DNA of 64,000 bases. Origin: Onchidella celtica. Its lineage: Eukaryota > Mollusca > Gastropoda > Systellommatophora > Onchidiidae. The translations under genes were made by a program, and so were the position numbers. Where the stretch lies: the NCBI GenBank assembly GCA_963931925.1, contig OZ007583.1:9963372-10027371 (forward strand), in the 5' to 3' direction. The notes under the pieces are model-generated. The model saw only the letters and a program-made list of their open reading frames with translations. It had not been told where the DNA came from and searched no databases. Of the stretch, positions 1 to 64,000 are shown piece after piece (positions within the stretch are counted from its first letter, which is position 1; each line of letters opens with the position of its first letter).

Positions 1-56
1 CGTTAAGAAATATATTTGAGGTGGGGGGGGGGGGGGTAACTATAGCAATCTACATC

Positions 57-232
57 ATGAATTTCATCGACTAAAGTTTCGTTACATGCATTTATATTGT
101 TATGTACTATTATGAAATTCCCTAAGATAACCAGGGGCCTGAATATTGTTAGTTACATTAGTGACGGACTTGCAAAGTGGGACCACATGTTTGTTTGTCT
201 GTTTTAGTGTGGCTTTTTTGTTCAATTTTCTT

Positions 233-271
<39 letters not shown>

Positions 272-905
272 GCACACACACACAAACACACACACACATC
301 ATTTTCAATGAAAGAAAAATGTGTCACTTTGAAATGATTATGAGTGATGGGGACAAGTCTTGAATGTTGATGTAATTTTTGAAGATGTGATGTGCGAAGC
401 AAGAGGTCGTGGTCATATTTACTTTATTGCCATTGGTATGAAGACATTCTTCTGTCTCTTCCTTAATTCTGATAATATTTTTCTCATTCTTTGTAATGAC
501 CTCGTTGAATTTTATGTTGCTGTTGTTACTGTTGTTTGTAGGTGAGTTTCAGGCTGATATTTAGAAGTGAATGGCCGGGATGTAGCCTCAAATTCCTGAA
601 ATTCTACGCTGTGTCAATATAGATCAGTTGTTGTCAAGTTCTAGAAAAATGCTAGAGTAAAAGAAAAAGTGTCAATAAAGTATAGGACAAAGGAAGAGCC
701 TTACTTTTGCACCAATCACCAACCACTAACAAAAATATTACGAGAAACAGGGAGATCATACCTTCTATCATCCAGCCACCAACAACAAAATATGAAACAA
801 AAATAAGAACATACCAAGATAACACCCCTTTTCAGGACAACAAGGATATTTTATCACTATTAACAGTGACATCACCAGAAATTAATCTGGTTTTACCCCG
901 CACCA
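57..905 (+). repeat. Direct duplication, copy 1 (3' flank of an upstream gene copy)
   Basis: Shares long near-identical blocks with 4877-5750, for example around 60 (tgaatttcatcga), 170 (cggactTgcaaagtgggac), 495-560 (GACCTCGTTGAATTTTATG) and 705-800 (caccaatcaccaaccac). It differs by an inserted CA microsatellite at 236-298. It carries AATAAA at 674-679, which may end a transcript coming from left of the window. Confidence 0.85.
236..298. repeat. CA microsatellite
   Basis: Nearly perfect (CA)n, 63 bp, with a few G interruptions. Absent from the second copy of the duplication. Confidence 0.95.
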
Positions 906-967
906 TGCAGGATATGAACCCAGGATCTCTGTGTGGCAAGCCCTCTACCCACTGGGCCACTGCAGCG
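906..967 (-). repeat. tRNA-like SINE head or tRNA pseudogene
   Basis: On the minus strand the segment reads TGGCCCAGTGGGTAGAGG (box A-like) followed about 30 bp later by GGGTTCATATCC (box B-like). It does not fold convincingly as a full tRNA and sits at the end of the duplicated block, so a SINE remnant is more likely than a functional gene. Confidence 0.4.
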
Positions 968-1097
968 ATAATCTTGCCTACCACTGCCTAGAGCCTACCT
1001 ACAACCAAATAAAGAGAGAAAATGGGTGGGTGGGTCTCATCCTGTAGCCTTGACCTTGTTCCTGTTATCATTAGTGTAAATTTTTATAACAATAATT

Positions 1098-1212
1098 GAA
1101 ATAGGCTCCAATGGCTGAAACAGGTCAAGGCTGGTATAGGCGCCAGACTGGCACCTCGACGCCCATAAATTATGCATCACACGAATACGCTAGGCACTCC
1201 CCACCGTGTCTG
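1098..1212. mobile_element. Fold-back element (GTGAAACAG family), short copy
   Basis: Begins GCTGAAACAGGTCAAGGCTGG and ends CTGTTTCACC, so its ends are inverted. It matches the left part of 6759-6954. It looks like an internally deleted member. Confidence 0.5.
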
Positions 1213-2971
1213 TTTCACCACTTAATGTTAACATACATCATAATCCTAGTGTCTCTTTGGTAATGACAATTGGATAGTATCTCACATGTGGTCAGACATG
1301 ACAATTAATAACTTAATGGACACAGTGGATTACATAATATACACAATTCTTATGAAACGGATACATTAACTAGGCCTGCATATGTTACTCTCTGAATATG
1401 TTTACTCGTACCATCTGCAGAAAAGCTTGAGACAAAATCCATAAGTGTCTTGTCTTAGCCGGTCGATATTGATATAATAATACTGTATACAACCACTTTC
1501 AGTTTCTGAACTATTCTTAGACATTGCAGTTTTCCAGGAAAACCTTGCCTCATTTGCCCTCATTTCAAATCTACAGCGTGTACAGCCTACAGGCCATCAC
1601 TACAGCAGCAGCACTTGTCTTGTCCGATAGGTGGCCTTTGAAAAATACATTCATAAATTTGATTGCTGGTCCGTCAGTGACCACATTTCGTACACCATTG
1701 CTCTTAGATTTCTGCTAGAGGTGGACCGTCAAAATGGGGCAAAAGGAAGAAGAAGAAAACTTGTACGTAGCAAAGCCTCGCCTAAGATATAATACAGAAA
1801 TGATACAATAACACGAAAAGGAAAACAGGTGTGCTGGAAGAGGGTGTGGGGTGGTAGGCGATGATACTTTAACCAAATAAAGCTCACTTTGTAAGTATTA
1901 CATACATCAAATTTGTGTGTGTGCATCTTCATTCGATGTATGAAACAAAGTATAAAGAGCATTCTTCCCAAATTTATTAAGCAGTTATTAAGCAATTTTA
2001 AAAGAGGAAAAATAGTTGGTTTGAAATCTCTTATCTTTCATATATATATTATTTTATGTAGTATGTTATTTGGAATGCATGTACGTGTATTGTGCTCACA
2101 TTTGATAAAACAAAAATTCCTTCAAACAATTCATAGAATATTGAACAAGAAAATAAAATGAGTTGCCATTTGGTTTTGTAGGAAGACCCTCATTCACGTT
2201 ATTGACAGGGCCAAAGTTATACATGTACACTACATTCTTTACAACCTAGGTAAATTCTACTTACATTATACAGTCAACACAAGTTTAAGACGTTTGTGAT
2301 CTAAATCTTTCTCATTCTAACACTAGATAATTTTGATCGGTCGTCTCTTTGGATGGTACATGGTAGCCTTGCGACATTTTGTTTCAATGGAAAAAACAAA
2401 TTAATAAAGTTTGTTGGTATTCGTGATCTCGTTGAAACTCGTGTCGTGACGTCACCATTCAATTTTTCGGTTGATCAAAACCGGCTGGTGCGTGCCTAGG
2501 TTTTTGGTGTGGGTGAAAAATGGAAGGAGGGCCAAAGGTAAACAGTTCTGTAGGGTACATCATGGGGATGTGCTGATACAGTGCACTGTGTTCACTTGGT
2601 ACATGTACAAATTGACGTATAACTTGATCGACTTTCTCAGGTATGGAAACATCATGTGTAACCCCTGGCAAATACAAGACCGGTTTGTTAATATCCCGCA
2701 AAATTGTTGGGTTTTTTTTTCGTGTTAAAAAAACCACGTGGGTTATGAATATTATCTTTAAGCCAAATGTTCATTTCGTGACATGGTTGGATCCAAATGT
2801 GTTCACCGCCGCTTTAAAGCTGGTGTAATAATCGATGTCTAAACCTGTGGGTTGTAGTAGATGGTACAGCTAAGATGACTTTCAGTTTCAGGTTTTTATT
2901 CTTTTCCGGGAAAACACATGATGAACTGCCTGCCACGTATTCGTTGTTATTTGAGCCTTTAGCGTTGTGTG

Positions 2972-2979
2972 TATAAAGG
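2972..2979 (+). promoter_or_regulatory. TATA box for the small membrane-protein gene
   Basis: TATAAAGG lies about 28 bp before the inferred start of the non-coding first exon and in the same orientation as the exon at 3982. It is supported by the good donor about 100 bp downstream. Confidence 0.5.
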
Positions 2980-2999
2980 ACGGCTGGGCCAGTGTAAGT

Positions 3000-3077
3000 T
3001 CTAACTTGGAGTTCTACCTGGAAGAACCGTTCAGTAATTGTTACTAATCACTTGAAATCACTTGCCCATAGTTAACG
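3000..3077 (+). other. Probable non-coding first exon of the membrane-protein gene
   Basis: Inferred from a TATA box at 2972-2979 and a good donor (TTAACG|GTAGGT) after 3077. It would splice over a 904-nt intron to the acceptor at 3981. The exact start is a guess. The intron holds a GATA microsatellite and a pyrimidine-rich stretch. Confidence 0.45.
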
Positions 3078-3355
3078 GTAGGTTACTGTTGGATATCTTA
3101 ACTACGGTATCAATATTGTTGTTCACTGTGGTGCTAGGATAAAGCGAGGGTAGATAACTCAGGAGAAGTTTCTTCCTTTGTCAAACCTGCTTCTCAATAT
3201 ATTTCTTTGTTGTTGTTGTTTTCGTTTTTTAAAGTCTCAATATATTTCTGTGTTGTTGTTTTTTGGAGGGGGGGGGGGGTTGTTTGTTTGTTTAGATTTA
3301 ATACAGTGTATACCTTCTCGTTCTTTTTTCTTCATTTTGGTATCAGCCGGAGAGA

Positions 3356-3520
3356 CAGATAGATAGATAGATAGATAGATAGAAAGATAGATAGATAGAT
3401 ATCTATAGATAGATAGATAGATAATAGACAGACAGACAGACAGATAGACAGATAGACAGATAGGACAAGATAGATAAGGTAGACAAGATAGATAAGATAG
3501 ATAGGTACATAGATGGATAA
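3356..3520. repeat. GATA/GACA microsatellite
   Basis: Runs of GATA with interspersed GACA units, inside the intron of the membrane-protein gene. The long reading frames here are translations of the repeat. Confidence 0.95.
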
Positions 3521-3981
3521 AATTCCCTCCATTTCTCCCTTTCTCTCTTTTCTTTTCCAATCTTTCTCTCTCTCTCTCTCTCTGCTCTTTCTCTACATAT
3601 CCATATCTTATCTCGCTGCCACTTTTCTATCTATCTAACCCGCTCTTCCCCTCTTTCTCTCCATGTTTCTGTCTCCTTCCCTCTCTCTTTCACTTTCACC
3701 CCGTTCTCATCCTCCTTTCAACCGGTTTCCCCTTCTCCCCATCTGTCTCTCTCTCTTGCTTAGCTACCTCTGACTCTCTCCCTCTCTCTGCCTCCGTCTG
3801 TCTTCGACCACCCCCCTCTCTCTTATTACCTATCTCATATCTATAATTACTGTAATTATATATTATTATTACTAGGTAAATACCGCAGCATTATATTCAG
3901 TGTTTCTTACACAAACAGATTTGTGATCAACATTCAAAAGCAGACATCAAGATGATAATTTTGTATCTTTGATTTTTACAG

Positions 3982-4562
3982 GCGTGAAGTTGAGTGATAT
4001 TTCAACAATAGCGATAACCAGAATGAGCAACAATAGCAATAACGCCAAAGGGAACCTGGACCTATCAGAGTCTGTTAATGATGAGCTGGAAGAAAACCAA
4101 GATGAAATCGTAAGAAATCTTCCACTTGCAAATGGCTTCAGTGTTCGCAAAAGAAAGGGTATTATGGATAGTCAAGAGCCAGAATTAGTTGGGGAGAACA
4201 ATTCTGATTTGCATGGCAATGCAGAGAAAAGATATTCGTCAGACTCCATACCAGTACATCAGAAAGTCCACAGCAGTTATGGTTCTGTAATGTTCAATTT
4301 GCTAAGAAAGGTTTGGCTTCCCGTACTTGTGATCTGCATTGCTAGTGCTGTGTTAATCATCGGCATTATCATTTTCATTCAGCTTAATGCCATCAACGAA
4401 AAGCTGGTCATGATTATCACTCGGTTGCAACAACCGGAAGATCGACTAGGGGCAAACAAGCAAAGCGACGACATTGACTGGGGGTGCTGGCTTGGAAATG
4501 TCCTGTTTAGCACAGTTCGCAGTTTTCTGCCTCGGGCCGTGGAACAAAAGCTATTTACATAA
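3982..4562 (+). CDS. Unrecognised single-pass membrane protein (179 aa), coding exon
   Basis: I do not recognise this protein. The exon follows a good acceptor (gatttttacag at 3981); the first ATG is at 4023 and TAA at 4560-4562, giving 179 residues; the coding region is 4023-4562. Residues 1-95 are polar and acidic with a basic patch (VRKRKG, 41-46). Residues 98-121 form one strong membrane segment (WLPVLVICIASAVLIIGIII) preceded by RK, suggesting N-terminus in the cytosol (type II). The last 58 residues are short and end FLPRAVEQKLFT, with one Cys and two Trp. There is no cleavable signal peptide. The 3' flank is duplicated at 57-905, so a second copy probably lies left of the window. Function unknown; confidence refers to it being a real coding exon. 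Confidence 0.72.
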
Positions 4563-4876
4563 ACTTTAGGCCTGGCGAAGATATCATCACTGTTGACTAG
4601 CTCTAAACAAACCACCGAAATGCTCTGTCAGATATTGCTGTATTTCATATTTCGTCATTTTTCATTGCCCGTCTGATTTATGAAGACAGAGGCAAGAAAC
4701 ACAGCGTAAAACAAAAACAGTTAAGCCGTGACATATTCCAGATGGCCAGAACTTGAGCTATGAAATGTTGAGATTATATTCTTATTGAAAATTTTCAAAT
4801 TTGGTTGTTTTTTATCCCAATCATGTTTTTTTTGCTTTGTTTGTTGTTTGTTAGTAAGTTTTTGACATTGTCGTTC

Positions 4877-5750
4877 CACATAATGAATTTCATCGATTGG
4901 TAATTCTTTATACATTTATATTGTTATGTTTAAATGTCATATATAATTATGACAATCCCCTATGATAATCAGGAGCCGGGATACTGTATACATATTATTG
5001 ACGGACTCGCAAAGTGGGACTGCATGTTTGTCTGTCTGAGTGGTGTTGTTTTTTTTTTTTAATTTTTCGGAGAACTGAAAAAAACAACCCACACCTTTGG
5101 CCTGCTCGTAACTTGTGAGTTTGGTGCCCATTAAATTATTTTCAACGAAAGAAAAATGTGTCACTTTGGAATGATTATGAGTGATGAGGACAAGTCGAGA
5201 ATGCTGATGTAATTTTTGAAGATGTGATGTGCGAAGCAAGAGGTCATCGCCATATTTACTTTATTGTCATTGGTATGAAGACATTCTTCTGTCTCTTTCT
5301 TCATCCTGATAATATTTTTCTCATTCTTTGTAATGACCTCGTTGAATTTTATGTTGCTGTTGTTACTGTTGTTTGTAGGTGAGTTTCAGGCTGATATTTA
5401 GAAGTGAATGACCGGGATGTGGCCTCAAATTCCTGAAATTCTACGCTGTGTCAATATAAATTATATCAGTTGTCAAGTTCTGGAAATATGCCACGGTCAA
5501 AGAAAAGTGTAAATATATATAAAGAAATAGGACAAAGGAAGATCTTACTTTTGCACCAATCACCAACCACTAACAAAAATATGAGAAACAGGGAGATCAA
5601 ACCTTCTATCATCCAACCACCAACAACAAAATATGAAACAAAAATAAGATGATACCAAGGTAATTATTAATACCCCTTTTCAGGACAATAAGGATATTTT
5701 ATCACTATTAATAGAGACATCACCAGAAATGAATCAGGTTTAACCCGCGC
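4877..5750 (+). repeat. Direct duplication, copy 2 (3' flank of the membrane-protein gene)
   Basis: Starts about 315 bp after the stop codon of the membrane-protein ORF and matches 57-905 in the same order. It lacks the CA repeat of copy 1 and has about 80 bp of other sequence in its place (5055-5130). It has ATTAAA at 5130-5135; the AATAAA of copy 1 is not kept. It probably includes the 3' UTR. Confidence 0.85.
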
Positions 5751-6483
5751 GCAAATCGACGAACAGGATATAGTGAGTTGATTTGTCTCCGTATCCTGTT
5801 TCTCGTTTGCCACTACAGTTTCAAAAATTGACTATATAAAATTAAAGTTTTTAAGTCACATGCAGAGACAGGGCGGACATTACAGAACCAGTCTCTGATC
5901 TCCATTTCCCAAAGCAAGCCAGAAACTAGTATCCGGGTGACTGGAAGATTTCGTTAATTTGTTATCCAAATCTAAATCTACACTGCCGCTCAGCACTATC
6001 TTAAATACATTTTCAGACATAAAATTTGAAGTACTGGACTCCCCATAATCAATTGAAGAAAAAACAACAAAATATGAATTTGGCAGAGTAAAAGAAAAAA
6101 AACAGTTGACATCAATGCCAATACTCTTGTGTGATTTCAATCAGGGCCACTGTACTGTAATATATTTTCTCTTCTGTGGTGACTCTCAAAGGATACTTCC
6201 TTGCATCAAAGGAACCTAGAAATATAATCTAATGAGACATTCCCTTCTTCGCGCCAGTAAAGAAATCATTGCACAAAGTTTGCGCACGGAATGGGGCCAG
6301 GGCCCATGGCGCACTGCATGAAAAGAATGCTTGATATACATGTAATGATAAATCAATGATGCAGATTTATAACAGTGCTCCTGCCACTAAAGAAAGAAGA
6401 AAATGGCCCGAGTTTTCCTACAGCGGTTGAAGTTATAGTGAAAAAATAAGTAACTTCAATCAAGGCAAGAGTGGTAGGGATAA

Positions 6484-6752
6484 ATTTTATTTAATTTTGC
6501 CGGGGCAGCAGCCTGTTTGGCCTACTCTTCTCAATTTCCAACTGCCCAGGTATCTTTAATGTGCGCAACATGCGTACAGGCCCTCCGAGTTTTCGTACTT
6601 ATCTGAGAAGACTAGGTGCTTGATCCTAGGATCAGAGAAAGGAAAATATGACAAAACTCCCAAAATTCCAACATGCCTATACCGACCAGGATTCGAACCC
6701 GGTACCTTCGGCATGAGAGGTGAACACCTTGCCTCTAGACCACCATGTCCCC
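6484..6752 (-). mobile_element. tRNA-derived SINE, copy 1
   Basis: On the minus strand it starts with box A TGGTCTAGAGG and box B GGTTCGAATCC, both exact matches to the RNA polymerase III promoter consensus. A conserved body follows (TAAAGATACCTGGGCAGTTGG) and then GCAGGC...GCTGCCCCGGCAAAAT. Two related copies are at 36196-36475 and 49371-50018. Confidence 0.85.
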
Positions 6753-6758
6753 AATAAG

Positions 6759-6954
6759 GAGTGAAACAGATCAAAGCTGGTATAGGCACCAGGCCGGTGG
6801 CTCGCCGCCAATAAATGTTGATTCACACCAACACAATAGGCACTGCCCACACCACAACCCAGCAGGCAGAGCCTATTGTGCTAGTTTGAATTTGAAGCAA
6901 ATTTATGGGCAGCAAGCCACCAGTATGGCACCTGCATCAGCCTCAGTCTGTTTG
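6759..6954. mobile_element. Fold-back element with inverted repeats of about 50 bp
   Basis: Left end AGTGAAACAGATCAAAGCTGG and right end, read in reverse, CAAACAGACTGAGGCTG, continue as inverted repeats to the shared GGTGGCTCGCCGCC-type block. A possible 5-bp target duplication ATAAG flanks it. It adjoins SINE copy 1. Confidence 0.65.
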
Positions 6955-7158
6955 ATAAGTTTGCTACAATATGGCAACAAAAACACGTTAATTTTTTTTA
7001 CACTATTTTGTCTACATGACCCAAATGGTCACGTTTCACGTGCTTTTGCATGCTTGTGTGCATCACGTGTATTACAATCACCTCTTTTCTTGCCATTATC
7101 GGACTGACCACACAGTAAAAATCAAAGCAAGTTACTAACTCCCAGAGTTTACATAATT

Positions 7159-7412
7159 ATCATCACTGCTCTACGCTATGGCAAGAGCCATTTTTAACAC
7201 TTTTGTGATATTAAGCAAAAACCATTTCTTTCCTTGTCATTTGGGTGACGTATGCCATTATAATACTGTTGGATTATTATATTTTCCTACTGGCTCATTT
7301 TTTTTTTTCTACAATATCATCTGATAGCTCTCATGCTCATGAATGCAATGAATGGTCAGTTGCCTTTAGGCATAAGTCTGACTTATGTCATTATCGTACA
7401 GCAGTGACGATA
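7159..7412. mobile_element. MITE family A, copy 1
   Basis: Inverted ends ATCATCACTGCTCTACGC and (reverse) ATATCGTCACTGCTGTACGA. Its internal block (GGTCAGTTGCCTTTAGGCAT) is shared with 34540-34773, 40290-40533 and 49318-50206. No coding capacity. Confidence 0.8.
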
Positions 7413-7831
7413 TGATTATAAACTGGCAAATATGTCACCAAATCAAGCTCACAGACTTCCTTACATAATCATAAACACAAACACTAAACACTGTTGCCCT
7501 AATTATGTTATAAATACTTTTTATCAATATTTATTGAACTTTCATATAAACATATGATATCATGGTAAAATGAGATGTTTGCAAAACCATACAACTTCCA
7601 GCATTTATTCTTTGCCCCCAACCTGATTAAGTACGCAATGGTCACATCCATTTAATTTATACAGATGTTTACAGTCATTGATGCTACTGTTGTTCAAGAA
7701 AATGAACCAGATACATGGGGGAACACATGCCATCTACACAATCATCTTTCTGCATCTGTACAACCCCCTTCTTCCTCCCCACATCTCCGAAACTTTACCA
7801 CATGGTAGACTGAATTTCTTTTATGATGCAA

Positions 7832-8073
7832 CTCTGCCCATGCAATGGCAGAGTGACGTAACTGACAACATCACCTTTTTCTACTTTAGGAACTTGTCTC
7901 AAAGTCATACATAATCCTTTTATGTCAAAGACAGATAGACATATCTGCTACCGAAACAGGTGTTTCTAGTATGGGAAACTCATTTAATAAAAGATTTATA
8001 TATAGAGATGTAGACACACACATTTTTTGCGTTTTTCTCAAAGCATACATCGCTCTGCCTTTGCACGGCAGAA
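7832..8073. mobile_element. MITE family B, copy 1 (palindromic ends)
   Basis: Ends CTCTGCCCATGCAATGGCAG and (reverse) TTCTGCCGTGCAAAGGCAGA. Each end is itself a short hairpin. Related to 34031-34165. Confidence 0.65.
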
Positions 8074-8304
8074 CTTGTCACTAGAAGAATGACCACCCTA
8101 AGCAAGGAAATGTCTAGCGATTCTGCCCTAAAAAAAACAAAAATACTAAAAAAAAATAAAAGAATCCGGGACAGAAAGTAAAACCTCAGACATTCTTGGT
8201 TGACAGGAACCATAGAAGATCCAGACTTTAGTATAAAATTTAGTGTAAAATTCAGATATATCCTTAACACTGTAAATAAGCGTCCTTCTGATCTCTTATC
8301 ACAT

Positions 8305-8537
8305 GTGAGTGGTTCTGGCCAAATCAAGCTTAAGGCGAAAGACCAAATTCCTGAGAAAACCCCTCTATATGGGGAAACATTTTTTATGGAAATTGAGATT
8401 TGCTTATAAAATGAAACATTTTTTTCTGCATTCTCTTAAAATAAATTGCTTGAAATCATCTAAGAAACATTCTATTTTGATGTTTCAAAGTGGTATAAAA
8501 ATGTCACTTTCAGCTCAATTTTGCCAGATCCACTCAC
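8305..8537. mobile_element. MITE family C, copy 1 (GTGAGTGG ends)
   Basis: Left GTGAGTGGTTCTGGCCAAAT, right (reversed) GTGAGTGGATCTGGCAAAAT. The interior (CCAAATTCCTGAGAAAACCC, GGAAATTGAGATTTGCTTAT) matches 54993-55226. Confidence 0.8.
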
Positions 8538-10309
8538 ATATTCCACTATCTTGCCACCTTCACTGTCATATATATGCAAAGTCTTCTTGGCTTGGGATCT
8601 TAGCTTTCAACTCATTTTCAATGTCAATGTCAAAATCACTTTACTGAAAACCCTCTGTCAAGGTCCCATTTCTCTCCATATGACAATTACATAGCATGTA
8701 TACACATGTCTTGCACTTAAGCATTCAACCTACCAAAAAATTGCACTTCACAATCATCTCTTCCAACCTTCAGACATAAAATTAGTGTTGCAACATATAT
8801 TCAATAACTTCATCAGTCACTCCTTTTTCCTTCAGTAACACAACAAGCCATGTGCTTGGTAAACATAATAACATACAACCTAACACTGAGTATATCATTA
8901 TTCACATTTTCCTTCCTTAGTTAATGACACAGAATAATATAAATTAAAACTAGTATAAATGTACAAAGATTCAGCACTGAAACACATACGGATTGAGGCC
9001 CTAACATTTCACTGAAAATCAAAATTTTTACTGCCCTTCAATCAAATCAATCCTGTACCGAAAAATGCTGGTTATCAATTGCAAAACATAAACATAACAT
9101 AAAGGACCCCATAATATGAAACTTAACAAAAATGGATGCTCTCAGTTTCCTCACAGACATAAAACAATGTTACAAATGATAACTTTTCAGCTCTTACTGT
9201 TTGCAACACAGACATAAGGAAAAATAACAGGAAACTGCACTAATTTTTAGACCCTTTAGCATTTTGAGTAAATGCTATCATTGGTTTGACATTTTCCCCT
9301 CGGGTTTTCTCAGTTACCTGAATGGATTTAATTAGTGCTGTCAGGGGGCAATTTATAACCAACTGCTGAGATTAACTGAGAATCTGATCTAGTATTTGAA
9401 GGACCACACCCTCTTCCTGTCCCGCTATAAATCAGGACTGAGACGAAATAATCCTGGCATGCTCAATGCAATGTCCATATAATGTGAGGGAAGAAAATAT
9501 TGGTCCTTTCGAAAGTTTCTTCAATCAAGTGTATCACGAGCAACATTCCCTGTAATTTTTTCCAAATTACAGAGTGGAACTTTCAATGCTTTGTGTAAAA
9601 ATGTTTTAAATACAAAGCTGATGAGCGACATTCCAAGTTTAGTGCAACATTTTTGTGTGTGTTGCAACATTCAGATGTGTGCGGTACCAATACAGCAACT
9701 GCGCAGCTTTGAGAGGGACCATTGATTGAGGCCAGAATAAACCTAGGCATCTCACACAGGCTGATGCTTTCAGTTACTGGACATTCTTCACTATGCTTTG
9801 TTGGGGCATGATTTGGCTTGCATGCCAGTCTGTTAGGCTTGACTCAAATTCCACTAAACAACAAAATATTCTTGTTTGTTTTTCAGACATACTGACATGA
9901 TTGGACACAAAAGATGTTATAAATTCCTATCTAGGGATAAACAGTGTCACCATTATACTAACAACATAAGTGCAGTGTTGCCCTTGGTTAATGAGTGTTG
10001 CAGAAGGAAAATACAGAAGATTACAATAACAGAAACAGGTTCAAGATGTTTTGATTTCCCAAAGCCTATTCTAACATGCCATTGTACAACAGTAACAGAA
10101 TTCATTTTGCTAAATTCAAATGTGCAAAATCCCTTTTCTTCAGCACTTGCCGACATCTTGCCTCACTCATTCAGTCAGGGTAACAGCTCCATATTTAAAC
10201 AAATGGCGCAATTGACCACCTTGTTGGCACACTGCCACGCTGTTGCTGAAGTTAAATAGTTTCTTTGTAATGCTGGGCATGGTGAGGACTAATATCTTAA
10301 ATAATTTAG

Positions 10310-10315
10310 TTTATT
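10310..10315 (-). terminator. Candidate poly(A) signal for neurabin
   Basis: First AATAAA that I found on the minus strand downstream of the neurabin stop, about 1.94 kb away. Variant ATTAAA hexamers occur nearer 11024. Use is unproven; the 3' UTR could be longer. Confidence 0.3.
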
Positions 10316-12253
10316 ACATTTTTGAAACTGTCTATCTCTTTTGTAGTAACCCTGTAATCTATCGAAACTTTACTATGCCTTTAAAAATGTTGAGTTTTTT
10401 AAGCCTTTTAATCAGCTAAATTGTGAATGGTGTATCAAATATCAGAGCTGTATAATCCAGTGATAACATGCAGATTCTGAGTTTGTTTCAGACTCAATAA
10501 GCAGCAATAAACAGCTGAGCATTCTCACTGAGCCTGTTGCTTGTAGGATGCCAGTGTTATCTCCAAAGCAGAACTCCTGATGGACTGAAATGCATGACAC
10601 AGACACAGACACAGACAGATTTTGCCAATGTCAATCATATAAAAAATTATGACTTTCTTTGTCTGGTTGACTTGAGGTTTGCACAATGATGAATATACTG
10701 GCCAATAATTTACAAAAGAGCAGCCATTTCAGTCCAATAAATCTGTATAACCAAGTACCATTGGTGTTAACATTGCTCTAGTTTTTCTTTATCTTTTGGC
10801 TTAGGGGCAAAACCTTTGATTTTTTCCATTTTTTTAGTTATCCCATATTAAAACTATAAAGCTGCCATTTTTTTTCTTGTTGTTGTTTTGTTTTAACTAA
10901 ACCATTGATATATAATGTTTTTATGACTCATGAATTACATTAAAAAAACTGTTATTTTATGAACGCTAGTTGAAGCTCACTAATCTGGGGCTGTTATTGA
11001 AGGCAGTATTTAAAGCAAAATTTAATTCCTGGCAGCCAATTGTAAATCTCATATTCAACAGGATTTGGGGCTTTTTCTGAGGACATATTATCCAGTTACC
11101 AAGATATTGTGCATTTCCCCCCTTACACCGAAGCCAATATATCGGGATGTGACATACTTCTTCACTTACACCAAACTAACTTTTTTTTTTGAGGTCTTCA
11201 ATTGGAACAGTTTGACACAATTACAGAATGTTATCACTTTCATCTTTGGCAGCCAGTTACAAATGGTCCAGGAGCTAAAGGTCCAAAAGTTTAAGACACA
11301 CTGGTGAAATTTCTTCCCTCTGAAATCTCAGTGTGATATTATGTTCCTTCCAGTCTATTCACCCTGCTTCTCCCAGCATCTATACTAACACTTTATAACA
11401 ACCCCAAATGAGGCGAATGCCTTGCTAGCACCCCTCTTTTTCCATGGAATGAGAACCCCTGTACCTCAAGACTTTGCGCAGAAGCACTGGACTCATTACT
11501 ATGCTTGTTATGCAGTTGTTTTACAAAGGTGAGGCTGTTTTGTCATCACTGTCTTGCAAGAATTAACAAGCATCAGTTAGAGAGGAGCCAAGCCTTATGA
11601 ATATAAGATTTCAATTGTCTGGCATGAAATACTGTTTCATTTGTTAAATCAAGAATGAAAGAAGACACTAGTGGATCTACTGGGAGCCAACAACATTCTT
11701 TCACAATCCTATTAACATGGCCTCAGACTACTTTGTAACATACAAGTCTAATGTGTGCTACCTTTGAACAGTATATAGAACAGATCAATAGCTACCGTAT
11801 GACATGTAAATGCACCCTGCACTACAACTTTGCTTCACCCCTAACAAAGTCCACATTGGCAACTTGTCTCTATGTGCCCTCAACCATTCACTATACGGGG
11901 TGGATAATGCAAATCATTGCAACAATCAACTGTTTAAATGAAAATATCGAGGGGTATTTGCCATATTGTTGTATGTGACATTTGGATATTTTGAGCTTTT
12001 GCCACTAAAGTGGTTCTCTTACTCCTAATTTCATTATGTATAAGTGTCATTCCAATTGGTTAAAACTTTTCAAGAGATGTGTTTGTGATGTAATGTATGC
12101 TCCAAAAGGCAAAAATGCACAAACAACAATATGGTAAATACCCGACTATATGCACGTATTCAGTTGTCTCAGTCCATCCATGCATCAAACACATTTGCCC
12201 AGCCATACAGTAGATATCTACAGTATTCACAAACACTTGATTCGCCAACATTA

Positions 12254-12400
12254 TCATTTTCTTTTGGACATTTTCTTCTGCTCTTTCTCCTTCTGTTTTC
12301 TCTCTTTCTCTTGTAGTTTCTTCTCTCGTTCCATGCTGACCTTCATTTCTTTGATCTTTTTCTTCATCAACTCTCTGTCTTTGCCACTGACACCCATAGC
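12254..12400 (-). CDS. PPP1R9A: Neurabin terminal exon: basic C-terminal helix and stop
   Basis: Acceptor ttcccttgcag, stop TGA at 12256-12254. Encodes the end of the SAM region ([20 protein letters not shown]) and a highly charged Lys/Glu/Gln helix ending MSKRK. Vertebrate neurabin-1 ends in the same type of KKKLKEMK helix. A hAT-like insertion (12430-12630) sits only 30 bp upstream of the acceptor. Confidence 0.95.
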   Translation of the reverse strand, partial: AMGVSGKDRELMKKKIKEMKVSMEREKKLQEKERKQKEKEQKKMSKRK

Positions 12401-15400
12401 CTGCAAGGGAAAAGCAATTTACATTAGACCAGTGTTTCTCGAGGTGGGGAGCATGCCCCACCGGGAGGGCTGAGGCAATATTCTGGTGGGGCATTGAACA
12501 TCAGAATGGGGGTTAGTGATATATACTGCATATTAACTTCATCCGATCATGGTGTGGTGCATGTTTTTTTTTTTGATTTTTTTTTAAAAACTGAAGTAGG
12601 GCATGGGACGAAAAAGGTTAACAAACACTGCATTAGATCAAAAAAAAAAATAAAAAATGAAAATCTTCAGATGTGACAGGAAATCTTTAGATAGCAAGAA
12701 CCCCTGCCAAACAAAGTGTTTCAGCCCTTGACTTCCTATCCACTCCAAGTGAACAGATCACAACCCTGGTGTTCCCCTGCAGTATTTTTGGGTTGATGAA
12801 ACTGGACAACTTTCAATTAAAATATTTCATAGCATGAACACAGATGGCGCACAGAACAGAAACACGATCATGAGTTGAATCTTGTAAAACAGTTTCGCAG
12901 GAAATACACCTTTGTCACTGAAACAGTTTGAAACAATTTACTTTCCAACAAAACAGCATCACAAACATGTTCAGACCAAAGGTTAAAAATCAATATGCCA
13001 CATTGTTCAATCTGGTTACAAAAATGCCCTTTTTTTTTTCTTTTAATATTTGACAGTATCCCCAGGTACGTCTGACATGTTGTGCAAATACAAATTTTAC
13101 TGCACTAAGCATATCCAACTGTCTTGTTCCTTATTCCTCTTGCTTGACCTCAATCCTCCCATGTTGTCTCTCTCTCTCTCTCTTTCTCAGCTCAAACTTA
13201 CATCAGCTTAACTTACTCTACCCAGTCACTGCAAAGCCCCCACCCCCCACACACACACACACACACATACACACCTGTTGCATGTGGCACATATTGATGT
13301 TTGATATCTGATTTCTATCTTAACTGTTTTGTTCAATTTTTTTCTTTGATCTTCCAACATTTCTGTTTTGTCTGATTTTCTAGCTGTCCGTTTTGCCCCA
13401 CTCTACCATCTTCAATATCTCCTCCCCTGTTGCTCTCCTGTTCTTCTCATTTTCGCCTACCTACCTTCAATTTTGCGCTGTCCAACTGCAGCAGCTGACT
13501 GCCCGTGACATTTTTCTCCCTGAAAGATTCTATATACTTCTCCATTTCAAGGGCTATTAACCAGTGACAAACATTCTCAGTGTTCCACTCAGTTATGGGC
13601 CCTGACTGGAACTGGTTTTGGCTGCGTTTGTTGGGGGCTGTGTTCTCCTGCAAAAAATTTCATCACAATGTTAAAAAAGCACCAATGACAAGGGGGGAAA
13701 TATGCATTGTGAAATGCCATTCTTTAATTAACTTTAGGGGTGGAAAGTAGAAGAGCACTAAGTGAGGCATAGGATCCCATGGCAAATCATTCCTTCTCTT
13801 GGTGTAATTTATATGACCTTGTCAGATCAAACTGCTCTGTTGCCCTTCTGTTCCTGATTGCTATCTGCTCACTGCTGTTCTGTTGTCAATCTCATCCATG
13901 CTGTCTACTGCAATGAGGCTTAATATTTTTGGTTCTACTGGAAGGCAAGACGTTTGATGTATGTATGCACTGTTTACATCACTGTTATGCAGACAGGGCA
14001 GTGGACAGAATTTGGAGAGTTGGTTGGTCTCAGTATCCTCTGTCAAGGGTGCCACATTATCCCAGACATGAAAATGCACATATCTCCTTTATTTCTAAAT
14101 TTCAAGAGAAGTTACCAAAAGAATCTGCTGGAATTTTTTACTCTCATATTAAATCTGACAGACAACTGATATTCCGCAAATACAAAGACATAGGCTATGT
14201 ATGAATATCCCTCAAAATGAAGACAGTTGTTCAACACTCACAATAAAACAAATAACTTTCATGATACAAAACCTGAAATTTTCAGCAAAATGAATCCCTC
14301 CTGGAAAGGAGAATGCTGCTATCTGTTAGGGACACTGTGCAGTCCTCATGCAAAAGTTAACCCTTTGAAAACTATTGCCCTGTACACCGGTCAAATTCTA
14401 CGGCAATATATACACTATTGACCTGTACAGTGGTCAGAAGGGTGACACCGCATATTTGTGCTCTTACGTCATCAAAAGTTGCTTTTGGCTGTCATTTTTT
14501 TTTCCCAGTTGTAAACAAAGAGAAACTAGAAGCCGGCGCGTAGTTTGGAGAGGCTTTTTGTGAAATTTTCGTGATGAATGCACAGAATGCAAAGTTTTTT
14601 TATGTATCAAACGGGGCTCAACGTGCTGGACCGCCTGGCATACCAACGCCCAATACTGAAGATAAAAGGTAAGAAAAATATTCTATAATACTCACATTTG
14701 CTCCCTATCCATCAATGTTGTGTTTGTTGTGTGTTTCCATCATTATATTGCTATCTATGAAAATGGCAATTTTGGGCTGGGGGACCAGGGACAGGGGTTC
14801 ATAAGGACAGGGGGACCAGTGTTCAAAGGGTTAACTAATATTACTGTTCTCTGCTATGTGTCATAGCACTGCAAAAAGTCTTTGCAAGAACTGATGGGAG
14901 CCAGAATATCTGAATGCTGAAACTTTTTTTTTTTTTAAATCAGTGATTATTGGGGCCAGATGATTTTTGTTTCCACGTTGAATTTTGGGAAAAGCGCAGG
15001 GGTTACATTTAACCCTCACAGTGACTTGGAAATCTGCTTCCAGTTGACCCTCAGCTGATAGGCCTGTGCAAAGCTCCATGAAAACCCAGCAACTTAAGCA
15101 CTAACAATAGAAGATTATGTCACAAACCGTGATATCGGAGGCTTATCAACAAGGCCCTAAGAAGAGGTAATATATATAGTCATGGCCTTTTATCAATGGC
15201 GGACAAGACAGACATGACCATGATACCGTGGGCTTAACAACTAGGGCTGAGGACGAGAGGACCATGATACCATGATCTTATCCATAGTGGACAGGGAGAG
15301 AAAAACCACGATGTCATGGCCCAAAGACTGCCAGGGCTAGGATTATGTTCTGTTTGCAGGCACAATGACCTTTTCATTGGTGAAATGACCACAGTAACAT

Positions 15401-18400
15401 TTCTGGAAGTTGGTCACGGACTTTTCACACACAAACAAAAAGGGCATTATCAGTACATGTATTTCAGCTATATGATCCAAATAGCCTATCCAAAACAGAA
15501 AGTATGACAGAAATGGGAATTTTCACAAAAAATACACACAAAAAAATCTGCCAGACTGTACTTGAGACTAACCTGGGCTGCTGGTGTCCCTGAGATATTC
15601 AATGTGTACTTTCCTGAACCATCTCCTTCTGGTTCACTGACCATCATGGACGACGTGATGTCACTGTTCACGCTGGATGCTGGTGTTCAAGAAATAAACA
15701 AAGTGACATTAATGAAGCTGGCAGATATTTATCTTTCCTAACATAAAACGCAAGAAAGTTCACCCTAGGAAGTGCAGAAATTTAGCTCCTTGATTTTCCA
15801 CTGGAGGAATTCCATTAATTTTGATGTAACAAATCTCCTAGATATACCAGCTATATGGTCTCACTTTAATTTGCTCTTTTAATATTCTCCCTATGGAATT
15901 TCAATACAAGTTAAATGCTCATGTAAAACATGATGAATTTACTCCGTATCTTATTTTTACCATATTTACCCTTCCACTGTGTCTTACACATACTTTTTAA
16001 AGTTCTGTATGGTTCAAGTTCACTATCTTTAGATGCCACACCAACTTCATAAACAAGCTGTACAAAGTGCTGATATGCTTAAGGAATGGGACACAGTAAG
16101 TGTAAGGATGACTGATAGTGTTGCTTCGAGAGTCTCTTCCAAGGCTACAATCACTGACAGATGTGTGTGTGGACATGGAAAAGTTGGTGTCACAGCTAAA
16201 CAGGAACACGTGTGCAGACAGAGACTGACATGAGATGAGTGTACAATGGTTCTTAGATCTTTTGACATGCTGAGAATTGAGGATCCCCTGAGGTGCTATG
16301 GATTCTCAGTGGGATCCACTGATCACTTGTTGAAAACCCTCGATTTCTTTGTAAAACTTTGTGAGTGCAACGAATTTGGAAGTCAGTACATTTCAAAATA
16401 TTTCATGTTAGTTCTCAGAAAGGTAGCTTCATGTGCTACATATCTCATAAATTATGAAAGGAAAACAGTGGTAAGGTACATTTCTAAAATAATTTTGACA
16501 GCATTTTCAAGGAAAAAAGAGTAACAAATACGAGAAATATATATTTGAGAGGGAAAGAATGTTATACATAATAATAATATATAAAATGATTTCACTACAA
16601 GTAGAAAGAATACGAATTGCAGTTTAAGAGAAAGACAGACAAAGACTATTACAGTACTGTAATTTTCAAATTCTTATAAGAAAACTATTTCAGTAATTTT
16701 GTGTGTTTGTATTGCTGGGATTCTCCATTCAATGTGGCTGAAAACACGGGACATGTATCTCTATTTATTTTTAGTACAGCATTTTTATCATTATCACTAT
16801 AAACTGAGTCTTCTCTGAACTAAGTCAGTGCTGGGTCTGTGGATCTAGAACTTGTCAGTTGTGGAAACTGTGTGTCCTGAGACTATATACATGTATATGA
16901 AATATTCCCCATCTTTGCTGGTTGTTAGGGCAGATGCATGTAGAAAATGCTATTGTGCACGCAATGGTCAACCCTGTGAGTTTCTTAAGTAAAGGTGAGA
17001 ACAAATAAATGCTGCTAGAAACAGCATAGAATAATCAAGGCTGATCAAAGCATTATAAATATAATATATAATATACAACAAGGGCTGTAATTATCAGTGG
17101 AGAAAGGCTGGCAATGTTAAGACAGTGACAATTTAGCTCATACACTGGTGATTCATGTTAGACCTTATGGTATATAGAATTCCACATATTTATTCTACCT
17201 GTTCTGGATTCTCCTAGAGCTGAGAATAAAAAAGCAATTTAAAATTTATTTTTTTTCCCAAAGGTCCTCTGATCTCCCATAGGAAATGAGAAAAGAAGCA
17301 CAAATATTACTCACAGAGCTTTACACTTTACCCCTCCCCCTTTCCATCTGAAGTTGTAATTTCTGTGGTAAAAATGTCTACTGCAATAATTTATGCAAAT
17401 TCAAATTTGGATTTTTGGATTTCCCAGTTTCCATCAAACTTAAGTTATTTGAGTGATTGTCTTTTACAGGACATCTGAAAAATAGAAAATTGGACATCCA
17501 TTATTTCCCAGCTAAAACTACTCTTAGTTTCATCCACACATAGGTATAAAGTGAAGTTTTCCATCTCATTGTCAAACCATACAAAGACAAAAATGATTAA
17601 ATGATATTATATTTTGAATTGATGACAGTTTTCAAAAGAGCACTGACAAATACCAGAAAGACAGAAAACAGAAAAGTTGAGAGACAGAGAAATAATGAAT
17701 TCTTTACTTTGCCCATACAGCGACAGTTCAGTACTACACCTGAATGTTCCAACACCAAGATGAAATGCCTTCCTTTTCAATTTTTGTTATATGACTCCTT
17801 GTTAAATACAGCATGCAATTTGGACCAATTTGACATTCAATTAAGATTATAATACACGCACATTACTGTTCTAAACAACAGGGAATCTACATTCCATATT
17901 ATACCCAGGATTACATTCTGGTCTCTAACATAAAGAGACACTCAGATGAAAAACTGCAAAGTAAATTCTACACAGGAAAATAACTCCAAAAGCCAAGCAG
18001 AAAAAGCAAAAGAAATCATTTCTTCCAGGAATATTTAAAACCATCACCAGCAGGTGACTCAATACTATTTTGGTCCACCACAATGGGTGTCCAAAAAAAA
18101 GGATAAGCAAAAACGAAGAAAATAAAAGCTGACAAACTCCAGTACGGAAAATGATACCACTAGCTCAGCTATGACATCTATCTTTGCAGGGTACAAAACA
18201 GATAAACCAAGCAAGTGGTTCATGTTTATGACTACAAACATTAGCAGTGAATTGTAGTGATCTAACTTATGAAATACCACAGTCAACCCAGTACTATATC
18301 AAAAGTTAAAAATTCCATTTGACCAAGAGAGAGAAGCAACAATTATGCTTTTATGAAAACATTGGGGGCATAAAGAAAAGTGCATCTGGAAAGATTTTCA

Positions 18401-21400
18401 CATCTTTGATAGTCTGTGCTTTTCCAATTTGGTGTGATAGCCCCTGGCTATGTGCCATTCACCACTCAGGTTGTACAGATAAGGTAATTAAGTTTTATTC
18501 TTCCACTGATGCCCACTTTGATGAATTTAGATATGCTTGAAATGATCCATTGAAGCCACCAAAGAACTGAGCTGCTAGATGAAAATACACTTTACTTCAA
18601 ACTTTTTATGAATATTGGGCACTGCAAAATTCTTGACATGAGAATTTCAGTTTTTGTGCATAAAAGAAAATGGTATACCAGTGAAACCTCACCAATTACT
18701 TCAGAATTTTGAGGACTTATTCTTTATAGATTTCCAAATCGCAACAGAAAATTGTTACTTAGATTTGTAGCTTTGAAGATTTCTTTACAATCCAGAATCC
18801 CTACCAATGTTACTGGAACGTAACATGTAACAATTTTTTGCTGGTACAGCAGCTCTAGCCCCCATAAGCGGGACAGCCCCATACCCCCGACAACTCACCA
18901 TCATAGTCCGGATAGCCAGTGTCCAAAACTTTTTTGGAGATGAGAGTAATGCCTGCTGAATCGAGCCCCGGGTCAGAGGCAGATTGTTGGTGGACCAGTG
19001 AGCGATTAGACAGTAAAACCACGCCCCTGGCGGTGTCGTCATCCCGCCCTTTTGATGACGGCTTCCAATTGAATTTGGGGAAGCTGAAGCCTGTGTCATG
19101 CATGCATTTTTTAAATATAGATGTATCTTATATGACGGATGGGCAGGGCATTACTGAGTGTTAATCTCTCAAGACATATCAATAAAATTGGGGAGTAACA
19201 TGAGGGTAGAACACTCTGGGTATTAATGATGTTCAGAAGGATGTCTTACAAGGCCGAATATCTACATATCAGAAAGAGCTGATGTCTCAAAAGTGCGTCA
19301 ATGTTCAAGGATGAGTACGGGAGCTATTTCCAAACTCAGCTGTTTGGTTCTTGATGTCAGCAATGTCCAACTGAGCAGGGGATAAATACGAACAGATGCT
19401 ATCGGCAGAGTTTTCAGATATTTCACACACCAACCCCAGTTGTTTTTTTTGTCTTTCTGTCCCCATTTCCCCAGCTAAACTAGATGTTATTACTGCTCCT
19501 AAGGATTTCATGGTCTAAATTGTTATCTGACCTCAGAATCCATCATTCATGCAAATGAAACTGAAAGAGAAATCACTTTTCACTGGAATAAAGCCTTGAA
19601 ATCAATGTCAAATCGAAACAGGCAAAATAACCACAATGACTTCATTACTGAACCAAAACAGCAAAGCATAACAAAATTACTTTTGTCTCATCCATGAATA
19701 TAGGCACACTCAGAGAATACAAGTGTGGATGATGATAATGATGACAATGATGCTGATGCTACCTACTGCTGCTGCTACTTTTCAAGTGATGTCTTGTGTT
19801 GCCTACAATGAAATGTCACTACTTGCCTACTGTGACATCTCCCTCTTTGTGATGATAATGGTAAAAGCCTTATTAATGATGAAGACGATGATGATCCTAC
19901 AACTTCATGGCACTGCAGGTAATGATATAGATAAAAATCTGTGCTATACACTACACGTGAAGCTATTTATTAAAGCATGCTTGCGCTCATCCTGATTATG
20001 CATGTTTCCAAACTATATCAGTACATTTACAATGCTGGGCAAGCTTTCACTAGTTGGGTGATATAACTTGTACATAGGATATTGCTGTCATTGCACATAA
20101 CATCATCCTTGTTCCCCCCATACAGCATAGATTAGTGACCTCAGATACAATGAAATAATGCATCTCTCCCTTAGCAAAGCCTAATAAACATTTAGAGCCA
20201 TACTGAAAATTTACATTCAATTCCATATAAAGTGTACCTCTGATATTACAGTACAGCGGGTTATGTGCTATGGAGGTGATTTTTTGTTCCCTCTTGTTTC
20301 CTTGTTTGTTTTTGTGTGTGTCCATTTGGCAAGGAATTTTACTTGAAAGAAAGCTCAAGGTATGCAATAAAGATGTTGCACTGAAAATAGCACAAGCCTA
20401 CATGGTGAGGGTTTCTTCCACATGCAGTCTTCCCGGTTTCCGTGTGTACTATGCTTGGTAAACATTACATGGCAGAAACTGCACTTTGTTTAATTGGATG
20501 CAGCCTAACACTAGTAGCATTCTGATGGCAAGGGAACTTAACATGTGTAAATTTAAAAACTCTATGTTGTGAGACTGGTACTCAGTCAGCAGGACTGGTG
20601 CTATGCTGGGTTAGGACATGTATTCAAAGACTGGTGGTCTACTTAATAGAACTCATCCTCTATTTGGTAAGATTTATACCCTTAGCTTTCAGGACTGATA
20701 CTCTCCTTATTATTAGTCTCATATGGTTTACTCATTCATTAAGCTGCCCTTACATCTTAACCCAATCTGGTCTTTCTTTTGTGTTTTATGTGGTTGGACT
20801 TAATTCTGTATACAGCAAAACTGGTAATCTAATACTGGTGCTCTGCTTGACAGGACTTACTCTCCTTTTGGTAAAATTTGTACTTATCTTTCAGGACTAT
20901 TACTCTCCTTATTATGAGTTTCTGCATGGTTGACTCATCTCATTCTGCCCTTTTTAATTCTCTCTGCTCTTTCTCTTTCAACACTCCGCTGATCAGAATT
21001 GTCTCAGATGATAATTTTACACATTTCATACTCGATCCATAATTAATTGTTTCACTGCTTACTAAAGCCGATACAGGTGTGAAATTTAATGCATTTACTC
21101 AAATATTCTCACATCTACCTGGCATATAATTTTCTTATAAATTCCACCATAAACATCAAGCTCCAAAGATCCTTTGTTGAAAATCATGTCAAAGATGAAC
21201 TTTTTTTTTTTTTTTTGTGAGAGAAGAAAACCAAGTGCATGATTGCATGACTCCCCATGTGCTTTAGAAATGAAAGTGCTCTAAAGTTGCCAAGAACTGC
21301 TTTGCCGAATAAAGTAAGTGCTCCCATTACTTGAATGCAGCAGAAAGAAAGTTTTATTAAAATTTACAGCAACCAGTATATAACAGAAGAAAACGACCCA

Positions 21401-24400
21401 GTCAGTGGGGGGGCTGCGTGGCACTGAGAAGTGCAGGATAAAGAAGTCCGTAATACTGGCGCGGAGACAAAACTCAGAATCTCTTGTTTCTCCAACCTTT
21501 GTTCTTATCCCTAACTACTGTTTCATTAACACATATGCTTATTAAATGTGACTTGTTGCACAATTAGCACATCTATCGCCTATGAGCGATCATAACTGGT
21601 TATATGGCTGTATGATAAAGTTTACAATCACTACTGGTAGATATTATGTTGTATGGGGTGAAATTCTAACCTCATCAATTTCTATGCTAATTTACAAACA
21701 TATGAGTGAAAAAAACTATGAAACATCATAAACTCAAAAACACAGAACTCTAAACATGACTTTTAACCATGAAAATGACAAAAACACATGTCAAATCATG
21801 GAACAAATTTCGGTAATGTGTATAAATTTGTAGCATGAGGTTTAGAAACAAATCTGGTTCTAAAATGAGAAGAATATCAATGAAATGCATTCTATCTAGG
21901 TTATAGTCACACTATTCTGAACATGCATAAAATGCTGAGTTTAGGCATGGCTTGAGCAGAGGCTTCATCAAAACATGGACAGCTGACAACTAGATGACAG
22001 GCAGCACTCATTCCTTCACAGACAGGAGCATGATGGAAGAATCCAAACTTGCACTACTCACTACTTGATATATACCAACTGCAGTAAACCTATGGATGAG
22101 TGACTGGTCCCAACCCCCCTCACACAATGTTAACACACTATATTGTTATTAATGTGCTAAAAAATTAAGAAACTGAATGAACAGTATAACCCAGCCCCCC
22201 TAATTTTACAAGACAATTAAGTAAAGGGAAAAAGAAACCAAATCAAAAACAAAAAATATACAGTTTTTTACCTCCACATGGCAGTTACACCGAGGGGATA
22301 TGAATGCCACTATTTTATTTACCCATAAAGTCACATTAGGTCCAGTTACCTCATTACCAATCACTCAAATGCCTACAAGAGTTTGCTCCCCTATACAATG
22401 CCTCATCTCTGCCTAGATGCAGGTCCATGGTTTGATCAAGCCTCCTTATTGTACACAGACAGCATGTAATGTAAACAAACTCAACACATGATGCAAATGA
22501 TGTGGTTGTTGTTGCTGTCGTTACTGTTATTATTCACAAAACAAACACAACACTGAGGGTTAGAAACGCTGTTTGACACTTGCCACAAAATTTCGAAAGA
22601 TTCAGTATTTCTACACAGCAAATGTCTGTGACACTTTCTGTCCAGCCATCACTGGACACCCTCTGCTCAGCTCTGCTCAGATTGAGAACTCCACAAAACT
22701 ATGCAAATAATATACAAAATGGCCTGATATCATTCTTCAGCTACCTGCTTTTAGTTTGTTGATGACAATAAATTGCCAACTTTGTGATCAAAACCCATAA
22801 GATTTCACAACAGTAATCAATATCTCACTGAAATCCATTCTGCATCTTGCTCCCGCCCATGTAAAGTCCATTTTGATCAGAGATGTCAGAGCTTTCCGGG
22901 CAAAACTTTTCACTTTTATTTCATCTTCAGATTTTTTTATTTTTTTTTTCAGATAAGAAAAATGAAGATGACAATGGTATGCTCTGAAAGGGCTTTCCAG
23001 TTTTAGTTTTACAGAGCTCTGTTCAATATGGCTTCACTGCGCCTTGCACGATTTACTGTTCAGTGTTGAGATGTCACTCTATTCAGGAAGAGTAAGAGCC
23101 CAGTGTCAGTGCTCTTACCACAGCCATTACATTTTGTGGCAAGTTCAAATTACATGCAAAACAAAATCTGGGCGACGTTTACAAATTAACAAAAACACAT
23201 AAACAGCAGCTCAAAAATACAAATTAAACATAAAAACTCAAAACCACAGAAAACACATGGGCTGATTTACATAAATTTAGAAAGGAAAAAAAAAGTTACA
23301 AAAAAATGATTTGAATAAAACACTTCTAAAATGAAAGTTTGCACCGGCCGAGATTCAACCAGTCAAATCTATGAGAACAAAAGAAAAAATAACAAGAAAG
23401 AAGAGAAAACTCAATACAAACCTTTGGCAGAGGAAGAGGCTTTAGCTGAAACCAGAGTGACTCCCCCATCACTGTTTGTGGAAGTGTCGTCTGCTGCCAG
23501 CTCGGGGATTTCAGAGTTGCCTCCCTTTAAATGAGGTCGGTTGGGGTCGTAGGAGGTTTGTGAGACACAGGAAGAAGAGTCCGAATAGCTGTCCTCTTTT
23601 CTGTGATAGAAGAAAGGTCCAGGTGACATGAATATATAGCTACATTCTAACCTGGAATGACGACATAATGTGATGTTAAATAATCTTCTTGTATATATTA
23701 CTATAATTATGTCCTATACAAATATTCATAAATATTGTATCATCATCCACATGATGAACTGGTGTTCCATTCTGAACTGCATGTTCTGTTTTTTTACATT
23801 TTTGAGATCGACATACCATTAACTTGTTACCCTGAAAGGGATTTCACAAAATTCAAATTATTTTTGGTAAAAATGCATTTGTCAAACTGGCATATCATTA
23901 CAGCAACTCCACCTGGCTTTATTATGACCAGCCTAAGTATTATGATATGCTGCTTCATCATACAGAAAGTTGCCCATTTGGTATGTGAGCATGCATTGTA
24001 ATTGTATGATTGACCAACTACAGCAGTTCCCATGCAATACAAGCATGGGAAACATAACCTGTGGGAGTGGGTATCCTTGTCCCATGGTCACTTTTCTGTA
24101 TGACAAACAAGCATATTGCTCACATGAATGGGGCGTCTCTTAGAAATTTCCTGACAAGACAAAAGGAGGTGTGGGGACGTACACTACCATTTCAAAACTG
24201 GGAGTTTTGGTGATATGGTTCATCACACAAACAACGATATAATGCCATATAAATATATCAAAGTTGACAACAATGTCAAAATGTTCATGTTTTGACAAGT
24301 CTTGACTTTAAATTGTTGGACATATAACTTGTACATTCAACTGAGTAAAATTTATGAAATACTTCTTAGTACTAATCATGTGTCTACATAGTTCTTACAT

Positions 24401-27400
24401 AATCTTAGTATAGATGATTATTGTGTGATGTCCAGAACAAAAAACAAAAAAACAACGAAAAAACTAGAAAAGCTCTTGTACTGCCTAGAGAAAAGACTAC
24501 AAAAAACTTACATATGAGATTGAAAATGTTCATGTTCTGTTTGCAAAGATATTTCAAATGCCCGTAAAAATGAGTCTGAATCCAGCCAATTAAATTCAAA
24601 TGTCCTTTTACTTGGCTACACAATGTTAAATAATGTATCTGCTGTCTTAGCTTCACTGTGAGGTGTGACAATGGCTGTGTGTTGGGATAAAGGTAAAGTA
24701 ACAAATGCACTGCCTGTCTCTGTAGCTCCATCTTCAGATCATCATGAAAGTTTATCTTGAGAAATCCAATTGTAAAAAGGAAAAGGTGCTTTGCACTGAA
24801 TGTTCATCTATCATGATTACAATAATTTTTAAAACAACATTAGCGCTGTCTCTTATGAAACTGAAACCTCAACATAACAAACTTCCATATATAATCCTGC
24901 CCTCTAATTTGACAAGACTGATACTTGATCTTAAACGCAGTCAAAAATTCCACTGAAACATCCACAGGCAAATCTGTTCCAGCTAAACATTTGTTATGAT
25001 GAAGTCTCAGTTCTATCAGTATCAAAACCATATAAATGTAAATGTTATCTGCAAGCATTTGTGGACATTCCAGCTTTGCGGTACTACGGAATTGGTCAGA
25101 ATGTAGCAAAGCAAAGGAAACAATTCAACTCTATTCAGAACAGTCATTTCACACACACAAAGTTTCTCTTTACCCTATCAAACACATTGACACGGTTGAA
25201 GTAAACTTGTAGGTAAAAAAAAAAAAAAAAACATGCACAATAATTAGCAGCTTGGGCATGCTTGGATGCTGAGTTGAACAAATTTAATAACTGATTTAAT
25301 CCACTGTTGTTAACTGTGAGAGAAAAAAAATGAAAACATATCAAACAATTGTAAAAAAAAAAAAAAAACACTCTAAACCTTTACAAAACCTTTGTAACAT
25401 CAACAAAGTGAGATGTTGAAATCACAGGGTGAAGGTCAAGACAGCCGAATTGGTATCAGATTTGGTACCATGCCCCTGCAGATAGGTAGGAGAGGCAATA
25501 TTAAGAAGAAGAATAAGAAGTTCAAAATTTATCCATAGAAATAAACATTCATTGTTACATTTACACTCATGATTGAGAACATAGGAAGGGTGGAGACTCA
25601 TACAGTCCCTTCCCACACTTGTACACTTTTGTGTATGATCCCATGTTGATTAATCCAGAACCTGGGCAGTTCTCAACTTGACTGGTGTCATATGTTACCA
25701 GATATGATCTGGATTAAACAACTTTTGCAAATTTCTTCAAGCCAATCAATGCCACACCAACTGACACAGGAATGACTTCATTCCTCTCTTTAAAATGACA
25801 AGATTCAATCTCCACACTACTTCCACAGGCCTTCTCCATTTTGTGTCAACACATCAAGCGGATTTGATGCGTAATTTCTAAAAATTTCTCTAAAAATTAT
25901 GAGCACATGGTGCTTGACTCATTCTTTCTAGGGTGAAGAATTCTTGACAAAACACAATGTCTGATTGAGATTTTTTTTTTTTTTTTTAACTGGCATGAAA
26001 AGCCCTGCACAAACTTCACTAGTCCAACTCCAGTGCTAAAAGCTCATTAACATCACTCTATTTAATTGGGACTTTGATTCTTCCTTAACTGAAAAACATA
26101 AGGTGGCAGCTGACTTTGGTGGGCTGACTGGTTGGATGGTCACGTGACAACACACAGAGTTTCAATAGGAAAAAGCCAGTTGGTTAGTTGCCGAGTCTGA
26201 CTGAAGCTGAATGCCACGACATCACCATCAAACTAATCAACTGATCAAAATTGGCTGGTGTGGCCCTAGACCTTGACTGCCAGCTGGAGCAGCCATGGCA
26301 TAATAAACTGGATTACCCTCATTCTCTCAGACAATGTTAACCTTATTGCTACCCTGTGTAGAATAAAAACATGTCCTATGAAGGGTTTTTCAGCTGCAAA
26401 TGGCATGTATCTTAAACTTTTGATATCTAGAGCAAGCACTGACCTGGAAACTAAAGCAGAGCACTCATAAATTTCTGGAAATCCAGTTTAATTGCTGTGT
26501 TAAAAAGTTAGTTCACTTCCTTAGCTATGGCAGTAATATGAATGCCGTATCTCCCCTTAAACCTACCTCCCATCCAACTATTCCAACCACTGCTAAAATT
26601 CTGGCACTGTTTTCTTCCAAATCCTTCCGAATTCCTCAATATCAGTCAAGGAAAAAAAAATTATAATTAAAATGTCACCTTGTCACTCTTGCCATGTCAT
26701 CTTATTGCCTCATAAAAATGAGATAAGAGGGCAGAGGAAGGGTGAGAGTGGAAACTAGGAAAAGAGCGACAGGGAGGTGGTGAGAGATGAAAAGAGATGA
26801 AGGGATAAAAAGAAAAAAAAGACTACTGTTTTGCGTGGCAATTAAACTGCTTTGCTTCTAGCTGTCTGATATGATACATGTAATACATAATATCACAGAC
26901 TGTCAGTCTACTGCTCATCATTTAGGCAAGGGCAACCTTTCATATACATGCAATAAGAACCAGGTCTGAAAAATTTGAGGACACGAACGGCTGCATACTC
27001 CCACCCCATATTAAAGCTCTTCTATAAATGACAGGTCAATTAAATACGTCTTGATTTTTAAAGAAAAATACTTGTTTGATTTGGGCTAAGGGTGTATATT
27101 TCTCACTGCTCAGTGACTAGTGTGTAAAGTAATTTTCAAGCAACCCTAGGGGCCAGCCAAAGTTGCCCATGTCTGATTTATATTAGAGGGTCAGCGGATC
27201 TTGCTTGGCACTGTCACTCATATAAACTGCTATCCTTTAGGCAGTAGTAAGAAACTAACGACACTTTTGGATGACCATGCAATCACAAACACAATGCACA
27301 TACATATCAATTAGCAAACAAACAAACAAAAATGCTCAAATTAACAACGAAAGCAGAGGGAATTTAAAACAAAGACATACATTTTTTTTTTAAACTCTGA

Positions 27401-30400
27401 AACTGAAATTTAAAATCATACAAGCAACTGAAAAATATTCAAGCAAGCTGGTAACTAAATTCTGTGGCAAAAAAAGAAAAACTGCCAGTTAAACAGAGCA
27501 AAATAATTAGAAAATACCAAAAACTAAGGTAAACATAAAACTATATATAACAGAAAGTACAACAAGAAAACACTGTTAAACGTCAAAATGGCAAATAAAA
27601 CAAACGTGTTTGCACTGCTTCGGTGAGCTGTTAATGTACCAGGGCTGTGAAGAGGCAAATCTAACATGGAAAGCTTTTGGTGACTTGGCATCTTTAGAGC
27701 CACAAAAAGGCTTGGCGTTAGAACAAAAAACAGACAGCAGGCAGGGCAAAACAAAAAAACTGCAGGCCCACAACATAGATTGGCAGGAGCAACCCGATTG
27801 GCTGGCTGTGGTTTACCTAGACAGCTCAGGGGTGGCCAGCTTGACTGGCACTCGTGGCTTGGGTGGCACAGGAGGAGGCTTTATGACAGAGCCAGCCTTC
27901 TGATTGGCTGAGGGAATGGAAGAGGGGGAGGAGGAGTCTGGAGGGGTGGGGAGGGGTTTGTTAACATCGGCTGGTTGCTGTTGCTGCTGCTTGCGTTTCT
28001 TGAGCTCGCTCTTCCTGACAGTGCTGTCGCTGTAGCATACGTAAGGAGAGGAAACACAGGAATCAAACACATGATATACAAGTTTGACAAAAACATAGGA
28101 AATCAAAGCATAGGCTGTCAACATACGCTAAATCAAGATTTTCAACTTTTGTTTTTTCTTATCAGCCCCTCTTGAAGCTGTGCTCACCACCTGTGACACC
28201 TTCTCCCCCCTCTCCCCTGTTCTCTCTCACTCATAGGCATACACACACATCACAAGACTCTGTCATTCAGCAATAGCAACTGAGAATGTGTTCACATTTT
28301 AACCCGAAATTTTCTGTTCCAGCTTGCAACCCCAAAAATGTCTTAGCAAAGCCCATACTGAAAAGAAGACCAGAAAGCTTGGACCCATGGAAGGACCCAT
28401 CCACTTACTGGTTTTGATCAGCTTGTGAACTCACCTACATATCACATTCATAAATAAAGTAGTGTCACTCATATTGATCAGCACTGAATCTACAAGTTGG
28501 TGTTTGTGTATGCGTGTGTGCATGACAAGATCAATAACACTGATAATGCCATAACCAATATACTTCATTTCTAACCAAATCACCAAGCCCTAGTTCTGGC
28601 TTTTTTTTGTTTTTGTTTGTAAGACCCAATCACAAGTTTTCTCGCTACCAGCCCCCTATTTACTCCTGACAACTTCCTTTCGCTAACAAAACAGTGTCAC
28701 TCCATTTGTACCGTAATTTATATCTTCTTGGTACTTCTATGAATAAATTTGTCCACATGAGGAATTCATTCAGAGAACTGAAAAAGTGAAGCACTTAAAT
28801 TTTAGGGGATCTATGACTGACTACCAGTGTCACATTCGCCAATGTTGGCTTCAGATCACATAATTTATGGCATTAAACAGCATGTTAAAAACTACACTAT
28901 TCTTCCTGAAAAGGATCTGTAGGACAGAATGTCCTTACAATTATACCTATTTAATACTTCAATACAGTTACTGCAGAAATATCTCTGCATACGCTATAAA
29001 AATGTATATAAAAATTCTCAACAGCTTCAGAAAAAGAAAGAAAAACAAACAAACAAACAAAACATTTCCCCAGAGTCTCATAAAAATAGCTATGCATCTA
29101 CAGGAAACATCATAAAATTCCTGAAATAAGTAATGCCTGTATCAGCAAATTCGGCATGTCTCACAGGTCAGAGGTCAGTCGCTTCAAATTGCTTTTCTAA
29201 ATCTTATGGAATCACGCTGGAGATGTCATTAACAGGACCCGTGTACAAGGCAAAGACTTGCGCAATTGCTACATGCTAGAGATCAGTATTAAAGATTATA
29301 GGTTGTGTGAACAGAACATGTGAAACATATGAGCCGTATTCTGTAACATACTGGTTTTGACAGATGACACATATTCCTGGAAAAATGTTCCCAACCCCTG
29401 TATAAATTGAATTGAGCTCTAAAGAATCATAGTATCCAGAACAGGAAATCATGCAAAGAGGGAAAAATTTTATGAATAAAATCTGATTATGAAGAAATTT
29501 TTTATTTTTTTTTACAATTTCTGAGGTGAAGCAAGGCTTCCATCTTAAAATGAGGTTTTACAAGACTGATATTTAAAACAAAAAAATTTATGAAAAGATC
29601 ATGCAAGGCATCAAGCTGATTCATGACATAAAACAGAAGGAGAAGGTGCAACATACAGATATACATCTGACAGTTGGCTTTTGGGCACTAAACTGGGGAT
29701 AAGGGAAAACAAGCAATTTGAAAATGAAAATATTAATACTGTCTAATTTCGCTAACTGTAAGACAGGAAATAGGAGTCTGGCGGCAGCAGTGCACCATGG
29801 TGGTGTAGGTGGGTATTACATTTTGCTTATTACATAAGGGTCCACAACCTCACGGAATGATAACTTCAGAGGTAACTTAAAGCAGGTAGGCAAGCCAACA
29901 GAGGGCACTCTGTGACTGCATACACCATTATAAATAACAATTTCTGGCAAGAGTATATTTTAAACTTGCAGACACCTAGTTTTGCTCATTTTTGCTCATT
30001 TTTCTTCCCAAATTCTTCAGAGCAAAAGTTTCTTAAGTAATGGTATTTATTCAATTCAAAACTCTCCTAGAAGAAACAGATCATCAGAAGTAGCAATGGA
30101 AATATAAAATTCATCCGTCCTATGATTTTCCCTTTGAGCAATAGTATTTTCAAAAGTTCGATACCATTAGTAATAGGCATTAGAATATAACACTTCAATA
30201 GAATCCAAAGATACCAATGGAGATATTAAATCACCATTCTGTAAGTTTCTGGAAGCAATAATGAATCTGAAACTGTGACTTAGCCAGTCACAACTGGAGC
30301 CAAGTGATTGCATTGTAGATGTTATCATCCCTCACGTAATCACCGACACAGAGTTTGATCTCGATATAAAAAACAATGATCACAGAAGGGCAGACAAAAA

Positions 30401-33400
30401 TTATTAAAGCTAACTATCAAAGGGCAATAATTCACTGGCCAGGCTGGAAAAGGCAGGATATAACAATCTGTCACTATACCTCCAAGCACTTCAGGGATGA
30501 TACAGCAATTAATGAAACACCCAGCTCATGCACATACATTGTTTCACTGATTACGCTATATACAGAGGCTAATTCTGCTGTTCTGTGCTATGTGAACGAC
30601 CCTACAGTAGATGCTCTTGCACTGAAACATTTCATCTATCTATGACAGAAGAACAAACATCAATGTTCATCATCACCATTTCAGACACTACAATACTGAC
30701 TGATCCAGTAGTCATTCTGTTCTCTTTGCATGTGACGAATCTGGGAGTTCTGACATCTTTAACATTCTGCTTATTTCAGTATTGCTGCAAAAACCTATAG
30801 AAAACTTCAATCCAGCCTTCCAATGCTCAAACCGCAATGTTTGAGCTTTTCCTACAAAGACTGAAGGAATGACATTTTCTGTCATTTAAGCTTACCTAGT
30901 AATAAGCTTAAAGTGCACTGAAGCCCACATAAATCCCAATAATCAGAATAATAATAATAATAGTAATAATAATAAACATCTTTTTAATACAGATGTGCGC
31001 AGGGTGACAAATCCGTACTTTTCTACAATAACAATGAAAGACAATATATAAAAGTATGTTTCAAAGATATGAATATTAGCAAAAAATACAGACAGAACAA
31101 TTAAATGAATAAATATAACACAAGATGAAAACTAAAGACAAACACAAATGAACACAATCAGTGTTGAAAACACTTTCATGTGTCACCAAAACAATGAAAT
31201 AAAAACAATTAAATCCACTGAGTTGCTGAAACACAAGGCGGTGACCATGGGAACTTAAAGAAAACAAAACTTCAGCGTCTTCTCCAACATAACAATAAAA
31301 ATGGGGGATAACAAAGCTTGGACAGCTTGGTTTACTCACATGTTTACAAAGGCAGGCATTCTAGACAACAACAGTAAATGCATGTCATTTCCTTGAATGC
31401 CTAAGGTTCTATTTGTAAACTAAAGTTGTCAAACAATATAACTGAACATTTTACTTTCAATATTTATTTGTTTGGTTCAAGTCTGACTCCTCTTTCTGGT
31501 GGACAGTGCAGGAACAATATATCCTAAATGCATACCCAAAAGTGCAAGAACAGAGACACAGATGTACAGAACTGAACTCGGAAAATATAACAAGATTATA
31601 CAGAGCTCTAGTGTAATTAAGAAGTAATATAGAAATCTAGTTGGACTTTCATTCCAGAAAGGAAGCATTTGAAAACAAATCCTTCGCAATCATTTGAAAA
31701 TAAATCCATACTCAGATTAAACTGTTTCATAAAATGATGGTAATTCCTACTATTTATTCTGAGACATCTTAATGAATTTAAATGATATAAACACATGTTG
31801 CTTTTCTTACACAAACTGCCAGGTCTGCTTTGTGTTGTCAAATCATAAATGCAACTCATTTCTGTGGGGAAAAGATATTGCTACTGGGTGTCCTGAATCT
31901 AAACTGCTCTGCTTTCAAGCTAGACTTGAGATGTTTCACCTGTAGTCTTAAAAAATTACACTTTACATCAAATGAAAGGTGACCAAGCTCAACACTCACT
32001 ATACATACTTCACTTAAAGTAAAATGTTACTTTATTCCCAGCCTTGCTGCCATCCCACAGATTTTCTGTTTGTTTTTTTTATATTGTACTTAAGTTGAAC
32101 ATTTGCCTTATCAAACCGTGACTAACCTTCATAAAATTTCATAAACTATAACATTCAAGTTAATACTGACATGGTCTGAGGCTGAATAAAAAACATCAAC
32201 ACACCAATATCTCTTTGAATTAGCAAACATTTCTAACTATAAGTGTTAATGTATAGGAAACATCAACATCTTTTTAAACTGGCAAACTTTTCAAACCATA
32301 AGTGTAAATAAACAGCAGTACTTTTACAAAGTTTAAAAAAAAAAAGGGAATTGTCATATTTTCTTAACTGGACATATGCAAGTGCAAGAGAATTTTCAGT
32401 GTGGATCAAATACCTCAGACAGAAATCAGCAATTTGCTGAAACAATAGAAATTCCTCATCTTCACGGAATACAAAACAACCACAAACCAATGAAAATACC
32501 GAGCCAGAAATTCTGAACACATATTTCCACATAGATCAGTTGAAACAAGGAGACATGGTCAGAAAGAAAAAAATACATGTAAGGCATTCCTCTCTATACT
32601 ATCACTCACACACAATTTGCCGATACTTACGTCGACCCTCTAACATTGGTTTGATTTTCAATTACAAAGAGGAACATGTGTGTTCAATGATGACAAAGAC
32701 AATTTAGTCTGAATTTGGCAGAATTTAGAAAAAAACTGCTGGGAATTTTGCTGTTAACTCAATGTTAAGATTCAACATTCTGGCAAGAATTGATTCCCAA
32801 ATAAAGTTTCATATCTTCACAAGTGAAGATTTTCCCAAAGCTTCTACTACACTAACACTGCTTAAGTCTCATTGAGTACCAGGTAAAATTTGGGTATCCA
32901 GTCTTGAATGTTTCATTCTGCCTTCAACTCAATGTTTTCTACATTTCTTAAGTTTTAATATTCTTCAACATTCTGGCAAAGAATTGATTCCCAAAAAAGT
33001 TTCACTATTCTCATTGGTAAAGATTTTCCCAAAGCTGCTTCCATGCAAAGACTGCTGATGTCTCATTTAGTACCTAATAAAATTTGGGTATCACAGTCCG
33101 GAATGTTTCATTTAACTTTAGTCACACTGATTCTTTCAAAGCTTCTCAGGTATCAAGATTACTTTGGATAATACGATAATACTGCAATCTTCACCGGAAG
33201 TATTCAAAAACAGTTTCTCTTCATATTTCAAAATTATTCCAGCAAAATTAGGATGTTTGGGAATAAAAAGGTTTAAATTTTTGTTCCTTCATCAAGGGCT
33301 GAAAGTTAAAAAACAATTCCACTTTTGTAACAAAGAGTAAGATTTGAATTAGAACCAAGGTACGGTACTTCAAGATGTGAGAAAGTATGCTCCAAAACTG

Positions 33401-36400
33401 CCTTTCTGGAATTTTCCCATGTCAAAAACTTTCTTCATCTATATCAAATTGCAAAAAATGTTCTTCATTGTGGGACTGGAATAGATTCATGCATGTGCAG
33501 TTGCCAAGAAAGATATTCAAGTTTGCTGCAATTTGACTGTCATGATCAACAAAGGCACAGCAAAGGAAGTCTTATATCTCAAGACACGACATCTAAAGGG
33601 AACTGTCTAGGTTATGATGCTATAGTGGAAAATCCAAGCATTAGGGGTCATCTTGTCTACAGTTTGAAAGCTCTGAGGTAGGAACTGCGGTGTCGTGGGG
33701 AAAAAATCTTGCCATTTATGTCACACTTCTACAATGGAATGCCCACACACTATGTCATCTTATCTACAATAGAAAAACTCGGCAGTACTGTGGGAAATCA
33801 ATTATATTTTATGTCATCCATCATGCTACTATGAGAAATCCATACACTGAAGTTATCACTGAAGACATTATAAAAGCTTTGAGCTGGGCGCTGCAGTACA
33901 ATGGGAAATAATTCACCAAAAAATGCACTGCAATTTCAGTCCCTTCCACTTCACTCATTTTTCAAGGTAAAAGACCATCAAGGCACAATTTTAGCATTTG
34001 GGCACCCAGCCTGTCTTGCATACATATAATACTGCCGTGCAAAGGCAGAGCGACATGTGTGCTCATTTCATAGTTTTGAGAAAAACACACACAAAAAAAC
34101 GTACGGCATAGCCAGTCTACATAATATATGTTGTCAGCTACATTGTTCTGCCTTTGCACAGCAGAATAGACTTGATATAAAGTCAATCAGACAAGTCTCA
34201 CCAACATTCAGCGTCCCTGGGGGCTCTGGACTGCTAAGTAAATCTTACATGTAATCATAATTTAGAATTAAAGCTAAAGGAGGCACACTCCAGAATTAGG
34301 CTTTGGTCAGTATTTACCTGTCGTGTTTGTTCCACATGTCCAGTCCACTCTCTGCTTGGTCAGTCTGGCTGCTGTGGACACTGCCATTCTCTGTCACTTC
34401 ACTCTTAATGCTGCTGGAGTCTGGCTCCTCCAGGGAGTCTTGACTCTATCAACAGAATACAGAGGCAGTGTCAGAAATCATAAAAGCTCAGGGTATTTAA
34501 GGTTCAACTCCTTCACTGTCACAAGCAAGCAATGCCATGTCGTCACTGCTCTGTGCTAATGGCACAAGTCATATTTGACACTTGTGAGTTATTAAGAAAA
34601 AAAGTTCCTTTTCCTGACATTCGGTGACTAATGCCATTATGATTCTATTGGATTATTACATTTTCCAACATTTCGTTTTCAATAATATTATCTGATAGTC
34701 CTCATGCTCACAAATGCAATATACCGTCAGCTGCCTTTTTGCACAAGCCTTACTTACTGCTGAGTAGTGACGATAAGCTGAGGGCAACACAGCAGTTGGT
34801 AAATGGTACAAATAACCACAGAACTTGTCAACAAATTGCAAATTTATGGGGGATATTATGATGAAATTCATCACCAAGACTCTTCAAGTATTACTTTTTC
34901 CAATGTCATTGTAAATGGTTTTGTCAGTAGTATTGACATTTTCAGAAGGTCCAGCAATTCTCTGGGCTGCAAGTGTCTGGTGTACAAGCTTAGCCTGGAA
35001 ATTTCAGCCTATACTAGCCTTTGTCTGTTTCACCCCTGACAATACAGAAATATCTGCCACTTGGCGCTCATGAAGCAAAGGCTCACCTTCATTTTCTTGG
35101 TAGGAGGTCTTCTGTTAGCATTGCTTCCAGCAGAGGCAACATTGGCCTTGTCTCTGCTAGCTGAAGAGTCCAGGAGAGGGGAAGAATTCACCACAGTGTC
35201 AAACTCTGACCTGAAACCCAACAAATGCACAAATACGGTGTCAAATTCTGCCCTGAAAGCCCAACAAATGCACAAATACAGTGTCAACTCTGCCCTGAAA
35301 GCCCAACAAATACACAAATACAGTGTCAACTCTGCCCTGAAAGCCCAACAAATACACAAATACAGTGTCAAATGCTGCCCTGAAAGCCAGGCAATGCCCT
35401 GAAAGTCCAATAAATACACAAATACAATGTCAAACTCTGACCTGAAAGTCCAATAAATACACAAATACGGTGTCAAACTCAACACACACTTTAACAACAA
35501 ATATCACAGCATTCAGGACAAAATGTTACTATCACTTCTGAGAAACATTATATTAAGTAGGCATTAACCCTCTGGGACCTAGTGTTCCGTCCATATTTGA
35601 AAATGTCACCTGTGAAAACCAACTTCTTTACTTGGAGCACATTTATCAATAAACAAAATTTCTGTGGTAAATATGACCTATTATTAATATTTTATTTTGC
35701 AATCATTTGACCAGTTTAGATCAGTTTCCTGAGTTTCAACTTTAATTTTTTTTGGACAAAGCAATCTGTGTCTGGGCAACAGTGGGTTATTAAACTATGC
35801 TTTGGGCAAATTTTTTGTTTGTATGTTCTTCACCCTGGCAAGCAAGTCATCTGGCTAATGCCCTCCTCCTTCTGACACCCAGCATTAATTAACCCTCCTA
35901 TATGTTATGATGTAGAATTGACTTCTTTTTTTCCATATTCAAGCACGAAAACTTTGGTAACGAAACAAAAGATAGAATGCTATGAAAATGACTTCAGTTT
36001 GATGTACTGCAGATGACAGACTTTCACAGACAGCTGTCCTAGATTCTGTTGATTAATTACAACACTTTACAAATGGTGCTCACATCCTATAAATCGCATC
36101 TTAAACAAATCTCTACAGAGACTACACAACAGTACTGTCTTCAGTTAACAAACAAAACAAAGACTTAGAAAACAAAGCAAACGTTCGAAGTTTCAGTCTT
36201 GCCCCTACACTGGTCTTCTTGGGGCACACTGGTCTATAGGCAAAGTGTTTGCCTCTCTTGCTGAAGATACCGTGTTCAGTTCCTGGTCAGCCCAGGCATG
36301 TTGGTGATTTGGAGGCATTTCCTGTCCCTCATCCTATGGCAGGTAGAACAGAGCCCCTAGACTTTTCGGATAAGGACGAAAAACTCGGATGACCTGCATG

Positions 36401-39400
36401 CACATTGCGCATGTTAAAGATACCTTGGCGTTTGGAAGTCTAGAAGAGCAGGCAAAATTTAAAAACAAACAAAAAATAAACTGAAACTTGTCATCCCCCC
36501 TGGGATCAAACTAGTATAACATACAAATACAACAAGAAGAACAAACAAAAAAAAAAAGGGACAAGAAAGTGAGAGGTGCACATGCCAAGGGCAGAGATCC
36601 CCCCAAAAACGAAGATCTCATCACAAGTTTCAGTCTTGCTCAGAATGCCCATACTTACGCAGCAGGAGTTTCTGTGGCTGATGATGTGTCGGAGTTGACC
36701 TCTGGCTCACTGGGAGCTGAGGATGACACAACAGGAACTTGTTCCAGGGACACAGCTTCTTCAGACACTGCGGATAGAACAAAATACAGAAAAACTTTAT
36801 CTCCTACTTTCTCACATCTACATCTCAGCATAATGCACTGTTTAGAGCAAGGGTTGACAAAGTGTTCAATATTGACCCCTGGGGATTGATGTGGCTATCC
36901 AGAGGTCTATAAATGTCCAGGGTCAAAAGGGAGTCAATAAAATGTAAACAAATTTTTAATGTCCTTTATCAATTTCTTTAAGTATTCTCTTTACATTTCT
37001 TTGAAAATATCTTATCAAGAAGCAGTAATGAAGTAAAAGGGTGAAGGAATTATTATCTCTAAATTGAGAAATTTATTACTGATAACATTTCTTCATTTAT
37101 TTTACATGATGGGAGTTTGTCAAGGGATCAAGGATTCCATGAAGGGTTCCATGGTCTATAGTTTGCTGACCCCTGATTAAAAGCAATCAAGTGATATGTC
37201 AACACTCAACGAAAAATTGCGATGCCTCTGAACCCCGAATACCTGATTTTCTCTACACCATACCCCTGACCTGCATAGCTCAGGTAACAAATGTTGGGGC
37301 ACTCCGCACCAGTCTACTGGTGGACAAGGTTCATTGGGGTAAAAAATAATGACAAACGGTAATGTTTTCATAACTTCTTTCCCAGTCACGTACACTGCAT
37401 TTCCATCATCAACGTAAAATGATACATATATTTATAAATTTGGAGAGGTTTTCTTAGTTAATTCTCCGTTATTACCATTCCTTTCATAAAAATTCCTTTT
37501 TTATACCTGTTTCTGTGATAAAACTAAAGACAATCTGAAAGAAAGTAATGGATTACTGACCTGGTGAACCTGCTGGGTCTGAGATCTCGGAACAAGTGGA
37601 AGATTCCAGAACATCCTCTGTGGACTGGTTCAGTGGAGACAGAGGTTCTTCTGTGATAAAACAATAGACATGTAACATTGAAATGATGGGGGAAAATGTC
37701 TTATCAATCTCTCACAATACTCAGTTACTGGGTGCCAACTGTCCCCGTTTCCTAAAACTGTAGTAATCGCTTTTTGGCTACTTTTCAGGAGAAGTATAAA
37801 AATGTTTATTTTAGCACAACTGATCTAATGACAACGAATTTTTAGCACAATTGATCTAGTAACGCTGAATTTTCCAAAGTCTGTTTTTATTATTTTTCAG
37901 TTTAAGAGTTTGTAATGAAAATCATTCTGTGTGGCTTTGAATATAGTTGAATTTCTCAATTTTTTGAGTTACGATAGTCTTAGGAAATGGTGACGAAATA
38001 CGACTTTTACTTAAGTCTTTGACTTATTGTAACTGAAGACATGGGTTTTATGCATAACTGTAGACATTGGTCTGAATTGTGAATCAAAGAAAGAAGACAA
38101 GGGTCTGAAATGTAACTGGAGACATGGGTCTGGGGATCTGAGGATGTCATAACTGAAAACGATGACCAGTCTCACCTAGTCCATTCAGTGTGGCACTGAC
38201 AAGTGGAGTTGGCTTGTCTACTGGCACTGGTACTTCAAACTCTTCCATTGTAGGCAACACCTGGGGCAAACCTGCAGTTTTCTGAGCTTCTGTTAGGTCC
38301 TTCTCTAAGGTGAAAATCTGAAATTGGAGGAAATCATTATTAAATTCCATTGGCACAAACTCTTGAGATGAAAATAATTATAGTGAATTTATTTACCAAT
38401 TGAGGGGATTAGAATTAGAACGGATCTAAACGCCTTTTGACTGCTTTTGAGAAAAAAAACAAAAACCATTTCAGTATCATTTTCAGATCCCTTCCCTAAC
38501 CAAATTACAAAAATTATGCATTTTTTATACAAATTTATACAATTCTTTCTCATGTTTCTCAGACAAAAATTCTTCACGGCTGTTTACTACAATAGCATAC
38601 ACGATGTGAATCACCTTCCACTATAACATGCCCCTAAAGTCTATTTATTGTGACAAAATTTGCTCATGATCCCAAGATTCCCGGTAAAAATTTAAAATTC
38701 TTATCATATTTCAGAGATCTACAGTAAGGTTGCCCATGGATAACTCTTTATTGTCAGCTTTGCCATGAGTTATCTTACCCTGTCTTTCAGTGACTTGACC
38801 AGAGAATTGTACTGTTGGTCTTTCTCGGATTGTTGCTCAAATAAAGATTCCCTCTCTTGGATGAAATCTTTCTCCCTGGAAACAAATGGATATTGAGAAA
38901 TAAAATTGTGAAACAGTTGTTGGCAGCCAATCATCAGATGCTTCAAAGACTACACAATACTTTACAAAGCAATGATAAAAAGTATGTAGATGCATGAACC
39001 TCTGCCGTAGTGCTGAGCAGACTTGCTTTTGAGTGATCTGGATATTTGGATCATCTACTTCAACATATCTGGATATCTGGATCATGATCTAAACTTTAGA
39101 CCAGTTAAGAAAATCAGGTTTGGATCCTCGGTCTGCAATAAAGCACTTTGTCATGCCGAAAAAAAAAATCTTTAAATATTTAATCTGCCAAACTGCATCA
39201 TTACAGAACGAGCCTCTAATCTAGAATTCGAAAGGCATGTCAGAAGTGGGTCGCAAATGGATCGCAATCTGGTCATCCATTTGTATTTGGATGACTAGAC
39301 TGACCCATTTAACTGGAAATCTAAATCTTGACTCTCACCCAGCACTACTCTGCAATGGAGTGTACTGGTCCCTAGATCCAAGGACTTTTGAAACATCAAA

Positions 39401-42400
39401 TGCAAACCATTATGGCAATGACTCCTTCACGCCATGAAGACAATGCACTGACAGAAATCATCTCAGCTACAATATAAAATTTTGAAATTAAGGTTTCAGA
39501 TCATTTTTTTTCCATCAACAACTGTGTAACTGCAACATTAGGTAAATATTTCTTAACTACCTGCAGTTCACATAGTCTATATGTGTAAATGAGTTGACAC
39601 TAGCAAGCAATCTTTCAGACAACCCTCACTGGGTTTCAGAAAAGGTAATAAATGTGTGAATTGCAGAGAGTTGAGGGATTAAAGATAAAATGAAACAGGT
39701 CAATGTGTGTCCTCTCCAATTATCTAACGGACTGGATCTATCAAACTTTATGCAAATATTAAGATCCAAAAATTTGTTGTTTTTTTTTTCAATTGCAAAA
39801 CCATGTAGTGATACACTGGGTGGAAGAAAATTGAACATAAAATCAATGAAGACCATGACAACATAGAAAGTAGTGTTGTTTTGTTCTTTTCTTCCTCCCG
39901 TGTCAATTTGCACCTAGCCTTCCCATGACCTACTGCCCATCTGTGTCTGTTCCATGCTTCTGAGCTTTTTTGCATTATGTGACTGATGTGCAAAATCTCT
40001 TCTACCTTTGCTGATAATCCTTGATCAACTTTTTGGCCTTATGGTATTTCTTCTCTAGTGCTCCCAGTTCCTTCACCTTCTTCTCCAGCTCTATGTGTTG
40101 ACTCTGGGATGCCACCATCATGTCCTGGAAAGACACAATAAACAATAATCCATAATCATGCATGCTTAACACACTTGGAAGCTAGGCAGGACAAAAATTC
40201 TTAAGCTTCACAAGTATGGCAGTTTACTACAACAGCATACATAATGTGAATGACATACCATTATTGCAAAACTTCAAATATCATTACTTCTCCACAATAA
40301 TGGCAGATGTCAGACTTAAACCAAAAGGTAACTGACAGTTCATTGCATTCCTGAGCATCCGGGCTATAAGATAATATTATAGAAAAACAAATGCGCCAAT
40401 AGCAAAAATGTATTAATCCAAAAGAATAACACTGGCATAAGTCATCAAATGACAGGAAAAGAAACACTTTTGGCTTAATTATCAAAAGTGTCGAAACTGA
40501 CTTATGCCATTAGCGTAGAGCAGTGACAATATAATTTAATAATCTGCCTTGTTGTTTACTTATGTGATAGAAGAAAAGGCATTATTCAGGAATTCTTTAT
40601 TTTTCTGGAGAATTAGCACTTATATTACTAAAAACAACTTCTTTGATCACAAGCATATTTTGTTTCTATGGCTCAAATGTTTTCACACAAAAAACACCCT
40701 AAATAAGCAGCTTGGGTTCTGTTTCTTAATCAAAGAACAGGTGACAGAAATGAACAGTCATTCCATAAGACAAATCTGTTCTTGGCCTTTTTTTTTTTTC
40801 CTTTTGTTTTCCTTCTTTCAATCTTGAATTCAATGCATTCCCACCCATTAATGTACACTCTTACCTTTATTTATTACCCTGCAATAATTATAATAATTCT
40901 TTTCTTTTTGGCATCATGTCTAGATCTGATTAGCTTTTAAACATAATAATATTTGTCCTCCGCTAGTAATGTTAATGACCTTCATATACTTTCTTTATTG
41001 TCAATGATGCTGTCAGCAGCTGTTTCTATCTCTCTCTTAAACGCACCCTGCTCATATAGAGTGAGAGAGACGGAGAGAGCGAGAAAGAGAGAGAGAGAGA
41101 GAGAAAGAGACAGAGTAATTTACACACAAAAATAAAAATATAATATGATGGGGGGGGGGGGGGGGTTTTTGTGTGTGTGTGTGTGTGTGTGTTAGAGATT
41201 TGAGCTGTGGGAGGGGGAATAAATGACATTTGCCTTTGTGTCTGTTTGGGGGGGGGGGGGGGGGGCGCCACGCGCACCCATTTTGACAGTGGGGGGGGGG
41301 GGGGGGCGGGGGATAATTGACATTCTAACTGTGGGATGTCAGAATGGCCAAGTACTCACTTTGTACTGAGACAGCTCTTTCTTCATGTTGTCGAAATGTT
41401 TGTCCCTCTCCTGGAATTTCCTTGTCAAATCCTCCACTTTCTTCTCCAGGGCTTTCTTCTGTCCCTCTGCACTTTCCAACATTAACAACTGTCAACAGCA
41501 ACACAGTATAATCATGAATTCTAAATTACCATCATAATTATTATAAAGGAAGTGAGGCCTCAAATGTAATCATGAAAGGCTTTTTAACCGCTGAGCCTTA
41601 ATTTCTACAAAATATCATATTACGCATATAAAGATGTAAAGGTGTGTGTGGGCCTAACTTAAAAGGTCTTGAAGTTCACTATATTTTTAATACTTTCGTT
41701 GATTTGGTACTGCAACTGAGCTGAACATTAAAAAAAGTGTTCCGGCATTTTCAGTCACTAAAAAAGAAAGTACAATTAAAAAATATGACAGGAAATTCCG
41801 TTTTGCTTGGTGAGCCAGACTCAACTTTAAAAATCACATCAATGTATTCCCCAAGATGGTAGGCCAAGTAGTATCTTCAATCCAAATAAGCTTTCCAGTA
41901 CTAACAGGTGTCAACAAGTATGATTCTCCTCTGATATACACTGTCCAACTGTGTTTTCCACTAGTAACAACATAACATAATACATTTTAACACAAAGGAA
42001 ATGAATGAACAAACAAAAGCTGCCTTCTTGAAGAAATTTACCATGAAACTTCATACGAGGAATATCAATATGTTCACATTTTCATTTGGCAAGCAAAACA
42101 AAATTACAGGTGGGCTTTACGAAACACAACATGAAAAGAAAGGGATGACAGTCTTAATGGTGACTGACTGACTGATAAAAAACAAGACACAAACTGTTTC
42201 ATACCTTAGTTTTTAACTTGGCAATTTCAGCCTCTGCTACAGCCAGCTTGTATTGACCCTGAACAATAACAACAAAGAATGTTTAAGCCTAAGTGTGATC
42301 AGATATCAAATTCCACTCCAGGATAGTTGCTCAGAAAACCAGTGGATAAGATGATGATGAACAGAATGTCAAGAGATAGTTATACCAGTTCGGGGGGGGG

Positions 42401-45400
42401 GGGTTTATATATTCCCTGTTATTTTCAGACACCAGTGACTCTTTCTGACTCCCTAGCATAGTTTCTGTGATAAAACCCTGATATAATTGCTCGATTTTTC
42501 AATCGATCACTGTCCCTGTCATTTATTTCCACTGGCTCCTCTAATGCCAAAGTCTACATGATTCCTGGGTCAATGGCTCTCTCTTAAGACATCAAAGGCA
42601 TTAGCTGTAGAGCCTGCATAGTTTAGACCGGGAAGGTTCACTTTTCATTTAACATTTCATTCTTCATCTGCATTCATGCACATACATCGATAAAAACTGC
42701 TGAAAATATCTGACCAACAGAATTCTCACAGAGAAATCTTCGAAAATACTCAACTTTGATTGATGCTCACTAAGCTACATATTCCATACTTTAATGAAAA
42801 AAAATCAGTTATTAAAAATCTATCAGTACAAGAAATAATGTGAACTGTGGAAAAGACGAAAAATGAAAAGCATGGAAATCTGAAAATCTGTGGAGAAAAA
42901 AAAGATCCATAATCATGGAGAAAGAGAAGATGCTGATGCTCACCTCCTTCAGTTTCACAAACAACTTCTCATTCTCCATATCTGGAGATACTGAAGCACT
43001 AGAACTCTCCGGCTGACTGTCCACCCCCTCCGCTTTCAGCGTTGTCTCCACCACCGCCACAGAGGCTGTCTGTTGTGTTTCTGAGTTGTCTGGGGAACTC
43101 TCCAGCCCATTCTCCCCATTGGATGGGGCTGACTGTGGAGTGGTGTCCCCTGCTGCCGTGTCCTGCTCCAACTGTAGGCGTTCTTGTTCCCCTAACGAAA
43201 GTTCACGTTCAAAGTGATGTTTGGGAGGCCCCGCATCTTCCGTTTCCTGTTCAGGAGAGATTAGCCATAACATTAAGTTTGACAAGGTTGGAAAAATAAA
43301 CGTTCATCCCATAATCTTTCTTTTCTTTTTGTATTTTGTATACTTCCTTAATCCCATTTAGGAAATTTGCCTTCATGTCATGGTAGGCCAGTCACAACTG
43401 GCACAGATACATTGTCACCACAGTGCAAAACTGGGGGGGGGGGGGGGGGGGGAGAGAAGAAGAGGAGATCTTCAGAGGGAAAAAAGGAGTACACAAATAA
43501 ATTTACACCGGTCATAGTTCATCAGTAATGCCATATTTGTCCAAAATTTCCCATTGTATGACAAGATCAAGAAAATCGAATCATCAATACAACACAGAAA
43601 CAGAACTATTACTCGTAAAAAAGTATCCATAACAAGTGACTTTAACATATCCCTGTTCTAGATCCTGAGCTATTAATTGCGGGTCAGTGAGTAGAGGGAA
43701 GGGATCACACACATAAAATAAATACACCATAGATGAAGATATACAATGTCATTTTAGCTGGTGCAACAAGATTTACAGAGACACAAACTACAACATATGT
43801 AAGTCAGTCATGGTTTATAGGACTGAGATTTCTTGTCCATTCATTTCTTTTATACCCAACACTTAAGATCAGCATACAGTAAGATAACAAGTAACCAAAG
43901 CCTAGAAGATTGACTTGACACTGTAGGCTAATACCAAAGTGTAATGTTGTATGGACATCAAATATCATGTTTAATGGCCAGGTTAAGCATGCCCACACAA
44001 GAGGCGTCTATACTAATCTATGCCAAACTTCTACTGACTTGATGAAGTATTTGAATATCTAAGGCTGTTTAGTAGATTAGCATCACTGTGAGCTGAATTG
44101 GCATTCTGACTTATTAACATGTTAAAAAACCTGAGATAGTTAAGTAGGCTAATAAATGGTTAGAGCCTGGTTGTTAACCCTAATTGCTGTCTACAGCCAA
44201 CTAAATCAGCATTTTTTGTTGTTGTTTACTTCAACTCCATGGTGCCACGGCCACTTAAATCTGCTTTCCAGAAATAAACAGTATGGTCTCTAGGTCAATG
44301 CCAATTTCAAATATCAAGCTCAGAAGTTCCTGGCAGGGAATAGTAATTCTCCTCAGCAGTAGTAGGGTTAAGAGAATGAGCACTCGATAAATGCTGTGTA
44401 TTACATACTTTAAGTTTAGTAGGCTGGCATCAATGTAAGGTGTGAACACACATAAATAATATGTCAAAACTTCCAAACCTAGAGTAAATTGCCATTATGT
44501 CACTGAATGATTAAGGTATATGAACTTAATAATATCTGATTCCCAATATTTCTGGCACTGATGAAACAGATGGCTTTTCTTTCTGCCCTGACAATTTATT
44601 AACATGGCATCCCCTTAGAATGACATGGTTCTATCTCCACTTGTGGCTGAACAGTGCTACACACCGCACACTATTTCTAAAGGCCTTCTCTATAGTGTGT
44701 CAAAGAACATAGTGGATTCAGTGAGTAATTTGTTAGCATTGTTAGAAAGCAAAAATTCCTATCACCAAAAGCTTAGAGCATATGAAATTTCAATTGCCAA
44801 TTTCTCGAAAGTTGACAGAAGGGAGTAAGAAACTCGTCATTTTAAGGGGACGATGGGCTTACCATTATCTGAGTCAATCATGTGAACTTATTCACTTTTT
44901 GAGTATTCTGTTGTCAGGTTCCATGCATCACTAAGGCCCACAACAGTACCACTCACAGCTGGTTGGGCAAAGTCACAAGGGGATACAAGTATGCCACAAC
45001 CAAAAGGACACAACTATGCAGTGACAGATTCCGGGTAAACAATGTAAGAATTTTACCTTATCCTCCCCTCCTGCCTCAGAACTAGAATCATCTCCATGGT
45101 CCAGTGGGGGTGCATGGAACTGATGAGCATGAGCATGGGCATGTCTCTCCAAGACTTCATCTTTGGGCTGGGGTGTTAGTGAGGTGGTAGGTATGAAGGT
45201 CAGGGTGAAATGATGAATAGGTAAGCACATATTATATGGGTGCATGGATGGATGGATGTATGGATGAATAGATGGACAGATGAAGGGGTTCACAGGTGAC
45301 AGGATAGCTGACTGAATGCAAACATGAGTCTCTCTATGGACAGATGGGTGAGTGGATGATGTGTCATGTACTAGGATATGGATCGGTGGATAAACTGGAT

Positions 45401-48400
45401 GGATAGATGGGTGAAACAAAAAAGAATGACTTATGTACAGTTGACTCAGACTTGTATCTCTTCTGTTGTTGTAAAATGACCACCCGTGAAAACCTGCTCA
45501 ACTCTCATCCATAACTATTTCTTGCAATTTTCAGCAACAACCCAATTCGCTAGTATGATGGTACTATCCGTATGTATACTGACTCAGAAGAGGGAGGACT
45601 GGGGACCATAAACTTGTTTTGTTTTGTTTTTAACTATGGTTATGAATTAATTCAAAAGTTTGGTGTCATTTAGTACTTTTTTTTTGGCAAATTTAGATGT
45701 TGGATTATGGAAAAAGTCCTGTCTCTAATGAAATTGTCAAACAGACTGTGCAAAAATGTCACTTCAAAGCACCAGTCATCAAGCCAAGGACTGGGACATT
45801 CATGAAAGGAGGGGAGGTTGTCAAAATTAGCCAAAACTGAATTACATACTTTACAGATGGCCCCTCAAGCAAATTTAAAGCTATTCTTGAAGTCTATGGC
45901 TCTAAATTGTTGGTTTTTTTTTTTCAAATCTGTAATTCTTTGCCCCGCATGACACCACAGGAATGTTCAGCACAAGCTGAATTAATTAAGTTTATTTAAC
46001 AAATATTAAGGAAAACACTGTGTGTTATTCTCGCTTGTTATTCAGTCTTATAAGAAGACATATTATATGTTGCTTCCCACTTCCTACTCCTATCATCAAC
46101 GGTAAAATCAATTTACTTATGAAAGACTTTTTCTATTTAGTTTAGAAGAGCAGAGGGGGTGTTAGAAATCATCACCACAACAAGCTGCTCAAACACACAG
46201 TTAGTCAAATCACAAATTTGGGGTGGGAGTAGCTTTCTATTAAAGCACAGCTGTTCAATTTCCCTGATTCAGACTAAAATCCTTGGTGAGCTTCCAGACC
46301 AAAATGAGAAGTGGCAGATGGCATGCCACTTGAAAACAGAAGTGTAGAAACATAAGAATATAATCGCACAGGAATGGTGTGACATTTTTTAAATGTGAAA
46401 TGCATGACTTGTGTGCCACTCCTAGATCAATTTTTTTTTTTCCCCCCCTGGCATTTGACATGCCACATCGGTCATGGACGGTCTAGACAGGAGTGGTATT
46501 CCAGTATGTGAACACTGCTCAACACTGTCGCAGTTGCTTTCAACTTCCCTTACAAACAGCGAAACACGCCAGTTGTCATTCATTATTATGGTGTGAAATC
46601 AACGCCATGTGTCATTTGCTACCAGCCACCCACCACTAGTCATTTTGGTCTGAAGGTTTCCTCAATGGCAATGGGGGACAGAAGCAGGAGCTTTCTGGAA
46701 CAATTCCGTAATATTATTATATTAATGATAACTTTTCTTTGTTCATGTGTCCTTCCCAGTGATATATCAGATCTATTGCCCAATGCCTGGTAGGCTTCGA
46801 AAAAAAAGGCTTGGTAAGCACTAGAAAGCACAAATAAATAGCTCAATCAGGAAATCATAATTCAATCAAATAAAAAGATTCACTAAACTATTTCTACAGC
46901 ATCCTATTCGGGGGAAGAAAAAATCTTTTCTGGTAGATGATGTACAGAGATGAATGGGGTCCGGTCCTCTTCTCCACCGAGCCTTAAACTTCACAATGAC
47001 TGAGGACAATTCAGGTCACATTTCCCACAACGTTAACTTAAATGGTTAAAATTACTGGCGCACTCCCGTTGAAATTTCTAAAACCCCACTAAAAACAGAT
47101 TTGATATCCATCATTCGTCTCAATGGGATAAACAAGGAGGTTCCAGAAAATGCAAAAAATATTTCATGGCAAATATTTCACCAGAAAACAGACTGAAGGG
47201 ACCATGACTCTGGTGACCCCTGTTCCCAAAGGCCGCTCACCACTGGCCGGAACAGCAATGTCTCATGTCCCACCTGGAAGCTGTCCTCCAACTGCTGAAG
47301 TCTCTGTTGCTCTTTCTCTCTCATCTCCTCTCTCCTCCTGTCCTGCTCTAGAGACTGTTGGATTAATCTGGCCACTTCACTTTTACTGGGGTCCTTTTCT
47401 CGTCCAATCTGAAACCTGATGAAATACAGGATAATGGACTTTATTTTCATGGCACGTTTTTGGGGGGATCTATTTTAGGGTAGAAGCTATTTGGGTGAGG
47501 CAGCCAAAGGATTTTCATTACCAACCTGTGACCAATTTCCCTAAATATTATTATGATCATGCCATCAACAAGAAGGGTGCTGTGGTCAATAACCAAAACC
47601 TAATCTTAACTCCGACTTTCCAAAAAATGCACTGTGCAAACAAAACCCAAAATGGCTATATGGTTCCAATGGTTACTTCTTTTTTTTTTTCATTTGTTTG
47701 TTTTTATTTGCTTTTTCTGCTCTCACCCTGAATCAAATTTGATATGGAACAGTACAAAGTTTATAGCTTCATCTATTACACTTTTAATAAGTTTTCTCTT
47801 CTATTTGAAATACAACACAATGAACATCAGAGGTCCATCTGCCATATCTCTTAGGTCTTTTCTCCTCATTAGCTGGATACACAATAAAAAAAAAGCATTC
47901 ACTTGATATTCTATCTACAACAGTGTTTCTTAAGGTGGGGCACATGCCCCATCCGTAGGGCATGAGATAGAATCTTTTTGTGTTATACTGTATACTAATT
48001 TTGTTTGTTGTTGTTTTTTTTTTAACTGAAGTGGGGTGGGGGACAGAAAAGGTGAGAACAAGTGATCTACATTTTGAAGAGAATTTGTACATCAGAGACA
48101 GTGACAACACAACAGTCACCAGTGCATACTAACCATTTCTTTTTCATGTAAAACTGCACAGTATGAGCTCCCAACTCTTTCATTTTACAGCTGTTTTCCT
48201 TCCACAGTGACACAAAAAATCTTTTTCACAGTTTCAAAGTTAACTTCTCAAGAAGGATGCAAACTGGTTCTTAATAAATTAAATGCAAAGCCCCTATTGA
48301 AAATGTTTGCCACTCTACACCAAGCACAGTATTCCCTACCGATGTTCTGATCCACACCCAACACTATCACCAGCCTACACAATATAATAAGTATCATCTA

Positions 48401-51400
48401 CGGTTAAACTGAACACTCCTCAAAACTTTTCTTCAGCATTGCCAACCAATCCTAAATTCCACAGTGAATCTTTTCATGGGCTAAACTGTTGATTACAGCA
48501 AGAGATGCTTTAAAAAATGCATCTGCCCCTAATACCCATACTAATTTAATGAAAGGCACAAACTCAAAAATAGTTTCATGTGAATCTCAGGTAGTCAACT
48601 GTTATATGTTTCTCTACTTTAATAGCTGCTCCTAATGTGTGTATCAACACAACTAATCTGAATATCTCATTGTATCCTTGAGAAATTGTGGCTAAAAATG
48701 ACCCCAGGCTCAGCAATATAAGTGAACTTAAGGACTGAACTGAAAAAGCTCAAGGAAACTTATGAACACCATCCATTTTCATGGCCGGAGCTATTTGTTT
48801 GTTTGTTTTTTGTGGTAGAAAATAAAATTTTGCATTCTGAATCCACACAGGTCCACATAGTATGAAATAATAGTAGGAAACTTCACAAATGATTCTCCTC
48901 CCACTGGATATACAGTATCAGCCCCTAATCCAAACGGCAACCCCATCTCACTACAACTCCAATGCACTAGAAAACCCATTACATCAACCACCACTGTCAA
49001 TACACCTAGACCTGCCCTTTGCACATATTAGTACATCTCACTGCCTACTGGTAGGTATACAGACTGGCAAAGGCAGGTCTTCCCAATGTCATCTCTGTCA
49101 GATGAAGTACTCAATCTGTCAAACATTCCCCAACAACTACCACTGATCTTGTACAAACATCCAGAAAAAAATGCTGCAGTGCTACAGTAACTTTCAAGTG
49201 ATACACTACCTATACCACAGACCAACAACAGTTTGAGATCTTCAAGTTCACACCTTGTAATTATGGTGACAGGGTCCAGCTAATTAAATTTTAAAAAATG
49301 AGAACCAGGAAAATTACATATAGTTACGATCATAGCATATAACAGACTTAGGCCAAAAGGCAATTGACTATTAATAATAATAATAATAATGTATAGCATT
49401 TATATAGCGCATATCCATTTAAAATGCTCTATGCGCTTTACAGAAACAACATGTCAACCACAGAGCAGAATGGAGCTGCCGGCGAAGCGCTCAACACACT
49501 GCACTGCTTCTTTCTCTCTCCCTGTCTCGCTCACTCTCTCTCTCTCTCTCTATCTCAGAGCAAATTGTAACGCAGCCTGTTAGGCGCAGTTCACAACTCA
49601 CAACAGTTCACAACTCACAGCAGTTCACAACTCACATCAGTTCACACAACACACAACTCAAATAATATTTGAATATTTATTAATAACAATATATATTTAA
49701 TAATGAATAATAAATTCTGGCGGGGGTGATATGGATAACTTTTAATCTATTAATTTCAATTTTCAATTTTGCCCGGGCAGCGGCCTTTCGGCCTGCTCTT
49801 TACGATTTCCAACTGCCAAGGTATCTTTAACGTGCGCAACGTGCACACGGGCCCTCCGAATTTTTTCGTCCTTATCCGAGAAGACTAGGTACTCGATCCT
49901 ACCCCCCAATAGGACCAGGGACTTGAAAATATGAGAAAAATCCAATTTCCAACATGCCTGCACTGCCGGGGTTTAGAACCCGGGACCCTTGGCATGAGAG
50001 GCGAGCACCTTGTCTCTATTCATCGCAATCCTGAGCACGAGTACTTCCAGATAATATTGTAGAAAGAGAAGTGCTACCACAGGATAACCCTACAGACTCA
50101 TACTGTCATAGTCACCCAAATGACAGGAAATGAAAGTTTTTTTTCCTCAATATCCCAAGTGTCAAAAATGACTTAACCAATTAGCTTTGAGCAGCGACGA
50201 CATTATTTGCAAGTCCTGTAACTCCACCCCATTTTCTCAGCGCAGTTTACGGTAGCCAGCGCCTCTAATTAAAAAAAAAAAAACGCCAATAGAACAAGGT
50301 AAGGCGCTCGAATTGGTAGTAGCTGGCTAGCGTAATCAGCCGCACAGCAGCTATGCCTTGCTGTTCATCACTCAATCAAGACGTCGCCCTCGACTCGGGG
50401 GGGGGGGGGGGTGTAGTAAGCAGACTCAGGGTGAGGAGACCTACAAACAGTCAGTTCGTGTGCCATACATGCCGCAACTGGCTATGCCATAGAAAGATAT
50501 GCATCACCCACTGGGACATGGGACTCGAATTCTATCCAGCATAAAATAATGAAAACAAACTGTCTAACTTTCCGCGAACCAACAATGGCTATGTTTTTAG
50601 GACAGTGATCCCAAATTCACTATAGTTACCAATACAATGCATATTGTCGCATAATAAATATGCTAATATCGAACACATTTTTTTTTTAAAAATGACACTC
50701 CATAGATTAACACGATACATATAATATGAAACTGCGGAAATGTCGGGGGTCGGTGGTTGGGGTTGCAAAGTCCTGTAGCAGTAACAAAACAAACAAAAAA
50801 TCTACCCAAAAAATCTACATGAAAATACAGCATGGAAATAAAAAAAACAAAAAACTGACCAATTCATCAAAATAAGTTTGCAGGAAAGGTTTCCCGGGTT
50901 TATTAAAATGCTCAATGGCCTAAATCTGAATATCTCACTTGTGCCGATATATTTTACTACAATAATATATTATTTCCAGATGAAACTGTGACGACGTCAA
51001 CTCGTATGTGTCAAGCACTCTGATAGGAAGTTTGAACCTCCAGTTAGCAACCACAATCCAAACTGTGCAAAGCAATCACAATCCAGCCTGAGCAATAGTA
51101 TGCATACCAATTTCTATAAACAATCCAACCAAACTGCATGAACTACACAGGGTTTTGAGCCACGGCATTATGAGCCATATATCACCGACAGTCTTACAGA
51201 TCCAAGATCTACATATTAAAGATCCCACTTGAGCTAGGCACATCTAGTATCTAATACTTATAGACAACTATACTGAGAGAAAACTATATCGATAGATACA
51301 GATAAAAATACCGATCTTTCACTTTGAAAAATATACTGATAGACAATCACGCCGAGCTTTTACTTTGAAATATATACTAATGGACGATCACACTGGGCTT

Positions 51401-52152
51401 TTACTTTGAAATATATACTGATGGACGATCACACTGAGCTTTTACTTTGAAATATATAACTTATGGACGATCACACTGAGCTTTTACTTTGAAATATACA
51501 CTCATAGACGATCACACCGAGCTTTTACTTTGAAATATATACTCATAGACGATCACACTGAGCTTTTACTTTGAAATATATGCTCATAGACGATCACACC
51601 GAGCTTTTACTTTGAAATATATACTGATAGACGATCACACTGAGCTTTTCCTTTGAAAAAAAAACTTATCCTGAAAACAGAGAATCAAAATTTCACACAG
51701 ATTATTGAATTTTTTTTCCCCTCACTAATACGCGGCCTGTTCTTGCCTAGAAAACCTTAAACTGGTCCCAAGCTGAAGAGACAATGCCGTTTGTCCACAA
51801 TCAGCCCAGGTTTAAATATCCCCTGGTCAGCCATGACCTGCTGGGGTCGGGCCAAAAACTGAAGGAATAAAACAAGACATACAACACAAACTATTCCTTG
51901 TCAAATGAGAGACGCAACTGACCACTTGATCACAATAAAGGTATGCAGCGCTTCGGGGGGGATGGGGCCTGGGAGAAGGGGTAAAAGGGAGGAGAAGAGT
52001 ATACGTAAAACTTGAAAGGGGAGGGGGGAGCGCTGCGGTTGGGAGGAGGAAAACCGCCACAAAAGAGATGTATGAAGGTTGACCAAAAAAAATCTCGTTT
52101 CATTGGAAAACAAAAGGTGCCGGGAGGGAGTATGTACATGGGTGGGGGGGGG

Positions 52153-52197
<45 letters not shown>

Positions 52198-55100
52198 AGA
52201 AAGGAGGGACCACAGTAGAGAACAAACGAAAAGCCCAAGAACTGTAGCTCTTAAAAGACGACAACACCAAGACAACAACAAAAAAATTCAGAGAAAACAA
52301 CTGACCCGAGCTGGTCTATAACAAACGCACTACGTGGATTGGAGCACACACAAGTATTAGCCACAGGAGACCTCCACATTCCACAGACAACCGAACTGCA
52401 TGACTCAAAGACCTGGCGTGTATAGGAGAGAAGCAGTGCGTGATGGTAGCTAATGGGAAATGGTCAATTAGTCGGCCTACTGATGGCTATGGTCGGGGTG
52501 GATCCAGGTCACATGCCACGTTATCACTAATTCTGACTGACAAAAGCAAAGTATTTTGCCAGTAAATACAACGACACTAATGACATGCCCCCAGCAGCTG
52601 TCCAGGTGTGTCCAGCTGTTTTGTATTCTGACCATGCACCACTGCTGACCACCAAAAGCCAGCAGCTTTCACTAACATATGAGTTCATAATTATGTCTAC
52701 TGTCACTTACTCCCGCACGCCGCCGTCCTACTGACCGACTTCTGTCGCTTGCCACTGATCAATGGCAATTCTAGCAGCTTAGAGGGAAAGATGTCATTCA
52801 AAATGGCATTTGGCTATAGTCTGATCATACACCACTGCTGACCACCAAATAAAAGCCAGCACTGTGAGTAAAGTATGACTACTGTTACTGGCTCCCTCAT
52901 GTCGCTGTCCTACTGACCGACTTTTGTCACTTGGCAAATTTAGCATCTCATTGGGGGATATGTCATTCAAAATGGCATTTGACTACATGGCATAGTTCCA
53001 AAACCCAGAAAGAATAGAAGAAACAAATGTACGGGGGAGAGAAAGAGGGGGAAGATGGAAGGAGGAAAGAAGGATGAGAAAAGCTCTTGCACTGTCTTGA
53101 CGATCTACCCAGCTGCTCGTGCTGACAACGAGAGATAGGTTGGAGGACGAGCAGAAGGGCGAGGCTGGCACGAACGAACGACAGCCTGACAGACAGAAAA
53201 ACAGAGAAATAATGAAAGTCTCAAGGTGGCACGAAATGACACAAGGAAAAACTGCCGGATAAAGTAGACAATTTACGCAGGTAATGAAAAATGCACGTGT
53301 GATATTCCTGGTTGTTTTTGTTGTTTTTTTTATTGTTGTTCTTTTTAACCCCCCCCCCCACACACACACACACAACTTGGGCCGAGATGACGAGTGAAGT
53401 TTGAGTAGTTCAGCGAAAGTAAAGAATAAATAATGAGACCGCCAAAACGATGTAAATCAAAAAATTACACATTCAGATGGGAACAACAATTCATTACAAT
53501 AAATACGATTAATTCGAATGGAATCACTCTCTTCTTCCTGAACACATTCTTTCTTCATCCCGTTTTCACCAGATGCGGTTGTTGTTGTTTATTATTGCTC
53601 CTCTGCTCCCCTAGCTTTACATTTTAGAATTTTTGTTTCACTCCAGGCGAAGGTTGAACAGGGTTGAGAGACTGACAGGGAAAATAAAATAGCGTGTGAT
53701 GGAAAAAAAGGGCAGAAAGGCATGTGACGAAGGAAGGAATATGGAAAGAAAGAACAACCAACGGTGAAAAGCAATAAATAAATATAAAAAAATGTGGGAA
53801 GGAGAGAAAAAAATGAGGGAAAGAAATACAGAGGTGATAAATAAAAATAATTTGTTGAAGATGCTGGAAGGAAAAGGAAGAAAAATCTCGGGTCTAGAAG
53901 AAATCTGCACATGCGTGGAGTCCAGCCCAGGTAAAACCTTAGGGAGAAATTATGCATGTACACGCATAGAGGGCAGGTGCAAGGAGTGAGTGTTGTGGAT
54001 AGATAAACGATAAGACAAAATGAGATTTACTACACGGAGGAGGCAGACAGAAGGGAATAACGAGTGGCCGAATAGACGGTTCCTGAGTAAATGAAAGAGG
54101 GGTAACGATTGCAAAAGGAAGGAATCAATGAACGAACGGAGAATGGGGCAGAAATGGGAAAGAGAGAGAGAGAGAGGATGGAAGAGATAGTGAAAGGTGG
54201 AATGGTAGATGGGAAGGGTGGTGAGAGAGGGTGAAGCTGGGAGAATGAAAATGAGGTAGGGAGGGAAGCCGGGAGAATGGACAGGAGAGTGAAAGAAAGG
54301 GGGACCAGGAAAGACTGGGGCGGAAGGGTGTAAACGTGAAGGGGGTGGGAGCTAAAGAAAGGGGGTGGGGATTGGTGAGTGTGGGCAGTAAGGCTGGGAA
54401 TGGGAGGGGTGGGGGAGGAAAGAGAGAAAGAGAGACTGAAATAGCTATAAGGTGAGAAAAGCAAAGAAGACTAAGGGGTAGAAAGTCAGGAATGGGCGAT
54501 GGGTTGAAGTCAGGAATGGGCTATGGGTTGAAGGAAGCAAAGGAATGGGCAAAAGATAATAACGAAAAAAAAATATGGCAGGATGTTACAGAATATGAAA
54601 AAAAAAAGGGAAAGATTGAAGGGTGAAGTGGGGTGGAGAGAACAGTGAAGGAAGCACAAAAAGGAAAAACCAAAATTTTACCAACAAAAAAAAATAAAAA
54701 AATGGATTTCGGAAAAAGAAAACCGTGAGGAGGAAAAGCCGCGCAAGTATGATTAAAGGAATGAACATTAAGGCAAGAAATGCCATAATATAAAGGTACG
54801 CTTGAGATAAGAGTCCAAGAATAGGATGACAACTGAACCATTAATCCTTGGGCTCTACACCAGTGGATTCCCCCTCCCCCTCCTGTAGATCCCAGACCGC
54901 TTCGATTTCTCCTCTATTTTGAACTGTCATCTAATATTATTAAATAATTTTTCACCATTATACTTTTAGATTGATAATCATTGAACCAATCTGTGTATCT
55001 GTTGAAATCGGGCCAAAGGTGAAATACATACCTCTTTCAAAATCAAAATAAAATTTTCTAGGGCAATTTCAAGCAAAATATTTGACCTGAATGCAGAAAT

Positions 55101-58100
55101 ATGGCTGATCTTTCATATTATAAGCAAATCTCAATTTCCACAGAAAATGACCTTTTCCTCTCTTGGGAGGGTTTTCTCAGGAATTTGGCATTTCAACTTA
55201 AGCCCGATTTCCTCAGATCCACTCACATTAATTATGAAACCAAATTTCTTTACTAACTGCATTCAAATGAAAAAAAAACAACAACAACAAACAAACGTAT
55301 TTCACTGGACTATAAAACTTCTGTTAAACTTTGTAGGGAGTACTCGCACGTTCTTTCCCAAACTGGAGTTCCTCCTCTGGCTGACACTCCTCTCCGTCCT
55401 TTCTTCCCCTTCCTTCCCTGGCTAAATGTTGGGCTTGAAATTCCTCCCTTGGGAGCCTAGTGCTCCCCCCCCCCCACCCCCAACCCCCCATTTGAGAGTT
55501 TCAAGTTTAGTTTATTATAGGCCTGGCGGCCAATTCAAAAACACACAAGAATCATGTGAACAATCTTAGAAAACATTAAACAAACAAACAAACAGACAAA
55601 ATGCATGATCGTTCACTCTCTCCGCTCCCTGCAGCATTTATACACTTACTTATTGTAGTATACAGTCAAATACAGCTTGTAATTGCCAGCAACAGACATC
55701 ATTTCCAATCCCCCCCCCCCCCTACATAACCGATCCCTCCTCACCTTTATCTGTTGTAAATTTACTACAATTGAAAATATCACTATAATTTATTCTTTCA
55801 CTCGAAGGTGAATTTAGTTTTCGGACTTCGCCAGGAGAAGTCACAAAGCGACATTATTGTATTCGTTTAGAACACTATGGCAAAACAGTGCAAACGAATG
55901 TAGTTCTCTATCGTGCATCGACGACAGAAAATGTATAAGCTTAAAAATGCTTGGTCTAACAAGTAGCCAAGACGGTAAAAACTGTTTCCTTATATCTTTG
56001 AATTTTTTGCAAGTTAATAACACGTGAAATTCGTCCTCCAATTCATTACAGGTCTCACATAATCTCATAACATACTCCAGTTTAGGCCTCTGCCACCTTC
56101 CCCTCTCCACCATAAAGTTGTGAGAGCCCAATCTTATCTTTGCTATGGCTATCCTTAAATGCTTCTGCTTTACTTCATGTAAGTAATTTTCTGAGTAAAA
56201 TTCAACAGCTAAATGTCTATATAGCCGATTCTCACTTAAATGTTCTATGTCACTTCGACATGTTTGTTGAAAATTGTCACGTAGACGTTGTTCAAATTCA
56301 GATAAAAACAACGAAGTTTGATCAACCTTTTGACTTTCCCAGATGTATCCAAATCCAGATTTCTCCAGTATTTTCTTTGTCAGTGAAGCCCAGTTAATTG
56401 TACTTGTGTAGTTTTCTGTGGCTGATAATAATCTGCTATAAACTTTTTTAACGGTACTATTGTCGTCTAAGCCTAATATTTTAACCCAGAATTTCAATAG
56501 TCTAACCTGACGGTCAATTTTCAGAGGGTAAACTCCCAATTCAAAATATATAAAAGCATTTGGGGTTGTTTTTCTTACACCTAGAATAGACTTCAGAAAT
56601 GTGAGGTGGACTCGCTCAATGGGCCAAGCTTCAGCAAATCCCCAGATTTCACAAGCATATAAAAGTATAGGCTTTATTAATGTATTGAATAGTCGTAGCT
56701 GTAACGAAGGACTCAGCTCTGGATTTTTATGCAAATAAGCCTTCAAACCAAATAAAGCTCTCTGTGCTTGATCCACTAGCGCCTGAATACCTTTAGAAAA
56801 TTTACCTGTACTACTAAATATAAATCCAAGATACTTGAATGAACTAACGGTTTCCAGAGTTATATCATTGTACATCCATCTATCCCGCACGCCAGACTTC
56901 CCTCCCTTGCTAAAAACCACACACTTTGTCTTACCAGTATTCACAGTCAAACCCCACCCATTACAATATCCATTCAGAGCATTCAAACCTTGTTGTAGTC
57001 CTTGCCTACTATCGCTAAATAAGACCATGTCATCTGCGAACATCAGTATCATTATCAAACATTCTTCTATATGTACGCCCTTGACATCTTTTGCAGACAA
57101 CCAATCATGCAAGTCATTAATAAACATCGAGAATAAAAATGGCGACAAAGATTCACCCTGAAATAGTCCTACATTGGTCTGCACCTTGACGGCACCAATG
57201 CAAACCTATTGCATTTCAGAGGCAACATTCGATGAGAACTCGGTGCAGTGACAAACAATTATCCATTCTCGCCCAAATGTCAAATTCTACTTCCCTTCAC
57301 TCCATCTATATACTTCCTCCAAGCCATCGACTCCATGTATGTTTATACTTCTCCATCAACCCCTCATCTCTCTCCAACACCCCCCCACCCACCCAATCTC
57401 CAAACAATTGCAGCAAATGGTATTAAACTGCCCATGTCATCAAGGTAATCCTGAACCACCGGTTCCCAAGCTGGGGTAAATTTCCTGATTCTGGATTGGC
57501 ACGCGTCTTTTTTTTTCTTTTTAATGCCAGTATCTGTTCATCGTCAGTTGTTCACAAGCAAGTGAAATAACATTATTATGTGATACCAGTGTTGTTACAA
57601 GCAAATTACGGACACAGGAAAAAACGGTAAAAAATCTGAACAAAAAATATTCAAATGGGATACCTTGCATTACCAGCGATAAATCGATCTCTCCCCCCCC
57701 CCCTCCGCACCCACTCCCTTTCTTTCTCTCCCCTCTCCCCAAGTCCCTCTCTTGGACAGAAATATGATCGGTGAATATTAAGCGGACAATAGTCCACGTA
57801 CTACAGTACAATTATGTTGAACGCTTTTTTTTCTTGGTATATTTTAACTCTTCCTTAAAACGGCGGACCGTGGTGATGAAATTGTAAAAGTATCAAAATG
57901 TGAGCTCTGTGTTGTATCTTACAAATATGCAAACATAAACCGACAGGCTAAGTTAAATCTATCTACAATTTACAAATTTTCATATTTGTTCGATTGGTAG
58001 TCTCCGAGTCTTTTCGCTGATATGGGCCTAGCTCCATTCCAGTGAGACTGTTATTTGAATGTAATAATATCAAATAGAGTATTTAAAAATTTCCCCATTT

Positions 58101-61100
58101 GCCAGTTGTTTTATTATGGTAAAAGTGTAAGCCAGTGGTTCTCAACCCTTTTCAGGCAATGGACCCCGTAGGCTCCAACCACCAGAAAGCATTCTTTATT
58201 AAAGTGCACTTTTTAAAAAAAGTGTCTTTTCTGTTCATTAGCCATTTATACGTGCTGTTCAACAAATCAGTGATTGCTATGTATTTGCTCCCAAACCGTC
58301 CTTCATTCATGTTTTCGCCTGACCCCCCCAATATATCGCCCCCTTTTCTTCATTTTGCCCCCCCCCCCCCCCCAATCAAAATCGCCCCACGCTGAGAACT
58401 TCTGGTGTAAACTCAAGTTTACTCAACAAAATTTACCCTCGAAAAGCTAGCAGGGGCAAACAGGACGGAAAAAAGATTGGAAACCTCTGTTTTGGGAAAA
58501 TAGTCAATCAGCCTATCCACTACACTGGTCAGTACAAAAAGAGAACTGGCATTCCGTACCCAACAGCCTTGACCACAAGATGGACCAAGTTCATCCGTCA
58601 CTCACGACTCTATCAGAAACCGACGTCCATCAATTAATGTCTGTTACCAGGTGGCTGAGCTTCACCGCCGCGACACTTTTCAAAACCCACGATGAATAAT
58701 TATGTGTGGCTGATCACAGATAACCCAATTTTTTTTGTGAGACTGGCATTCCGTACCTAACAGCCTTGACCATAAGATGGACCAAGGTCATCCGTCACAC
58801 ACGTCTCTATCAGAAACCTACATCCATCAATTAACAATTACCAGGTGGTAGAGCTTCACCATCAGCACACATTTTCAAAACCCACAAGACTATCTGGTCA
58901 CCATTCCCCAAGACTGCAGTAACTCAAAATTTCGAAAAATCAATTTTTTTATATGTTCGCGTACATTCAAAGACGCATCGAATGGTCTTAGTTACAGACC
59001 CCTATGCATGGGTGCCAGCTTTTAAACAATGTGTTTCCTGCAAACCCACTTCCCAATTTTTTGTATTCCTGCAAGGTCTTCGGTGTACACGGAAACACCG
59101 CGGTCGACCCCCAAAGAGGAGCTAACACAATATGAAAAGCCACTAAAACCCTGTTTGTGCTTTTAAAACATTGTTTTATACTAATATTTTTTTGTTTATT
59201 TAGATCTAATATTTAATAATCTTCCCTAACAATGCTAAGTGTCCTATCACAGTCTTCCCTATAACCACTTTGAAAGTGGTTACATTTTCTTGAAAAATTT
59301 TGTGATGGACAGTGTTTGTCCACCACCACATTGCTTTCTCTTCCTTGAAACAGAGAAAGCAGGATGTGAGGCGTTCTATCACTTTCACAACAAAACAAAA
59401 CCGGAAACAGGAAGCGATGTGCCAACTGATTTCTCTGCGCATGCCTGATCATTACCGCGGACGTGGCCAAAAGAATAAAAAGAATGCCAAAAAATAAAAA
59501 AATTTCCGACACAAAAAAAAAACGGTATATTCAGAAAACGATCATTCTCGGCGAGATTCCGGCAGAGCGCGTTTGGGACAAACGAAATTCCGGATTGCCG
59601 GAAAAATCCGGCGATCTGGCACCCATGCCCCTATGCCGAACAAACATCCAATAGCAAACTTTCAAAAATCCATCCTAACTAGAAACGTTGTGCTAAACTA
59701 AAACAGTGTTTTGCTTCTCCTGAAAAGTGGCCAAAAATTACAGTTTTAAGGAACGGTGACGATTTGTGGCTAATTACAACTAACCCAATTTCCTTTGTCA
59801 GGCTGAACTTCCTTTTTCAAATCCTCTTCAGAAAGGATTCATATCCACATAAATCTATTTTTCTATTAAAATTCATTGTATTTTTGTATGTGTTCTTGTT
59901 ATTTATTGCCTAAGCACTTGGCAAAATACAGATCTGCTAACTGAAGTCCATGACTACTTCAATAAAGGACACTTCAAGGGGCTCAAACACCCATGCCCCT
60001 TTAGAAGCAACTCGAACTGTCAGTAAACTGTGATTTCCATTGAAAGGAGACTAAAAGTACACAAATCTGTGACACATGTTATAGATCACACTTTGCACTC
60101 TCTGTAGATTAATACAATATGCACACTGTCACCACTGTCTTGTAGTGGACTAGTTTTTTTTATCCTCAAACCCTGCAGAAATTTCTATTAGAGAAGGGAA
60201 AAATTCTATTATCATCTATTATTATGATAACAGAATTGAACAGTGACTGAGAATAGATGGAGAAAATGCTGCACTAAATGGCAGCCAAGGACAGGAAGAA
60301 GAACAAGAGGACGACCAGGAAGAGGATGGCAGGATGACATTAAACAGAGAGGGAACAACATGGATGAGGAAAACATTAGATAGAAAAAGGAATAAAAGTA
60401 ATGGTCGGAGGGCTACATCTTGCAGTGGATAAACAATGCCTAGGCGAAAGGTGAAAAAGGGGAAATTATTTATCATGTCCTTCTCATACCCTAAACACAA
60501 AACAATCACATAAAATTCAGGACAGTTGGCAGGTCTGAAAATATAACTTTTATGCTTTTCTCCCATATTTCATTCCTCTTCTTATTTGGGTACCCAGCAC
60601 TTTCAGTTTTTTGCATTGTTTGTTGTATGTGTAAGCACTCACCTCACTAGACCGCTAGTATTTCGCAATACAGAAGCAGCATAAGCCTGTGTGACACCTA
60701 CTAAGCTTTTCCCATCAACTTCAATAATTTGGTCGTTTACTTGGATTCTGAAACAAATACCAGAAATTGACATCACAGGACCTAATACAGCTCATAATAG
60801 GCAATTTTTCAGAATAAACAAGTCAGAAAATCAAGGCTCAATGAAATATATATATTGCTTTAGGATAATATTATATTTAGATGTCAAAGTGAACGAAAAT
60901 GTCCCTTTTCAAGACATTACATCCCTAACCTAGAGAATGTCACATCTGGGAACAATATTACTTTACAAGATAAGCTAGTGAATAATTATTTTAAGAATAA
61001 AGGGCAACAAAAAACATAAATTCCAAAATGGAAATTTTCAAAGGTGATTTTCAAATGAAAAAGAAAGAAAGAAAGAAAGATGTTGATGTTGTTCCTTTTA

Positions 61101-61373
61101 ACAAAAAAAAATGAAAAAGAAAAAGAAGGAACCAGGTGGCTGAGCTTCATCTCAACTACCCAAAAAAACTATCCAACATTCCAGTCATTTAAATATGCCT
61201 CACTGTGGACAAACATCTAGACAAAAAACAGTCACAGCAACTTGACACTCACTGGTTTGATTTCTGTGCAGCACCGTTTGGTGTCAAGGTTTTGATGAAA
61301 ATTCCCAGTTTTTCTAGACCAGCGTCAGCACCAACGCCCATTCCAATAATGCTCAGGCCTAGACCTTCACTTC
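12254..61373 (-). CDS. PPP1R9A: Neurabin (PPP1R9 family), 3' half of the gene, 20 coding exons
   Basis: Neurabins are scaffold proteins that bind F-actin and protein phosphatase 1 and organise synaptic and junctional complexes through a PDZ domain. Seen here: a PDZ core containing [19 protein letters not shown] and VDGKSLVGV, the segment after it (FQIGREK, then [16 protein letters not shown]), the neurabin coiled coil ([12 protein letters not shown]), a SAM domain and a KKKIKEMK C-terminal helix. Exons (high to low): 61373-61253, 60747-60643, 47415-47274, 45167-45057, 43246-42944, 42258-42205, 41488-41360, 40124-40006, 38875-38779, 38317-38176, 37650-37561, 36767-36659, 35210-35087, 34445-34318, 28029-27817, 23600-23422, 19090-18899, 15679-15573, 13647-13465, 12400-12254. 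All phases agree and 2795 coding nt end in TGA. Vertebrate spinophilin lacks a SAM domain, so the architecture matches neurabin-1. The N-terminal actin- and PP1-binding exons are outside the window. Confidence 0.95.
12430..12630. mobile_element. hAT-like MITE beside the neurabin last exon
   Basis: Inverted ends CAGTGTTTCTCGAGG and (reversed) CAGTGTTTGTTAACC. Flanked by an 8-bp duplication, CATTAGAC at 12422 and CATTAGAT at 12631. The 8-bp duplication and CAGTG ends fit the hAT superfamily. 201 bp, non-coding. Confidence 0.8.
13465..13647 (-). CDS. PPP1R9A: Neurabin exon: SAM domain
   Basis: 183 nt, acceptor ttttttgcag, donor AAG|GTAGGT, phase 0 on both sides. Residues 20 onward give the SAM fold signature: [10 protein letters not shown], then [20 protein letters not shown] and [12 protein letters not shown] domains mediate oligomerisation. 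The match to the C-terminal SAM of neurabin-1 separates this gene from vertebrate spinophilin. Confidence 0.96.
14362..14830. mobile_element. piggyBac-like nonautonomous element
   Basis: Starts CCCTTTGAAAAC and ends GTGTTCAAAGGG. Flanked on both sides by TTAA (14358-14361, 14831-14834), the target duplication of the piggyBac superfamily. It has subterminal repeats of a TGTACA(C/G)(C/T)GGTC type near the left and GGGGACCAG near the right. No transposase frame. 469 bp. Confidence 0.82.
15122..15341. repeat. Degenerate minisatellite, 44-46 bp unit
   Basis: About five units each containing ACCATGATACCATG-like and GACAGGG/AGGGCT-like segments. Intronic, diverged. Confidence 0.7.
15573..15679 (-). 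CDS. PPP1R9A: Neurabin exon: linker before SAM
   Basis: 107 nt, acceptor gaacaccag, donor CCAG|GTTAGT. Encodes [20 protein letters not shown] and [16 protein letters not shown] second AG seven bases into the exon would break the phase, so the upstream acceptor is preferred. Leaves in phase 0 into the SAM exon. Confidence 0.83.
15680..18898. other. Neurabin intron, nothing recognised
   Basis: AT-rich intron of 3.2 kb. Short frames at 16033-16233 and 17601-17852 look like chance. No repeat recognised. Confidence 0.6.
18899..19090 (-). CDS. PPP1R9A: Neurabin exon: linker before SAM
   Basis: 192 nt, acceptor catgacacag, donor GATG|GTGAGT. Encodes [20 protein letters not shown], then [18 protein letters not shown] and a Tyr/Asp-rich end (DTGYPDYD). 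It enters and leaves in phase 1, matching exons on both sides. It was not recognised from homology; it is included on phase, splice sites and open frame. Confidence 0.78.
19319..19492 (-). CDS. Candidate cassette exon of neurabin (uncertain)
   Basis: Open segment encoding [20 protein letters not shown] and then [20 protein letters not shown]. With acceptor AGGAGCAG and donor CCC|GTACTC it is 174 nt and enters and leaves in phase 1, exactly fitting between exons 23422-23600 and 18899-19090. The donor is poor, and I see no homology, so it may be a chance frame. Confidence 0.25.
19493..23421. other. Neurabin intron, one diverged duplication
   Basis: Contains the two-copy repeat at 20626-20960 and ATG/GAT-rich sequence at 19727-19745. 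Otherwise nothing recognised. Confidence 0.6.
20626..20960. repeat. Two-copy diverged tandem duplication, about 200-bp unit
   Basis: The block with TTGGTAAGATTTATACCCTT and TTTCAGGACTGATACTCTCC recurs about 200 bp later with substitutions. Confidence 0.7.
23422..23600 (-). CDS. PPP1R9A: Neurabin exon: Ser-rich linker
   Basis: 179 nt, acceptor tctatcacag, donor AAAG|GTTTGT. Encodes [20 protein letters not shown], then [18 protein letters not shown] and a Ser/Ala-rich end. Phase 2 in, phase 1 out. The donor (GTTTGT) is weaker than the others in this gene. Confidence 0.85.
23601..27816. other. Neurabin intron, mostly unique sequence
   Basis: Contains A tracts (25217-25231, 25351-25368), a T tract at 25972-25987 and a block at 26150-26270 related to 2376-2510. 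No gene recognised. Confidence 0.6.
27817..28029 (-). CDS. PPP1R9A: Neurabin exon: Gln run and proline-rich SH3-ligand-like motif
   Basis: 213 nt, acceptor tatgctacag, donor CTAG|GTAAAC. Encodes [14 protein letters not shown], a Pro/Ser segment ([16 protein letters not shown]) and [21 protein letters not shown] fits the class II SH3 ligand pattern PxxPxR. Enters and leaves in phase 2, so skipping is possible. Confidence 0.87.
32740..33130. repeat. Two-copy tandem duplication, about 195-bp unit
   Basis: CATTCTGGCAAGAATTGATT... to AATTTGGGTATCCAGTC is repeated once with small differences (CATTCTGGCAAAGAATTGAT ... TTTGGGTATCACAGTC). Confidence 0.85.
34031..34165. mobile_element. MITE family B, copy 2
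   Basis: ACTGCCGTGCAAAGGCAGAG at the left and, reversed, TTCTGCTGTGCAAAGGCAGA at the right, 135 bp in all. It shares the internal TTTGAGAAAAAC block with copy 1 in the opposite orientation. Confidence 0.65.
34318..34445 (-). CDS. PPP1R9A: Neurabin exon: Ser-rich linker
   Basis: 128 nt, acceptor ctgttgatag, donor CAG|GTAAAT. Encodes [36 protein letters not shown] and MWNKHD. It is disordered and acidic, with many possible casein-kinase-type Ser sites (inference from sequence only). Phase 0 in, phase 2 out. Confidence 0.87.
34540..34773. mobile_element. MITE family A, copy 2
   Basis: Starts TCGTCACTGCTCTGTGCTA and ends GAGTAGTGACGATAA. It keeps the internal order of copy 1, including GCCATTATGATTCTATTGGA and CATGCTCACAAATGCAAT. 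It lies upstream of the exon at 34318-34445. Confidence 0.8.
35087..35210 (-). CDS. PPP1R9A: Neurabin exon with duplicated 3' splice site
   Basis: 124 nt, acceptor gggtttcag, donor AAG|GTGAGC. Encodes [20 protein letters not shown] and then [12 protein letters not shown], ending in a basic cluster. Its first 10 nt and its acceptor are the first unit of a 42-43 bp tandem repeat running upstream to 35474, so alternative in-frame acceptors exist at 35252, 35294 and 35336. The shortest form is annotated. Confidence 0.85.
35201..35474. repeat. 42-43 bp tandem repeat containing a splice acceptor
   Basis: About six units of the type CTGCCCTGAAAGCCCAACAA plus ATACACAAATACAGTGTCAA; one unit is expanded (35370-35431). 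On the minus strand each unit carries a T-rich tract and TTTCAG. The first unit overlaps the 5' end of the neurabin exon at 35087-35210. Confidence 0.93.
36196..36475 (+). mobile_element. tRNA-derived SINE, copy 2
   Basis: Same body as copy 1 in plus orientation: tRNA-like head (CTGGTCTATAGGCAAAGTG, degenerate box B GTTCAGTTCC), then GTTAAAGATACCTTGGCG and an AG-rich end into AAAACAAAC. Its promoter boxes have decayed. Lies in the neurabin intron between 35211 and 36658. Confidence 0.8.
36659..36767 (-). CDS. PPP1R9A: Neurabin exon: disordered linker
   Basis: 109 nt, acceptor ctatccgcag, donor TGC|GTAAGT. Encodes [20 protein letters not shown] and then [16 protein letters not shown], a low-complexity acidic Ser/Thr region. 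The phase matches both neighbours. A hAT-like element lies just upstream in the intron (36848-37175). Confidence 0.85.
36848..37175. mobile_element. Probable hAT-like element, diverged
   Basis: Left CAAGGGTTGACAAAGTG and right (reversed) CAGGGGTCAGCAAACTAT are similar to hAT termini of the CAGGGGTCGGCAAAC type. Flanks GTTTAGAG and ATTAAAAG agree at only 5 of 8 positions, so the target duplication is doubtful. Confidence 0.55.
37561..37650 (-). CDS. PPP1R9A: Neurabin exon: Ser-rich linker
   Basis: 90 nt, acceptor tttatcacag, donor CCAG|GTCAGT. Encodes [20 protein letters not shown] and EISDPAGSP, a disordered stretch with several Ser-Pro or acidic-flanked Ser positions. Enters and leaves in phase 1, so it could be a cassette exon. 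Sequence alone would not identify it; phase and splice sites support it. Confidence 0.85.
37741..37994. mobile_element. MITE family D, copy 2
   Basis: Ends GTCCCCGTTTCCTAAAACTG and (reversed) GTCACCATTTCCTAAGACTA. Uninterrupted 254-bp version of the element at 58897-59760; it shows the empty state of the site where the hAT-like element inserted. Confidence 0.78.
38176..38317 (-). CDS. PPP1R9A: Neurabin exon: end of coiled coil
   Basis: 142 nt, acceptor caatttcag, donor CTAG|GTGAGA. Encodes [18 protein letters not shown] and then a Pro/Val-rich linker ([15 protein letters not shown]). The LxEAQxxAGLP end of the coil is typical of neurabins. Leaves in phase 1. Confidence 0.93.
38779..38875 (-). 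CDS. PPP1R9A: Neurabin exon: coiled coil
   Basis: 97 nt, acceptor tgtttccag, donor AGG|GTAAGA. Encodes [20 protein letters not shown] and then [12 protein letters not shown], the continuation of the coiled coil. The first nucleotide completes the Arg codon of QQR from the preceding exon. Confidence 0.93.
40006..40124 (-). CDS. PPP1R9A: Neurabin exon: conserved coiled coil
   Basis: Acceptor tctttccag, donor AAG|GTAGAA, 119 nt. Encodes [20 protein letters not shown] and then [17 protein letters not shown]. The [12 protein letters not shown] motif is a hallmark of the neurabin and spinophilin coiled coil, which mediates self-association. Leaves in phase 2. Confidence 0.95.
40290..40533. mobile_element. 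MITE family A, copy 3 (reverse orientation)
   Basis: The right end, ACTTATGCCATTAGCGTAGA followed by GCAGTGAC, is the clearest terminal repeat of the family. The internal blocks are in reverse relative to copy 1. The left end is degraded, so the start is approximate. Confidence 0.7.
41055..41312. repeat. GA and GT microsatellites with long G runs
   Basis: (GA)n at about 41060-41112, a G run at 41151-41165, (GT)n to 41190, and G runs at 41247-41265 and 41291-41306. Lies 50-300 bp downstream of a neurabin donor (41360). Confidence 0.95.
41360..41488 (-). CDS. PPP1R9A: Neurabin exon: coiled coil
   Basis: 129 nt, phase 0 on both sides; acceptor ctgttgacag, donor AAA|GTGAGT. Encodes 43 residues of regular coiled coil, from [20 protein letters not shown] to MKKELSQYK. 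Directly downstream of the donor the intron carries GT- and G-rich simple sequence (41151-41312 lies on the donor side). Confidence 0.92.
42205..42258 (-). CDS. PPP1R9A: Neurabin micro-exon: coiled coil
   Basis: Only 54 nt (18 residues, [18 protein letters not shown]), acceptor ttgttcag and donor AAG|GTATGA, phase 0 on both sides. The heptad pattern continues from the previous exon. It was found by joining phases and splice sites. Confidence 0.9.
42944..43246 (-). CDS. PPP1R9A: Neurabin exon: acidic disordered region leading into coiled coil
   Basis: 303 nt, phase 0 on both sides; acceptor cctgaacag, donor GAG|GTGAGC. Encodes 101 residues starting [16 protein letters not shown], then a long Glu/Ser/Thr/Pro-rich stretch, and ends in [12 protein letters not shown], the first heptads of the coiled coil. 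The open frame upstream of 43246 is intronic. Confidence 0.9.
45057..45167 (-). CDS. PPP1R9A: Neurabin exon: His-rich linker
   Basis: 111 nt, phase 0 on both sides, acceptor caccccag, donor AAG|GTAAAA. Encodes [20 protein letters not shown] and an acidic Ser-rich end ([12 protein letters not shown]). It is predicted to be disordered. The alternating His-Ala run is unusual. Because the length is a multiple of three in phase 0, the exon could be skipped without frame change. Confidence 0.85.
45181..45415. repeat. GGAT-rich low-complexity sequence
   Basis: Interrupted ATGG/ATAG tetranucleotide units directly upstream (transcript sense) of the exon at 45057-45167. Open frames here are repeat translations. 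Confidence 0.85.
47274..47415 (-). CDS. PPP1R9A: Neurabin exon: end of PDZ and start of helical linker
   Basis: Acceptor ttcatcag, donor CAG|GTGGGA, 142 nt. Starts with the last PDZ strand (R/FQIGREKD) and continues as [20 protein letters not shown] and a Gln/Glu-rich helix ending LEDSFQ. Vertebrate neurabins have the same order here (FVIGREK, SEVAQLISQTLEQ), which makes the gene assignment firm. Confidence 0.95.
47921..48064. mobile_element. hAT-like MITE, second copy of the same family
   Basis: Begins CAGTGTTTCTTAAGGTGGGG and ends GGTGAGAACAAGTG. Flanked by ATCTACAA (47913) and ATCTACAT (48065). Its interior resembles 12430-12630, including the T-tract and AACTGAAGTGGGG. Confidence 0.75.
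49318..50206. mobile_element. MITE family A, copy 4, split by SINE copy 3
   Basis: The left part (49318-49370, GACTTAGGCCAAAAGGCAAT) and right part (50019-50206, ending AGCTTTGAGCAGCGACGAC) together make one family A element in reverse orientation. The 0.65-kb SINE lies between them at a point that is continuous in copy 3. Confidence 0.75.
49371..50018 (-). mobile_element. tRNA-derived SINE, copy 3, longest, inserted in a MITE
   Basis: On the minus strand: degenerate tRNA head near 50010, the shared body (49760-49990), an extension, and a 3' end GCGCTATATAAATGCTATAC followed by (ATT)n. That tail resembles LINE-2-type tails recognised by a partner LINE. It splits an inverted-repeat element, with a possible short duplication (CTATT) on each side. 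Confidence 0.8.
51311..51657. repeat. Minisatellite, about 41-bp unit, 8 copies
   Basis: Unit of the type ATACTGATAGACGATCACAC plus TGAGCTTTTACTTTGAAAT, in tandem with few differences. Lies in the largest neurabin intron. Confidence 0.93.
52142..52200. repeat. G run and GA microsatellite
   Basis: GGTGGGGGGGGGGGAG followed by (GA)n. Intronic. Confidence 0.95.
52620..52985. repeat. Two-copy tandem duplication, about 194-bp unit
   Basis: ACCACTGCTGACCACCAAA, CTACTGACCGACTT and GTCATTCAAAATGGCATTTG each occur twice at the same spacing. Confidence 0.85.
53030..54730. other. Long purine-rich tract on the plus strand
   Basis: Much of 53030-53170 and 53660-54730 is A/G on the plus strand (GGAAG, GAGA and GGGA motifs), with few pyrimidines. 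Minus-strand frames here give Phe/Ser/Leu/Pro-rich peptides that are composition artefacts. No gene seen. Confidence 0.75.
54993..55226. mobile_element. MITE family C, copy 2 (reverse orientation)
   Basis: Same interior as copy 1 on the opposite strand (ATAAGCAAATCTCAATTTCC). The right end GATCCACTCAC is intact; the left end is diverged. The partner end GGGCAATTTCAAGCAAA also appears at the right edge of the window. Confidence 0.8.
55490..57210 (-). mobile_element. 5'-truncated LINE copy
   Basis: Encloses the 447-residue ORF plus a probable 3' UTR reaching the GCCTATAATAAACTAAACTT sequence near 55510. Both outer ends are estimates; no target duplication was identified. Confidence 0.55.
55841..57184 (-). 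CDS. LINE reverse transcriptase, 5'-truncated ORF2 (447 residues)
   Basis: C-terminal part of a non-LTR retrotransposon polyprotein. It starts inside the RT domain at [19 protein letters not shown]. The YADD-box equivalent is FADD (49-52), followed by [10 protein letters not shown] (78-87) and FKYLG (116-120). A long thumb/connection region follows, then [13 protein letters not shown] and a CCHC-type knuckle C-x2-C-x7-H-x4-C (376-392). No internal stops. The endonuclease and the first catalytic Asp of RT are missing, and the frame continues upstream only to about 57205 before a stop, so it is a dead-on-arrival truncated copy. Lies in the large neurabin intron, same strand. Clade not determined. 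Confidence 0.9.
   Translation of the reverse strand: MQTNVGLFQGESLSPFLFSMFINDLHDWLSAKDVKGVHIEECLIMILMFADDMVLFSDSRQGLQQGLNALNGYCNGWGLTVNTGKTKCVVFSKGGKSGVRDRWMYNDITLETVSSFKYLGFIFSSTGKFSKGIQALVDQAQRALFGLKAYLHKNPELSPSLQLRLFNTLIKPILLYACEIWGFAEAWPIERVHLTFLKSILGVRKTTPNAFIYFELGVYPLKIDRQVRLLKFWVKILGLDDNSTVKKVYSRLLSATENYTSTINWASLTKKILEKSGFGYIWESQKVDQTSLFLSEFEQRLRDNFQQTCRSDIEHLSENRLYRHLAVEFYSENYLHEVKQKHLRIAIAKIRLGSHNFMVERGRWQRPKLEYVMRLCETCNELEDEFHVLLTCKKFKDIRKQFLPSWLLVRPSIFKLIHFLSSMHDRELHSFALFCHSVLNEYNNVAL
58133..58404. mobile_element. hAT-like MITE with CAGTGGTTCTCAACC end
   Basis: Left end CAGTGGTTCTCAACCC and right end GCTGAGAACTTCTG are imperfect inverted repeats. Flanking 8-mers are GTGTAAGC (58125) and GTGTAAAC (58405). 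CAGTGGTTCTCAACC is a common hAT terminus. Confidence 0.75.
58545..58885. repeat. Two-copy duplication, about 195-bp unit
   Basis: ACTGGCATTCCGTACC, CCTTGACCA(C/T)AAGATGGACC and TTTTCAAAACCCAC occur twice. A fragment (CCAGGTGGCTGAGCTTCA) also appears at 61131, so this is a dispersed repeat. Confidence 0.82.
58897..59760. mobile_element. MITE family D, copy 1, split by the hAT-like element
   Basis: Outer ends GTCACCATTCCCCAAGAC and (reversed) GTCACCGTTCCTTAAAAC. With the inner insertion and one target copy removed it is about 235 bp and aligns with 37741-37994 on the opposite strand (shared CTTCTCCTGAAAAGTGGCCA). Confidence 0.8.
59007..59627. mobile_element. Nonautonomous hAT-like transposon with perfect 8-bp target duplication
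   Basis: Perfect 12-bp inverted ends CATGGGTGCCAG and CTGGCACCCATG. Identical 8-mers CCCCTATG flank it at 58999-59006 and 59628-59635. It contains no transposase. It is inserted into another element (58897-59760). Confidence 0.88.
60246..60440 (+). pseudogene. Decayed LINE ORF2 C-terminus
   Basis: One frame reads [20 protein letters not shown] then [13 protein letters not shown], the usual W-x-P-x-x-G-x-R-x-R-G-R-P-x-x-x-W-x-D-D-I tail motif of many LINE ORF2 proteins. After a stop and frame change it continues as [12 protein letters not shown] remnant without function, on the opposite strand to neurabin. Confidence 0.65.
60643..60747 (-). CDS. PPP1R9A: Neurabin exon: second half of PDZ domain
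   Basis: Acceptor ttgtttcag and donor GAG|GTGAGT. Encodes [18 protein letters not shown] and then [17 protein letters not shown], the second PDZ strand-helix unit, near-identical in pattern to known neurabins. The phase joins the preceding and following exons exactly. The following intron, 13.2 kb, is the largest in the window. Confidence 0.95.
61253..61373 (-). CDS. PPP1R9A: Neurabin exon: first half of PDZ domain
   Basis: Follows acceptor tctgcag and ends at donor CCA|GTGAGT. It encodes the carboxylate-binding loop region of the PDZ domain ([12 protein letters not shown]) and [22 protein letters not shown], close to the neurabin family signature. The exon enters with 2 nt of a split codon and leaves with 2 nt. 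It ends in KSNQ, where relatives normally have RDGR. It is the 5'-most neurabin exon visible here. Confidence 0.95.
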
Positions 61374-61429
61374 CTGCAGATGGGGAAAAACAACAGGACA
61401 ATATAAGCATAAAAATTACAGCGTTTTGA

Positions 61430-61855
61430 TCACATTTCTTTGGAACATTTATTTCTCAGCATTGGACCTTCACTGCCAGCAGACAGAAAGTAGGATGACG
61501 TAAACACATGATTTAATCACATTTCTGTACCACATTTCCTCATTTCTCAGCAGTGGACTTCGACTGCCAGCAGACAGAGAGTAGGATGATCTAAAAACAG
61601 AGTTTGATTAAATTTCTTTGGAATATTTCATTTCTCAGCACTGGCAGTTCATTCATTAAATACAGAAAGTAGTGATATACAGAGTTTCACCAAATTTCTT
61701 TGGAACATTTCTCCACTTATCAGCACTGGACCTTCTTTCATTGAATACAGAAAGTAGTGATATATAACACTGTTTCACTAAATTTCTTTGCAACATTTCT
61801 CCACATATCAGCACTGGACCATCACCACCAGCATACAGAAAGCAGATGTTGTAGA
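61430..61855. repeat. Tandem repeat, about 85-105 bp unit, 5 copies
   Basis: Units share ATTTCTTTGGAACATTTC, TCAGCACTGGACCTTC and ACAGAAAGTAG(T/G)(G/A)ATG. It starts about 60 bp upstream of the first PDZ exon in transcript direction. Confidence 0.85.
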
Positions 61856-62597
61856 AAGACAATTCTCAATTTGCAGTTTGATCAAATTTTCCAAGAGCAA
61901 TTGCTCACTGCCCTGCATATATCTCCATGTCCCAGAGATAGTGAGACAGAACACAGCCCCTTAACAAAAGAAACTTTCTACAAGGACTGGAATCTATTAT
62001 CTGAATTATCCTGAATCTTCTAAAATTCTCATACCCTAACCATGTTACATGTGTTGCGGATTGAGAGAGAGAATAATTTTTTTTTAATGGAAGACAGATA
62101 AAGAACAAAGAAGACAAGGAGAGGAAGAACAATAAAAAGCCAACTGATAGTTCCATTTTCAGATTGTTTGTAAAACCTCTTGGTCAAAAGCCTTATTTCC
62201 AAGGAATCAAAACACTGCCGTAAAAGAACTGATTATTTCAAAATTCTGAATTTCCAAGCCTTCCCCTCTTGCAACAAAGTGTCTCCACATTAAATGGCAA
62301 GAATTAGATCTAGACAGCTTCTCACTAAAATACAACAAGAACAAATGTTTTCATATAAAAGGTCAAAATAAGAACACATGAAAGAACGTGAATAAGATAA
62401 GTTGTCTTACATTATAGCTCATTTCAAAGTAAGCAGCGAGAGTTTTTCTTAAATATTTCTTGAGCAATTCCATCTAAATTACTGCAATTTGCATGCCTAT
62501 GTAAACATATTTGTCTTCACAAACAAATATTTTTGCCAAGTTTTCACATAAGAATTTAAGCTTTTTTTTTTTTGTCTTCAAAACTTTATGTACATTT

Positions 62598-62850
62598 CGC
62601 GGGTATAGAACAAAATTGTTGTATCTCCAGGTTTATGAATTGGGGTTCATAATGGCAATATTATAATGACAAACTGCTTCTTGCAATTTTTCCTTTATTC
62701 CGCTATCTTTAACGAGTTCCAAGTTACAGAGAAGCAGTATTGTTGTATCTCCCTTAAAAATGAGATCATTGAGACCAATAGTGTGGTATTTCCGAGCAAG
62801 CTCCCATTATTCATAAACCTGGAGATGTAACAATTCTGCTCTATACCCGC
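62598..62850. mobile_element. Fold-back element with 43-bp inverted repeats
   Basis: Left end CGCGGGTATAGAACAAAATT and right end (reversed) CGCGGGTATAGAGCAGAATT continue as inverted repeats to CCAGGTTTATGAAT on each side. Possible target duplication ATTT. The RNA would form a long hairpin. No coding frame. Confidence 0.82.
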
Positions 62851-63909
62851 GATTTGATTATTGGTTAAAACTGCAACCCACAAGTTGCCTATAGCGATAC
62901 AAGGTAAACAACATTTTTCCGCAAATTATTTTCCTTTGAATCCATGCAACTAATCTTTGATTTCAACATTGTGATATTCCTCAAGTACACCTCTTAATCG
63001 CAAAAGCCATGTTCGTTTGATTGCAAAATTGTATTATTATTATTATTAGGCAGTAAGTGAGTGGGAGATACACACAGACAGATGCACACTTGCAAAGACA
63101 CACATAAAAGAGTGTGATTGAAGAGAAGGCTGAAATCATTTAAGAAATATCAAAGAAAAACTCGCCCTGATTATTTTGAAAGGAGCTATAAATATGCCTT
63201 CATATTAAATAGCAAGATTAAATTTCTTGAACAATATTTATAGAAGAAACTCACACACAAAAACAGAAGCCTGACCACTCCCCATAATTATATGAATGTA
63301 TTTAATTCTATGTTAAACTTGACAGCTCTGAATATGAAATTTAAATAAAGACAGTGTACCCAAATAGGCCGTGAAGGGCGCAAAGTGGCCGTTATCGTGC
63401 TGACGCACCGTAAAACCCACACTCAAACTCCCCACATGCTATCAGCTGTTCTGCAAAACAGCAAACAGAGCTCGTTTGGTCAATGTGGACCCAAGACCAC
63501 AGGTCATGGACAGTACACAGTCCTGTGGTTTCACTCTTGCTTCCATGGGCAATACAAACTACACAAAAAAAATCTCGCACCTCTGGCAGATCCAAGTCAG
63601 CACACTTTTCAGGACTGACAAAAATGGACTGTATCTCTCTGAACCCAGGAGCTGAATGTAACAACCCATGGAATGGAATTCTTACCTTCCTGATCCTCAT
63701 TTTACAGCATTCAGTGTCTTCTCAGGATAAAGTAAACAGCTGCTCTGCTTTATATATGTACTGGCAAAAAATATTTTGTTTTCCAAGAAGACTTGCAAAA
63801 AATAATCTGGAGAGACTAATTGCTCCAATTGGGCTCTACTTGCACAATGAATTTTGGGGAAATTTTAGGGTTCATGTTAGGGCTAGGACACAGCGGTTTA
63901 GCTAATTAA

Positions 63910-64000
63910 GGGTGGGTCTGACAAAACCGGGCTGAAGGCGAAATTTTCATACCTATTTAAAAAATGAAAATAAAATATTTCCATGGCAATTTCAAGCAAA
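63910..64000. mobile_element. MITE family C, copy 3, cut by the window edge
   Basis: Starts GGGTGGGTCTGACAAAACCG and continues to GGCAATTTCAAGCAAA in the same order as 54993-55085. The rest lies beyond 64000. Confidence 0.7.

Follow-up and report, generated by a model that had tools for sequence, protein, structure and literature searches.

A minisatellite that copies the 3′ splice site of an exon in a neurabin/spinophilin-like gene

Splice-site-spanning repeats and the neurabin locus

The closest described counterparts of the array reported here are the 'mirages' of lancelets, tandem repeats that span an intron–exon boundary. In a lancelet globin gene, two haplotypes carry six and three such units, and RT–PCR suggested that splicing is undisturbed (PMC3087553). 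Imperfect tandem repeats over splice sites have also been described in lancelet PGBD5, in a report that cites Adh and troponin C (PMC3902484), and unit lengths of 10–72 bp in Adh3 and 150–160 bp in BflGb6 have been reported for lancelet mirages. Among human genes, UBC and VCX3A have dual-specific splice sites in tandem repeats (PMC10809524), and introns and splice sites have been found to arise from tandem repeats (PMC2812944). Tandem alternative splice sites form a related class (PMC8055015). The literature searched, which takes in few subscription journals, yielded no report of mirages outside lancelets.

The array studied here lies in a neurabin/spinophilin-like gene within a 64-kb stretch of genomic DNA (the window) and, judged by its units, has the anatomy that defines a mirage. 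As in lancelets, the units span an acceptor and place copies of its AG in the intron, the inner units appear homogenised and the end units diverged, and the 42–43-nt unit falls within the reported length range. The array also adjoins an authentic exon in register, as read from the phase continuity and coding score of the genomic DNA. It differs from lancelet mirages in that the gene is a neurabin, that three 42-nt steps keep the reading frame and that the exon start is itself donor-like (AG/GT, the slash marking the junction). The resemblance to UBC and VCX3A lies in the AGGT at repeat copies, which could act as both 5′ and 3′ splice site; unlike in those genes, AGGT occurs in the two outermost copies only, the array is intronic rather than coding, and the candidate intron is not a multiple of the unit. 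With the introns and splice sites from tandem repeats in human genes (PMC2812944) and with tandem alternative splice sites (PMC8055015) the locus shares repeats that bring in or activate closely spaced sites. Those cases were established from transcripts, the neurabin array from genomic sequence.

Should the host turn out to be another animal than a lancelet, the neurabin array would widen the range of mirages beyond that of the reports cited here. As a single locus known from its sequence, it would be a modest addition to a phenomenon already described. With near-identical acceptors that differ mainly in how far they lie from the exon, it offers a natural experiment on the choice that the spliceosome makes between equal 3′ splice sites, and on the ways in which alternative splicing or new introns can be seeded by tandem duplication. 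Zhuo et al., in 2007, reportedly described introns and splice sites derived from tandem repeats in human genes.

Host gene, exon and array anatomy

The minus strand of the window carries part of a neurabin/spinophilin-like gene. We searched the window with an approximate full-length human neurabin-1 sequence. On the minus strand, this probe matched two PDZ exons at 61.3k (E = 1.8e-12) and 60.7k (E = 1.6e-11), further exons at 47.4k (E = 0.002), 42.2k (E = 0.52) and 40.0k (E = 2.8e-4), and the SAM domain at 13.6k (E = 1.0e-10) and 12.4k (E = 0.024). From 61.3k to 12.4k these matches are collinear with the gene order; two more (E = 4.9 and 9.4) lie on the opposite strand and out of order. When the exons of the window are joined, a neurabin-type PDZ domain (Pfam PDZ, 1.3e-13) and a C-terminal SAM domain of the neurabin-1 type (Pfam SAM_2, 1.2e-15) are present, with stop codons after the last exon read. 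The top PDB matches of the joined exons are Neurabin-2 (7.3e-41) and LP20995p (entry 4xhv; 2.8e-40), the latter being fly spinophilin; HMMER bits likewise place Neurabin-2 first, at 142.0 versus 140.1. By PDZ identity, the fly chain is the nearest of the three compared (71/81 with 4xhv, 59/81 with neurabin-2 and 61/80 with neurabin-1); this points to an invertebrate host, perhaps a protostome, and so possibly to a phylum other than that of the lancelets. For the N-terminal actin-/PP1-binding region, the probe gave no match before residue 510 up to an E value of 10, and the window includes just ~2.6 kb on the upstream side of the gene. A 454-codon open frame (55844–57205, minus strand) in the interval from the 60.7k to the 47.4k exon encodes a reverse transcriptase (Pfam RVT_1, 2.3e-15), probably of the non-LTR type.

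The exon that adjoins the array (35087–35210, minus strand) is 124 nt long, encodes 41 residues and falls after the coiled coil and ahead of the SAM domain. It is entered in phase 2, its first G completing a codon begun by GC, and is left in phase 0 through the donor AAG/gtgagc. The preceding exon (36659–36767, minus strand) reads GC/gtaagt at its end, and its phase matches the acceptor at 35210. Phases are continuous over the exons at 40.1k, 38.9k, 38.3k, 37.7k, 36.8k and 35.2k, the ends of which were picked by eye. Since the next recognised exon (28029) requires phase 2, at least one small, unfound exon should lie between it and the 35.2k exon. Incompatible phases of the flanking exons are seen for two introns of the minus strand, 27817–35087 and 13647–23422, so that each should hold small exons that went unrecognised. 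Coding potential was scored by codon usage, tabulated over 564 codons in 12 further exons of the gene, with 2000 open 123-nt stretches away from the 13 tabled exons as controls. Exon 35210–35087 scores +8.6, a value equalled or exceeded by 28 of the 2000 controls, and its other two frames score −6.9 and −27.9. The exon is coding-like, and the array is not.

The array occupies 35193–35480 of the minus strand and comprises seven acceptor copies including the authentic one. TRF divides it into a part at 35193–35388 with a period of 42, 4.6 copies and 92% matches, and a part at 35398–35480 with a period of 43 and 1.9 copies. A full unit consists of ~18 nt of exon start and 24–25 nt of T-rich intron end with TTTCAG. 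Upstream of the authentic acceptor, three 42-nt units (35211–35252, 35253–35294 and 35295–35336) lie behind acceptor copies at 35252, 35294 and 35336, use of which would add 42, 84 and 126 nt, in frame and open throughout. A 43-nt unit (35337–35379; acceptor 35379, +169 nt) and a truncated unit of 19 nt (35380–35398; acceptor 35398, +188 nt) are out of frame and meet a stop. The outermost acceptor copy, 35441, has another 43-nt unit behind it (35399–35441; +231 nt), is in frame and open, and has the junction CAG/GTCAGA, which is donor-like too. A partial copy farther upstream (35442–35480), starting GAGTTTGACACCGT, gives acceptor 35441 its TTGAC motif. All of these units are read on the minus strand.

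An earlier note on this DNA had placed the exon in a neurabin-like gene, with its phase, and this assignment is supported by the domain matches and by phase continuity. The note had also described a repeat spanning the acceptor and the first bases of the exon, which TRF and the comparison of units confirm. The four acceptors that it named (35210, 35252, 35294 and 35336) are at the right positions, are spaced by 42 nt and each end in TTTCAG, and the frame entered from the preceding exon is open through all of them. Its array is real but ends at 35480, not at 35474, and three acceptors upstream of its four had been missed: the frame-breaking, stop-containing 35379 and 35398, and the open, in-frame 35441.

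The basic unit looks like one of 43 nt rather than 42 nt, the shorter length arising because of two different 1-nt deletions. In the exon-proximal copy the base is lost from the tract (GGGTTTCAG versus GGGCTTTCAG); in the copies at 35294 and 35336 the loss falls in the exonic part (GAGTTGAC versus GAGTTTGAC). The four full inner units are identical to one another at 38–41 of 42–43 positions, and the outer copies (35441 and the partial copy, with the 19-nt copy excluded) match the inner units at 34–38 of 42–43. With few units and touching ranges, this points weakly to homogenised inner units and diverged ends, as in concerted evolution. A direct repeat, GAGTTTGACAC(C/T)GT, marks both ends of the array, the downstream one of which falls inside the exon. 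At the junctions, the inner copies read AG/GG (CAG/GGCA) and the two outermost, 35441 and 35210, AG/GT (CAG/GTCAGA). The 22-nt core of the unit has five matches in the window at up to three mismatches, all five of them in the array, and none in 100 shuffles; the array and its acceptor duplication are far beyond chance.

Acceptor strength, coding potential and origin

The acceptors were scored with a matrix built from 14 acceptors elsewhere in the gene, with the sites in question left out. The authentic acceptor at 35210 scores 6.4 and the six upstream copies 3.7–5.7; the gene's other 14 acceptors, scored by leave-one-out, span −0.4 to 11.3. The same 6.4 is reached by an out-of-frame AG at 35205, which lies five bases into the exon. 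Of the strand's 4035 AGs, some 3–8% do as well as these sites, and the scores alone therefore mark none of the sites as used. The branch-point consensus is YTNAY, which TTGAC fits. This motif lies in the exonic part of the unit, ~32 nt before the next AG, and is present without an intervening AG for five of the six upstream copies and for the authentic site; of the 14 acceptors elsewhere in the gene, 9 have a YTNAY motif at least 15 nt upstream and clear of AG. Each copy is thus a plausible candidate 3′ splice site, to which the authentic one would be only slightly superior, and given the similar scores and the TTGAC motifs, sequence by itself eliminates no upstream acceptor. Microexons within the units were considered and rejected, as the donors they require (GTATTT) score only −4.4 to −0.5.

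The open frame of the array has a simple explanation: the exonic part of the repeated unit is already coding. Mock units stayed open in 73.5% of 20,000 cases when the middle was shuffled, in 59.8% of 5,000 cases with random 19-mers, and in 9 of 14 cases with the tails of the gene's other acceptors. With 60–74% of mock units open, the open frame is not beyond chance. The would-be 126-nt insert from the three nearest in-frame copies has a codon score of −21.2, which 1441 of the 2000 non-exon control stretches match or beat; this suggests that the array has not been maintained as coding sequence. Codon composition and the chance level of the open frame together led us to reject coding selection on it.

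The array is probably a minisatellite of the mirage type, born by tandem duplication of the intron–exon boundary. If the acceptor of the ancestral boundary was flanked on either side by GAGTTTGACAC(C/T)GT, these direct repeats would have allowed slippage or unequal crossing-over, by which the units multiplied and became partly homogenised. The spliceosome would use mostly the exon-proximal acceptor 35210, leaving the upstream copies as decoys or cryptic sites. Low-level use of 35252, 35294 and 35336 would result in in-frame additions of 14, 28 and 42 residues, and that of 35441 in an addition of 77 residues; 35379 and 35398 would give rise to frame-shifted RNA. Array copy number would be expected to differ between individuals.

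Additions in multiples of 14 residues had been foreseen by the earlier note, and 35252, 35294 and 35336, being in frame and open, could provide them. A stronger version, in which the copies are functional alternative acceptors, regulated or stochastic, and yield isoforms with 14n extra hydrophobic linker residues over a range set by the copy number, seems to us unlikely. Four upstream copies are indeed in frame and open, and the sites are similar in strength, each with its own branch-point-like motif. However, an open frame is expected anyway (60–74% of mock units), two of the six upstream copies break the frame, and the insert has an intron-like codon composition and would place hydrophobic residues, with C and W, amid a polar linker. 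What stands of the earlier interpretation is the gene, the exon, the duplication and the in-frame copies; the intron-like codons of the insert and the two frame-breaking copies speak against a standing role in the protein.

We give less credence still to a dual-specific or recursive use of the outermost sites, in which CAG/GTCAGA at 35441 and 35210 would serve as acceptor and donor alike. Because AG/GT is present at both, the array could be removed as its own 231-nt intron, which would neutralise the decoys. As donors, both sites score 8.7, within the top 0.6% of the 4036 GTs on the strand, but the donor matrix consists of 13 sites, among them the donor of the 37.6k exon, CAGGTCAGT, which is alike and itself scores 6.3 when left out. 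The exon of the gene that ends at 37561 has what we read as the donor CAG/GTCAGT, and introns with a length that is a multiple of the surrounding repeat unit are reported to be enriched in human tandem repeats (PMC10809524). Against this, 231 is a multiple of neither 42 nor 43, GG stands at the inner copies, the host intron measures just ~1.4 kb, and GTCAGA is merely the start of the exon as well, so that one of the two copies comes free. An assembly artefact, or mis-placed copies of a dispersed satellite, strikes us as the most improbable account. The draft-genome version of one lancelet mirage haplotype does appear aberrantly assembled (PMC3087553), but substitutions and distinct indels set the units here apart from one another, and the unit core is absent from the rest of the window. 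A dispersed satellite or transposon as the origin of the 42–43-bp unit was rejected, its 22-nt core having no further copy in the window at up to three mismatches.

A second array next to a PDZ exon

A second, more diverged minisatellite (61425–61824, minus strand), with periods of 91 and 88 in TRF, adjoins the PDZ exon at 61253–61373 (minus strand), and sequence comparison shows the acceptor of this exon to resemble one unit of this 88–91-bp array. Two of the five listed units contain CTGGCAGT, which in one of them continues as TGAAGGTCC, resembling the exon start. The last full unit reads TGTCTGCTGGCAGTGAAGGTCCAATGCTGAGAA and the real PDZ boundary CATCTGCAGGAAGTGAAGGTCTAGGCCTGAGCA, an ungapped match of 24/33. 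Of 126,536 33-mers taken from the window beyond this region, none fits the array as well (best 23), the 33-mer of the boundary having been picked post hoc. The gapped score of the PDZ1 acceptor is reached by 12 of 2526 hundred-base control segments and by none of 1000 shuffles. The distance between the TGAAGGTC of the last unit and that of the exon is ~103 nt and exceeds one unit. On these mixed statistics, 61425–61824 is a probable second boundary-derived array that copies the acceptor of the PDZ exon.

We compared 15 acceptors and 13 donors of the gene with their neighbouring introns in a scan for boundary duplications, in which the acceptors at 35.2k and PDZ1 alone were conspicuous; a general recurrence of such duplications across the gene is rejected on this count. 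Their junction scores of 25/30 (35.2k) and 23/30 (PDZ1) are reached by 9/300 and 15/300 random positions, neither being extreme. Gapped scores, computed for acceptors only, are 81 and 28, and are reached by 0/60 and 0/55 control windows. A wider proposal holds that boundary-spanning minisatellites are recurrent in this genome (2 of 15 acceptors) and not confined to lancelets, and that the outermost AG/GT copies turn the 35.2-kb array into an incipient intron in its own right, one that could be spliced out by itself and so protect the protein from changes in copy number; taken as a whole, we regard it as doubtful.

Another minisatellite, with a 41-bp unit and 8.3 copies, lies at 51316–51660, between the 60.7k and 47.4k exons, and no adjoining exon was recognised there. 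On the plus strand, a 211-codon open frame at 3927–4559 is without a Pfam match above the cutoff, contains a stretch that by eye looks transmembrane-like and is possibly an exon of another gene.
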